This document shows, piece by piece, positions 1 through 64,000 of a stretch of DNA of 64,000 nucleotides. The notes under the pieces were generated by a model that searched no databases, had not been told where the DNA came from, and saw nothing but the letters and a program-made list of their open reading frames with translations. The stretch lies in the NCBI GenBank assembly GCA_022539475.1, contig VCMS01000035.1, forward strand, positions 88,436 through 152,435, read 5' to 3'. Source of the stretch: Gracilaria domingensis (taxonomy: Eukaryota; Rhodophyta; Florideophyceae; Gracilariales; Gracilariaceae). A program made the translations under genes and the position numbers. The first letter of the stretch is position 1. Every line of letters starts with the position of its first letter.

Positions 1-3000
1 TTCCACCTGATATCAGCCATTAGCGATCTCAATACGGTCCTAAATACCTCCGCAAACATCGGTACACACGCTCAGGCCACCTGTCCAAACCCTTAGACTG
101 CGTCAAATAACAAATCTCACCTTAAACCACAGTACAAACCCCCGAAAACCCCCGGCCTCTTCCGTCATCGACGACCTATTTGCCTATGCAATCGAAAGAG
201 AGCAAACACATCTACCTCTCGGTCTAATTTCAGCCCCCAAATCGCACTCGTTTCGTCGCTACAGCCCATTCTTTATCGCGTTTTAGCTACTTCTCGCCTT
301 TTTTAATTACATTTTCCCGTTTTTAATTGTAACTTTTCAACTCAATCCACCACACCTTGCCCAATGTCCCCCGGCATCCTCTTCACCTTCTCAGCGCGTC
401 TCGCTGCACTCTACTCTAATTACTACTAACAAATTCCTCTACACTAACGCCCCTCAATCGCATCTCAACTCAAAGAGTTTCGAACATCTTCAATGCCTTG
501 CTCAATGCATCAAAGCCCTGAACTCCTACCAAACGCTTCAGGTCTTATTTTCGTGCTCCCTCTACCAAGTTTAATTGCATTGAAGGCTGATTTGGTCTCT
601 GAAAACTCGGCCAAACTCCAGAAAATCCTTACTACAACTTTTATTTACTCCAACACGTACCACGCTGATGCACGTACCATGAAGAGCTCATCACTTCTAT
701 GCTTCATGAATCTGGTGCGAACCGCTTCATTAGCATCATGCTATATGGGCCCCTAAAAGCGCACCAGCACCGCCCAATGCGTTTATCCTGTTCTCCTACA
801 TTTCCGACTTCCACCGCACTCCTATGAAGCAGAGCACCTCTCAATGCACTCTGTTGATAACTGGAACAACAACGGCCTGCTGAGTACCCTTATAGACTGA
901 TCCGTTTGCCTCCCTCTTCACGAAAAACACTACTCTACCTCACCAACTCACCATCACAAATTGGCTCCTTCCCTGATATCAGGCCATTAGCGATCTCAAT
1001 ACGGTCCTAAATACCTCCGCAAACATCGGTACACACGCTCGGCCACCTGTCAAACCCTTAGACTGCGTCAAATAACAAATCTCACCTTAAACCACAGTAC
1101 AAACCCCCGAAAACCCCCGGCCTCTTCCGTCATCGACGACCTATTTGCCTATGCAATCGAAAGAGAGCAAACACATCTACCTCTCGGTCTAATTTCAGCC
1201 CCCAAATCGCACTCGTTTCGTCGCTACAGCCCATTCTTTATCGCGTTTTAGCTACTTCTCGCCTTTTTTAATTACATTTTCCCGTTTTTAATTGTAACTT
1301 TTTCAACTCAATCCACCACACCTTGCCCAATGTCCCCCGCATCCTCTTCACCTTCTCAGCGCGTCTCGCTGCACTCTACTCTAATTACTACTAACAAATT
1401 CCTCTACACTAACGCCCCTCAATCGCATCTCAACTCAAAGAGTTTCCGAACATCTTCAATGCCTTGCTCAATGCATCAAAGCCCTGAACTCCTACCAAAC
1501 GCTTCAGGTCTTATTTTCGTGCTCCTCTACCAAGTTTAATTGCATTGAAGGCTGATTTGGTCTCTGAAAACTCGGCCAAACTCCAGAAAATCCTTACTAC
1601 AACTTTTATTTACTCCAACACTACCAGCTGATGCACGTACCATGAAGAGCTCATCACTTCTATGCTTCATGAATCTGCTGCGAACCGCTTCATTAGCATC
1701 ATGCTATATGGGCCCCTAAAAACGCACCAGCACCGCCCAATGCGTTTATCCTGTTCTCTTACATTTCCGACTTCCACCGCACTCCTATGAAGCAGAGCAC
1801 CTCTCAATGCACTCTGTTGATACTGGAACAACAACGGCCTGCTGAGTACCCTTATAGACTGATCGTTTGCCTCCCTCTTCACGAAAAACACTACTCTACC
1901 TCACCAACTCACCATCACAAATTGGCTCCTTCCCTGATATCAGGCCATTAGCGATCTCAATACGGTCCTAAATACCTCCGCAAACATCGGTACACACGCT
2001 CGGCCACCTGTCCAAACCCTTAGACTGCGTCAAATAACAAATCTCACCTTAAACCACAGTACAAACCCCCGAAAACCCCCGGCCTCTTCCGTCATCGACG
2101 ACCTATTTGCCTATGCAATCGAAAGAGAGCAAACACATCTACCTCTCGGTCTAATTTCAGCCCCCAAATCGCACTCGTTTCGTCGCTACAGCCCATTCTT
2201 TATCGCGTTTTAGCTACTTCTCGCCTTTTTTAATTACATTTTCCCGTTTTTAATTGTAACTTTTTCAACTCAATCCACCACACCTTGCCCAATGTCCCCC
2301 GCATCCTCTTCACCTTCTCAGCGCGTCTCGCTGCACTCTACTCTAATTACTACTAACAAATTCCTCTACACTAACGCCCCTCAATCGCATCTCAACTCAA
2401 AGAGTTTCGAACATCTTCAATGCCTTGCTCAATGCATCAAAGCCCTGAACTCCTACCAAACGCTTCAGGTCTTATTTTCGTGCTCCCTCTACCAAGTTTA
2501 ATTGCATTGAAGGCTGATTTGGTCTCTGAAAACTCGGCCAAACTCCAGAAAATCCTTACTACAACTTTTATTTACTCCAACACGTACCACGCTGATGCAC
2601 GTACCATGAAGAGTCATCACTTCTATGCTTCATGAATCTGCTGCGAACCGCTTCATTAGCATCATGCTATATGGGCCCCTAAAAACGCACCAGCACCGCC
2701 CAATGCGTTTATCCTGTTCTCTACATTTCCGACTTCCACCGCACTCCTATGAAGCAGAGCACCTCTTCAATGCACTCTGTTGATAACTGGAACAACAACG
2801 GCCTGCTGAGTACCCTTATAGACTGATCGTTTGCCTCCCTCTTCACGAAAAACACTACTCTACCTCACCAACTCACCATCACAAATTGGCTCCTTCACCT
2901 GATATCAGGCCATTAGCGATCTCAATACGGTCCTAAATACCTCCGCAAACATCGGTACACACGCTCGGCCACCTGTCAAACCCTTAGACTGCGTCAAATA

Positions 3001-6000
3001 ACAAATCTCACCTTAAACCACAGTACAAACCCCCGAAAACCCCCGGCCTCTTCCGTCATCGACGACCTATTTGCCTATGCAATCGAAAGAGAGCAAACAC
3101 ATCTACCTCTCGGTCTAATTTCAGCCCCCAAATCGCACTCGTTTCGTCGCTACAGCCCATTCTTTATCGCGTTTTAGCTACTTCTCGCCTTTTTTAATTA
3201 CATTTTCCCGTTTTAATTGTAACTTTTTCAACTCAATCCACCACACCTTGCCCAATGTCCCCCGCATCCTCTTCACCTTCTCAGCGCGTCTCGCTGCACT
3301 CTACTCTAATTACTACTAACAAATTCCTCTACACTAACGCCCCTCAATCGCATCTCAACTCAAAGAGTTTCGAACATCTTCAATGCCTTGCTCAATGCAT
3401 CAAAGCCCTGAACTCCTACCAAACGCTTCAGGTCTTATTTTCGTGCTCCCTCTACCAAGTTAATTGCATTGAAGGCTGATTTGGTCTCTGAAAACTCGGC
3501 CAAACTCCAGAAAATCCTTACTACAACTTTTATTTCACTCCAACACGTACCACGCTGATGCACGTACCATGAAGAGCTCATCACTTCTATGCTTCATGAA
3601 TCTGGTGCGAACCGCTTCATTAGCATCATGCTATATGGGCCCCTAAAAACGCACCAGCACCGCCCAATGCGTTTATCCTGTTCTCCTACATTTCCGACTT
3701 CCACCGCACTCCTATGAAGCAGAGCACCTCTCAATGCACTCTGTTGATACTGGAACAACAACGGCCTGCTGAGTACCCTTATAGACTGATCCGTTTGCCT
3801 CCCTCTTCACGAAAACACCTACTCTACCTCACCAACTCACCATCACAAATTGGCTCCTTCCCTGATATCAGGCCATTAGCGATCTCAATACGGTCCTAAA
3901 TACCTCCGCAAACATCGGTACACACGCTCGGCCACCTGTCAAACCCTTAGACTGCGTCAAATAACAAATCTCACCTTAAACCACAGTACAAACCCCCGAA
4001 AACCCCCGGCCTCTTCCGTCATCGACGACCTATTTGCCTATGCAATCGAAAGAGAGCAAACACATCTACCTCTCGGTCTAATTTCAGCCCCCAAATCGCA
4101 CTCGTTTCGTCGCTACAGCCCATTCTTTATCGCGTTTTAGCTACTTCTCGCCTTTTTTAATTACATTTTCCCGTTTTTAATTGTAACTTTTTCAACTCAA
4201 TCCACCACACCTTGCCCAATGTCCCCCGCATCCTCTTCACCTTCTCAGCGCGTCTCGCTGCACTCTACTCTAATTACTACTAACAAATTCCTCTACACTA
4301 ACGCCCCTCAATCGCATCTCAACTCAAAGAGTTTCCGAACATCTTCAATGCCTTGCTCAATGCATCAAAGCCCTGAACTCCTACCAAACGCTTCAGGTCT
4401 TATTTTCGTGCTCCCTCTACCAAGTTAATTGCATTGAAGGCTGATTTGGTCTCTGAAAACTCGGCCAAACTCCAGAAAATCCTTACTACAACTTTTATTT
4501 ACTCCAACACGTACCAGCTGATGCACGTACCATAAGAGCTCATCACTTCTATGCTTCATGAATCTGCTGCGAACCGCTTCATTAGCATCATGCTATATGG
4601 GCCCCTAAAAGCGCACCAGCACCGCCCAATGCGTTTATCCTGTTCTCCTACATTTCCGACTTCCACCGCACTCCTATGAAGCAGAGCACCTCTAATGCAC
4701 TCTGTTGATAACTGGAACAACAACGGCCTGCTGAGTACCCTTATAGACTGATCCGTTTGCCTCCCTCTTCACGAAAAGCACTACTCTACCTCACCAACTC
4801 ACCATCACAAATTGGCTCCTTCCACCTGATATCAGGCCATTAGCGATCTCAATACGGTCCTAAATACCTCCGCAAACATCGGTACACACGCTCAGGCCAC
4901 CTGTCCAAACCCTTAGACTGCGTCAAATAACAAATCTCACCTTAAACCACAGTACAAACCCCCGAAAACCCCCGGCCTCTTCCGTCATCGACGACCTATT
5001 TGCCTATGCAATCGAAAGAGAGCAAACACATCTACCTCTCGGTCTAATTTCAGCCCCCAAATCGCACTCGTTTCGTCGCTACAGCCCATTCTTTATCGCG
5101 TTTTAGCTACTTCTCGCCTTTTTTAATTACATTTTCCCGTTTTTAATTGTAACTTTTTCAACTCAATCCACCACACCTTGCCCAATGTCCCCCGCATCCT
5201 CTTCACCTTCTCAGCGCGTCTCGCTGCACTCTACTCTAATTACTACTAACAAATTCCTCTACACTAACGCCCCTCAATCGCATCTCAACTCAAAGAGTTT
5301 CCGAACATCTTCAATGCCTTGCTCAATGCATCAAAGCCCTGAACTCCTACCAAACGCTTCAGGTCTTATTTTCGTGCTCCTCTACCAAGTTAATTGCATT
5401 GAAGGCTGATTTGGTCTCTGAAAACTCGGCCAAACTCCAGAAAATCCTTACTACAACTTTTATTTAACTCCAACACGTACCAGCTGATGCACGTACCATG
5501 AAGAGCTCATCACTTCTATGCTTCATGAATCTGCTGCGAACCGCTTCATTAGCATCATGCTATATGGGCCCCTAAAAGCGCACCAGCACCGCCCAATGCG
5601 TTTATCCTGTTCTCCTACATTTCCGACTTCCACCGCACCCCTATGAAGCAGAGCACCTCTAATGCACTCTGTTGATAACTGGAACAACAACGGCCTGCTG
5701 AGTACCCTTATAGACTGATCCGTTTGCCTCCCTCTTCACGAAAAGCACATACTCTACCTCACCAACTCACCATCACAAATTGGCTCCTTCCACCTGATAT
5801 CAGGCCATTAGCGATCTCAATACGGTCCTAAATACCTCCGCAAACATCGGTACACACGCTCAGGCCACCTGTCAAACCCTTAGACTGCGTCAAATAACAA
5901 ATCTCACCTTAAACCACAGTACAAACCCCCGAAAACCCCCGGCTCTTCCGTCATCGACGACCTATTTGCCTATGCAATCGAAAGAGAGCAAACACATCTA

Positions 6001-9000
6001 CCTCTCGGTCTAATTTCAGCCCCCAAATCGCACTCGTTTCGTCGCTACAGCCCATTCTTTATCGCGTTTTAGCTACTTCTCGCCTTTTTTAATTACATTT
6101 TCCCGTTTTAATTGTAACTTTTTCAACTCAATCCACCACACCTTGCCCAATGTCCCCCGCATCCTCTTCACCTTCTCAGCGCGTCTCGCTGCACTCTACT
6201 CTAATTACTACTAACAAATTCCTCTACACTAACGCCCCTCAATCGCATCTCAACTCAAAGAGTTTCCGAACATCTTCAATGCTTGCTCAATGCATCAAAG
6301 CCCTGAACTCCTACCAAACGCTTCAGGTCTTATTTTCGTGCTCCCTCTACCAAGTTAATTGCATTGAAGGCTGATTTGGTCTCTGAAAACTCGGCCAAAC
6401 TCCAGAAAATCCTTACTACAACTTTTATTTAACTCCAACACGTACCATGCTGATGCACGTACCATGAAGAGCTCATCACTTCTATGCTTCATGAATCTGC
6501 TCGAACCGCTTCATTAGCATCATGCTATATGGGCCCCTAAAAGGCGCACCAGCACCGCCCAATGCGTTTATCCTGTTCTCCTACATTTCCGACTTCCACC
6601 GCACCCCTATGAAGCAGAGCACCTCTCAATGCACTCTGTTGATAACTGGAACAACAACGGCCTGCTGAGTACCCTTATAGACTGATCCGTTTGCCTCCCT
6701 CTTCACGAAAAGCACTACTCTACCTCACCAACTCACCATCACAAATTGGCTCCTTCCACCTGATATCAGGCCATTAGCGATCTCAATACGGTCCTAAATA
6801 CCTCCGCAAACATCGGTACACACGCTCAGGCCACCTGTCCAAACCCTTAGACTGCGTCAAATAACAAATCTCACCTTAAACCACAGTACAAACCCCCGAA
6901 AACCCCCGGCCTCTTCCGTCATCGACGACCTATTTGCCTATGCAATCGAAAGAGAGCAAACACATCTACCTCTCGGTCTAATTTCAGCCCCCAAATCGCA
7001 CTCGTTTCGTCGCTACAGCCCATTCTTTATCGCGTTTTAGCTACTTCTCGCCTTTTTTAATTACATTTTCCCGTTTTTAATTGTAACTTTTTCAACTCAA
7101 TCCACCACACCTTGCCCAATGTCCCCCGCATCCTCTTCACCTTCTCAGCGGCGTCTCGCTGCACTCTACTCTAATTACTACTAACAAATTCCTCTACACT
7201 AACGCCCCTCAATCGCATCTCAACTCAAAGAGTTTCCGAACATCTTCAATGCTTGCTCAATGCATCAAAGCCCTGAACTCCTACCAAACGCTTCAGGTCT
7301 TATTTTCGTGCTCCCTCTACCAAGTTAATTGCATTGAAGGCTGATTTGGTCTCTGAAAACTCGGCCAAACTCCAGAAAATCCTTACTACAACTTTTATTT
7401 AACTCCAACACGTACCATGCTGATGCACGTACCATGAAGAGCTCATCATTCTATGCTTCATGAATCTGCTCGAACCGCTTCATTAGCATCATGCTATATG
7501 GGCCCCTAAAAGGCGCACCAGCACCGCCCAATGCGTTTATCCTGTTCTCCTACATTTCCGACTTCCACCGCACCCCTATGAAGCAGAGCACCTCTCAATG
7601 CACTCTGTTGATAACTGAACAACAACGGCCTGCTGAGTACCCTTATAGACTGATCCGTTTGCCTCCCTCTTCACGAAAAGCACTACTCTACCTCACCAAC
7701 TCACCATCACAAATTGGCTCCTTCCACCTGATATCAGGCCATTAGCGATCTCAATACGGTCCTAAATACCTCCGCAAACATCGGTACACACGCTCAGGCC
7801 ACCTGTCCAAACCCTTAGACTGCGTCAAATAACAAATCTCACCTTAAACCACAGTACAAACCCCCGAAAACCCCCGGCCTCTTCCGTCATCGACGACCTA
7901 TTTGCCTATGCAATCGAAAGAGAGCAAACACATCTACCTCTCGGTCTAATTTCAGCCCCCAAATCGCACTCGTTTCGTCGCTACAGCCCATTCTTTATCG
8001 CGTTTTAGCTACTTCTCGCCTTTTTTAATTACATTTTCCCGTTTTTAATTGTAACTTTTTCAACTCAATCCACCACACCTTGCCCAATGTCCCCCGCATC
8101 CTCTTCACCTTCTCAGCGGCGTCTCGCTGCACTCTACTCTAATTACTACTAACAAATTCCTCTACACTAACGCCCCTCAATCGCATCTCAACTCAAAGAG
8201 TTTCCGAACATCTTCAATGCTTGCTCAATGCATCAAAGCCCTGAACTCCTACCAAACGCTTCAGGTCTTATTTTCGTGCTCCCTCTACCAAGTTAATTGC
8301 ATTGAAGGCTGATTTGGTCTCTGAAAACTCGGCCAAACTCCAGAAAATCCTTACTACAACTTTTATTTAACTCCAACACGTACCATGCTGATGCACGTAC
8401 CATGAAGAGCTCATCACTTCTATGCTTCATGAATCTGCTCGAACCGCTTCATTAGCATCATGCTATATGGGCCCCTAAAAGGCGCACCAGCACCGCCCAA
8501 TGCGTTTATCCTGTTCTCCTACATTTCCTGACTTCCACCGCACCCTATGAAGCAGAGCACCTCTCAATGCACTCTGTTGATAACTGGAACAACAACGGCC
8601 TGCTGAGTACCCTTATAGACTGATCCGTTTGCCTCCCTCTTCACGAAAAGCACATACTCTACCTCACCAACTCACCATCACAAATTGGCTCCTTCCACCT
8701 GATATCAGGCCATTAGCGATCTCAATACGGTCCTAAATACTCCGCAAACATCGGTACACACGCTCAGGCCACCTGTCCAAACCCTTAGACTGCGTCAAAT
8801 AACAAATCTCACCTTAAACCACAGTACAAACCCCCGAAAACCCCCGGCCTCTTCCGTCATCGACGACCTATTTGCCTATGCAATCGAAAGAGAGCAAACA
8901 CATCTACCTCTCGGTCTAATTTCAGCCCCCAAATCGCACTCGTTTCGTCGCTACAGCCCATTCTTTATCGCGTTTTAGCTACTTCTCGCCTTTTTTAATT

Positions 9001-12000
9001 ACATTTTCCCGTTTTAATTGTAACTTTTTCAACTCAATCCACCACACCTTGCCCAATGTCCCCCGCATCCTCTTCACCTTCTCAGCGGCGTCTCGCTGCA
9101 CTCTACTCTAATTACTACTAACAAATTCCTCTACACTAACGCCCCTCAATCGCATCTCAACTCAAAGAGTTTCCGAACATCTTCAATGCTTGCTCAATGC
9201 ATCAAAGCCCTGAACTCCTACCAAACGCTTCAGGTCTTATTTTCGTGCTCCCTCTACCAAGTTAATTGCATTGAAGGCTGATTTGGTCTCTGAAAACTCG
9301 GCCAAACTCCAGAAAATCCTTACTACAACTTTTATTTAACTCCAACACGTACCATGCTGATCACGTACCATGAAGAGCTCATCACTTCTATGCTTCATGA
9401 ATCTGCTCCAACCGCTTCATTAGCATCATGCTATATGGGCCCCTAAAAGGCGCACCAGCACCGCCCAATGCGTTTATCCTGTTCTCCTACATTTCCCGAC
9501 TTCCACCGCACCCTATGAAGCAGAGCACCTCTCTAATGCACTCTGTTGATAACTGGAACAACAACGGCCTGCTGAGTACCCTTATAGACTGATCCGTTTG
9601 CCTCCCTCTTCACGAAAAGCACATACTCTACCTCACCAACTCACCATCACAAATTGGCTCCTTCCACCTGATATCAGGCCATTAGCGATCTCAATACGGT
9701 CCTAAATACCTCCGCAAACATCGGTACACACGCTCAGGCCACCTGTCCAAACCCTTAGACTGCGTCAAATAACAAATCTCACCTTAAACCACAGTACAAA
9801 CCCCCGAAAACCCCCGGCCTCTTCCGTCATCGACGACCTATTTGCCTATGCAATCGAAAGAGAGCAAACACATCTACCTCTCGGTCTAATTTCAGCCCCC
9901 AAATCGCACTCGTTTCGTCGCTACAGCCCATTCTTTATCGCGTTTTAGCTACTTCTCGCCTTTTTTAATTACATTTTCCCGTTTTAATTGTAACTTTTTC
10001 AACTCAATCCACCACACCTTGCCCAATGTCCCCCGCATCCTCTTCACCTTCTCAGCGCGTCTCGCTGCACTCTACTCTAATTACTACTAACAAATTCCTC
10101 TACACTAACGCCCCTCAATCGCATCTCAACTCAAAGAGTTTCCGAACATCTTCAATGCTTGCTCAATGCATCAAAGCCCTGAACTCCTACCAAACGCTTC
10201 AGGTCTTATTTTCGTGCTCCCTCTACCAAGTTAATTGCATTGAAGGCTGATTTGGTCTCTGAAAACTCGGCCAAACTCCAGAAAATCCTTACTACAACTT
10301 TTATTTAACTCCAACACGTACCATGCTGATCACGTACCATGAAGAGCTCATCACTTCTATGCTTCATGAATCTGCTCCGAACCGCTTCATTAGCATCATG
10401 CTATATGGGCCCCTAAAAGGCGCACCAGCACCGCCCAATGCGTTTATCCTGTTCTCCTACATTTCCGACTTCCACCGCACCCCTATGAAGCAGAGCACCT
10501 CTAATGCACTCTGTTGATAACTGAACAACAACGGCCTGCTGAGTACCCTTATAGACTGATCCGTTTGCCTCCCTCTTCACGAAAAGCACTACTCTACCTC
10601 ACCAACTCACCATCACAAATTGGCTCCTTCCACCTGATATCAGGCCATTAGCGATCTCAATACGGTCCTAAATACCTCCGCAAACATCGGTACACACGCT
10701 CAGGCCACCTGTCCAAACCCTTAGACTGCGTCAAATAACAAATCTCACCTTAAACCACAGTACAAACCCCCGAAAACCCCCGGCCTCTTCCGTCATCGAC
10801 GACCTATTTGCCTATGCAATCGAAAGAGAGCAAACACATCTACCTCTCGGTCTAATTTCAGCCCCCAAATCGCACTCGTTTCGTCGCTACAGCCCATTCT
10901 TTATCGCGTTTTAGCTACTTCTCGCCTTTTTTAATTACATTTTCCCGTTTTAATTGTAACTTTTTCAACTCAATCCACCACACCTTGCCCAATGTCCCCC
11001 GCATCCTCTTCACCTTCTCAGCGCGTCTCGCTGCACTCTACTCTAATTACTACTAACAAATTCCTCTACACTAACGCCCCTCAATCGCATCTCAACTCAA
11101 AGAGTTTCCGAACATCTTCAATGCTTGCTCAATGCATCAAAGCCCTGAACTCCTACCAAACGCTTCAGGTCTTATTTTCGTGCTCCCTCTACCAAGTTTA
11201 ATTGCATTGAAGGCTGATTTGGTCTCTGAAAACTCGGCCAAACTCCAGAAAATCCTTACTACAACTTTTATTTAACTCCCAACACGTACCATGCTGATGC
11301 ACGTACCATGAAGAGCTCATCACTTCTATGCTTCATGAATCTGCTCCGAACCGCTTCATTAGCATCATGCTATATGGGCCCCTAAAAGCGCACCAGCACC
11401 GCCCAATGCGTTTATCCTGTTCTCCTACATTTCCGACTTCCACCGCACCCCTATGAAGCAGAGCACCTCTAATGCACTCTGTTGATAACTGGAACAACAA
11501 CGGCCTGCTGAGTACCCTTATAGACTGATCCGTTTGCCTCCCTCTTCACGAAAAGCACGTACTCCACCTCACCAACTCACCATCACAAATTGGCTCCTTC
11601 CACCTGATATGAGGCCATTAGCGATCTCAATAAGGTCCTTAATACCTCCGCAAACATCGTTGCACACGCTCAGGCCACCTGCCCAGACGCTTAGACTGCG
11701 TCAAATAACAAATCTCACCTTAAACCACAGTACAAACCCCCGAAAACCCCCGGCCTCTTCCGTCATCGACGACCTATTTGCCCTATGCAATCGAAAGAGA
11801 GCAAACACATCTACCTCTCGGTCTAATTTCTGCCCCCAAATCGCACTCCTTTAGTCGCCACAGCCCATTCTTTATCGCGTTTTAGCTACTTCTCGCCTTT
11901 TTTAATTACATTTTCCCGTTTTTAATTGTAACTTTTTCAACTCAATCCAGCACACCTCGCCCAACGTCCCCCCGCATCCTCTTCACCTTCTCAGCGGTCT

Positions 12001-12014
12001 CTCGCTGCACTCTA
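1..12014. repeat. Tandem satellite array, unit 962-972 bp, about 12.4 copies
   Basis: A landmark motif CCCAATGTCCCCCGCATCC recurs with its ATG at 364 (variant), 1330, 2292, 3255, 4219, 5185, 6150, 7119, 8087, 9056, 10026 and 10992, with a mutated copy at 11964, so the period is 962-972 bp. Copies are nearly identical and differ mostly by one-base insertions or deletions, often in short homopolymers. The array is open on the left and ends at about 12,014. The last copy, from about 11,600, carries clearly more substitutions than the others, as expected for an array edge. The short ORFs of 61-106 codons inside units shift frame from copy to copy, so I see no protein-coding role. Each unit has a C-rich stretch with two C5 runs separated by GAAAA. 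Confidence 0.97.
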
Positions 12015-15000
12015 GAATCGATTGATGTAGAATCGGTGTTGAAACCATTGAAGTGGAGGACAAAAAGGTGGAGCAGGGTAGTTTGATCGAACAACATGGA
12101 CAGTTCCCTGTAGTGCAGAAGCCGGAACCATCCCGTACCAAGGAGGTAACTCTACGATAGTCTCCGCTTTGGAATGACGAGGGAACGGAAGAGTGTGGTT
12201 CTTTTCATCGTTTGTAGCCCACCGTAAAGATATGCATTTCAATATGTGGTCGATGTTTGTTGCGGGGGGTAAAACCTCGAAATACCGGACGAATGCCACC
12301 TCTGGTGCGGTAAGTGCAGAATCAAGGAGAGATATTCGAATCAGAGCGACTACCTGGGCAACCCAAGTCTCTGAATCTTCTTTGCTTACCAATACAGTGG
12401 AAAACTTTGGCTCTCTACTGGGACCAAATGCTGGAGAAGCGATGACACGTTGGATGATGGGGTATTTGGGTCGTCGCAGCTTAAGTGCCTTAGAAGACGA
12501 ATCGAAGTGTTCAAGAGTCGGAACGAAACCGCCTTTCACGAGGGCCGAATTCACCAGAGTTATCCTTGTCTTTTCTGGGAAGTATGTAATAGAGTGCTCA
12601 TCCAGTGTTTCTTTCACGAGACTGAGGAAAGGAGGAAGGGCCTGTTCACCAATTTGGTCAAGAATCGACCTTGTGTCCGTACTTGACAACATCTCTCTAG
12701 CAGCAGTCCATGTTTTTGAACTGGACATACTTGAAAACAATGTTGAAGAGCTCGTAAAGTGAAAGAACTCCCTCTCATTGCAAACCGAGGAAGCTGTGTG
12801 GAAGTTCCTGGTAGACCTGGATTACGCTGGTAAGGAGTATTGCCATTCCATTGCTTTCTAACATGTCCGTGCTCAATGGAGCGAATAGTCTCCTCCACAG
12901 CCGTTGCTGTTCTTCTGGACGTCGTTTTGTAGTGTCTCTTAAATAGCAGGTGTGCATGTTCGTATATGCCTGCGTCGTAGTACTTGATACTTCCCAGACG
13001 GCGAATATCGTCCACGAGATGATCGAGAAGATGAAACTTCAGAGTTCCCAGTCTGGAGGGATGAAAATCCGCCAGAGTCTTTGTTGCGGAACGCTTGAAG
13101 GCTTCAATCGCCGAACTAAGACACAGGAGAGAGCTTTCAGTCCAATACGGGTCACGATTGTATCTGAATAAGGTCGAGAGCAAGTCCGAGTACTGAGAGA
13201 AAACGGTTGTGATTGGGGCAACGTCCTGTTCTCCACAGCATATGTTAAAGAATGCTCCTATGAAGGGGAAGACCATGTCAAGTGCTTTGTAGTTTTTGGC
13301 CTCCAGCATTCCACGGAGACCGTCTTTCGTGAAGATACCATTCAAAGATTTGTCTTTCTCCTGCGTGGAGAAATCGATATGTAAACCTTTGGCAGGAGAA
13401 TCGCGTTCTATGGCAGCTAGAATTGCGTTTGCATGGTTCAGGAGTTGGGTGCGTATCGTTCGAAATGAACGCGATTCAGATGTTCCTATTGTGGTGCACA
13501 GGGTGTCTGACTGCAGTCTCTCGATTGTGGCCGTTTTTATCAGCTTTGAGATGCCGAGATGCAAGTTGTGTAATGGTTCGAATGAGAACAGACTGTATGG
13601 AGACAATCCCGGGATCATTCCAAGGCTTACGGAAGTTTCGAGGAACGAAGGAGTGAGAGATATGGAATTTGAACGCATCAGAGTATCCGCTTGAGATCTC
13701 CTCTCCCTCGCACGACGTGGACGTCTTTCCGCCTCGTCTTTTTGTGCATGTTGCAAGATAGCTGTGTATGTCTTTCGGATGCTTTTCGTGTGCTTTTGAG
13801 AACGTCCGTTGAATGAGGTGGGAATAGGACTGCATAAAGATGAGCGAGGGGCTTTGCATCTATGACACGGGCTTTCCGTTTTGGTCCCATGAAGAATGGA
13901 CAGAATGTTCTTAGCCTCAGGAATATCCGCACAATAACTTGCAAGCAGAGGATGGCACACTCGACTTAGTTTGTCTTCGCCGATGAACTGAAAACCTTTC
14001 TGCGTGAGATTTAAAATGGGCTCCAGGACTTGACGAAGAGATTCTTGAAGGATTTGCATCCTGGACTCGCGCAGAGACTTGCTAGAAACGAATGGCATTG
14101 CGTCTGCTTCAGATGCAGAAACCTCGATCAGTGTGGTAGGGAAGTATGCCACTACTGTGAGGTCATCACGGATGCACTTACGGCGAAGCTCGTCGGAGAA
14201 GTTGAGAAATATGAGGTGAAGAGGATAGGCGGTAACCGATGTTTGCTTTAGAGTTGTTGAAGACTTATCGGTGTATACCTGCAGAAGACCTACGAAAGAT
14301 TCACTGTAACTTATTTCTTGGGAGTACCACACTATTCTACCATCCAAAGAGCCCATGACCATTTCCTTAAGTTTTGAGGCGGCGTCTCTTGCGAGAGAGC
14401 CGGACATGGGGTGAGATATTCTCGTGGAGTGGGTCTGAGGTATAGGGTGGAAGAATGTGTTTTCGTTGTTAGCCAACTGGAGCTGTTTCACAAGTGTCTG
14501 AACGGGGTCTCTCGTGTAGAGGGTGGCGCTGAACTTACATCCTTCTGGCGAGACAGTTCTTCGATTGAAACCGTCCTTTGAGGCGTATCGTTCGAAAATG
14601 GCGTTCTTCAGTTCTGTACAACGCTTGGAACTTGTTATGGTCTCGTTGAATCGCTTTTGCGAAAATCGCGGGTCCCGAAGTAGCCCAATTAGCTCGTCTG
14701 CCTCACGATGACCAAGGTTGGAAGCTACTGAAGCCAGACAAACCGTGAGATAATCCATATGCACATCACCGAGGGCCTCCTCAGAAGGCACTGGGCGGGA
14801 ACTGCTTCCGTGTTCTCGCTCTAATGAAGCGGGACTCGGGGAAGGAGAAACACAATGCAAAGTTTCCGGAATGGGAGGGGCGCACGGAGTGGGATCGACG
14901 ATGTCCTCGGACACCGGAGGCTCGGGAAGGCGACAAGGGGCAGTGACCGTTTGGGAAGATGCGGGCGCGGGCGCGGAAAGCTTGCGACGCTTGCTTCTCC

Positions 15001-15215
15001 GAATGGGCCGCCTATTGTCGTCTTCCAGCGCTGCTTTCAGACGAAACGGGCAATGGTTGACATGCTGTTGAAGAGATAAGACTCCTCGGCGAGTAACGAA
15101 GGGGCACCCAGTAGACCATGGGAAGAAGAAATGAAGGAGAAACGACGACAATGACTGCAAGGGAAGGTCGTCCAAAGGGAGAAGGAGGTCGAGCGACAGT
15201 CAAGATCGACGTCAA
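12012..15215 (-). pseudogene. Plavaka/Tnp2-like DDE transposase, copy A, near-complete but frameshifted
   Basis: The main frame runs 15,175 to 12,614 (853 codons). It contains a TDKSSTTL segment followed by an AYPLHLIFLNFSDELRRK stretch, a CHRC cysteine pair after an ADIPEAKNIL motif, a PLHNLHLGISK motif and a C-terminal EHAHLLFKRHYK motif. This order is typical of Plavaka-type transposases, which cut and paste DNA with a DDE catalytic core. A one-base shift near 12,740 moves the frame into a 242-codon C-terminal part that ends at the satellite junction. At the N-terminus copy A is 20 bases shorter than copy B at about 15,108. This shifts the frame away from the homologous start at 15,215 and removes the first cysteine of a C2H2-like finger that copy B retains (YYC...GCPF...H). 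Identification rests on motif recall, not a search. A KDZ-type relative is the main alternative. Confidence 0.65.
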
Positions 15216-15451
15216 GATGAGAACGGAGAATATATTTTGAGTTTAAATCACGTGCTTTCGTTCAAAAAGGAACGTAGGTACACGTCGACCTCAACACAAG
15301 GGTGTACTTCTCGTATTATCTACCACTGGTTATAAACCTGTGGTTTCGCAACGTTGTACGCTGTACAACTGTCCAATCTCGCACAGAAAAATAAATCTCT
15401 CCCTCCGCCGCCGCCGCCGCGCCTCCGGCGTCCGACCTACCGTTACCGTCG

Positions 15452-15480
15452 CGCGTTCTACTCCGCCGGAGTAGAACGCG
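15452..15480. repeat. Perfect hairpin in transposon 5' region (14-bp arms)
   Basis: The arms CGCGTTCTACTCCG and CGGAGTAGAACGCG are exact reverse complements around a single C. The equivalent place in copy B carries a different, longer hairpin at 46,094-46,168. A CCG-rich run of several repeats lies just to the left at about 15,403-15,425. Confidence 0.85.
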
Positions 15481-15713
15481 AAGATGTGGATGGCACGGAT
15501 CACGAGCGGCGCTCCGTCGTACCTTTCTCCGCCCTCGCACTCGCTACGAAGTAGAGTGCGGGAGAGAATGAAGTACGCTTCATGTCCGCCTAATGGAGGC
15601 CTCCATAAAGCGGACATCACCCGCATCCGTAATTCCGTGCAGTCTTTCCGTGCAGTCTTTTCGTGCGTGCTTCCATATCCTTCTACGTATCTTTTTTCTA
15701 AACTAACTAATCC

Positions 15714-16310
15714 TCACCACGTCTCTTCGCGCTCTGCGACATGTAAACGGCAGGAAAAAGGGTTTGGGTTACTTGTGCGAGTTACTAGGTCCCTCGACTT
15801 TTCTAGCGCAACGTTTCTGTTTTGCTCTATCAATGGTACGTTCCATCGCATTTCAAATGTATCCAACGGAGCATTGACTAACTTATGGATCCTTTCTGCT
15901 TGCGTATACAGGTAAATGACCAATTTCATTTCGTCTCTCAAGATCGATCTCTGGCTGTTCGGGATAAGCGATTCTGGTACTTGGTTGGGACATAGGCTGC
16001 TCTCTCGTTTATCGCATCTTGCGGTATGTTTGCTGCATGGGCATTCTTGGTGTCCTTGCTTGTGAGTTCTCGCTTTGACACCTTTCGCGCTTTACGATGA
16101 ATGGATTGTTGGTAATCTAACCGATCCCTTTCCTTTTTCTTCTTCCGTTTACGAGTTACTAGGTCCCTCGACTTTTCTAGCGCAACGTTTCTCTTTTGTT
16201 TTATCAATGGTACGTTCCATCGCATTTCAAATGTATCTAACGGATCATTGAGTAACTTATGGATCCTTTCTGCTTGCGTATACAGGTAAATGACTTTTGA
16301 TGCGGACGTA
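15714..16310 (-). repeat. Tandemly duplicated ~370-bp unit with a conserved basic ORF (copy A)
   Basis: Two successive units share the stretch coding, on the minus strand, for YLYTQAERIHKL and FEMRWNVPL. The right-hand unit continues into a very basic segment (KRKKKKERDR) and ends at about 15,938. The left-hand unit diverges after LEKSRDLVT. The same two units occur in copy B at 46,228-46,810. The reading frame is open but lacks an obvious upstream ATG. It may be a remnant of an accessory transposon protein that binds DNA, or an untranslated repeat. I do not recognise the protein. Confidence 0.6.
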
Positions 16311-16334
16311 GCTCACGAGTTGCAGGTGCAGGTT

Positions 16335-16484
16335 CCTCAAGTAGGGAACCATGCATCTGGGCATGGTTCCCTATATGAGGAACGGAGAGGATGAGGCGCT
16401 TCGCGCCTCATCCTCTCGGAGTGCGTATTTGTTCTACCGATACAGCACTATGGTGGAGGTGCAGTCTGCGGCATCTGCCGCAGA
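16335..16484. repeat. Cluster of three hairpins near the transposon right end (copy A)
   Basis: Hairpin 1 spans 16,335-16,380 with arms containing TAGGGAACCATGC and GCATGGTTCCCTA. Hairpin 2 spans 16,385-16,417 with arms GAGAGGATGAGGCG and CGCCTCATCCTCTC. Hairpin 3 spans 16,465-16,484 with 9-bp arms TCTGCGGCA and TGCCGCAGA. The same three occur in order in copy B at 46,866-47,013, so they belong to the element. Confidence 0.85.
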
Positions 16485-16784
16485 TTGCGCCTACACCCGC
16501 TCCATCATGTGGAAATGGTACATGTAATATAGCGAAGTAGTGGTTAGCAAAAGCGGTCGATAGAAGAATAGATACGAATAAAACAGTATGATTTCATAAT
16601 GGGCATCATCTGTACTAGCACCAGTATTCCATGCGTTGCAGGGTATCATTCCGCAGAAGCTATCGTGTAATGTGCACCTTAATGGAAACTGAACCTAGAC
16701 TTCGCGAAATACCGTTCAGGTAGCCCTCGACTAAAGAACTAGCATGAGTGGAAAAAACCCACCAGTATTTACTGCACAGCGATT

Positions 16785-16884
16785 CTGGACGACCCAAGCA
16801 ATTATCTCCAAATTTTGAAATAATTGATCTCGATATTTTTTCAAAAACTTTACTGGACGACCCTTGCCAATTTCTGGACGACCC
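16785..16884 (+). promoter_or_regulatory. Three subterminal CTGGACGACCC repeats, copy A
   Basis: The 11-base motif occurs at 16,785, 16,853 and 16,874, all on one strand and within 135 bases of the element's right end. Copy B has it at 47,312, 47,380 and 47,401. Short direct repeats in this position commonly serve as transposase binding sites in CACTA-type elements. That role is inferred here. Confidence 0.6.
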
Positions 16885-16917
16885 TCGCCAAAAACTAGCA
16901 TCTGCAAGAGATAGACG

Positions 16918-17200
16918 TCATTTTTTGTTTTTTTTGGCCCGCAAGGTTATTTTATTTTAATTTCTTTTATTACACTTGTCAAAAATGTGCATGTCTTTTC
17001 TTTTTGTGGAAAGGCCCTAAGAGCATGTCTATCAGTAACGTCAAATCGCTAGATTGCCAATTGTTTAGCTTAAGCACTCGAAATGTCATCTATATCAGTT
17101 ACCGTAAACTTAAAGTAAAATGCCATCGAGCTATGTCCAATGCCAAATCGCATAAGATTTGGCAAGACTTCTATCTTTGCAGCCAAATCTCATAGCCACT
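16918..17200. other. AT-rich spacer with a dispersed repeat fragment
   Basis: No gene is supported. From 17,018 to about 17,073 the sequence CTAAGAGCATGTCTATCAGT and the following 35 bases match, at roughly 85-90 percent by eye, a stretch at 63,058-63,112. This indicates a fragment of a dispersed element. Confidence 0.5.
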
Positions 17201-18784
17201 CAAACGCTGCCACCTCGAACTGCTGTACTTTTCGAGATTCGAACAGCCCGATCGCCTCGGCGCGCAACACGTCGTCCACCACCTCCATGCCGCGCCGCCA
17301 CGCAAGGAAGCGTCGCTGACCGGGCTGCTACGATGAAAACGTGCATAACGGAATATGAAAACGAACTAGGTTTTATTGGAAGCAAGTCAGACGCATCATG
17401 GCTAGAGGGCTAGGTGCAGGGGTGACAAATGTAAGTCAGGCCGAAAGGATAGCCTGAGCTTATGAACAAGACGAAGGGTCAACGAACGGAAAGGCGATCT
17501 CAAGCACATCATGGACAAGGCCAGACCAACACCAATACCTCGCACGAAATGCTCAGGTAAATCGTTGAGATTCTCTTTCCACGCTTAAGGAGGAAATCGT
17601 GCAACGCGCCTTCGCATGCCAACAACTGTGCTTCGACACGTTCTTTGGCTGGCTCTTCGTCTTCCTCTGCGAGCGCGGCGAGCTCTTTGTCTTTCATGGA
17701 ATCCGGCGTGACCTCCTTCGCTTCCTATTCAATAACGCAAGTCGACCTCGCCGTCGGAACATCGGATCGATCTGTGTCATCGTCCGTAACGTGGGCCAGT
17801 ACTTCTTTCGCAGTCGACATCGTGACGAAGATTTTAGAAGAATATGGTAAAGGCATACGGGGCAGCTTCGGTGACGAGGGCAGGAGTGGCCTCGCATGCA
17901 AAAAGATATTGTTATGAACGGACAGGACGGCTGCAACATTTGATCATGCACGAATACGCAAGACCATCGGCTTCTAGCCATGTTGGCAAGTAATGTACGA
18001 CGAAATAGGATCAAGCCGACGAAATGTCAAACATGGGCAACACCCGAAGAACCACTGGGCAATCAACCAACCAGATCAACAACAACCAACCACCGACCTA
18101 CATAACGGAGAACTATACGTCGACAACACTACATGCTATGGATGGTGAGCATCACTAGGGTATTTATGACTACACGGTGAGCAAGTTACAACTTAGGGTA
18201 TACGAACCACAAGAATTGTAGATATAAACCCCCTAGTTCGAGACTTCGCAGCCAACTTGACTCTGGCAGAATACTTCCTCCCTCACGACGACCCACCAAC
18301 CCTCTCTCATCTTTCTCCATCTCTGTTGTCGACCCTCTCCTTTGGCATCCCCACTTCCCTTTAGCACGGTCTGTGCTTCTCTGCCATCAACCATCTCCCC
18401 CCGCTTTTCTTTTTCTCTACGGGCGGCCCGGTCTCCCACCCCACTTCCCTGAAGTTGTAGTGTGTTGCCCTCCGTTGGGCTCGTGTGCATATTGCGACGG
18501 GTTTAAGCGTACCGACCCCCTTGTTCCACCCACGAACTTAAGACGTGCGGTGCATCGACTAGATACTTGGCCTGCGTCTTTGTCGTCGGTTGTTGGTTTC
18601 GACGTAAACATTGAGACAGACCGTGTTGCTTCAGTTCTGTTGTTCGGCCATTGCGTTTATCGCTGAGCTACGATATTATCTCTCCCCCTTTTAGGCTGTT
18701 AGTCTCGAGCATTTCTTTTGGTGCTCTCCTTGGGTTCGTCACCACCCGCGCCGTTCCGTCTGATTACGAAAAATGGCGTCTACA
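17200..18784 (+). mobile_element. Diverged solo-LTR-like copy related to the 26-kb gypsy element's LTR
   Basis: From about 18,230 to 18,784 the sequence parallels the 3' part of the intact LTRs at 24,774-26,740 and 48,903-51,005. Shared landmarks include CCTCTCTCATC, CCCCACTTCCCTTTAGCAC, GTCGTCGGTTG and the terminal AAAAATGGCGTC. The terminal bases TACA are not followed by a primer-binding site like that at 26,741, so this looks like a solo LTR. Upstream, 17,509-17,820 carries the decayed antisense ORF, and 17,255-17,330 has GC-rich text resembling the 66-bp LTR repeats. The left end is not sharp and no target duplication was found. Confidence 0.6.
17509..17820 (-). pseudogene. Decayed homologue of the LTR antisense ORF
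   Basis: Reading minus from 17,820 gives a start MSTAKEVLAHVTDDDTD that parallels MSAKQALDTVTDDDTD of the intact LTR ORFs. It is followed by VPTARST (intact: VPRARST), an acidic stretch and a conserved RVEA. A TAG lies at about codon 32, within an IE-stop-E context that is IEHE in the intact copies. Function unknown. It matters mainly as evidence that the ORF is an old, inherited part of this LTR family. Confidence 0.6.
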
Positions 18785-19389
18785 ACGAGCGAAAGCTATT
18801 CATCGCAAATGATATCTGCATAAACCGCGAAAAAGATGTCCCTACCGTCTTTATAACTAGCTAGGCAACTTCACAGATTATTTCTTTTGGAACATCACAA
18901 CTACCTTTCAGAGCAGTCTGGGTTTTCTTGCAACAATCTTTCTACATGCACTTGAAATCCAAGAGTCTTGGTCTTTCTCTTAACAATTGCTCTCTCTACC
19001 GCTTATTGTGCTACTCTTTTCGAAGCCGATCTTGTACGTCGATGTCGTCATAAAGGTTCTACAAGATAAGGATTCTAACAAACGTGGGTTTTTCTGTAAG
19101 CAATCTGTGCCTGTGTAACTTAGTCTTCCCGCGTAGCTGCAGTACTCTAGTTGAAAATCTCTAGGTAACTGATCTTTGCTGGTCTGCGAGACGTTGTGAC
19201 TAGCGGAACGCTAGTTTTGGCTTTGGCCGGAGCAAAGCCTCTAGTATTTGTTTTTGGTTTTTCGTTGTAACCATGACTGCGTTTTAAACGTTAAAACGAC
19301 GTTTACAGAAAAATTATAGAAGATGCTAACTTTGTTTTGCGGTTCTTTTTGTGCGGTTGAGAATGTAGAGCAAACCCTTGCGACTAGCG
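18785..19389. other. No gene seen
   Basis: Unassigned sequence between the solo-LTR-like copy and the next repeat. It contains a short inverted repeat around 19,201-19,215 (CTAGCGGAACGCTAG) and nothing else I can support. Confidence 0.5.
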
Positions 19390-20130
19390 CAATGGGGGAT
19401 CCTCCACTAGGATGTCCGAGTCCCACTCCCTAATAGGGCAGACTCAGCGGAAGAGCCCTCTGTCCGTACTCGTGTCGAGTGACAAGCCGTGTGTAAGACC
19501 GGAGACGGTGACTGGATATACCGACAGAGGTGAAAACAGAGAAGGAAATAGTGACCAAAAGTGGTGAGGAAACCCAGAGAAAGGGGGAAAGAAAGGGGAA
19601 AGGAACAGAGATCCCTCCAGGGAAACCAACCCAGAGCGGAGCAAGGCCCGTGCCAACCGGCGGAAACAGGGCCGGAAGCGGAGCGACACACCACAGTGGT
19701 GCCGAAATAAACCCAATACTGGGGCGGAAACGATACCTGAACCAGGGGAAACAAACAGAAAGAATGTGCCTCACAGGGACACGCCGTGTACAAAACGGAA
19801 CAAACAACAAACAGAAACAACAAACAACAACAACAATAACAACAGAAATATACCTGGTAAGGGTTCCTAGGTGATCCTGAGGGGATAGTTATGCAAGAAC
19901 CACACGTGGTCACTGGCCCGAAGAGGATGTAAACCTACGAAGGTTGCATGAACTAGAACAAAGCCTTGGGTTGAAGAAGGCGGCCTCAGTTGGCCATTTA
20001 CTTAGAGGCTCAAGGGTGCGATCACCCGAGCATATATACTACTACTACAGTAACCGACAACTACGGTGCACACCTCCCGAGGTCCGTACACGTGGACAAC
20101 CCACTGTCAGGGTGCCAGATACTTCCTAGC
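19390..20130. repeat. Diverged terminal-repeat-like block, copy 1
   Basis: This block and 21,470-22,200 share a series of matching words in the same order (GTGTAAG.CCGG, CAGAGGTGAA, GCGGAGC followed by GTG..GA.A.AA, AACAAC, TTCCTAG) with weak identity overall. They look like two old copies of one repeat about 2.1 kb apart. Overlapping ORFs up to 168 codons lack any recognisable domain. I treat the pair as possible degraded LTRs. Confidence 0.35.
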
Positions 20131-21469
20131 GGAGATGGCACAAATATCTAAATGCCAGATCCAACACGTGGACTACTACAATACCTACCAATAGGTTCCA
20201 ATATCCAATCCACCTAGCAAGGTTCCACAAAACACACAAGAATTCTCCCAATTATTGGGGCCAGAGTCCACATCACAACACACCTTCCCAAAGGGATTCC
20301 ATCTCCTCAGAGCAAGACAAATAGTGCCCCAGTACGGGACGGCATTGCTCCACAGAGAAAAGGAGTGGTTGCATCGAAAAATATGGGTACGGGATCGGGG
20401 TAAATCAGAAAATCTGTGTTCGTGGGGGAATGGCTCGTCGTTTGTGCGTTTTGGATTTTATTAGTATTGATTTACATTTGTGGCGATCTAATTTGATGGT
20501 TTAGTGGGGAGCTGTAGTTGTCTTCAGACACGTTGCGGTTCTTTTTAGCGACATACACAAATCTTATGTTAACAAATTCTTTGGCCTTTAGTATCAAAAG
20601 CGTTTGCTAAAATCTGTTTGAAGTATTCGCGCATGTTTTTGTTTGATTAGAACAAAATCATTTATAGCAAAGCTCTTATTCACAACCGGGCTGAGCTAAA
20701 GTAGAGCTAATGAGCGCTTTTGCACAAGTAAAAGATACATGTTGGCCATCAAAAACTCCTTTTGGGATGTTCTAATCTTCCATTTGGTACATGTCTGAAT
20801 TCTACGGCTTATATATAGAACTAAGTACTTCTCTTTGAAAAAAGTAGTAAACAGCAAAATAAAGAGAAATACATATGCGCCGTGTTACACGGCGCAGTTT
20901 GGTCACTTTTCGAAGAGACATCTCACAATGGATCAAAACCCATCCAACAAATTAAAATTGAGCAGAACAAAAATCCTTGTAGAAGGTGAATTGGGGTATG
21001 CACCTAACGTAGTGCCCAAATTGTGCATATGTCTTACTAACAGTCTATACGAAACTTCATTAGATATGTCCAAACTGTTGGTAGCAATAAAGAGATTGCA
21101 TGATCTCGTTGTTGACTTGGTTTCTGAACATTGGCCACATGAATAGGTTTTTGTTTTAGATTCAACAAGAAAACCGGAAAAAGCAAATTAAACCTTGAGC
21201 GCTCAAACCTGTTTCGTTTCGGGCCGTGCGGCTGCACAAAGACATGTAAAGTTATTATTATTTTGTTCGTCATTTCAAACTGTTGGTGAATCAAAAGGAT
21301 TAAATTTATAAACAATTTTACACGTACATCAATTAAAATTTTGTATACCAAATTCGATTTCAATTGCATTTTTTAAAAGTAAGTTATGTAGAAAAATTTG
21401 AACAAACGTTTACTGTCCCCTATCATATTGAATGTTTCAAACTCTTCCTTGGTACAGAAATGTAGTGCA
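20131..21469. other. AT-rich interval without a supported gene
   Basis: Nothing recognisable apart from a weak small-gene candidate at 20,928-21,146. Confidence 0.4.
20928..21146 (+). CDS. Possible small ORF, 72 codons, unknown
   Basis: An ATG at 20,928 opens a 72-residue frame ending at 21,146. A TATA-like TTATATATAG lies at about 20,810-20,819, roughly 110 bases upstream. The product has no signal peptide and no domain I recognise; it ends in a leucine-rich stretch (LLVAIKRLHDLVVDLV) that could be helical. The surroundings are repeat-derived, so this may be chance. Confidence 0.15.
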   Translation: MDQNPSNKLKLSRTKILVEGELGYAPNVVPKLCICLTNSLYETSLDMSKLLVAIKRLHDLVVDLVSEHWPHE

Positions 21470-22200
21470 ACGTGTGGTGCAATCCCACGAGTGGGCAAAC
21501 AAGAGCCGCGTCGCGGAAGGCGCACCTACAGGGTGTTCGAGACCTGCTCTCTATAGAGGTAGATGCAGCAGTAGAACCCTCTGATAGGGCCAGCGCAATG
21601 CCGGGTGTAAGTCCGGGTGGCCCCGATCTGAGCGTGCAGTCAGAGGTGAAGGGGAAGAATCGGCGTAGGTATCCGGTTGTTCCGGCGAGCCACAGCGAGT
21701 GGAGATATCCAGCCTAACGGTAGGGAATGACAGGGGATCAGCAAACAAGCCGCACTGCGGAGCACTGACTCGTGATAAACGGGAATAAGTCCCGAGACTA
21801 GTGGGCAAAAACCTGTATAACAGGGCAGAGAAACGAGAGCCGTATGACGGAAATAATAACGAAGGAACAACAAAAGATGCCGTAACGACGGTCTAGGACT
21901 CCTCAGTGGTAGAGGTCGGATGACTAGCCCGGAATTGTGGCGGCTTGCCCGGTTAGGGACGTAGACCGTTCACAAGCGGCAAGAAAGTCAGAGCCAGAAG
22001 CCTCCTTGAGGTTTACTTCCCGTACAGTGGCGGCAAGTGCCGCCACTTATATACGGCACTTGAAAATATCAATTGAAATATCTAACTATCCGGCGATGCC
22101 GGCCAATGCACTACAGGTGTGCCCCCGTGGCAGGCTTGCCACGGCGCCCCCGCTATCGGGCCAACTTGGCACACGTGTGCAGAAATACTACCCTTCCTAG
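21470..22200. repeat. Diverged terminal-repeat-like block, copy 2
   Basis: Partner of 19,390-20,130. Internal short inverted repeats are frequent, for example GTGGCGGCAAG and the nearby GCCGCCAC at 22,027-22,049, and GGCAGGC next to GCCACGGCGCC at 22,131. No coding signal. Confidence 0.35.
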
Positions 22201-23555
22201 GCATACCCCAAAATAGGGCCACTACCCCAGTAGCCTCTCATAATCTGAGGTTTCGAAGCCGGTAACGGATCAACAAACTGTGAAAAAGACCTCGGTGCAT
22301 CCCCACAAAGGGCTTTTTGATCTACACAACGCTCATCTATGAGAAATGTCGCTGGACTTAGCCCTAATTTCCGTTCACGGGTTTGCCTGGTACTCACCAG
22401 TATATGACTAGTAGTAACTAGTGGTTGCCATCGAGATGGTTTGGACACGTGGAACACGGTGGAGCTGATCGGAGGTTGGCCACTACACGTAGGCGTTTGC
22501 CACAATTAGTGGGATGTTTAGTTAATGATATTTATTAATTTAGTGAGGACTCTACTTAGTGCGACGGCGTCGCCGCCGTCGCACCAGTAAAGTTCCCCAA
22601 CCAGGGTGATTCTACTTGAAGGATCTTGGCTCTAACCACTCTCGCCTTCGGCGGTGCACAACTCCTTATCGGAGGGACTCCCCGTGGTCACGGTGCGGCT
22701 ATCCACCCTGCGTCCCCGCAGAACACAACGTTGGGAGTGTTTCACCTTTCTGTTTGTGTTCGACCCTGTATAGGAAATACCCCGTCGATACGCCGTACCT
22801 CTCTCATCTCTTTCTCTTTCCCTCTCTTTCTCTTTCCCAATTCTGTGGTTTCGTCCCTTTTTCGAGGCTGCTACACTTACGTGTGAGTTACACTTCTCTG
22901 CTCAACTCCCAACGCTCCGTCGTGACGGTTTAGCCCCAATCTTACACCCGGCTAGTTGTGCCATTCCAAAGAGGCTCTGTTATCGGGATTGTCCTTAGTG
23001 GAGGAAGATCCCGAACGTCTTCGTGGTATTTTCCTGCTTGCAGACATTGCACTACAAGAAAGCCTTGCATTCATCAAAAATTACCAATTCTGTTCCAGTT
23101 CAGCACCTATGCTCAAATGCTTAGCATGATACGCTTTTGAAGTTGCAATTCATAAATTTCAGCTTCTAAAAGCTTTACATATTAGAAACTATAGTATTAG
23201 TGCAATATTTGTGTTAAAGATTGAAGTTTTGTATCAATAGTTCTGTTTTAAAGTTTTACAAAAAGAATAGTTTTCTCAACGTGGAAGAATTCTAAGCAGT
23301 CCACCTTGTCATGCATATCGAAAATATGGATGTCCTGCTTGGAATAATATTGAAGAGTATATCTAGATTTTATAGAATCTAACCAAACTCCACAAAGGAG
23401 CTTTGCGGTTTTTCCTTAGAGAAGCTCGCCTGTTACTCTTTTGTTGGAACTGTATAATTTTAGACATTTACGTGTTGATTTTTGACAGCGTTTTTGCAAC
23501 TCTCTGTTTTCAAAATGCTTTTAATCGAGTATTTTACAAAAGCCAAAAAAGGGAC
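22201..23555. other. Intergenic or old-repeat DNA with one strong hairpin
   Basis: At 22,559-22,584 a perfect hairpin has arms GTGCGACGGCG and CGCCGTCGCAC with a 4-base loop. From 22,780 to 22,850 a CT-rich tract resembles the CT-rich part of the gypsy LTRs. No gene is supported. Confidence 0.45.
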
Positions 23556-23768
23556 TGTCTATGAAACATTATTATGACGATCAGAGCAACCAACCTCTCT
23601 CTATACATATTTAATTATTATGCTTAGACTATTACGTGGCCAGTTACGTGGCTACCAAATTATTATGCGGTCCTCTCCGGTTTTGTTATTAGTAGTATGA
23701 AAGGGATAGAACTTGCTCTGGTCTACCAGGAGAGTTCATCCAAGCCCAATTACAACCACCATCTTTAT
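23556..23768 (+). mobile_element. Left LTR of an old gag-only LTR element (alignable part)
   Basis: The stretch starting TGTCTATGAAACATTATTATG aligns closely with 51,170-51,344 plus 51,999-52,040, with shared landmarks ATATTTAATTATTATGCTTAG, TATTACGTGGCCA and GGTCTACCAGGAG. It continues through CCAAGCCCAATTACAACCACC, after which the two copies drift apart. The right copy is interrupted by a separate solo LTR, and the 26-kb gypsy element lies between the two. Confidence 0.75.
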
Positions 23769-23878
23769 AGTTGTGAGCCCTCATCGCAATATTCGCTGCC
23801 CCTCTATTTGATCTTGCCGCTACCACTAAGGTCATTCATGTCAGTATTCTATTCAAGTTTTTTTATTTTATTCGAATT

Positions 23879-24751
23879 ATGCCGCCGCCTCAACGTTCTA
23901 GATACAGCTGGGATATCAAATCCCCACCGTGGACAGAGGGAATTAGCGACCAATGGTTATATTATGAATCCGTTATTTTATGGAAAGAGTTTCATGATGC
24001 ATTGGATACATCAAACAACAACAGAAGTCCAGCAAAATTGCAAGGTATTGTTTTATTATCTCAACTAGAAGGCCGTGCCCGAGATTTGGCATCAAAACTA
24101 GAAGTGGAAGATCTGAAGACTGAAAATGGTGCAATTACATTGGCTTAATGTATTTATAAACAGGATTCTCTATCACGGACTAGGGACATTTACGAACGGT
24201 TTCGCAAATTATTACGCAGAAGAAGGTAACACCGTGAAGCCTGTCATATTTTTGAACAACGCTTCTAAGCTGCTGTATGTAGATTTCACGACGCATGCGG
24301 TGCATTTAGTCTTCCGGACGAGCTTTTGGCTTTTATTTTATTGGAGAATTCCGAAATATCTGCTACACATCGGCTTTCTATTCTAGCGTCAGTTACACCT
24401 AAAGGAAACAATGAACCTAATGTTAAGAAGGGAGATGATTCTAAGAAGGATATTATGAGTTTAATTAATTATGATGACGTTGCATCTCTCATTCGAAGTT
24501 CAGATAAAATGATGGACCAAATATCCAAGATCATTACAGCCTATAGTTCTAAAGTTCGAGGACGGTTACCTAAAGAAGAATTTGAAAATTTGAAAAAGAC
24601 CTCGAAGTGCCATCGATGCCATGAGACTGAACATTGGGCTTATGAAGCATCTAAATGCTTATATCACCCTTCAAACCAAACTTTTGATCGTAATGCACCA
24701 CCTCCAAAACCTTCAAAACCGTCAGCCAATAACTTTATTCTTTCTGATTAG
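23879..24751 (+). pseudogene. Gag-like remnant of the old LTR element
   Basis: One reading frame runs from ATG 23,879 to a stop at 24,749-24,751 (290 codons) with three internal TAA stops (about 24,146, 24,224 and 24,275) and no frameshift. The text is gag-like: a WLYYESVILWKEFHDAL segment, a helical middle (YKQDSLSRTRDIYERF) and a cysteine-histidine cluster CHRCHETEHW resembling a degenerate zinc knuckle. No protease, reverse transcriptase or integrase follows. Only 165 bases separate the end of the gypsy insertion from the right LTR, so the element appears to have been non-autonomous. It is broken 18 bases after the gag stop region by the gypsy insertion. Confidence 0.65.
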
Positions 24752-24869
24752 GGTATTTAGATTTTGATTTTATTGTGGTGGCGGTTTAGGGGTACGTGTC
24801 CCGGGGATCTCCTGGGACACCCTCCGGAATTTTTTCGCCAACTCGTCCTCATCGGCAACCGATCGTGTG

Positions 24870-25195
24870 CGAAAGTCGCCGCGCCGGCGGGCGCGGCGCA
24901 TCATGGACACGCTCTGGCAGCTGGCGCGGCACAGCAATCAAGTCGCCGCACCGGCGGTCCCGGCGCATCGTGGAGACGCCGCGCCGGCTGGCGCGGCACC
25001 GCAGTCAAGTCTCCGCGTCAGCGGGCGCGGCGCATCATGGAAACGTCGCGCCGGCTGGCGCGGCACCCTAAGCAAGTCGCCGCGCCGGCGGGCGCGGCGC
25101 ATTATGAAGACGCCGCGCTGGCGTGGCGCAAAACAGAGTAGGCGTGCCGGCTGCCGTGGCGCAGTCAGGAGACGACGCGCCGCGCCACGCCGGCC
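24870..25195 (+). repeat. GC-rich ~66-bp tandem repeats inside the left LTR
   Basis: The unit reads roughly AAGTCGCCGCGCCGGCGGGC, then GCGGCGCATCATGGAAACG, then TCGCGCCGGCTGGCGCGGCA, with variants. About four units lie here and about six at 48,999-49,395 in the right LTR. ORFs on both strands through this block are artefacts of GC content. Confidence 0.8.
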
Positions 25196-25338
25196 CGTTG
25201 CATAAGGATAAGAGACGTGTGCTACTACTGGCGATGCTAGGCATAAGCGGAACACGTTTATTCGCAAGGCAAAAGCGGGGGTATGAAGAAAGCAAGCTGT
25301 GAAGCAGAGCGGTAGGCCCAATACTCAGTGGAGATAAC

Positions 25339-25821
25339 TCAAGTTGCGGCGGATTGGTGCGAGGCCCCCCCTCCGTTCCTGCTCCATGAGTCGTCACTCG
25401 TCTTCTGCTTCTTGATGGCAGGAGGGCCAGCGCTACCGACCGTGTCGCGCGCCACCTGGCGCACCCTGTTCACCACGGCAGTGCGACGCGATGAACGTCG
25501 CGCGAACGCGGCGAGCGTTAGACCGAAACCCAGGCCACGCACAAACAAAGCCAGCAGAGCCTGTACACAGTCATAAAGGTCTACTGCCTCTCTCGCTTCA
25601 CCAGACAACAGGCGATACAGGACGAGCTCAAAGTCCGCGATTTCGGCTTCAACCCGTTCCTCAATATCGGTAGCGAGATCTGCTTCGGCTTCCTCGTTAG
25701 CAACGGCATCACTACCGACCTCTTCCGCTTCATGCTCTATCAATGTGGACCGTGCACGCGGAACGGTAGGATTGTCCGTATCATCATCGGTGACCGTATC
25801 TAGAGCTTGCTTAGCAGACAT
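25339..25821 (-). CDS. Antisense ORF inside left LTR, 160 aa, unknown
   Basis: An intact frame on the strand opposite to gag-pol begins at ATG 25,821. The protein starts MSAKQALDTVTDDDTD, is acidic for its first 60 or so residues, has a hydrophobic stretch near residues 87-107 (LLALFVRGLGFGLTLAAFA), then arginines and a basic IKKQK near the end. The right LTR carries the same ORF with about seven residue changes and no stop. The older LTR at 17.6 kb has a broken homologue. I do not recognise the family. Preservation in three copies suggests a real gene of the retroelement rather than chance, but expression is unproven. Confidence 0.5.
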   Translation of the reverse strand: MSAKQALDTVTDDDTDNPTVPRARSTLIEHEAEEVGSDAVANEEAEADLATDIEERVEAEIADFELVLYRLLSGEAREAVDLYDCVQALLALFVRGLGFGLTLAAFARRSSRRTAVVNRVRQVARDTVGSAGPPAIKKQKTSDDSWSRNGGGASHQSAAT

Positions 25822-26727
25822 TTTTCAATGACCCAGGGAGGGGCTGAACTTCAGATGAAGAAAGAACCAACGTGACTCGCGGCGAGAGACGGTATCATGA
25901 GGTAGTTATACCAGGAAGCAACAGAATATCAGATGATTCTGACAAGATGCATCCAAATAACCATCACGCCAAGGAAACTTTGGCCAACCCCCATGCACCA
26001 TAACGAAGCAGCTTAAACTGACATTATGGTGTGTCATGGAATTGAGAAGTACCTAAACAAGACAACTTGTTTTATGCCCAATTAAGGAAACGTCAAGGAA
26101 ATTCGTGCTGCGCCTTGAAGGGTTGGAATATAGAAAACAAGCAACATCAGAAGACATGACAAAATCCTAGGTTCTACATAAACCCCCGAGTTGTAGCGCC
26201 AGTCTCGAACTCGACTCGGGCAGACCACTTCTCCCCTCACGACGACCCCCCAACCCTCTCTCATCCCTTTCCCTCTCTGTCGTGGACCCTCTCCTTCGGC
26301 ATCCCCACTTCCCTTTAGCACAGTCTGTGCTTCCTTGCCATCAACCTTCTCCCTCTCCCCCTTTCTTTCTCTCTACGGGCGGCTCGGTCTCCCGCCCCCC
26401 CTTCCTTGAAGTTGTAGTGTGTGGCCCTCCGTTGGGCTCGTCTGCACACTGCGACGGTTCTCATCGTACCGACGCCCTTGTTCCCCCTACGAACGTGGGA
26501 CGTGCGGTGCATCTGCTAGCTACTTGGCCTGCGTCTCTGTCGTCGGTTGCTGATTTCGACGTGAACATTGAGACAGGCCTTGTTGCTCTAGTTCTGTTGT
26601 TCGGCTGTTGCGTTTATCGCTGAGCTACCGTATTATCTTTTGCCGTTCAGACTGGAACTCTCGGGCATTTGATGTGTTGCTCTTCTTGGGTTTGTCACCA
26701 CCCGCACCGTTCCGTTTAATTACGAAA

Positions 26728-29339
26728 AATGGCGTCCACATGGTACTCTCGAGGAGGGTCTGGTTCTCCTGATTCTGGTGTGATTTCCTTCGATGGTTCT
26801 GCCGTCGACGTAAGGAAGTTCTGTTTTACTTTGAGAATGTCGCTAGCCCCAACGAAGAGGATAGTGTTCGGGCTATGAGTTGCTCGGCTATCTTGAGGGT
26901 GAAGCGTTTGACTTCTACTATGACAACTATGCTGTTGATGGCTCTCTTTCGAATGAAGCGAAGGACTATCAGAATGTAAAGCTTGCTTTGATCGAACGTT
27001 TCGGTGCAATCAAGGAACCGGCGGAGAGGATTCGTCGGGCAGTTTCGGCGCGTTTAGATTACGTCGATCTGCTAGGGTCCTTGAAGAAGATGGAATCTTT
27101 CTTCGAACAGGCAGGTTTTTACTCGAAGGCTAAATTCGGGGTACTACAAAACGCCGTCATGGAGTTTGCAGATCTTGCGCAGTTCGTCATATTCCGTGGA
27201 GCAGATGACTATGAATCGTTGAAGGCCCTCGTTAAGGACTTTGTTGGCGGAAAGAAAGCTCTCGGGTCGTATTGTACCCTCAACGCTTTCCCGCCGGTGA
27301 AGCATATTCTTCAAAGTTCTAAGGAGCCTGCTCGTACAAGTCCGCTGGATTCGAAAGTTGATCAGTTGGCCGACCAGATGGCACAGTTGCACCTCTTAGT
27401 GAAGAAGACTCAGAGTGCTGCGACTGCCACCGGACGTCAGGATACGGAAAGAGTTTGTTCGTATTGCAGCCAACCCAGTCACTTTGCGGCACGTTGTGAA
27501 CTTAATCCACATCGAGGCACACGATGTGGTAATTGTGGCAAGTTAGGTCACCCTACAGCTACGTGCTGGAGGAAGAATAACACCAATGTTGTGCGAAAAG
27601 TTGCATTTGAAGATGTGAAGTCCGAATCAGAGAGAGAAAAGTCGCTGAGTCAGAAACGAGGTTCCCAAGACACAGGCGAGAACCAAGTCTCAGTTGTGAT
27701 TGCTGATCCTTCTGATGATGAAGATCCCGTTACAACCGCAAAAAGAGACGCGGAAGGGGAGCCTCTGCCCAAGCAACCACGAACTGGCCCTCTCTCAGGG
27801 ATTTCTCCCGTAATGTTTCCCGACTCCCACACTACCAGGACTGCCTCCGAGCGAGCCAAAGACCCTCCCAAGAAGTCGACAAGGACTAGGAAAGGCACTG
27901 GGAAGAAGTCTAAAAGGAAGTCCCGGAGAGTAAAGATCCAAGAACACGTTGGGAAATATAACATTTACGAAGAATTGGCGAAAGCCCCTTCTGGCATCAC
28001 TTTTAGTCAATTAGTCCGCGGCGATGCGGACGAGGCTCAGAAAGACATTCGTCGAATTCTCTCCGGAGGTCTTTCGTCAAGGCGTGTCAGCTACGCTCAT
28101 ACTCATTCACTCCGTCAGACTCTCAAAGTGGTGAATGTTACTGTCTATGGCACTAGTTCCCAGGCGCTGCTGGACTCTTGTGCTATCCCTAATCTTATGT
28201 CTATTGCGTTATGCAACCGGTTATCTTTGGAGATGAAACCGTCGAGTAGGAGGATTGTCGTTGCAGACGGGACCAAATCCCTAGTTCGCGGAAGCCTGCA
28301 CGATGTTCCCCTCGAGTTTGGTTCTCTCCGTATCCCGTTGGATTTCCTGGTCGATGAGAAGCCTCCCTTCAATTGGATTGTTGGTTGTCTTGCTCTTGAG
28401 TCCCTCCAAGCCTGCTTGGACCTCGGTACTCAGCAAGTGTCTATGCAATTTGACGGCGCATCTGTTGTTTTACCTCTCGATTACCATCGCCCTGGTGTAG
28501 TGTTCGACGAAGAGGATGAACACACCGACAGTGAGGATTTTACTTCCGCTTCAGAGTCGTTCTTCTCTTACGACGAAGGATACGCGATCGCTTTCTCGAA
28601 AGGCAAATTTGACACGTCAGTATATGCTTTGAATACTAAGAATGAAGAACAAGACTCCTTACAAGCACCCGAAGAGGAATCTACGAGTGAACTGGAGAAT
28701 ATTGGTGCTCCGAGTCTCGGTCAGGAGGGCCCCTCCCCTGCTGATCCTCAGGATTTGGAGGAAGGCATTAGGCAATTGCGTGTGAATGATGTTGAACCGG
28801 AACCTGCTATTACTACTCCTCACGCCCCTGTGGAAGCAAATAGAGAATTTGAGAACGGTGAAGAATCGGAGGAAAGCGCAGTCGACGACGACTCCGAAGG
28901 CTCTCCATCAGATGAAGAGCATGAACGCGATGTCGTTGTCCCAGTCAGGGATGACGTTGTTCTTCTACGAGCCGAAGATGTGAGACGACACCCTGATTAT
29001 CTTATCTTTCAAGTCTACCGTCGTTATCCTCAGCCAACCGACGGAGACCAACTCCACCCTCACACCTCCGAACTCCCGTACGGAGAAATGGGTGTCCTAG
29101 AGCTGAATAACGGTTCCGAACCAGTGGTTCGTTTCGGAGTAGGCTGGCCTATACCCACACCGGCTGATGAAGACCCATTCGCGGTTCCATCGCAAATTGA
29201 AGCTCATGAAGACCATGTCATGGTTATAAGTCTTGACAACAGCAACGAAGAGGCCGATGAACAGCTGAGCGGTCCAGCTGAGCCGAGTGACGATCAGCGC
29301 CACTCGGTCTATCACGCCCCGAATCCCTCGTCCTTTTAG
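26728..29339 (+). pseudogene. gag-pro: Gypsy Gag-protease region
   Basis: The ATG at 26,728 lies within the last 13 bases of the LTR. The N-terminal part needs two frame changes before 26,880, after which the frame is open for 819 codons. Two CCHC zinc knuckles (CSYCSQPSHFAARC and CGNCGKLGHPTATC, near 27,456-27,572) mark nucleocapsid, which packages element RNA. An aspartic protease follows near 28,165: LLDSCAIPNLMS at the active site, and IVGCLALESL as the later flap/hydrophobic motif. The usual D-S/T-G triad is D-S-C here. A long acidic tail ends at a TAG (29,337-29,339). The next ORF is in the same frame. Confidence 0.85.
26741..26760 (+). promoter_or_regulatory. Probable primer-binding site
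   Basis: The bases TGGTACTCTCGAGGAGGG directly follow the LTR's terminal CA. TGG is the expected complement of a tRNA CCA end. I cannot name the tRNA. The site lies inside the gag reading frame. Confidence 0.6.
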
Positions 29340-29815
29340 AGTTCCACGACAGACACTAGCCTTCAACCACCTGATCCTCCCCTTTTGTCATCTGGCAATG
29401 ATGGAGAAGATGAAGAGAGGAACTCTAGAGGGGACGACGAAGAAGATGAAGATTGTGTAGTAGTAGAAGCAGAAGTTCATGAAGCAGAAGTAGGTGTAGA
29501 AGAGGAAGTAGCGAATAATGGAAATGAAGATGATCATGACGAGGATGAAGACGGTTCCTCACCAGAAGAAGACGAACTGTCTGGTACCCCTCTCTCCCAC
29601 GACCCTGTCCTCACAATCCCGATTACGGACGAGGTCACTTTGCTACCACATGAGGAAGGGGAACTTATCAGCGACTTTCTTTTGGTTCGTGTCCAGATTC
29701 GGTACCCTGTGCCCACTCCAGGGCACCCCCCTCACTTTGGCGAGCACAACATGCCTTTTGGTCGTACCGAGCTACTGGAGGAGGATGAAGATGGCCGTTA
29801 CGTGATTGCTCTCGA
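28920..29815 (+). repeat. Duplicated acidic-linker domain in the polyprotein, flanking the gag-pol stop
   Basis: Two segments share a pattern: the first near 28,950-29,170 (DDVVLLRAEDV, DYLIFQVYRRYPQPT, LPYGEMGVLE) and the second near 29,625-29,815 (DEVTLLPHEEG, DFLLVRVQIRYPVPT, MPFGRTELLE). Spacing and order of hydrophobic positions are the same. The amber stop and a very acidic stretch lie between them. Function unknown. Confidence 0.65.
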
Positions 29816-32359
29816 GGAAGAGCTCCCTCAAGAAGAGTTCTCGACGCAGGTCCCCCCACTACCTGTTGGAGAGTTGGAAGATCAATCCAGCCCCTCGCAG
29901 GCAGAGCCGCGTACAACTGGCTCTTGTGAAGGACACTCTAGTTCACGTGATAGTGAGCCGACGGTTGCGTGTCCCGCTCCTGGGATCGATTACTCCCTGT
30001 TAGTTCCTGTCGCAACTGATGGCAACGGTCGTACACTGGATCGAAGAGATTACCGTCCTGCCACGAGTCACGAAGAAGTCATCCTCCAAAGGGTTTCACA
30101 CTTGCCCAGCGGGGAGCAACAGGAACTACTTCGTGTTTTACTTGACCTTGATGTGGTTGCCTGGTCTTTGTATGATCTTCGACCGGCAAATGTACCAGTC
30201 ATGCATGAATTCTCACCGACGACCCAGACTCCGATACACTCAAGAGTTCGTAGGCTTCAGCCGCGACATAATAAAGTCGTCAAGAAGGAACTCGGCAAGA
30301 TGCTTGACGCTGGAATAATCAAACCTTGTACATCGGCATGGTCCTTTCCGATCGTCATTGCGACCAAAAAGGATGGCAAGCCGAGGTTCTGTGTGGACTA
30401 CCGAGCTCTGAACCAAGTTATGAAAGCGGAGAGATGGCCCTTACCTCATATTGAACAAATCTTTGATGACTTGGGCGGCTGTTCGTTTTTCACTACGCTT
30501 GACCTTTTCTCTGGGTACTGGCAGATCAGAATTTCACCTCGGTGTAAGGAGATGACCACCTTCGTTTGCCGTCAAGGAACCCATCAGTTCGAGGTTATGC
30601 CGTTCGGCTTGATGAACGCCCCCTCTACATTCCAAAGAATGATGGACTCTATCCTCAATAAGTATCCGTTTGTAAGGGTCTATCTGGACGACGTGGTCAT
30701 CTATTCAAAAACCTTAGAGGATCACGTCGAGCACATCAAGTTGGTACTAAGGACAATTGCCTCGCATGGGTTGAAGTTGAAGATTTCTAAGTGCGACTTT
30801 GCCCACCCCGAGATCGAACTCCTCGGACATGTTGTCGACCAGAACGGAGTTGCAGTGGACGTGAAGAAAATCGAGGACATCAAGGCGGCTCCGATCCCTA
30901 GGACGACCACTGAACTGAGGAGCTTCCTTGGTCTTGCTGGCTACTACCGCCGGTTTATCACGCACTTCGCCAAAACTTCAGCAGTTCTCCACGCAGCAAC
31001 GTCCGGAAATCGGAAGCTGGAGTTCAACGATGAGATGGTTGAAGCCTTCAAAGATCTGAAGGAGAAGCTAACCAGTCTACTAGTGTTGGCCTTTCCCGAC
31101 TTCAACAGTCCATTTCGAGTCGAAACTGATGCTTCTTCAGTTGCTTTAGGCGCCGTTCTCGCTCAGAAAAAATCTGATGGCATGTTTCACCCAATTCAAT
31201 ATGCCAACCGGACTATGACTGCAGCTGAAAGGAACTACGGGGTCTGTGAGCAGGAAGCGCTTGCTGTCATCTTCGCGTTCAAGAAATTTCGTCCATACCT
31301 TCTTGGATCAGAGCCGTTTCAGTTGATTACAGACCATCAGGCGCTGAAGTATGCGTTTCAGAAGAAAGACGTACATGGGCCATTGGCCAGGTGGCTCGAT
31401 TTCCTAGCTGAATACGAGTTCGAGGTTGTTTACCGCTCAGGGGATAAGAATTGTGCTGCTGATTATCTTTCTCGCTACTCCATGATAAGGGGGCATCATG
31501 CTCCAAAGGTGGCGACTACTGTTTCTTCCCCTACATGTAAAGCTTTCTCAGGCCTCGAACCCTATTATGCAAATATTGGTCGATATTTGAGTGACCTTCC
31601 GGTCGATGAGCCCAACTCGAGCCTCAGAGGGGCGGTCAGAAGGAATTCTAAGAAGTTCATGGTATGGAATGGGCAGTTGCATCGCAGAATGGGGTCGGGG
31701 CTACGGCTCCTTTCTAACGCCAACGAAAGGCGTAAACTCTTGAAAACATTTCATGACGACGTGGGACACTGGGATGTCAGGGCGACCAGAAGGCACGTCA
31801 TTGATCGATTTTGGTGGCCTAATATTCACTCTGATGTCGCAACCTACGTCAAGAGTTGTGATGGCTGCCAGTTCATGGAAACTTTTCTTGCTTACCGAGC
31901 GGGGCAACGAGCTCCGCTGACGGATATCTCTCACACGTTTTCAATTGATTTCGCGGGACCTCTGAGGGTGACAAGGAATGGAAATAGATTCTTGCTCATC
32001 GGGGTCGAACACCTCATGGGATGGCCCATCGCAGTGGCAACTCGAACATTTACTGCAGTCGACGTAGTCAACTCTATCAGAAGGGAGATTGTCACCCCCT
32101 TCGGCTATCCCCGCACGATTGTCTCCGATAACGCTACCTCCTTTCTCGCGTCAGGCGTTCAAGCTTATCTAATGCGTCATGATATCACTCTCAAGCCAGT
32201 GCTCGCATATGCACCTATGTCTAATGGACGCGCAGAAAGAATGGTAGGGACGATCAAGAGGGCGATCGCGAAAACGATTCATGATCAGAACTCTGATTGG
32301 GATGAACCACTCCCGGGGGTCCTCTATGGTTATCGCACTCAACAAATGGCCGAAGGATA
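29340..32359 (+). pseudogene. pol: Gypsy reverse transcriptase, RNase H and integrase (5' part), interrupted
   Basis: The frame continues directly from the amber codon. RT is intact with the catalytic VYLDDVVIYS motif near 30,680. RNase H shows ETDASS and TDHQAL. Integrase has an HHCC finger (GHWDVRATRRH ... CDGCQ, near 31,760-31,870) and a DDE triad: SIDFAGPL, VSDNATSF and GRAERMVGTIK. The frame is cut after MAEG at 32,357 by the DNA transposon and resumes at 47,445. All catalytic residues lie before the break, but the C-terminal domain is displaced, so no functional integrase is made from this copy. Confidence 0.92.
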
Positions 32360-34600
32360 CGTCTGTGTTCTGCAAAGTGGAATATAGTCTGTTCGCTTTG
32401 GAAACTAAGCTAGGTTTTGGGCTATTTGGGGCGCGCGAGGGGGTGGCAGAGGCTGGCACTCAAAAAAATAAGAAATTTTGGAATATTAAATTCCATCCCT
32501 CGCAGGTTAATGCTTGGGTCTCCTAGTTTTCGTAGAGGTTCTGCCTTTTTGCACCACCCCATGCGCTCTTTTCCGAGACCCTCTCTCGAGTCTGCGCTCG
32601 TGCTAGTTTGCGTTTCCATTTTCCTCTGAGTTGCGATGAAAATCACAACTCATCCCACCTCAATCATCCCAACGTTCCTTCTCATCCAAACCGCAATCAC
32701 TCTTCACTCATTTTTCGCCCATCCTGCGTTCGGATCCTTCCTCTCCGTCTCCCCAAAAGCTTTTCTGTAGATGTACGGGTAGCAACCCTCCCCATTTCCC
32801 GTACACCCTCGTCGCCCAAAAACAGCTTCCCATTCCTCCCCATCCTTCTCTCCTTATGCGCCGCCAGGTTTCGTTCGTCCGTTCCCAGTGCCATGCCCTA
32901 CGTTAAAACCCAGTCAACACCGGAGCCTCGATTGCTTCCTGTGGCACCTCTTCCATCACCATCCTCTTCTCCTTACGCCTCTTCGTCAGACGGCTCCTCC
33001 GGTCCCCGAACCTACCAGCCTTCGACTTCGGTGTCAAAAAGGACTCCTTCTGTGCCGCAACCCTTCCCGCACTTCCCATCTCTGTCCTTCCTTCTACATC
33101 CAATTTCAACATCCTTTCCTCCACCAACCCTTGTCTTGTGCAGAACACTTTCACCGCCTTCTCCAGCACGTCTATCACGCTTCTAAGGACCATAAGCTTC
33201 TCTTGCAACTCATCTAGGCCTCCTGGCGCACATTATAGTACACCATACACATTTTATCTCATCTCCATCTCTTAAACGAACAAAAAACTGCGCAGGATTA
33301 ATATCTTCTCAACCGTAGGCTCACTATCAACCCCACTCAGCAGCACACCGCCCATTTCAATCATAGTATTCACAACCAAATAGTAAAAGTACAATCCATA
33401 ACATTGCCAGGCTTGCTTTTATCTTTGTCACCAAAAAAATCTTTGTGCGTTTTTCTCCGCAAACCGTTTTCAATCTTTAACGTCCTTTGAAGCATGGATA
33501 TTTTGCCATTTGTTATAACCACCTCCACCTTCCATTTTACCTACGTCTACGCTTAACCATCATTTGTCCTTTTCTTCACGCATATACAGTCTTTATCTGC
33601 CAAGTACTTGTTGTTTGACATTTGAACGGCCTTTGCAATGGCGTCAAAGGTACCTCTCTCTCATCCAATGACGTATGACGATCATTGTCTTTACCGTATT
33701 CGTTAGACGTAATTAAAACCCGGGCTCTTACTAGATCAAAGAAGTCAATGCGATACCATGCAAGCAAGGAGAGTTAAGCTATTCGGCCTTCTGAGCTTGT
33801 CGCACACTTTCTTTTGTTCACCTGAATTCGTCCCCTTCCTCTTATAGAAGTTCTCATCGGACGATCTTCTGTACAAACCCCCATCTTTCACTAGTTAATG
33901 CCCACTAATTATCTTCCTACAATATCATTAAATACGGTTTTTAACCACCTTGCCTTGACCCGGATTAATCTCCCATCGAAGGTTGGGAAAACGTTAAAGC
34001 CGCTCTCAACAATTCACAATTCTCTTTCAAGTTGTAGAGGGCAGCGCCGCTTCTTTTCAATGGTCGTTGTTTCTCAGAGTGCCATGCAATAAGTTGTTAG
34101 TCGTTGTAGTGGCACATGCGTCAGTGATAAGATCGTTAGAGGCATGGGTTGCGGATGTTGATTGGTGGTCGAGCGTGGACGATGAGTGCTACTGACGGAA
34201 TGGAGAGGATTGTAAAGCAGAAATGTTTGGCTGTGCTCCGAAGCATCTGTGAACTATTTTAGCCGATTCATTATATACTCCTGTTCTACAGCTGAATGCA
34301 GACTCCTTTCGTGCCGTTATGAACGGTTTATGATACAGTTGGTTGTTGTTGTGTTGCTAGTAGACGTATACTCGCAGAGATTGGAATGCAAGTGAGCAGG
34401 ACGATGCAAGGAGCTGCAGATGGTTTTCGTTTTGTGTAGCAAAGACATAGTCTACATGTGGTGGACTGCGGGACGTAAGTAGTACGACGGGGACGAGCTT
34501 CTGTGTGCTTGCTCTCCTGCAAAGCACGGCGAGCACAATGGCTCGGATGTTTTATGGCAGTTAAAAGTGGAGAGTCATAGTTTAACTTCTAGTTTGAACG
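32360..34600. other. Left arm of the 15-kb transposon, no gene recognised
   Basis: ORFs of 192 codons (plus, 32,608-33,186) and 101 codons (minus, 32,903-33,208) overlap. The minus one starts with a leucine-rich helical-looking stretch (KLMVLRSVIDVLEKAVKVF) and may be an exon remnant of another captured gene. Nothing is certain. Confidence 0.4.
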
Positions 34601-34960
34601 GTTGAAATCAAACTCAACTACGCTTATAAGGTTAAAGATCTCGAGCACTGGAGTCTTCTCAAAATCACGGAGAAGAACTCGCATGAGCGTGGAGTCAACA
34701 TTGCGCACGGCCAACGTTGGTGCTCTTCACTTGTCAAATGAGCGCGAGAGCGAAATGTACGTGCACGCACCGACGCGCACGTGTATAAATTTTGTACTGA
34801 AAAGGGTCCGAAAGATAGGCGGTACAGAAACGCCACGTGCGCGCCACCAGCACAGCGCCGCTGTCTGCTCGGCAACAATCGATCAAACAGCGCCCATTCG
34901 CATCTGCGGTATCGCTCGCCGCACGCTCGCGAGCTGCTCATCACCGCCAGGCGAACACCA

Positions 34961-35310
34961 TGGGCGCCTCCGCCTCCATGCACGCCACGCGCGACGCCGC
35001 GTGGGAGCCCAACATTTCGCACCTGCAGAGAGTAACCGGGCTGGACCGCGCCGCACTGCGCACGTCGCGGGACTGGAAAATTGACTACAGCATGTAGGTC
35101 AGGGAGTGCGAGCAGATTCAACAGCGCTTTCGAGCCAACGCTTGCGGAGAATAGTATGGAGGAGCTGTTTAGTATGAGACACCCGGATCCTTACATTCCG
35201 ATCTATAAGCCGGGCTCTTCTAGCTACCAACAAAATGTGCCGCCGCCTCCGGAGGTATGTTTTGCCCTTTGGCTGCGCGTCGCTGCCGTCCTCATTGCGT
35301 GCTTTTGCTA
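34961..35310 (+). pseudogene. Possible captured exon fragment, unknown
   Basis: A frame from ATG 34,961 (MGASASMHATRDAAWEPNIS) ends at a TAG near 35,096. After a frame change, 35,155-35,253 reads MEELFSMRHPDPYIPIYKPG and SYQQNVPPPPE up to a good donor GTATGT, with a candidate acceptor TTGCTAG at 35,310. The exon-intron look suggests a further captured gene. I cannot identify it. Confidence 0.3.
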
Positions 35311-35544
35311 GCTCGCTTGCGTTCGATTCTGTGTCACTGTTTTGTTATCTTACCCACATGTCCATGCCCTCACCACATGAAGCAATTCAGTAGTTCAGTA
35401 CCAAAGATTCAACCGTAGAAGAAAACCACAGTGCTTCATCAACGTTTTTGTCATCTTGTACACATCATCTTGGACAACACCATCCCCCGCCGTTTCCCTT
35501 CCGAGAGTCCCCGCGGAGCCCTCGAAAAAAAACGACAACCACAA

Positions 35545-36870
35545 TCATTGGTGCCAAATCTTCACCAGCTTATCCTTGTCCGCAGAAACAGCTCTCTTCC
35601 CATCCGTACCCCAATCCACCGTGAACACCTCATCACTATGTCCCGGCAGATCCATCTTAAATGTTTTCGTCCCCACATCCCCAAACCTTGCACGTACTAT
35701 TCTTCGAACCGCTCATCAACAACCGTACATCCGCCGACTAAACCACTCGATAAACGGCCGCAACATGTCCGCGGAACGTGAAGCAAAACTTGCCAGTCTT
35801 GCCATCCCAAAGTCTTACATTCTTGTCAAAACTGGCCGACGCGATATACCGCCCATCCGGACTGAACGCCACGCATTTGACCAGCTGCTGATGGAGGGTC
35901 ATGCGCGAAATGGGATGTATGCTCTTGGTGCGTTTCCAAACGTCTTCCCACAGCATCAAAGTGAAATGATCGGACCCACTCACCATAAGTTCCTTCCCGC
36001 CCGTACTTTGCCGTTTCACCTTTTCATAGCGCTCCAACGCCTCTTCTCGCGACCACTTGAGCGGCATGTATCCGTTCTGCTCGTCCAGAGATGCAGACGC
36101 ACCGCACTTGAGCACGTAGTCGGTAGAAAGCGTGATGGAATTCACCCAGTGACCATGTGCATTTATAGTAGACAAAGGTAAGCCAGTATCAGCATTCCAG
36201 ATATTTATACTACGATCCTGAGAAGCAGAATAGATAAAACCGTCTCCACTCCACACGGCAGTCGTGACGGCAGCTGTATGTCGCGCGAGCATCTTGACCG
36301 CGCTCATGCTAGCCACGTTCCAAATCTTCAACGTAGCATCCTTCGAAGCAGACAGCACCAAACAACATCTTTCATCCAAATGATACGGCTTCCAACACAA
36401 ATCCGTCACCCATTTGCGATGGGAAGCCAAGCTCTCACCAGTTCCTTTCTCAACGTCCCAGATCCACACCCGACCGTCCTTCGAAGCAGAATCCAATCGA
36501 CTCCCCTCTGTAGAAAACGCCAACGCCAGCACTCAATCGCGATGACCGACCAAGGAAAGCTTCGGCAACTGCGCCTCCGCACTCCACAATCTGACGGTAG
36601 TATCGCCAGAACCCGTCGCTATCAAGCGACAATCCGGCGAGAAACACGCCGTCGGCGCCATCCGACTGCATCGCGCGCCGCCCAACTCGGCGAAGAAGAC
36701 CGTGCAGCAGAGGACGCGGTATGACAGACTCTCACCGACGACGCCGCCGTGCACGTGGCACGTGACGCGTGTATTCGCGCAGACATACACAGCGGTAGCG
36801 GCCCCAGCCTGTGGCCCACTTGGCACGGAGGCGAGTCACGACGCCTCCTCCAGCTGACTATTGGCAATGA
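35545..36870 (-). pseudogene. NLE1: Captured Notchless/NLE1 WD40 gene copy, decayed
   Basis: Minus-strand WD40 repeats match Notchless, a nucleolar factor that recruits the AAA ATPase Rea1/Midasin to pre-60S ribosomes. Visible blocks include [55 protein letters not shown], and the NLE-specific ALERYEKVK insert followed by LMVSGSDHFTLMLWE, VAFSPDGRYIASASFDKNVRLWDGKTGKF and a last blade ending KLVKIWHQ. It is dead: a TGA at 36,533-36,535 and a TAG at 35,738-35,740 each replace a conserved tryptophan, and one extra G near 35,680 shifts the frame. The N-terminal Nle domain is not recognisable. It lies head to head with the phytol kinase fragment. Confidence 0.85.
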
Positions 36871-36981
36871 TCGCAGCTGCCGATTCAGGTGCTGACCTCC
36901 GCAGTCCGCCAACATCTGCCGACGCCGCGCCTCTGTCGCGCGCCGCGTCGCACCCTCACGGTGTGCGCGCGGCCGTCCGCC

Positions 36982-37704
36982 ATGAAGGCGACGTGCTTCC
37001 TCTCGCCGCTTCCGTCGGTTCTGACCGGCCGTTCCCACGCCACCACGCACGCTCTCCATCGCATCGCGCTCATTCCTCGCCGCCCTGCAAGCCGCGCCTG
37101 CCTGCAGCGCGGCGCGACGCGCGCGCTCATGCTGCCGGCGCTCGCTGACGCGTCGCGCGACGCGCAGCTCACGCTGGCGATCGTCGACGCCGTCACGCTG
37201 TGGCTGGGCGTCTGGCAACGGGTAACAGCGCTTGGGCTGGTTTTCTCGCGCACGACGAGGAAGATCATCCACATCAGTTGCGGGCCGGCTTTCCTTGTGT
37301 TGTGGCCGCTGTATAGCGCGACCACCCACCCGCGTCTGTGTGCCGCCTGCGTGCCGCTGCTGTTCTCCGCTGTGCTTGTAGTGTCAGGCTTTTTGTCTGC
37401 CACCTCCGCGCGAAGCGCGTTGGCGCGCGCGTTGTCGAGAGAGGGAAGCGCGCGTGAGGCTCTACACGAACCGCTGATCTACAGTGTGACGCTGCTGCTT
37501 CTCACGCTCTTTCTGTTCCGCACGCCGGCCGCAGCGGTTGGCTTCACCCAGCAAATGTACCTTGCCTCAATGGAAGGAGCCGCACTTAGCGGAAAGCTAG
37601 CAGCAACTGAGATAGTTTCAAATATAGACGTGCTGGTTGAACGAAGGAAGTCAAAGTCCTTGGAAGCACCCCCAGTCAGTCCCGCTGTATACTGTGCTCG
37701 GTAA
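36982..37704 (+). pseudogene. Captured phytol/farnesol kinase fragment, C-terminus lost
   Basis: The frame from ATG 36,982 shows an arginine-rich, serine-containing N-terminus resembling a plastid transit peptide. It then matches the VTE5/FOLK family, which phosphorylates phytol or farnesol in plastid membranes: RKIIHISCGPAFLVLWPLYS, a hydrophobic segment, REALHEPLIYSVTLLLLTLFLFR. The expected GGDG..ADIVGR catalytic block, which should follow TPAAAVGF at about 37,535, is absent. Instead an unrelated 55-residue tail runs to a stop at 37,704. An internal deletion or rearrangement during capture is likely. It ends 79 bases from the tail of the UPL3 copy. Confidence 0.7.
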
Positions 37705-37782
37705 ACCACTTTTTTTTTTTGACAAAAAATTTACTCCTTGCCGGCGCTTTGCCCGTCGACTAGCGTTAACTTAGGAAACACT

Positions 37783-40700
37783 CTACGAAAGATGGAACGA
37801 CCTCTGTCCTTCACGAACAACGTAAAGCACCTGCTTCTTCGCAATCTCATAAGAACTATACTCCGGGAGTTTGAAATAATTCGTGCAAGTCATCACGGTT
37901 GGCAAACACTGGTCCGGAGAGTGCCCGCTCTCCGGGGTACGTCGCACAATTGTTAGACGGGGATGCAATTTGCTGAGCCCCCCGAGCGGAAGAGCTGGAG
38001 AGCCAGTAGTAAATTGGATGAAACGCTGTTGATCTTCTTCATCCAATTCTGTAAGAAGTTGTAAGGAGTACTTCACCGCTGCGTTCTCGTGGCTGAATCC
38101 ATGATCATATTGCGTAGAATGAACCAAAAAGTCTATAGTCCACTTCTCATATGGCGGACCGCAGAACAACAACTCAAGTTCAGCGCTTCGGAACACTAGA
38201 AGACTCGTGATATCAATTAGCTCACCCAAGCCTCTCAAAAGCGCTTCATCTTGCTGATACACACCTCCAAAAAGCACATGGTATGTCACTCTTCTCACGA
38301 ACTCTTCAGCATTCTTCTCATTCACTTCAATATTGCTTTCGCCTTTCACAAGTTCTATCGAATCATCACCAGGCAAAACAAATGTCAGACAAAGGGCTGG
38401 TATCGAATCGCCTTCATTGTCATCCACCATTCTTATAATTGATTGCAGCCGAACAGCGAGTTGATGGTCAATATTATCCAACAGTTTCATAGCGGATTTC
38501 CCGCTAGTGTATCTCTGCCACACATTCTTTCGATCTACAAGATCCAACTTTGCCAATCTGTCGCGTTTGTATCTTCCGAATCCACTTTCTAGTATGGATG
38601 ACGAGCCTGATGAATCTGAACTTAAGGGCCCACAGCTGTCGAATATTACTCGACAGTATGCCAGGAGAAGTTCCGAGAAAGTGTTCGAAAACCTCAAATC
38701 CAGCAAGCGACCGTCAATAACAGCCTTACCCATAAGACGACCAATGAATTGGAACAAAGAGCAAGTCTTGGAAGCCGCAGATTTCTGGGGTTCGCTAATC
38801 ATTACTGGTAGGCATGAAGGGAATAGTCCTGTGCCAGTAGGCACCACGTAGCTTGGAGGTTCGTTCTGAACTGCCACTGTCGGTTTGGTGTTAGATTGCC
38901 TTCGACTTCTTCGTCATGTAGAGGACTGGCGAACTGGGACGTGAACATTACTAATGTTCACGTCCCAGTTCGAGATAGTATCTCGATTCTGATGAATGAA
39001 GTGTGTTGCCGCTTCCGATTCCGCCTTTGTCTTGATTGTCTGCGAACTGCTACTTCTCCAAAGCTTCAGATCTACCATCTGAATTTCTCTCGAGGTAAGA
39101 GTGTAAACCTCAAGATTAGGTCCCAATCCTGTACTAGCCTCGTTGAAGTATTCGACCTCCAGCACTGTACCATGAGAGCAATACATGTTCATCACTTTGA
39201 TCGCAGATTCGAGGATTCGGTCGCGGTGGATTCGAACCTTTTGGCGTTGAATACGCCCCATCCTTGTTTTGCTTTCACGATGGTGTCGAGAAGATCTGTC
39301 AGTCGCAACCCCTGACATTTCGTTGCGCGTCTGCAACAAATGAAGCGCTCGCGAAACGCCCAGAGACGTTGACTGAAACAGCGTTCTTATTATATCAAAC
39401 GGGATTAGAAATGACGATTCCCTCGCTACTGAGAAGCAACACACGGGCCCAATCCCTTCACAAAACGCAATAGGACCCGAAAACTGTCTAGTTACCTTAG
39501 CAGTCAATTTGTGGCTCACAAAATGTACTTTGGGGTCTTCCAAAAGGAAAGGAAGATCAGTGGCAAAGTCACCAGAAGCAACAGTGGTTGCGCTCACAGA
39601 AGTTGAACTAGAACAGATGCTTCAAGACCGCAATAACCGATGCTATAGATGACACTAAGCCAGTCTCTGATAGCTTGTCAGGTGAAAGGATAAGTTTGTC
39701 TGACAGCATTATATCTGCCAGTACTTCCTCCGAAGCTTCAGCATCATCTCGACGAGCCTTCTGTCGTCCAGCAGCTCTACTACGCTCTCTATGTTCCTGC
39801 AGCCTTTCGGATCTGCACACATGGCCCGAACTGCTCCCTTCTCCAGTAGCAGCATCAGAGTGGTTAACTTATATATTCGAGTTGGCGGGGCTTCTCGAGT
39901 TGTCTTGTCTCCTGGAATAAATCAATGTGTGAACATCAGTCTAAAGCCCGGGGCCCAGGCCTTGTTGGCGTGCGTATTATTGAACAACCGCACTTAATAT
40001 CGAACGACCTACCTCACTTCGGGAAACTCTGTGAGTTGGGCCGCGTTAAAGAGCAGCGAGGGCTGTCCACACTGAGTCCATGTCTCGCAAGTTGATTGGT
40101 GTTCCCGAATGATCTCCATGAGAGTGAACATGGTCGATTCTTCCAGATGAAGACCCCGGTACCGGAGCTCGCGTAACAAGTTCAATACTTTGATTGTTTT
40201 CGTCCTCCTTTTCCCCTTCCTGTTCACTGTCCAAGGCAGCAAATCGAACGATTTCATGAAAAACACCTTCACGCACAAACGCCTCTCGCAAAGATGGAGA
40301 CTTTTCTAATGCAGACGATGTTATCGCCAACCCAACAAGAGCCTCGCTCTTCGAACGGTTCTCCCCTAGAAGGGCAGCAACAAATGGACAAAAGCGAATT
40401 GTTGTAAGATTCTGTGACTCCTCTGACTCTAGTCCGGTTTCATCATTCATAGTCACCGCACTTAGCACAACGTGAGGAGAAATTGAAATAAACTTGGACA
40501 ACACAGACAAGGTCAATCTCCCGGCATTTAAGTCTGCCGAGGAAATGTAAAACCTCATCAGGGTCTCAAACAGTTCTGTTCCAAAAAGCTGCAACGGGGC
40601 AGGGTTCCGTTCAAGTGATTCTCGTCGCTTTGCATCGATTGCAGCAAAATTGGCAGACGGGCCAACTGCTCACCGTCTTTTTGATCTCGTTGACGAACCA

Positions 40701-41747
40701 TGGTGGTGCTCATGCTCACTGGTATCCGGAAGGCGACTGTCGGAAAGATTAAGACAATCTACAGAATGCATAGTTGAGCCTGAGCTAAGTCTGCTCTTCA
40801 GTTGCATAATGAGGGTGTCGGTATCCAGGATTTGAAGTCCAAGCTTGGCACTTCCGCGCGCCAAGATAGCAAGCATGCGAAGCGCAGCGCAGACGAGTAC
40901 GATTGTGGCGAGAGTGCAGGAGGAGATGGAGGTACGATCAGACTAAGAACCTTCTCGATGAGCTCAAGGGCATCTCCACACAGCGCCTCGAGCTTCTCAG
41001 GCGAAGATCTATACGCTTCTGCAAGCTTAGTGAAACCTACTACATCAGATTCTCTGATGCGTTGCTCTTCAAAGCTTAGCAATCGCATCGTATTGGGCAG
41101 CACACGACTTATCATTTCCATTGCATCGCCACGGGGTTGACGGCACAGGTTGCATGCGGTTGCAGCGGCCATTCTCTGTACGCCTATCGAAAAGAAGTCA
41201 ATAAACGAAAGCACCGCTTCAAAGCCATTCGCCGAAACATTTTGCTGCGGGTAATCAACACTCAATTTGTGCAAGGCAGACAAAGACTGCTCAGCAAGGT
41301 CGATGTACTCAAGAGACAAAAGATTCTGGCAGAGCGGTCCAGCGGCACCATTGAGCGCAGTTGCAGAAGAAGAAGACGGTGGCGCTTCCATCATATGCGT
41401 GAGCGCGCGTGCGGCGTAAATCTTGACCTTCACATTGGCGCCCGTGCGGAGCAATCTAACAAGCGGCGTAACAGGCCTCATGGCACCGGACCTGGCTGGC
41501 TTTCGGGAAGTCGGCGGGTGGGGGGGTGGTGCGGGCGGTCTGCGCGCGGGACGACGGGGCTGTTCTCGGGGGGCGGGGGAGGGGGTGGAGGGGGGGAGTG
41601 GTGTGCGGAACGAGTGGGACGGGAAGCGGCTGCGCGAGGAAGTCGGTGGCGGACGGGGTTTGTGGCGGCGGAGGCGCGGCGGGAACGCGAACGCGTGGAA
41701 GGCGGTTCGCTGGCGACAGGTTGTTGCAGACGCGCATCATCAGACAT
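37783..41747 (-). pseudogene. UPL3: Captured UPL3-type HECT E3 ubiquitin ligase copy, decayed
   Basis: From ATG 41,747 a proline/serine-rich leader is followed by armadillo repeats (ARALTHMMEAPPSSS, LEYIDLAEQSLSALHKLS, LSFIDFFSIGVQRMAAATA) and, at the C-terminus, a HECT domain with the catalytic cysteine in LPTVMTCTNYFKLPEYSS (near 37,860). This order is that of plant UPL3/KAKTUS and animal TRIP12, which transfer ubiquitin to substrates. The copy has frameshifts near 41,478, 40,860 and 40,600 and an in-frame TGA at 38,914-38,916. A candidate intron (GTAGGT to TTCCAG, 39,912-40,012) is retained, which argues for capture of genomic DNA. A 39-bp palindrome is inserted in frame at about 38,935-38,974. 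Confidence 0.9.
38935..38974. repeat. Near-perfect 39-bp palindrome inside the HECT copy
   Basis: The arm AACTGGGACGTGAACATTA is followed by one C and its exact reverse complement. The length is 13 codons, so the frame is kept (SNWDVNISNVHVPV). The stretch does not look like HECT-ligase sequence and is probably a tiny insertion or fold-back product. Confidence 0.85.
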
Positions 41748-41783
41748 GTCATAATGTCATTCTGTCGTACTGGCAGCGGGCGA

Positions 41784-42440
41784 GGTCAAGTTGTGTTAGG
41801 GTCGCTACCCTAACACAACTTGACCACCCTGCTCGCGGGCAGGTTACGTTTTGGACGGCGTTGCGTGCGGTGTGTGTTTTGGGAGGTCTGCGGGCGCTAC
41901 CAGAATGTGGTGAAAACGTGCCCGCGGGCGGGGGGGGGGGGGGGGGGGTCGGTCGTGTTAGGGTAGGTAACCTAAGGCCCGTTCTACACCGGGACATGGA
42001 CAGATTTGCAGCTGTCTATTGTCCACAATTTTGGGGTCGCTTCTGAGCGACCCCACTGAAGAGACACTTCAAAAATCGTTCTGTCAGATTTGTTTTTAAT
42101 TTCTCTGCCGGCAAGGTTGACTTGTTTTTAATTTTTATGGGACACGTGTGCCAGTTTTGCTTGTCCATGTCCTGGTGTAGAACGGGCCTAAGACGACCGG
42201 ATCCCCTCGCCCGCGGGCATAAATCGCACATTTTTCAAAAAATCGGCCAAAACGTGCCCGCGGGCGGGGGGGTCCGGTCGTGTTAGGGTAGCTACCCGAA
42301 CACAACCGGACCCCCCGGCAGGCGGGGATAAAAAAGCACATTTTTTAAAAAACCAGCCAAAACGTGCCCGCGGGCGGAGGGATCCGGCTGTGTTAGGGTA
42401 GCCACCCTAACACAACCGACCCCCCCACGCCCGCGGGCAC
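41784..42440. repeat. Family of palindromes around GTGTTAGGGTAG, within G-rich text
   Basis: Four related inverted repeats lie here: 41,784-41,825 (19-bp perfect arms), 41,949-42,200 (split by a MITE), 42,271-42,312 and 42,364-42,440. The last is enclosed by outer arms GTGCCCGCGGGCG and CGCCCGCGGGCAC. Three share the leader AACGTGCCCGCGGGCGG. They lie just upstream of the UPL3 copy. A 19-base G run at 41,930-41,948 adjoins the second. Confidence 0.8.
41976..42188. mobile_element. 213-bp PIF/Harbinger-like MITE
   Basis: Terminal inverted repeats of about 28 bp begin GGCCCGTTCTACACC on both ends with one mismatch (G/A) and read into GGACATGGACA. The target duplication TAA lies at 41,973-41,975 and 42,189-42,191, the TWA type expected for PIF/Harbinger. 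Without it, the flanking palindrome joins up again. It has no coding capacity. Confidence 0.85.
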
Positions 42441-43599
42441 ATTCTGGTCACATTTTGGCACCATGCCGAGACCTCCCAAAACACCTTCCTCGACACTTCC
42501 AGCACTCATTACGGTGCACCCGCCCGCCAACACGTGGACGCTGCTGGCCACGGGGATTGGCGGGAGGTAAAAGGGCTGTACAGACAACGCCGGCTGTAAA
42601 TAAATGAGAGTATATCTCGATTATTATGAGCGCTTAAAAAGCACGATTCGAGAGAGCACCCATTACTCGCATAAGTCTAGATCCACTAAAACCCTCTGCC
42701 CGCGGACACATTTTAAAACCATTTTTCAGCGTTTCGACACCTCCCAAAACACAGTTTGATGCATTACTCACAGTCTTTTTGTTGCAAGCACAATATAAAT
42801 TCATCATACAAGACTCAGCTATTTTTCGTATCCAATTGATGCTTACCTAATAAGGGAACTCACGACAATGTGTTTGCTACAAGTTGTGTACGTACTGACA
42901 CACTACACTATTTACACTGCTCAAAGCAGCGAGGTGACGAACTACGAAAGCGCCTCAACAGCCGCACGCACGAAAGTAGTAATGCGCCGGGATGAGCTGC
43001 AGATGAACAGAATGACGACAGTAGGTAGCTACTTAAAATACTCGCCACCATTGTTTCCGGTGGAGATACAAATTCTACCGATGATTTAGAAGAGGTAATA
43101 TCGTCTAGCATGAGCGCACCAGCTCTGGCGTTTTATGTTATTATCTGAATTTAATTGGTTCGCTCCGAACGGGTGGTAAACAGCAATGAAGGCCTTCAAC
43201 GACCATAGAATCTCCGAATTATAGTGGTAGTGGATTTCTCTGCGGAACACTAAAAAGAACTAAATAGAGTTCTGATAAGCTAACTACTACATGATCCTCT
43301 CAGGTCTAAAGAACGGGGGCTGTAGCAGCTCTTATATGCTAAATTCATTCAGTATAAAACTCTATGGAAGTAAAACGCGACAAGAATCGTAGCTGAAAGC
43401 AAAACAGATGGTAGTCATGAAAACCCTTCTGCCCGGCGTGCTTGGGCTTGTAGCACATGACAATAGTTCCAATATTGAAATCGTATCGCTTCACCTCCCA
43501 TTAACAAGGCCTGTCACCAACATTACAAGAGAAGACATAAATCGACGTGTTGTGGAGATACCGTAAAATGCTGCCAATGGTGTTAGTTCTTCTTCTATT
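42441..43599. other. Transposon interior, no gene seen
   Basis: AT-rich sequence between the palindromes and the transposase copy B. ORFs are short and overlapping. Homology with copy A becomes visible only from about 43,600. Confidence 0.5.
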
Positions 43600-45823
43600 A
43601 AGAACCGTGATAAAACTTCAGAGTTCCACTTCCAAAGCTATGAATTGCTGCCGACCACTTTGTCGAGGAGCATTTAAAGGCTTCAATCTGCCACCGAAGA
43701 GACGAAATAGAGCTTTCACTACATCATGGGCCACGATTGCCCCTATAAGTAGTCCAAGCGACGTCCGAGTACCGAGAGAAAATTGTTCTCATTGGGGCCG
43801 TGTCCTGCGCTCCCTATCAGATTTCAAAGAATTCCATCATGAAAGGAAAAACATGTCAATATCTTTGTACGCTTTGGCCTCCATCATTCGAAGGAGATCT
43901 GCCTTGGTGAAGGTTCCATTCAGTAACCTGCCTTTCTTCGGCGTGGACAAATCTGTATGCAAACTTCTGGCAGAAAAGTTGCATGGCATGGGGGATAGAT
44001 TTGCGTTTGTAAAGTTCCGGATTTGAGTACGTATCGTTCGAAATGAACGTGACGCGGATGATTCTTTTGCAGTGCTTAGGGTCTCTGACTACACTCTCTC
44101 GATTTCTGGAGTATTAATCGGTTTCAATATGCCGAGATGCAAGTTGCGTAACTGTTCAAAGAGAGCTCTCCTTGTTCCGAACAGACTGCATGGAAATAAC
44201 CCCTGGATGAATCTTACAGTCAAGGAGGTTTTGATGGACGACAGAATAAGAGATATGGAATTAGAACGCATGAGAGTATCCGACTTAGATCTCTTCTCCC
44301 TTGTACGACGTAAACTTCTTTCTCTCTCGCCTTTCTTTGCATATTCGAGAATAACTGAGTATGTCTTTCTGACGCTTTTAGTGTGGTTTTGAGAGTGTCC
44401 AGTGAATGAAGTAAGAACATTACTGAATAAAGATGAGGGAGGGGCTTTGCATCTATGACAAGGGCTTCGCGTTTTGGTCCCATGAAGAGTAGACAGAATG
44501 TCCTTAGCCTCAGAATATCCGCACAAAAACTTGCAGAGGATGGCACACTCGATATAGTGCGTCTTCGCCGATGAAATGAAAACCTTTCTGCATTAGATTT
44601 AGAATTTGCTACAAGATTTGACAAAGAGATTCTTGAAGGATGTGCATCCTGGAATCGCGTAAAGACTTGCTAGAAACGAATGGGATTGCGTCTGCTTCAG
44701 ATGCGAAAAACTGTACCAGTGTTGTAGGAAAGTATGCCACTACTGTGAGGTCATCACGGATGCGCTTACGTCGTAGCTCGTCGGAGATGTTGAGAAAGAT
44801 GAGGTGAAGAGGATAAGCAGTAACCGATGTTTTCTTTAGAGTTGTTGAAGACTTATCGGTGCATACCTGCAGATGACCTACAAAAGATTCCCTTTAACTT
44901 ATTTCTTGGGAGTACCACGCTATTCTACTATCCAAAGAGCCCCTCACTACTTCCTTAAGTTTTGAGGTGGCGTCTCTTGCGAGAGAGCCGGACATGGAGT
45001 GAGATATTTTCGTGGAGTGGGTCTGATGTACAGGGTGGAAGAATGTGTTTTCGTTGTTAGCCAACTGGAGCTGTTTCACAAATGTCTGAACGATGTCTCT
45101 GATGTAGAGGGTGGCGCTGAACTTACATCCTTCTGGCGAGACAGTTCTTCGATGGAAACCGTCTTTTGAGGCGTATCGTTCGAAAATAGCGTTCTTCAGT
45201 TCTGTACAGCGCTTGGAACTTGTTATGGTCTCGTTGAATCGCTTTTGCGAGAATCGCGGGTCCCAAAGTAGCCCAATGAACTCGTCTGCCTCACCATGAC
45301 CGAGGTTGGAAGCTACTGAAGCCAGACAAACCGTGAGATAATCCATATGGAAATCACCGAGGGCCTCCTCAGAAGGCACTGGGCGTTAACTGCTTCCGTG
45401 TTCTCGCTCTAATGCCGCGGGACCTGAGGAAGGAGAAACACAATGCGAAGTGTCCGGAATGGGAGGGGCGCACGGAGTGGGGTCAACAATGTCCTCGGAC
45501 ACCGGAGGCTCGGGAAGGCGACAAGGGGCAGTGACCGTTTCGGAAGATGCGGGCGCGGGCGCGGAAAGCTTGAGACGCTTGCTTCTTCGAATGGGCCGCC
45601 TATTGTCGTCTTCCAGCGCGGCTTTCAGACGAAACAGGCAATGGTTGACATGTTGTTGAAGAGATAAGACTCCTCGGCGAGTAACGAAGGGGCACCCACG
45701 CTTCTTATATGTACAGTAATAGACCATGGGAAGAAGAAATGAAGGAGAAACGACGACAAAGCCGGCAAGAGAAGGTCGTCCGAGGGGAGAAAGAGGTCGT
45801 GCGACAGTGAAGTTCGACGTCAA
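43600..45823 (-). pseudogene. Plavaka-like transposase copy B, dead
   Basis: The N-terminus from ATG 45,823 is complete here, with the cysteine-histidine finger YYCTYKKRGCPF...QQHVNH that copy A lacks. Two in-frame stops follow: a TAA in place of a serine codon in GSSSRP at about 45,387, and a TAA after SQEIS at 44,894-44,896. Further left, frames shift and similarity to copy A drops. The C-terminal 300 or so codons are missing. Compared with copy A, identity is high on the right (about 45,000 onward) and clearly lower left of about 44,640. Confidence 0.75.
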
Positions 45824-46093
45824 GCGGAGAACGGATAATATATTTTGAGTTTAAATCACGTGCTTTCGTTCAAAAAGGAACGTAGGTACACGTCGACCTC
45901 AACACAAGGGTGTACTTCTCGTATTATCTACCACTGGTTATAAACCTGTGGTTTTGAAAAGTTGTACGCTGTACACCTGTCCAATCTCGCACAGAAAAAT
46001 AAATCTCTTCCCTCCGCCGCCGCCGCGCCTCCGACGTCCGACCTTCCGTTACCGTCGTGAACCGTGCCATCCACATCCTCGCGTTATACTCCG

Positions 46094-46168
46094 CTCCGTC
46101 GTACTTTTTTCCGCCCTCTACTTTATGGAGGCTCCATAAAGTAGAGGGCGGGAAAAAGTGGGACGGAG
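46094..46168. repeat. Long hairpin upstream of transposase copy B (about 36-bp arms)
   Basis: Arms CTCCGTC...CCGCCCTCTACTTTATGGA and its near-perfect complement surround a few bases. It replaces the shorter hairpins seen at the equivalent place in copy A. Confidence 0.85.
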
Positions 46169-46227
46169 TCATCCGTATCTCACGGATGTATTCCGTGCAG
46201 TCTTTTCGTACGTTCTTCTCTATCCTT

Positions 46228-46810
46228 CTACGACACCTTTCGCGCTTTACGATGAATGGATTGTTGGCAATCTAACCGATCCCTTTCCTTCTTCTTCTTC
46301 CTTTTGTGAGTTACTAGGGCCCTCGACTTTTCTAGCGCAACGTTTCTGTTTTGCTTTATCAAGGGTACGTTCCATCGCATTTCAAATGTATCCAACGGAG
46401 CATTGACTAACTTTTGGTTACTTTCTGCTTGCGTATACAGGTAAACGACCAATTTCATTTCGTCTCTCAAGATCGATCTCTGACTGTTCGGGGTAGGCGA
46501 TTCTGATACTTGGTTGGGACATAGGCTGCTCTCTCGTTTATCGCATCTTGGGGTATTTTTGCTGCATGGGCATTCTTGGTGTCCTTGCTTGTGAGTTCTC
46601 GCTTTGACACCTTTCGCGCTTTACGATGAATGGATTGTTGGTAATCTAACCGATCCCTTTCCTTTTTCTTCTTCCTTTTGCGAGTTACAAGGTCCCTCGA
46701 CTTTTCTAGTGCAACGTTTCTGTTTTGCTTTATCAAAGGTATGTTCCATCGCATTTCAAATGTATCCGACGGATCATTGACTAACTTATGGTTAGTTTCT
46801 GCTTGCGTAT
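46228..46810 (-). repeat. Tandemly duplicated ~370-bp unit (copy B)
   Basis: Same arrangement as 15,714-16,310. Here both units extend into the basic KRKKKKERDR and SIHRKARKVS segments, so the left unit of copy A has been altered. The ORFs are open but small (80 and 95 codons). Confidence 0.6.
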
Positions 46811-46865
46811 ACAGGTAAATGACTTTTGATGGGGACGTAGCTCACGAGTTGCAGGTGCAGATTCT

Positions 46866-47013
46866 TCAAGTAGGGAACCATGCATCTGGGCATGGTTCCC
46901 TACCTGAGGAACCGAGAGGATGAGGCGCTTCGCGCCCCATCCTCTCGGAGTGCGTACGTGTTCTACCGTTACCGCACTTCGGTGCAGGTGCAGTCTGCGG
47001 CAGCTGCCGCAGA
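46866..47013. repeat. Three-hairpin cluster, copy B
   Basis: Counterparts of the copy A hairpins at 46,866-46,909, 46,914-46,946 (one arm mismatch) and 46,994-47,013 (a perfect palindrome here, TCTGCGGCAG with its complement). Confidence 0.85.
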
Positions 47014-47311
47014 TTGCGCCTACACTCGCTCCATCATGAAGAAATGGTACATGTAATATAGCAAAGTAGTGGTTAGCAAAAGCCGTCGATAGAAGAATAG
47101 ATACGAATAAAACGGTATGATTTCATAATGGGCATCATCTGTACTAGCACCACTATTCCATGCGTTGCAGGGTATCATTCCGCAGAAGGTATCGTGTAAT
47201 GTGCACCTTAATGGAAACTGTACCTAGACTTCGCGAAATACCGTTCAGGTAGCCCTCGACTAAAAAACTAGCACGAGTGGAAAACCCACCAGTATTTACT
47301 GCACAGCGATT

Positions 47312-47411
47312 CTGGACGACCCAAGCAATTATCTCCAAATTTTGAAATAATTGATCTCGATATTTTTTCAAAAAATTTACTGGACGACCCTTCCCACTTT
47401 CTGGACGACCC
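47312..47411 (+). promoter_or_regulatory. Three subterminal CTGGACGACCC repeats, copy B
   Basis: Located at 47,312, 47,380 and 47,401, the last only 34 bases from the element's end. Spacing matches copy A. Probable transposase-binding repeats by analogy. Confidence 0.6.
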
Positions 47412-47444
47412 TCGCCAAAAACTAGCATCTGCAAAAGACAGATG

Positions 47445-47900
47445 TATTCTCCATTTCAGCTCATATATGGAGTACGACCCCGAATGCATCCATCAGATCC
47501 TCCTTTCCTGATAGCCACGCCGTCACTTAATCATCGTGTGGTGGAACTACAAGCCTCCACTCTTGGGAGGGCCACAAGGGTATTGCAGCAGCCTCACCGT
47601 CAAGACGATGAGCGCCGTGGACATCGGTTCGCTGTTGGAGACCAGGTACTGGCAATGCGTGGTGAAGGCCTTAATCCTTCGGTGAAATGGCCATCATTCA
47701 AATCAAAGTTCTGTGGACCATGCCACGTCGTTCGGGCCAATCATCCTCGGTACATGTTGGTGTCTCCACACCGACGTATGTCGAGATGAGGCATTCATGC
47801 AAGACGCTTAAGACCTTACCATCCTAGACCGAGGCATCTGACCCCTAGAACAGTACGGCACGAAAGAAATGATCAGCCCGAAGCGGCATGCCCGGTCGTG
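47445..47900 (+). pseudogene. pol: Gypsy integrase C-terminal part, continuation after the insertion
   Basis: Resumes the frame broken at 32,359 with YSPFQLIYGVRPRM. A GPY/F-like module follows (FKSKFCGPCHVVRA, with cysteine for the aromatic residue), then a TGA at 47,787. The text after that stop is still protein-like in the same frame (RPYHPRPRHLTPRT), so the stop is probably a mutation. Confidence 0.85.
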
Positions 47901-48854
47901 CTACAAGGGGATCCAAACCCAACCAGACCCCCTGCTGACTATCTGAGGATAATTGTGGCTGGATGGAGACTCTCTGAATGGCTTTCCTCTGTCAGCACGA
48001 GTACGAACGATCTACAGAAGGTCGCATGGAACCTACCACATGTTTACCTTGGAACTTTCAAGAGACATGGGCCGTACATAACCGAGGGTCTTCTTACTAA
48101 GCTGGTCTCATTGACAGGAAGAGTGAACCCTTTAATTATACCGCTTGTGGCTCAGTAATTTGTCTTTTAATACTATCACTTTGCGGTGGCTCGCTATGGA
48201 CATCTTCCCCCACAAAGAACTTACGGGGTGGAAGTGTCAAGCTTCCTGCAGCAGATTGAAGCTGGAGAGGCTTTCGAGATCGATCTGGTATATGATCAAG
48301 ATCGCGGTGACGTACCTCCTCCACTCCAGATTGAAGACACCACCCCAATAACGCCGGCTCTTCTTGCAATGGCTATAATTGTTGACTACGAAGTCTAAAA
48401 CCAGGACGTAAACTACTTGGAAATGGAAATCGGTGGGTGTACACTTGAGAATTGGCTCTCCCCATTAGATTGTGAGAACTGCGAGAAGAATTGCATCGTT
48501 TGGAATTGCTTTCATCTCTGCTTGAGCATCCACTTGATCTACGGCCAATACTTCACGCAATATGCACACGTAATGTTAGGAAGACTGGCTAGAAGATTGC
48601 ATCCGCAAATGAACCGGCTTTGGGCGGACAGGACGATCTTCTTTCTCTATCACTACGTCATAGGAAAGTACGGACATTTACCACCCACAGCCACACATGA
48701 AGAACAAGTCGAAGAGTACATACGTCGTATTGAACGACATGAAGACTTCTCTGTTGAGTTCGAACCGGATCCCGAGTACCCAGAACCTCTCTATCTTTTC
48801 AGGAATACCACCGAGGAAATTTTTAGGGACGGACCAATTCCTCCCTTGGCATAG
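47901..48854 (+). pseudogene. 3' extension of the gypsy polyprotein with a duplicated unknown domain
   Basis: After integrase the same frame continues to a stop at 48,852-48,854, with stops at 48,156, 48,171 and 48,396. Two related domains are visible. The first (about 48,040-48,398) has FAVARYGHLPPQ, then FLQQIEAGEAFEIDL and PALLA. The second (about 48,500-48,854) has YHYVIGKYGHLPPT, then YIRRIERHEDFSVEF and PPLA. Position is that of envelope-like or accessory ORFs in some gypsy elements, but no signal peptide or fusion-type region is seen. Unknown function. Confidence 0.6.
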
Positions 48855-48889
48855 GCTACATGCTTGGTCGCCCAGGCGTAGCGACCGCT

Positions 48890-48900
48890 AAGTGGGGGAG
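48890..48900 (+). promoter_or_regulatory. Polypurine tract before right LTR
   Basis: AAGTGGGGGAG immediately precedes the TG of the right LTR, the expected primer site for plus-strand synthesis. Confidence 0.7.
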
Positions 48901-48902
48901 TG

Positions 48903-51005
48903 TGTGGTGGCGGTTTAGGGGTAGGTGTCCCAGGGATCTCCTGGGATACCCCCCGGAATTTTTTCGCCAGCTCATCCTCATCGGCAACCAATCGTGTGCG
49001 AAAGTCGGTGCGCCGGCGGGCGCGGCGCATCATGGACACGCCGCGCCAGCTGGCGCAGCACAGCAATCAAGTCGCCGCTCCAGCGGGCGCGGCGCATCGT
49101 GGAGACGCCGCGCCGGCGGGCGCGGCGCATCATGGAAACGTCGCGCCGGCTGGCGCGGCACCGCAAGCAAGTCGCCGCGCCGGCGGGCGTGGCGCATTAT
49201 GGAGACGCCGCGCCGGCTGGCGCGGCGCATAAGTCAAGTCTCCGCGTCAGCGGGAGCGGCGCATCATGGAAAGGTCGCGCCGGCTGGCCCGGCACCGCAA
49301 GCAAGTCGCCGTGCCGACGGGCTCGGAGCATTATGGAGACGTCGCGCCGGCTGGCGCCGCGCATCATGGGTACGCCGCGCCGCGCTGGCGTGGCGCAAAA
49401 GAGAGTAGGCGTGACGGCTGCGGCGGCGCAGTCAGGAGACGACGCGCCGCGCCACGCCGGCTTGTTGCATAGGAATAAGAGACGTGTGCTACTACTGGTG
49501 ATGCTAGGCATGAGTGGAACACGTTTATTCGCAAGGCAAAAGCGGGGGCATGAAGAAAGAAAGCTGTGAAGCAGATCGTTAGGCCCAATACTCAGTGGAG
49601 ATGACTCAAGTTGCGGCGGATTGGTGCGAGGCCCCCCCTCCGTTCCTGCTCCATGAGTCGTCACTCGTCTTCTGCTTCTTGATGGCAGGAGGGCCAGCGC
49701 TACCGACCGTGTCGCGCGCCACCTGGCGCACCCTGTTCACCACGGCAGTGCGACGCGATGAACGTCGCGCTAACGCGGCGAGCGTTAGACCGAAACCCAG
49801 GCCACGCACAAACAAAGCCGGCAGAGCCTGTACACCGTCATAAAGGTCTACTGCCTCTCTCGCTTCACCAGACAACAGGCGATACAGAACAAGCTCAAAG
49901 TCCGCGATTTCGGCTTCAACCCGTTTCGCAATATCGGTAGCGAGATCTGCTTCGGCTTCCTCGTTAGCAACGGCATCACTACCGACCTCTTCCGCTTCAT
50001 GCTCTATCAATGTGGACCGTGCACGCGGAACGTTAGGATTGTCCGTATCATCATCGGTGACCGTATCTAGAACTTGCTTAGCAGACATTTTTCAATTACC
50101 CAGGGAGGGGCTGAACTTCAGATGAAGAAAGAACCAACGTGACTCGCGGCGAGAGACGGTATCATGAGGTAGTTATACCAGGAAGCAACAGAATATCAGA
50201 TGATTCTGACAAGATGCATCCAAATAACCATCACGCCAAGGAAACTTTGGCCAACCCCCATGCACCATAACGAAGCAGCTTAAACTGACATTATGGTGTG
50301 TCATGGAATTGAGAAGTACCTAAACAAGACAACTTGTTTTATGCCCAATTAAGGAAACGTCAAGGAAATTCGTGCTGCGCCTTGAAGGGTTGGAATATAG
50401 AAAACAAGCAACATCAGAAGACATGACAAAATCCTAGGTTCTACATAAACCCCGAGTTGTAGCGCCAGTCTCGAACTCGACTCGGGCAGACCACTTCTCC
50501 CCTCACGACGACCCCCCAACCCTCTCTCATCCCTTTCCCTCTCTGTCGTGGACCCTCTCCTTCGGCATCCCCACTTCCCTTTAGCACAGTCTGTGCTTCC
50601 TTGCCATCAACGTTCTCCCTCTCCCCCTTTCTTTCTCTCTACGGGCGGCTCGGTCTCCCGCCCCCCTTCCTTGGAGTTGTAGTGTGTGGCCCTCCGTTGG
50701 GCTCGTCTGCACACTGCGACGGTTCTCATCGTACCGACGCCCTTGTTCCCCCTACTAACATGGGACGCGCGGTGCATCTGCTAGTTACTTGGCCTGCGTC
50801 TCTGTCGTCGGTCGCTGATTTCGACGTGAACATTGAGACAGGCTTTGTCGCTCTAGTTCTGTTGTTCGGCTGTTGCGTTTATTGCTGAGCTACCGTATTA
50901 TCTTTTGCCGTTCAGACTGGTACTCTCGGGCATTTGCTGTGTTGCTCTTCTTGGCTTAGTCACCATCCGCGCCGTTCCGTTTAATTAAGAAAAATGGAGC
51001 CCACA
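48903..51005 (+). repeat. Right LTR of gypsy element (about 2,103 bp)
   Basis: Begins TGTGGTGGCGG and ends GGAGCCCACA, followed by the target duplication TTTAT. It has about six 66-bp GC-rich units (48,999-49,395), two more than the left LTR. Otherwise it is nearly identical through the antisense ORF and CT-rich third. Confidence 0.95.
49606..50088 (-). CDS. Antisense ORF inside right LTR, 160 aa, unknown
   Basis: Same ORF as 25,339-25,821, intact from ATG 50,088. Differences from the left copy are single-residue (for example A6V, T19N, C85G, L89P, F107L), with no stops or frameshifts. The hydrophobic stretch at residues 87-107 carries a proline here. Transcription would run from inside the LTR toward the retroelement interior. 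Function unknown. Confidence 0.5.
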   Translation of the reverse strand: MSAKQVLDTVTDDDTDNPNVPRARSTLIEHEAEEVGSDAVANEEAEADLATDIAKRVEAEIADFELVLYRLLSGEAREAVDLYDGVQALPALFVRGLGFGLTLAALARRSSRRTAVVNRVRQVARDTVGSAGPPAIKKQKTSDDSWSRNGGGASHQSAAT

Positions 51006-51169
51006 TTTATGTTTGCTTTATTACTATATTTATATTGGAATTGACTTTGAAATAAAATGTATTACCTGGATGAATTGCGATACAAATGTGACACCAATAA
51101 TTATATTATACTATTTAGGAGATTTATAGAAGAGAAATGAGGGAAATATTTGGTTTGACCGAAAAGGAA
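51006..51169 (+). mobile_element. Internal 3' remainder of the old gag-only element
   Basis: The 164 bases between the gypsy insertion and the right LTR of the older element are AT-rich and non-coding, and end in a purine-rich GAAAAGGAA just before the LTR. Confidence 0.6.
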
Positions 51170-52040
51170 TGAGTATGAAATATTATTATGGCTATTAGAG
51201 CAATCAAACTCTCTTTAGACATATTTAATTATTATGCTTAGAGTATTACGTGGCCAATAACGTGGCCACCAAATTATTGTGCGGTACTTTCCGGGTTTTA
51301 TTAGTAGTATAAAAGGAAAAAAACTTGCTTTGGTCTACCAGGAGTGTCGAAGTCTGTCGACTCGCGGTTCGCTAGCTCCTTCAGGAGCTAGAGTTCCGGA
51401 CTAACGAGGCACAGTGTCCCGGCGCCCGGGCGGCGCTGTTCTACTGAAAAACGATTGGAAGCACAGTAGCGGCCCTCGGCAGGACTGCATGTGGGGACAA
51501 GACTAACGGCCCCCGGTGGGGCTGCGTCGAGTTGGTCGTCAAAGACCGATAGAAACATTAGTATAGTTGTAGAAGATAGTTTGCTGATGATTGATGGTTA
51601 AAGACAGTGAAGTCGTTCAACGACAATTAGCTTTCTACCTATGTACTGCTTTGAGATAGCGTAAACCTGCCTAACCGCGTATCTCCCCGCTGAGCCAGAT
51701 TAGTTACAGGAGCTCTTAAACAGACGCATATGCGTCTCTAATAAATCAAATACAGTACATTCCCGATATATATTTCTCTCGAGAGATATATACAGTATCT
51801 CTATCAATGCAGTTGAGACTCCACTGCCACAAAACACAAATCTCACTCTTCTGACCGCCAGTATGGAAAAACCACTGAGCAAATCCGGCGCTCTTGCCTG
51901 GTCTTCTGTACTGTGTCTCAACTCATTTATAGCCAGGGTCCCAAAGAACCCGACATCGAAATTCATATCTCAAACATTTTTCATCAACACATTCGACAAG
52001 GAGAGTTCACCCAAGCCTAATTACAACCACCCTCTTTTTA
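51170..52040 (+). mobile_element. Right LTR of the old element, split by a solo LTR
   Basis: 51,170-51,344 and 51,999-52,040 together match the left LTR at 23,556-23,768. A TATA-like GTATAAAAGG lies at about 51,308-51,317. The interruption is the element at 51,345-51,998. Confidence 0.75.
51345..51998 (+). mobile_element. Solo LTR, 654 bp, inserted in an older LTR
   Basis: Begins TGTCGAAGTC, ends ACATTCGACA, so the tips form a short inverted repeat TGTCGA/TCGACA. The 5-bp duplication AGGAG is exact at 51,340-51,344 and 51,999-52,003. Removing it restores the older LTR sequence. No internal region is present, so it is a recombined solo LTR. Confidence 0.9.
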
Positions 52041-52956
52041 CTGTTTGTTCGATATACAATTTTGTTCCGCTAGTTTTGCCCGCCTCTAGCTACACAGGTA
52101 GCATAATTGTGTGTCTGCAGACATTGCCGATCGGGTTACATCATTAAACGTGACGACATGACGGTGCTTGTTTTTTTTCTAGAAAAAGAGAGGGTGAATC
52201 AAGAACACAAGGGTCGGACGCAATAAATTGGATTGGATCAGTATTGCAATACGGGTATTGCAATACGGTTTTGCTCGGCAAGGGGGTGAGAAAACTTTGT
52301 ATTGCTTCCTGAGAGACTTGTATTCGTTCAAGAGAGCAATACATATATAATATTGTGAACAATGTTTACAGTACTATATCTGTATTGCTCAAAGCGTTGA
52401 CACATTCTCTACAGTATTTCTATAGCACACTATGCTTGAAAGTCTGTTCTAAAAAGATGATAGCACTCAGATGTCTACAACACTGGATTTATAGGAAAGC
52501 ACCAGCAAATTTGGTGTGCATACAGTTACTGAGGCTTTACGTTTGCTAAAGAGCGCAGGGTTGCACGAAGACAGCATGAAGACAGTTTTCAAATTCAACT
52601 TGATAGTCGAAACTTGAAGCAACTTCTGCATAGATTGATTGCTTCCGTTCTTGCTCGTCTTCTTGGTATTGCTTGAGACTTTCCAATATATTGGTTCTTT
52701 TCTAGTAAAGATTCCAATAATATACTGGTATTGGATATTAGTTTGAAGTCTCTAAAAGGCTCCAATAATATTGTTCCGACCCCTGCAAGAACATCAATGT
52801 TTTAACTCCAACTCTTCAGAGGAGAACATTCGTGATTTGCGTCGAATTAAAGTTTTCTTCGTATTCGCACCATCAATTAATATGAATACAACAAATGGAA
52901 TTTCTGAGAAGGTTTCTGAAGCTCGAGGAATTTGAGAGTCTTTATGCATTTCGGGG
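52041..52956. other. Gene-free, AT-rich spacer
   Basis: Contains repeated palindromic words TATTGCAATAC (52,243-52,270) and many scattered GCAATAC words. No gene is supported. It probably includes the 3' flank of the gene ending at 52,957. Confidence 0.5.
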
Positions 52957-54784
52957 TCAGATTAGACGTTTGGAAACTTTGAAGTAAATCAAACATACAA
53001 CGCCAAATAAAAAGGGAAGCACGACAAAAATTAAGAGCAAGAGAGCTGTATGTGCTGTTCGAAATCTTATATCTCGGCGCTGATTTACACATTCCGGGGC
53101 ATATCTGTTTTGGAGTTCTTGTATCTGATAAGAGCGAAGAGTGAGAACAAATTTGTTAAACTTTCTGAGTTTTGGATAAGTACAGTGATATGGAGATGCT
53201 TACCGCTCCGTTGATGCGTAGAGAGACAAGCTTTCGATCGAACTCGTCTATATAATCCTGATCTACGTTTGAATTGAAAATCCAACGACTGTTAAATTCA
53301 TAAATGTTAGAATCGAGCTCTAGTACCGTATATTGTTCTGTTTCAATTCGAATAATAAATATGTCAGAATGTACGTATGTTTCAGTTCGGGAAAGCACTT
53401 CTGCCTTGGTTTTTTTTGAGCCGTACCACAAAGATCTTCTTCACTCAGAATGAAGTCTGCTGCCAGTTTGTAGGTCAGAACAAAGTTCACTGGGGAGTCT
53501 GCTTTGAGAAGGGAGAAGCAGTCATCGATCGAATTTTGCATTTCAAAATTTCCCGTATTCTTGGCCTTCAAAACTATTGAAACAACGGAATATTAGAGAA
53601 GTGCTCATTACCTTGGAGGTCATTCTTTTCGAGTTTGGAGAATTTGACGGTGTGTGGTGTGACATACCTTTCCTTTCAGCAACCTCAGACAATACGCTGT
53701 TATTTTGAACGCAGTACTCGGATTTGTCTTCAATGTTTTCAAATTCGAATGGAAGTCGTTTGCTCGACAGAGCCTGCCTCTCTGAAAGATCGTTAACTGC
53801 ACCAGCCTCCAAAAATAAGAAAAAGATTATGGCAATTGAGAATATGGAGAATCTCAACAAAGAGGTTATCACAGCGTACTTCATTGGTATAAACGTTTTT
53901 CCTTTTTCCACATTCCGTTTTGACTCGCTTGATGTCGAAAGACCTGCTGTAGAAGGTATTGAGTTCTCTGTGTCGCGTTCAGACATATTATGCTGATTGC
54001 TTTTCGAAACCCTACGCAATCTATGTACTTCATCTGCGTGATCATATGCTCCTGTGAGGATGAAAAAATAAGAAAGTTTCCGATACTTCTCCACAAGGAC
54101 GACGCGAAAAAATATCGCCGCTGCAAAGAGCGCGCAAATTAATATGATTGCGAAAAGGAACCACAGAGCTTGCGTTTCGAAGGGCTCGAAAACAAGTAAC
54201 GCTTTCTTCCATTCACGTTGTTCTGAAAATGAACCAACGACAACAATCTTGTCGTCAAGCCATGCACCACTCTCTCGATGCCTACATTTTTCAAGAGTTG
54301 CTTCAGCGATTGGACCGATGGCGAAACGGAAGTTCTGCGTTAATGCCTTTTCTGACTGAATATAATGCATCAATTCACGGTGCCCACAGTCTTCATCACT
54401 AACAAATAAGCACAACTCTTTTTCATTGGAAAAAGTCTGGCTAAAGATGTCCAACACCGGACCGGAAATGTGAGGATACTCCTTTCTGATACTGGTACAC
54501 AGCACAGGTTCTTTTGGTAATTCATTTTTTCGGCTGTTTATCAACCCTGGTTCCAGTCGTAGAATGTAACAGATGTTATCCTGACATTGGTCGACAACGC
54601 GCTGTTGCCTTGCTTTTGAATTCGTGAAGTTAAGACAATCAAGATTTTCAAATTCCTTCATACATTCCGATACATTGTATTCATCGCAATTATCAACAAA
54701 CCAAGTGGGGCACCTGCTATGCACGGACACGACGGGTAACATGCATCCATACCATATAATTAGCCTTGTGCGGCTGAAGTCCAT
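52957..54784 (-). CDS. Three-pass membrane protein, iGluR-like layout, paralogue 1 (4 exons, 521 aa)
   Basis: Exons 54,784-53,668, 53,573-53,427, 53,337-53,204 and 53,124-52,957 join with consistent phases. Donors GTATGT, GTACGG and GTAAGC pair with acceptors CAATAG, AAACAG and TATCAG. Residues 1-22 look like a signal peptide. A cysteine-rich outer domain precedes FEPFETQALW and a first helix at about 205-230. A hydrophilic loop with no second hydrophobic segment leads to a second helix at about 308-328 ending FLEAGAVNDL. A second outer part and a last helix at about 491-513 follow. The order (binding lobe, helix, helix, lobe, helix) is that of ionotropic glutamate receptors without the pore loop. 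The family link is inferred. A protein of unknown family is the alternative. Confidence 0.65.
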
Positions 54785-55526
54785 AGTCTTCAGATTCTAT
54801 ACCTTATATTGCATTTGTGAGAGACTGAAGCTGGTGGTTTGTAGTTTTGGCGGCACGCAACAGAGAATTGCTTACTCCCAGCAGAGAAGATTTGGTGCGA
54901 TTGATAAATCGCAGAGCGCGAAAGAGACTTGGTTATAAGGGTTCCGCGTGCAAGGCTCCTTGGCATCAACGTGCATTTAAGAAACGTTATTCAAATTATG
55001 GGACTACTACGGCTTTTTCAATTTAATGAAAGCAATCAACGGGCCTCGGAGAAAACTAAGGGCTTTCGGACAACACAAGCAATTGCTTGCTTACTCAATG
55101 ACCTTAGTGTTTTTTGGGACTATTGATATTGATATCGAAAGGTACAACAAGACGCTGGACGTGAAATTGAGATGTGAAAGCATGGAGAATGTTACGAAAG
55201 TTATTGCATGATAATAGGGATTTCTGTTTGTGAACCACAATGCTGCTCTACTTCCTGTCGGACTTCTATTTCAAGTTCTGTGGTTTTATGCCCCAAACAA
55301 CGCCATTGACAAAAGGTCATTCTCGCATTGAATGTTGTAAGCGCTTCTTACATGAATTGTATATGTTACTCTGGGACATATGAAGGAAGTTCTTTAACCT
55401 CCATGTGAAGCACGCAAGACATATATAGTATAGATATTAAGTTTCAATTCATCCCGATGATAGTGTTTTTAATCGTAACTGCAACGTTGCAGACCTGATG
55501 CGAAGCCATCTTTCTGTTCTATTCTG

Positions 55527-57377
55527 TTACGCGCTTTCTTTCTTATCATTTCCCTTTTCTGTCCTGTTTGCTTTCTTCTGAAATACATTCAAACACCAAA
55601 GATTATTCTCCCATTCGAATTTAAGTCTTCCCCATAATAAAAGCATCAAGAAAGCTATAGCAAGCGGTAAAAACGCAAAAATGCATAAACAAAGGGCGAG
55701 CACTGACATTGTAATTTTTTTCTTCGGTTTCGGCTTTATGTCGTCCTTCAGCCATTCTGTAAGCTGTTTAAGAGTCATTAAGTTCAGTTAGAATTTCTGT
55801 AAGACTTTTCGTTTTCAAAGGTGGTAAAGAGAGAGCTTACATTTCCTTCGACGCGATTCTGGACAATTCCAATGTTAATCTTCGAAAGAGTATCTGTGAA
55901 ATTCGGGTCACCATTCTTTTCAGGCTTTTTAAACAACCAACCGCTATTAAAACGATAGATGTCATCCTCCAATTCAAAAATTTCAAGCCGAGTCTTTCGG
56001 TACAAAAATCGCTGTTAAAAAATTGATATAACAGAATAATAAATTAATGCATGTATAGAAAATGACTCACCTGAGGGCTTGCAGCATTTTGTACTTCAAT
56101 CTGATGCTTGGCTTCTCTTTCGTAGGAAACTGCAAAACGAACTGGATCGTTTTTGTTCTTGATTCTGTTCAAACATTGCTTGAGTCCATCTGCTTCTTGC
56201 CACCGAAGTTCTTCATCTTCGCTGATTTCGTTTCTTGGATCAACTTTGAATGCATGCAAAAAAAAATTGTCAGATCGGCAGGCGTAAAATGGATTAGTGA
56301 TTTCAATTTGATGAAACTCAGAGACGTACCTCTATTGCGCCAGACGTTGGCAAGTGCTGAGTCTTTCATCACGCAGTACCTCGGCAGTTTTCCCCTGGAT
56401 ATGGAACCAACAGATCTTTTTGAAATAGTAGAAGAGTTTCGAAAGAATAACAGGTTAACTAGGCCCGCCTCATAAAAAATCAGGAAAATCAAAAACGCTG
56501 CCTTAAGCGAAAATCTGAATATAGAGGCCAAAAAAGTTAACCTTGTAATGTTTTCCTTGTATTCGTGCGATAGATTGCTCTCCTTGCTTTCATTAAAGAG
56601 ATTTGATTCCAAAACGTTTCCTTCATCTCCTGTAACGAGAAAGTATGATGCAGCAGCCTTGTGTGGAACTTTCTGCCAGTGAATCATCCCGCCAAGGAAG
56701 CAGAACATGACAATATGCACGGCAAAAATGGCAGCGAAACAAATCCAGGCATTCGTAGAAAATGGGTTAGTTGCAGTAAACCATGGATCTTCAGTCGGAA
56801 TGGAGGAAGAATTTCCAACTATAACCATTCGGTCATCCAGCCATGAGCTGCTTGGGACATGATGACATTTTCTTTGGGGGGTTTCTAACATTGGACCACC
56901 AGCAGAAAACATGTATTCTGTGTCACTTGCAACTAAATGCTGCATCATGTTCCAGGTACAGCCAGAATCATCTCCAACCCATACGCAATATAAATCACCA
57001 GCCACGGTCTCATTGAACAAACCGACAAGGCTTCCACTAATACTTCTATTAGAACTCTCTTTGCATTTGAACGGCGTTGAAATATTCTTTCGCTTCATTC
57101 GGTCCTCTGGAATGATGACGATGGGCGCTTCTTGCTTTAAAAGGAAACAGACATTTTGTGTGCAATGATCATCGAAACTTTTGCTATTCCTGGAGAGTTC
57201 CGGAACGCACTTACCATTATAACAAGCAGTGGGATTGTATTTCTCGCAATTAAAACTTCCCTCACCAATTTGATTGCAATACTTGTCAGTCTCTTCCTCA
57301 AGGGTTTCATGTGCTAAAGAGAAAATCAAAACGATTGCGAACACGACTGCAGAGAGATACAATTTGAAGTAGGCCAT
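55527..57377 (-). CDS. Three-pass membrane protein, iGluR-like layout, paralogue 2 (4 exons, 542 aa)
   Basis: Exons 57,377-56,330, 56,243-56,071, 56,011-55,841 and 55,763-55,527 give one open frame. Introns are 86, 59 and 77 bases (GTACGT/CAAAG, GTGAGT/AACAG, GTAAGC/AACAG). I chose ATG 57,377 over the upstream in-frame 57,479 because it starts directly with a signal peptide (MAYFKLYLSAVVFAIVLIF). Shared with paralogue 1: outer cysteines, SSSWLDDRMVIVG (paralogue 1: GAWLDDKIVVVG), a pre-helix NPFSTNAW, helices at about 208-230 and 289-310 (EAGLVNLL), YRFNSGWLF late in the second lobe, and a last helix at about 481-508. The exon pattern is nearly the same, so the pair arose by tandem duplication. 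Likely role: ligand sensing at a membrane, unproven. Confidence 0.7.
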
Positions 57378-57479
57378 GACGGTTACCTTCTCTCCAAATG
57401 CACAAAGTGTTTTGAGCACTGTGTGTCGTTGGAAGCGCGAGGGCAAATCCTCGGGTGCAAGTATCTGCTCATAAAGCAC

Positions 57480-60400
57480 GCGTAATCAGAGAGTGCAGTA
57501 AAAGCGGATAAAAGCATGCGCGATAATAACGAGCATAAGCTTGCGGATTTTTAGCTGAACGCAATATGCTTGTTTGGCCGCGTATTAGATTTGCAAAGGT
57601 CAAGGGGTTTGAGCTGTTGTCGTCAGTACTGTGTGGACCGAACGGATCAGACTTGCCATTAGGCCATCGCACTTCCTTGTAAGTGCCCATGCGCATGGGC
57701 CACCAAGAATGCTGCAAGCGACGTGGCTAAAACTAGCATGAGTTTCAAGTATAGCCCCTTTTTTGTGAGTTTGTTTCTCAATATGGCCTAGTGGCCCAGT
57801 GGCCTAGTGATCCAATGGCCCAACGGCCCAACGGCCCAATGGCCCAATGGCCAAATGGGTCAGTACACTAACCAAAAGCGGGGCAGTAGTGCTAGTACAT
57901 GTATTTCAGGCTTGCTAATAAATGTGAAGAAGGCTTGATGTTGACAGTACAACAGCTTTCTGGATTTGACTTTGAAAATCATTCTAATCAACGGATGTTG
58001 TTTAGCAGATGCTTTGGCAGCAGGTTTTCATGTGCACGCCAAGAAAGAAGGTATTCATCGATGTGATGGGGTTTGTGAGCCATTCGTTTGATTGTCACCA
58101 GGCCTTTTCATGTGACTGACCGACTAAAGTGAAGAAGTACTATGACTTGACTGACTAAAAAGGCCATTAATCTAACTACAAATTTTGTGGTCATTCTATA
58201 TGCCTATTTAACAAATTGAACACGTTCACATGTTGTGCGATATTTTATCGATCGACGGTCTATAATACATTTTGTTCGTCCATTGTTAAAGTCCTGATGG
58301 TCTTCGTTCTGGATAAAATTTCGAAGAGAGGATTCGACGTCGAAGCTAATCGTGTTCATCGTACAAGGGTTCAGTCGAAGACTATAGTGGGAAGAGAACG
58401 AAGAAAGCACTAGTTCATACAGCGAAAAACACCGTTCTTTGCGGTGGTTGCGATTACAGGTACGAAAGACTTTGCTTGTTTGCCTCAAATCTCTAGAGAA
58501 CAATCACGACAACTATCATCGAACTGTTACATCTCAGTAGTGAGGCTCCCAAGCGTGTTTCGACCCAAGATGTTTAGCAAAATAGACATCATAGCTCGTC
58601 GCAGTGCCAGGGGTGCAAAGGTAGAAGGGAACCCTCCAACGATACGCTTTGGAGTTCGGAGTCTGGACAAGTCAGTGCGTGTAATGGAACCGCGTTTACA
58701 CGTGGTTTTTTCCCACGTGGCGACCCGTATTGCTGCCAGCAACTTGCTAGCATAGGCAATCGGGATTATCGTTTTACCTTCTACCTTACGGTCGGAACCA
58801 AGCGTAGCGACGGCAACACTTCTTTTCGGGCGTACTATGTACATTGGGAACCTCCATCGTTCGCTTCACGCGCAGCGGCATAGACGCTCCTCTCAGAAAC
58901 TGTTCGCGTGCACGTAAACTCTCCCCGATGGTCTGCTCGGTCCTACTGCCACCGTCGCGCACTTTTCGGACGCCATAGACTGACGATTGTCAGCGTCACA
59001 TTGGCTTGTTTCCGCGTTCAATCATTGTAATGCATTCGCAGAATGTTCGCACCGTAATTCGACCACTGTGCGTTTGCTAGACGAACATTCTATAGTTGCA
59101 GTCTTGCTCAAGTGGGGCTGCCCAATGAGCAGAAATTTGGATAGCAATCCCCAGAAGACTCAGAAAGAGCAGATGTGGTGAAGGAGACATGCGAGTTCGG
59201 ATTTGCTTTGCGTTCTTCCCGTTTTTTTCCGCAATTCATGTGAAGGAGGCTCAATCTGCAACTCAGTGAAGTTTCTACGCTGGCCATTACCGGCACCTGT
59301 AGTCCTTTCAGTGGCAAAGATCACCATGCAGTAGCTGCTGTACAGGCTTCCGACCTCTGTTGAGCACCTATACGAGTGCAATAACGATCGCTTCCGCAGA
59401 ACCCACCCTAGTTTGTAGATATTCGTCCAGAACTACGAAAACATCTCCGTCATGGATGAGTCGGTCCTGAAAAGGCATTTTTCATACGATGTCATATTTA
59501 TTTCAGCACGAAGGGAAATCTGTTTCGCTTGAAACACCTGCGACGCCTTTTTCACCCATTCCCTGTAGCGCTCTGAACGGGGATCAGGTGCTTCGCATCA
59601 GGGTTTTGAATGGCTCGTTTTTAGTAGACTCCAGCATGTCTGGCTCTGGCGATGATCCCGAGGACGGTTATGTGAATGACACTGGTAAAATTTTAACAAG
59701 GCTTAGTTTCCAGCTTGTTCCTCCATTTTCATTTTGAATATTTCAAAATACCTAGTTTTTCAAAATTCAAATTTGTATTCAATTTCAATTCAAACTTCTT
59801 TGCGTCTTCTGCATAAGTTATTCTAATTTAGAAGTTCTAGAAACTAGAGATTCTCGCCACAGGCCGACCAGCGTGACGAAATCTTGAAGTGAAGAACCAT
59901 CAATGGTCAATAACAGAAACAGCGGTCGCAGAAAGACTTCCTCGATCTGGTACAGTGGAGATCGCTCTTCACAATCGCAAGGCTCCGCCTTGCAGCTTTG
60001 AAGTGCGCAAGCAATACAATAAATCCAAAGATGTGTTAACAGCAGAGTGCTTGCCTGAAAATTGCTATATTCGTTCGCTTGGGCCTTTTAGCCGTGACAA
60101 AGTCTTAACGAGCAAGTTCATGAGCGAGGGCATACGAAAGAGTTTCTGAATGTTCAAGGTGCTCTTGCTCGTGCCGGATGCTCCCTTCATCCACGCGCCA
60201 AGCTCTCACTACGTAACAAAGAGAGACAGGCTTCACATTACAAACTGCAGTAGGGGTAGCTTCACACCTCGATACCACTTCAGTACTGGATTTTCCGGAC
60301 GAGGAAGTAGATTTATTGAAAAATTTGGGGACTGTGACTAGATCTTTGCTGGTTCTGCCCGCTGTTGGTTCCGTACTTATGGGTGTCGCTGGAGCAACAG

Positions 60401-62220
60401 CGGGCAGCTGAAGCCGACCAGCGTCGATCAGTCACCACCTTCTTGGAATAGAACAAAGGTATTCCTTGATATCTGTCTTTTTTCCCACCCTCCCACGCCT
60501 TTGGTTTTTTCTCACGGACATGATGCATCTTTTGGATGCTTTGTGTAGCTAGATTACTTTGTAATCGAGCTGGTGTTTCCCAGTTATTACTGGAGCACTT
60601 TTACCTACACCAAAAAGTAAAGATCGCTCATAGAGCTGTACCCAAGTGAAACAATAAAAAGAGTATTGGTGGCCTTCGGCTTTTAAAACTTAGCTTTCCC
60701 AGCTGGCAACAGTACCAGGGTACAATGTGTTGCGGCGATTTCTTTTCAACAAAAGTCTAATTGAGACATGCCTTCCGGAATAGATGAAGGTCTTCGTCAG
60801 AAGAAGCTTCGTCATTCTATCTACGGCTGGGCCAGTGAAGGAATGTGTTCAAAGCTTTTCCACTGGAAGGGGAACGAAACGAAAAACAATGCTTCGGGGG
60901 GCACTCTATCCTTCACGAGGGTCTGTAACCACGGAAGGTTGTCCATGTGTGAATGACTAACACATTGCCTATGCCAATCTTTAGAGTTGAAGGGCGCCAC
61001 TTCGTTATCAACAATAGGCCTTGATTTCCACGTATAGCGTCTTCAACAAGACGACGGTTAATTCGAGCGATTCTCAAGATGTCTATCTGTGTCTGTTAAA
61101 CTGTTAAACACTTGCACGCCATGAATTGTTATTGTAAACCTTACACCTGAAGATTTGAAGAGTCTTTCCAGCCATCCGGTGTCCACGACGAAAGGCTAAA
61201 CGTGACTTATGGAATATTCTTCATCAAGATCTTACAGGGTATTAACTTCTCTTTCGACAAGAACAACATGTTTCGCGTTGAATTCTCTTAAAAGACAATC
61301 TCAAAAAAGCAGATTTCTTCAGAATTCAAAACTTGTCGAGTCACTCCCATTCGTTGGACCAACGTAGTCAAAATAACCCTTACTCAATTTCCTTGAGACT
61401 TTCATTGACCACAGAATCTCGGTACATGTAGCGTTCTTCGCATTTAAAGAAGTTATTTCAGCTTGAAATGCTCAGCCCACACAATTTCGAAATCAGGCAA
61501 GAATGTGATATTCTTATCGAAATGGGTCACGTCAACGCGTCTGTTTATAGGATAGCCCAACAAGTGCAACCTTGTTCCGTATTTATAAACGTCCAAGTTT
61601 CTCCCGATATCAGAGATAGGTAAACAGGACCGTACATTGGAACTGGTTGGTATCGATAGGAACCTAATCGATAGGGGGCTTCCTAAGATCTCGATGGTTC
61701 TGGTAGGGATAGTTTCGTTGGGCTTTGTTGGAATAGAAAACTAAACTTCCAGCATACGTTTCTGAAGGAAACTGGAGATAAATTCTGAATGCCTAACTCT
61801 TATTGCCGAGCTAATGGCTGAGAAGCACTCGTTGACCGTTTGTGCTCAAAACAGTCCTTAAATGCAAAACTGCTTCGATCGCATATGTTCTTAGCTCCCC
61901 AACCTCTATAAACCCCTTTCGACATCAATATACTTCGTATCGACAAAGCACAACATCAATACATCTTTTGATAGGATAAGAAAATAACGGTTTAACCTAA
62001 GTCTGCCAGTACGTAAATCATCTTCAGTACCGTCCACAGCTTCCGCACAACAGGAGGGCAAAATAAACTGAACATCACATTCCTTGCATATTGTAGCAAG
62101 TTAGGGGAAGTAGCCGTGGCAGGATGTGATCTGCTGCTCACAGACACTACAAGCATTGGTTAGAGCCTTTGACTTTTTGGTAGATAGCCCAAGCAGATCC
62201 CGACTCTGGTCTCCGATCTT
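57480..62220. other. 4.7-kb interval without a supported gene
   Basis: Many short ORFs on both strands (up to 105 codons) with no recognisable domain or splice structure. 58,440-58,845 holds two overlapping antisense ORFs of about 105 codons. 59,489-60,341 holds several short plus-strand ORFs in different frames that could be a decayed gene. I could not connect them. Confidence 0.45.
57785..57864 (+). repeat. 8-bp minisatellite, ten units
   Basis: Ten units of GGCCCAAT-type octamers (variants GGCCTAGT, GGCCCAGT, GATCCAAT, GGCCCAAC, GGCCAAAT, GGGTCAGT) run without gaps. Confidence 0.9.
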
Positions 62221-62224
62221 CGAC

Positions 62225-62232
62225 TATAAAAG
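62225..62232 (+). promoter_or_regulatory. TATA box of the secreted-protein gene
   Basis: TATAAAAG lies 130 bases upstream of the ATG at 62,355, a plausible core promoter with a leader of about 100 bases. Confidence 0.5.
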
Positions 62233-62354
62233 TGGGACGTGAACGTTCTCATCGACAACTAAGGAGAAGTAGGGCAACAAAACTGCCTTGTGTTGATCGA
62301 TTCTGAATCAGTTGAATTGAGTTCTGCTCTTGTGACAAGATTTTGTCAGATTCT

Positions 62355-62960
62355 ATGGATATCTCTTTCTTGTTCATTACTTGCTCGCTTTTTGCAAGTC
62401 TCTATCATCAGGCAGTGGCAACACCGGCCGATCGTTGTCTAGTTCCAAAGCATGTGGCGCACTGTTTTGATGTCATGCGCGTTGGTGTGAAGTTGGACGA
62501 CCAAACAGCATCTCAGTTTTCTCGTCTGCAGAATAGACTGGAAGGAATCAATATCGGATCTTGCGATTGGCAGCAGTGGGAGGGCCGAAACAATGTGAAA
62601 GAATGTGTGCATGTTCTCTCGAGGCTGGCTGGCGAGTGGGAACTCGAATATGTCGAAGGAGCTGTTGAGCGCCAGGTCATTTTCCCTGCGCTGATCACTG
62701 AACTACCAACTACTTTGGTACCTGTCCATCAAAAAGACTGCACATCGCGGTGCCAGCACGCCTGTTTGAAACTATGTGATAGGATTATGAACAACATTCC
62801 AGCAAGAACCAGTTGTAGGACGGCGTGTATGGACATCGATCTACCTCAAATGGACTACACTCCATCTCCATCTCCTCCGTCACCTCCTACGCCATCTTCT
62901 CTTCCAGCTCCTACACTTTCTCCTGAATTAATCGATTTGGTTGGTACTTTATTTGCTTGA
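62355..62960 (+). CDS. Small secreted cysteine-rich protein with proline-rich tail, 201 aa
   Basis: The frame opens at ATG 62,355 (MDISFLFITCSLFASLYHQAVA), a clear signal peptide. The mature part has about ten cysteines, including a C-terminal cluster CTSRCQHACLKLCDR followed by CRTAC. The last 45 residues are rich in proline, serine and threonine (SPSPPSPPTPSS), a type often found in cell-wall or extracellular proteins. It appears intronless, with a TATA box upstream. I do not recognise the family. Extracellular location is inferred from the signal peptide. Confidence 0.6.
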   Translation: MDISFLFITCSLFASLYHQAVATPADRCLVPKHVAHCFDVMRVGVKLDDQTASQFSRLQNRLEGINIGSCDWQQWEGRNNVKECVHVLSRLAGEWELEYVEGAVERQVIFPALITELPTTLVPVHQKDCTSRCQHACLKLCDRIMNNIPARTSCRTACMDIDLPQMDYTPSPSPPSPPTPSSLPAPTLSPELIDLVGTLFA

Positions 62961-64000
62961 CCATCCAGTACACGAACCTAATCGTAATAGATTCAAATAG
63001 TGGGCATCTCCTAAAAATACAAAACAGATTTTGTATTTTCCCAAGAATTATGCTCTCTAAGAGCATGTCTATCAGTGGGGTCAAATAGCTAAATTGCCAT
63101 TGTTTTAGCTTTGGCAGCCGAGTTTCTATGACATATTGAGACAGCTCATTTTGAGCAGCGTACAAGTATTTCCACGAAGCGTCGCGGCGATGATGAAGCC
63201 AAACTTGTTTTCACTTGTGTTTTCTGATCATGTAAGATTTGGAAGCTCAAAGGGGGGGGGGGGGGGGGGGTCCCGCGATGAGCTTCTTCTGTTCATAGGC
63301 GTAAGTTGGGTGTTGGGTGGAGAAGCGGAGAAGCTAATTCCCAAAGACACATTGGACGTGGTCAGCAGGCTTGCTCCAGTTGTGCCAGTACTGGCTTCCG
63401 AGCATTTTTTATAAGACTGAGTTTCAAGCGTTGGACTTGATCTCCGCTAAGTGCAGGCTTGTACACTTGAGGGCAGACGATGGTGCCGAAGCTCCACTGA
63501 GTTTCAAGATATTGGGCACATTGCATGGCGCGAAGAAGGCACACACACTAAGCGAGAATGATTGCGAACGGTACTTCTACGGGTGTGCGCAAGTAGAGCG
63601 GTTTCATTTAGCATAGCGAAGCCCTCTTTGAAACTGGCGAAATTGGGACAGAGTGTTTCGTAGACGGCTTTGCCATGATATCAATTCCTTGATATCTTTT
63701 TTTGGGTTAACCAAGCTCGCTGTTGTCCACAGGTCCACACGTAGATTTTGCGTACCCCTCAATGGAGTACAATGCCGTCATGCTTACGTTAGAAAGAACA
63801 GTCTTACAGCTTACAGCGGCAGCTGTCAATTGCCGCCGCCTTGCTCCCATAGAAGCCAACGGTCTGAGCTAAGACCCCGGGAACCTTCAAATAAATTGCG
63901 TTCGTTCGTTCGTAAACAACGTGTGAGTCGAAACACCCCCCAATAAAGGTTGCGTTCGTTCGTGAACCAAGGAGTACCCGAACGATGTGCGCAACAGACT
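62961..64000. other. Gene-free right edge with repeats
   Basis: Contains the dispersed repeat fragment at 63,058-63,112 shared with 17,018-17,073, a run of 19 G at 63,252-63,270, and CGTT-type microsatellite pieces at about 63,898-63,914 and 63,952-63,963. No gene is supported. Confidence 0.5.

Follow-up and report, generated by a model that had tools for sequence, protein, structure and literature searches.

A Plavaka-type transposon family of the red alga Gracilaria domingensis carries a contiguous block of six host genes

The window, by which we mean the whole stretch of 64,000 nucleotides under analysis, contains at positions 32360-47444 a DNA transposon with TA at both flanks, an exact duplication, in which two arms enclose the remains of host genes. 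A second, partial copy of the same family lies elsewhere in the window, and the features of both copies are the following (C91 coordinates refer to the donor locus described below).

32358..32359, no strand: left copy of the target-site duplication, TA, from the sequence and the empty-site alignment
32360..32376, + strand: left terminal inverted repeat, short and imperfect, agreeing with the other end at 13 of the first 17 positions
32360..33968, + strand: left arm, without a match in C91:158001-178000 (40 places scored of 652 candidates)
33969..34356 (right limit approximate), - strand: remains of an RWP-RK gene forming the left edge of the captured block, from C91 174534-174437 and 173415 to ~173123
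34961..35255, + strand: broken copy of a small ORF (MGAAAS...) that is open at C91, from comparison with C91; putatively NDUFB9-like
35549..36674 (limits approximate), - strand: NLE1 copy without C91 170465-170798, from comparison with C91
36982..37541, + strand: truncated N-terminal part of a presumably phytol-kinase-like gene, from comparison with C91
37542..37704, + strand: final phytoene desaturase codons, which the loss of C91 167602-169568 joined in frame to the kinase part
37783..41743, - strand: UPL3 (HECT) copy without C91 163783-165143 and 161840-162315, from comparison with C91; its end at 41743 is the right edge of the captured block
41744..43608, no strand: GC-rich part of the right arm with hairpins, giving an ATG right at the block edge
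44050..45850, - strand: decayed remains of the Plavaka transposase, recognised by their match to the 588-aa ORF that sister copies carry
46232..46823, + strand: two 218-base direct repeats of the right arm, from sequence repeats
47428..47444, - strand: right terminal inverted repeat, from comparison of both ends
47445..47446, no strand: right copy of the target-site duplication, TA, from the sequence and the empty-site alignment
12013..16918, + strand: second copy of the family's right half in the window, carrying the 861-aa Plavaka ORF
12617-15199, - strand: the 861-aa ORF, from its Plavaka domain match

The boundaries of the element, whose ends spell CGTCT and CATCT, can be read from the LTR retrotransposon that surrounds it. 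Twelve copies of this retrotransposon were loaded, the window included (40 places scored of 131 candidates), and the site is empty in all 11 others: nine display a single TA without insert when read directly, the other two being in reverse orientation. Joining the two flanks of the insertion yields a sequence that agrees with the 11 copies over 600 columns at 94.3-95.0%, gap-free in nine and with one gap in two. The empty site rules out the reading of 32360-47444 as a native locus. A reading made from the sequence alone (hereafter the sequence-only reading) had noted a TA duplication that restores the frame of the host integrase, and short terminal inverted repeats; the former is exact, and the latter are present, though imperfect. 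It also advised a look for other copies with the same termini and TA duplications. Many copies are found, but the two-base pair adjoining their single ends varies, so that TA-specific insertion is unsupported; both ends and the duplication were checked together in the window copy. Helitrons have neither a target-site duplication nor terminal inverted repeats, and the presence of both here excludes such an element.

Plavaka belongs to the CMCT clade, together with CACTA/EnSpm, Mirage, Chapaev, Transib and ESTA. The element is Plavaka-type (CACTA-related), and the Plavaka transposase of its sister copies along with the exact transposon ends bears out the earlier suggestion of a Plavaka/CMC-like element. 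The Plavaka transposase domain (PF18759) is found in the 861-aa ORF of the second window copy (2.3e-19) and in the 588-aa ORF of a sister copy (6.4e-17), the latter frame being open in 7/10 sister loci. In the window element the transposase is decayed, and a search of the pieces 44897-45385 and 44223-44669 for PF18759 gave no match. Comparison of the transposase with solved structures returned nothing convincing (best E 0.13), and with NCBIfam no match. A CHRC string is visible in P0125; the Plavaka trait to which it may correspond is a pair of motifs, C(2)C and H(3-4)H, between the second D and the last E. Further, the two-base duplication established from the empty sites fits the 2 or 3 bases given for Plavaka in the available part of PMC12730594. 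That text covers fungi, with TET/JBP genes as cargo and block capture unmentioned in the part available, and the termini TGT..ACA (A) or CATCA..TGATG (B) are not matched by CGTCT..AGATG here, CGTCT/CATCT being close to B but not identical. Since the published termini come from fungi, we use the label Plavaka-type and not membership of PlavakaA or PlavakaB.

The interior of the element (window 33969-41743) derives from a contiguous block of 12,963 bases which still stands at C91:161572-174534. The gene order at C91 is that of the element, namely UPL3, phytoene desaturase, phytol-kinase-like, NLE1, the small ORF and RWP-RK, and the two sequences share six colinear matches, with none outside the block; the donor flanks match nothing else. 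Capture of one contiguous genomic block, as the sequence-only reading had put forward, is thus traced to a single donor, where the genes stand side by side in matching order. The copies of NLE1, phytol kinase and UPL3 that it had listed, as at least three genes, are all present, but phytoene desaturase and RWP-RK had been missed and the genes undercounted. Likewise, the tail-to-tail spacing of 79 bases is real but separates phytoene desaturase, not the kinase, from UPL3, since the ORF at 36871-37701 is the phytol-kinase-like N-terminus joined to the final phytoene desaturase codons. The RWP-RK pieces and the small ORF span 33969-35255; the latter gave no significant Pfam match, and the phytol-kinase-like part no match in Pfam or NCBIfam. 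Separate insertion of single genes is ruled out by the colinearity of the pieces with C91, and retroposition by the retained intergenic spacers.

Every sampled copy shares sequence with C91, as would also be the case if the direction were reversed and C91 were itself an element copy that had settled and then given rise to, or displaced, the host genes. We consider this highly improbable, as neither arm of the element has a match within C91:158001-178000, long open frames exist at C91 for UPL3, desaturase, NLE1 and RWP-RK, the RWP-RK frame crosses 1,021 bases that are missing from the copies reaching the left edge, and the HECT tree has C91 at its centre (branch 0.0012). A point against the capture account is that a 2-base insertion puts the C91 phytol-kinase-like gene out of frame and is absent from 8/8 element copies compared. 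We retain C91 as the donor.

The window element is one of many, family copies being found at dozens of places, and copies from several subfamilies carry both block edges. The right edge has the same start in 37 of the 39 places besides the donor (window included), the deviants being C2, 8 bases inward, and one C164 place, 18 outward. On the left, 32 of the 33 places that reach the edge stop at one common base or the one next to it, and an identical 1,021-base gap lies beside it in 30/33; in 6/39 places the outer left piece is absent, and two of these lie on or close to the end of a contig. These shared edges indicate that one capture seeded a family. That an assembly artefact stitched unrelated pieces together is scarcely credible: the assembly does have 680 contigs and some copies stop at contig ends (C247, C469), but many contigs, at differing divergence, have identical junctions, and the empty site is clean. 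The inner deletions which copies share give their relative order: the phytoene desaturase loss is found in the window, C2, C240 and the B copies, whereas C240 does not have the NLE1 and UPL3 losses. Several left ends of other copies are 94% like that of the window; the left end of C247 stands at the end of a contig, with 301/1487 sites different from the window, and was dropped as a yardstick. The family is old, spread and decayed.

As judged from substitution patterns, the cargo appears to mutate neutrally, without sign of selection. The window HECT substitutions are distributed as 13/17/23 over the codon positions, and with changes at all of them, selection on the element HECT copies is unsupported. 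A search of HECT against plasmid records gave no match. Two divergence classes are seen in the cargo, with C156 switching between them as a mosaic, so that plain descent from one capture leaves some bases unexplained. It is possible, although we rather doubt it, that after one capture the younger subfamilies, including the window copy, refreshed their inner cargo by recombination with C91 or another element. Such a course would fit the alternation of C156, the nearly stemless radiation of the HECT copies from C91 (2 shared sites), and the fact that in another subfamily the kinase and desaturase parts resemble the window or C91 at 85-88%, against 94-96% for the window class, yet the right end of C201, a copy of the more diverged subfamily, is 95% like that of the window. 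However, the desaturase-UPL3 spacer of the window differs from C91 by 19/150 bases, as much as the block edges, and since the window, C2, C240 and the B copies have inner deletions in common, they were not refreshed one by one.

Taken as a whole, we hold with high confidence the account of a Plavaka-type element of this alga that made one contiguous six-gene capture at the DNA level, the donor being kept and the family then spreading and decaying. An ancestor took up the block C91:161572-174534, most of RWP-RK included, while the donor locus stayed in place, and its copies have since lost pieces by internal deletion and gathered mutations. The route is proposed by analogy: two neighbouring elements that had lost their inner ends may have acted as one hybrid, with its left end from one and its right end from the other and the chromosomal DNA in between enclosed, as described for Pack-CACTA in the available part of PMC13317346. 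The transposase of intact sister copies would then move the hybrid in trans, and staggered insertion would produce the TA duplication. In the Ac macrotransposons of maize the ends of two elements likewise move the intervening DNA (10.3 and 28 kb; PMC9910405, as far as available), whereas the family here is old, spread and decayed. Inspection by eye shows each arm passing straight into the block, at 33968/33969 and 41743/41744, with no inner inverted-repeat end beside the cargo, which does not fit a macrotransposon. Repair after excision may instead have copied a neighbouring or distant locus into a broken element, with no two-element hybrid, a course to which we give real but lesser weight. 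In the accessible text of PMC8277862, captures by animal Pack-TIR elements are argued to arise through gap filling that uses short shared sequence, and the donor is kept here; on the other hand, the captured pieces reported there have medians of 224 bases (305 for Pack-MULEs), against 12,963 in the present case, and no clear shared sequence is evident by eye at the two block edges.

The capture was not the last. One subfamily has a second gene of host origin in place of most of the block, and an in-frame UPL3-leader::ATP-grasp ORF is open at nine places with 99-100% identity. This chimera comprises the start codon of the element, ~49 codons of the captured UPL3 5' region and the last ~380 residues of a carnosine-synthase-like ATP-grasp protein, whose probable parent gene in the host lies at C211:34274-35416. 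The family might thus keep assembling genes, the second host gene yielding, after the six-gene capture, a chimera that is perhaps expressed and of use to the transposon or its host alga, a suggestion which we make tentatively and regard as rather unlikely.

Pack-type gene capture is already known, and cut-and-paste elements of eukaryotes have mostly been reported to capture short gene fragments. As in Pack-CACTA, Pack-TIR and Pack-MULE elements, terminal inverted repeats and a target-site duplication here surround host DNA whose parent is kept elsewhere, but the captured DNA is a contiguous 12,963-base block of about six genes and the family still has transposase ORFs. Literature searches for Plavaka in Rhodophyta and for transposable elements of Gracilaria domingensis gave no match, and among reports on multi-gene transposon capture none fitted by title. 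The available main text of PMC10388701 and PMC12502185 mentions neither Plavaka nor CACTA. The enlarged EnSpm/CACTA elements of the red alga Chondrus crispus (16-20 kb, 4-5 ORFs) cited in PMC6431247 are comparably large with several ORFs, although the part available does not state a captured host block for these ORFs.

What is new is that a Plavaka family of a red alga captured six genes in one contiguous piece and spread them. Such elements are able to take whole gene neighbourhoods, beyond scraps: here a neighbourhood with long housekeeping genes was taken and spread to dozens of places, and one branch added a gene. As the donor, the block edges, the empty site and the shared deletions are found in one genome, capture, spread and fusion can be ordered and tested. 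In red-algal genomes, copies of this kind are likely to be misannotated as additional genes for UPL3, NLE1 and phytoene desaturase.

The ends of the transposon at 32360–47444 are exact, with TA at both 32358–32359 and 47445–47446, and its short, imperfect terminal inverted repeat agrees in 13 of the first 17 positions. The empty site was aligned across in all 11 other copies of the surrounding LTR retrotransposon (12 loaded, one being the window). This host (26865–32384) has two long adjoining open frames, lying in different frames, one protease-like and the other with RT, RNase H and integrase. Within the 77.9-Mb genome (680 contigs), 40 places were scored of 652 candidates for the left end probe of the element and 40 of 630 for the right one.

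Another copy of the family's right half lies at 12013–16918, which is recognized because some loci match both window places. It contains an 861-aa ORF with a match to Pfam Plavaka (2.3e-19), and its right end is followed by TC. A 588-aa ORF kept in sister copies carries the same domain (6.4e-17); it is open in seven of ten loci (L009–L018) and shares 88% identity with the 861-aa ORF across 537 residues. No Pfam hit was obtained for the two decayed pieces in the window element. A protein search found three relatives among 7991 candidates scored, the best being 46% identical. The 2-base duplication of the window element is in agreement with fungal Plavaka as described in PMC12730594; the termini are no exact match. 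Family members are also nested in other members (loci L024, L025, L051, L052 and L032), for example at places corresponding to 12741 and 12845. In positions 1–12012 the two strands are strongly unequal in composition (GC skew about −0.43), and there is weak self-similarity at shifts of about 966–970 and multiples; we read this stretch as an old long-period tandem repeat. TRF, covering periods up to 500 only, reported nothing there.

Probes for the HECT region, the kinase part, the NLE1 side and the UPL3 side all converge on contig C91, the donor. Six window pieces match C91:158001–178000 in a single order, spanning 161572 to 174534, and no window match was found in that interval outside these limits.

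Genes of donor contig C91 in relation to the captured block (C91:161572–174534)
SWIB protein: outside the block
UPL3: in the block; HECT, Arm and TRIP12-type repeats; 1927-codon frame
Phytoene desaturase: in the block; 758 bits to the NCBIfam equivalog
Phytol-kinase-like gene: in the block
NLE1: in the block
Small ORF: in the block
RWP-RK: mostly in the block

The NLE1 protein of C91 is 86% identical to one from Agarophyton chilense and 73% to one from Gracilariopsis chorda, which marks the host as a Gracilaria-like red alga. The phytol-kinase-like gene, which we presume to be a kinase, did not receive this label from Pfam or NCBIfam. At the donor locus its reading frame is disrupted by two inserted bases near C91:169690 (locus L056), which are absent from all eight aligned element copies and may be a real change or a slip of the assembly. 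Missing from the window copy are C91 positions 173416–174436, 170465–170798, 167602–169568, 163783–165143 and 161840–162315.

The block edges recur in nearly all the places scored that reach them. For a 3.2-kb left-edge probe 40 of 65 candidates were scored; apart from C91 itself there were 39 matching places, window included, and none of them matches beyond the edge. The outermost left piece is present in 33 of these and missing from six; in 32 of the 33 it stops at probe position 2135 or 2136 (C91:174534 or 174535), and the gap from 1016 to 2038 is exactly common to 30, with C96, C463 and C26 deviating by a few to 45 bases. A 2.5-kb right-edge probe (74 candidates, 40 scored) likewise gave 39 places other than C91, window included. 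In 37 of them the match begins at C91:161572 or 161573, whereas C2 starts 8 bases inside and one C164 place 18 bases outside. Edges shared in this manner indicate that a single capture underlies the family.

A-type copies bear the marks of a second capture: they retain both block edges around a different middle, which in C247 measures 5.85 kb, 1.9 kb of that outside the sequence read. The other part of this middle (L054:2438–5248) has long Ser/Pro-rich frames with a possible membrane span at the end. In locus L010 the middle takes part in a chimeric ORF (L010:5722–7017), whose ATG comes from the element at the right block edge, followed by 145 bases retained from the UPL3 5′ region and then, in frame, by an ATP-grasp domain (2.7e-22). 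The ATP-grasp part is 82% identical to residues 158–537 of an Agarophyton chilense protein, and its closest function-named relative bears the name carnosine synthase 1. In a protein-level search of the genome with the chimeric ORF, C91 matches from residue 5 on, and the element-supplied residues 1–4 are matched in many copies with the UPL3 part only, some of these matches being weak (near 1e-4). In all, this search (97 of 159 candidates scored) yielded 102 matches, a good many of them short or interrupted by stops. Residues 1–432 lie in a stop-free 442-aa frame, 99–100% identical, at no fewer than nine places (L010 and eight others); a tenth, C524, is open over residues 1–425, and the C208 copy has one stop. 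C211:34274–35416, which holds only residues 52–432 (97% identical, in a 599-aa frame), is likely the host parent of the ATP-grasp part.

The cargo falls into two classes, and a simple clock does not fit them. The second, represented by the C247-side desaturase copy, lies at roughly double the window class's distance from C91, though in C201, which carries second-class cargo, the right end is 95% like the window's; the element-supplied junction is matched in this class too, weakly. C156 mixes both classes, as it has the UPL3 deletion in common with the window and C2, yet keeps much of phytoene desaturase: C156:155732–162529 (partly L007) is 94–96% like C91 or the window across UPL3 and half of phytoene desaturase, dropping to 86–88% after that. 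The copies must have recombined to some extent, with one another or with C91. The same distances, the C201 right end and the C156 mixture would also suit a cargo refreshed after its capture, a reading we regard as possible but would hold only tentatively.

The cargo has decayed. In the HECT region, an alignment of C91 and 13 element copies, window included, gives differences from C91 of 2.9–5.2% and a C91 branch of 0.0012; read in the C91 frame, 12 of the 13 have at least one stop, the exception being the partial copy C96, with none. Changes at codon positions 1/2/3 are 13/17/23 between window and C91, 21/16/27 on the stem of seven B copies and 5/5/6 on that of window, C2 and C156. In 150-base bins noncoding sequence is about 5–13% different and coding about 1–7%, as expected if selection conserves the C91 coding sequence with its spacers drifting too. 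Of 978 sites in the phytoene desaturase copy adjoining the C247 element, 90 are unlike C91 (21/29/31 by codon position), and there are several 1-base gaps.

Beside the observed ends, donor, common edges, decay and open chimeric ORF of the family, we propose that the block would have been captured by a hybrid element, and that the element may have moved in trans. Precedents are a hybrid model proposed for Pack-CACTA (PMC13317346), small captures in Pack-TIR elements (PMC8277862), macrotransposons of maize (PMC9910405) and enlarged EnSpm of Chondrus (PMC6431247). Our literature search, covering mainly open-access papers, found no earlier report of the element. As for the chimera, it may have a function.
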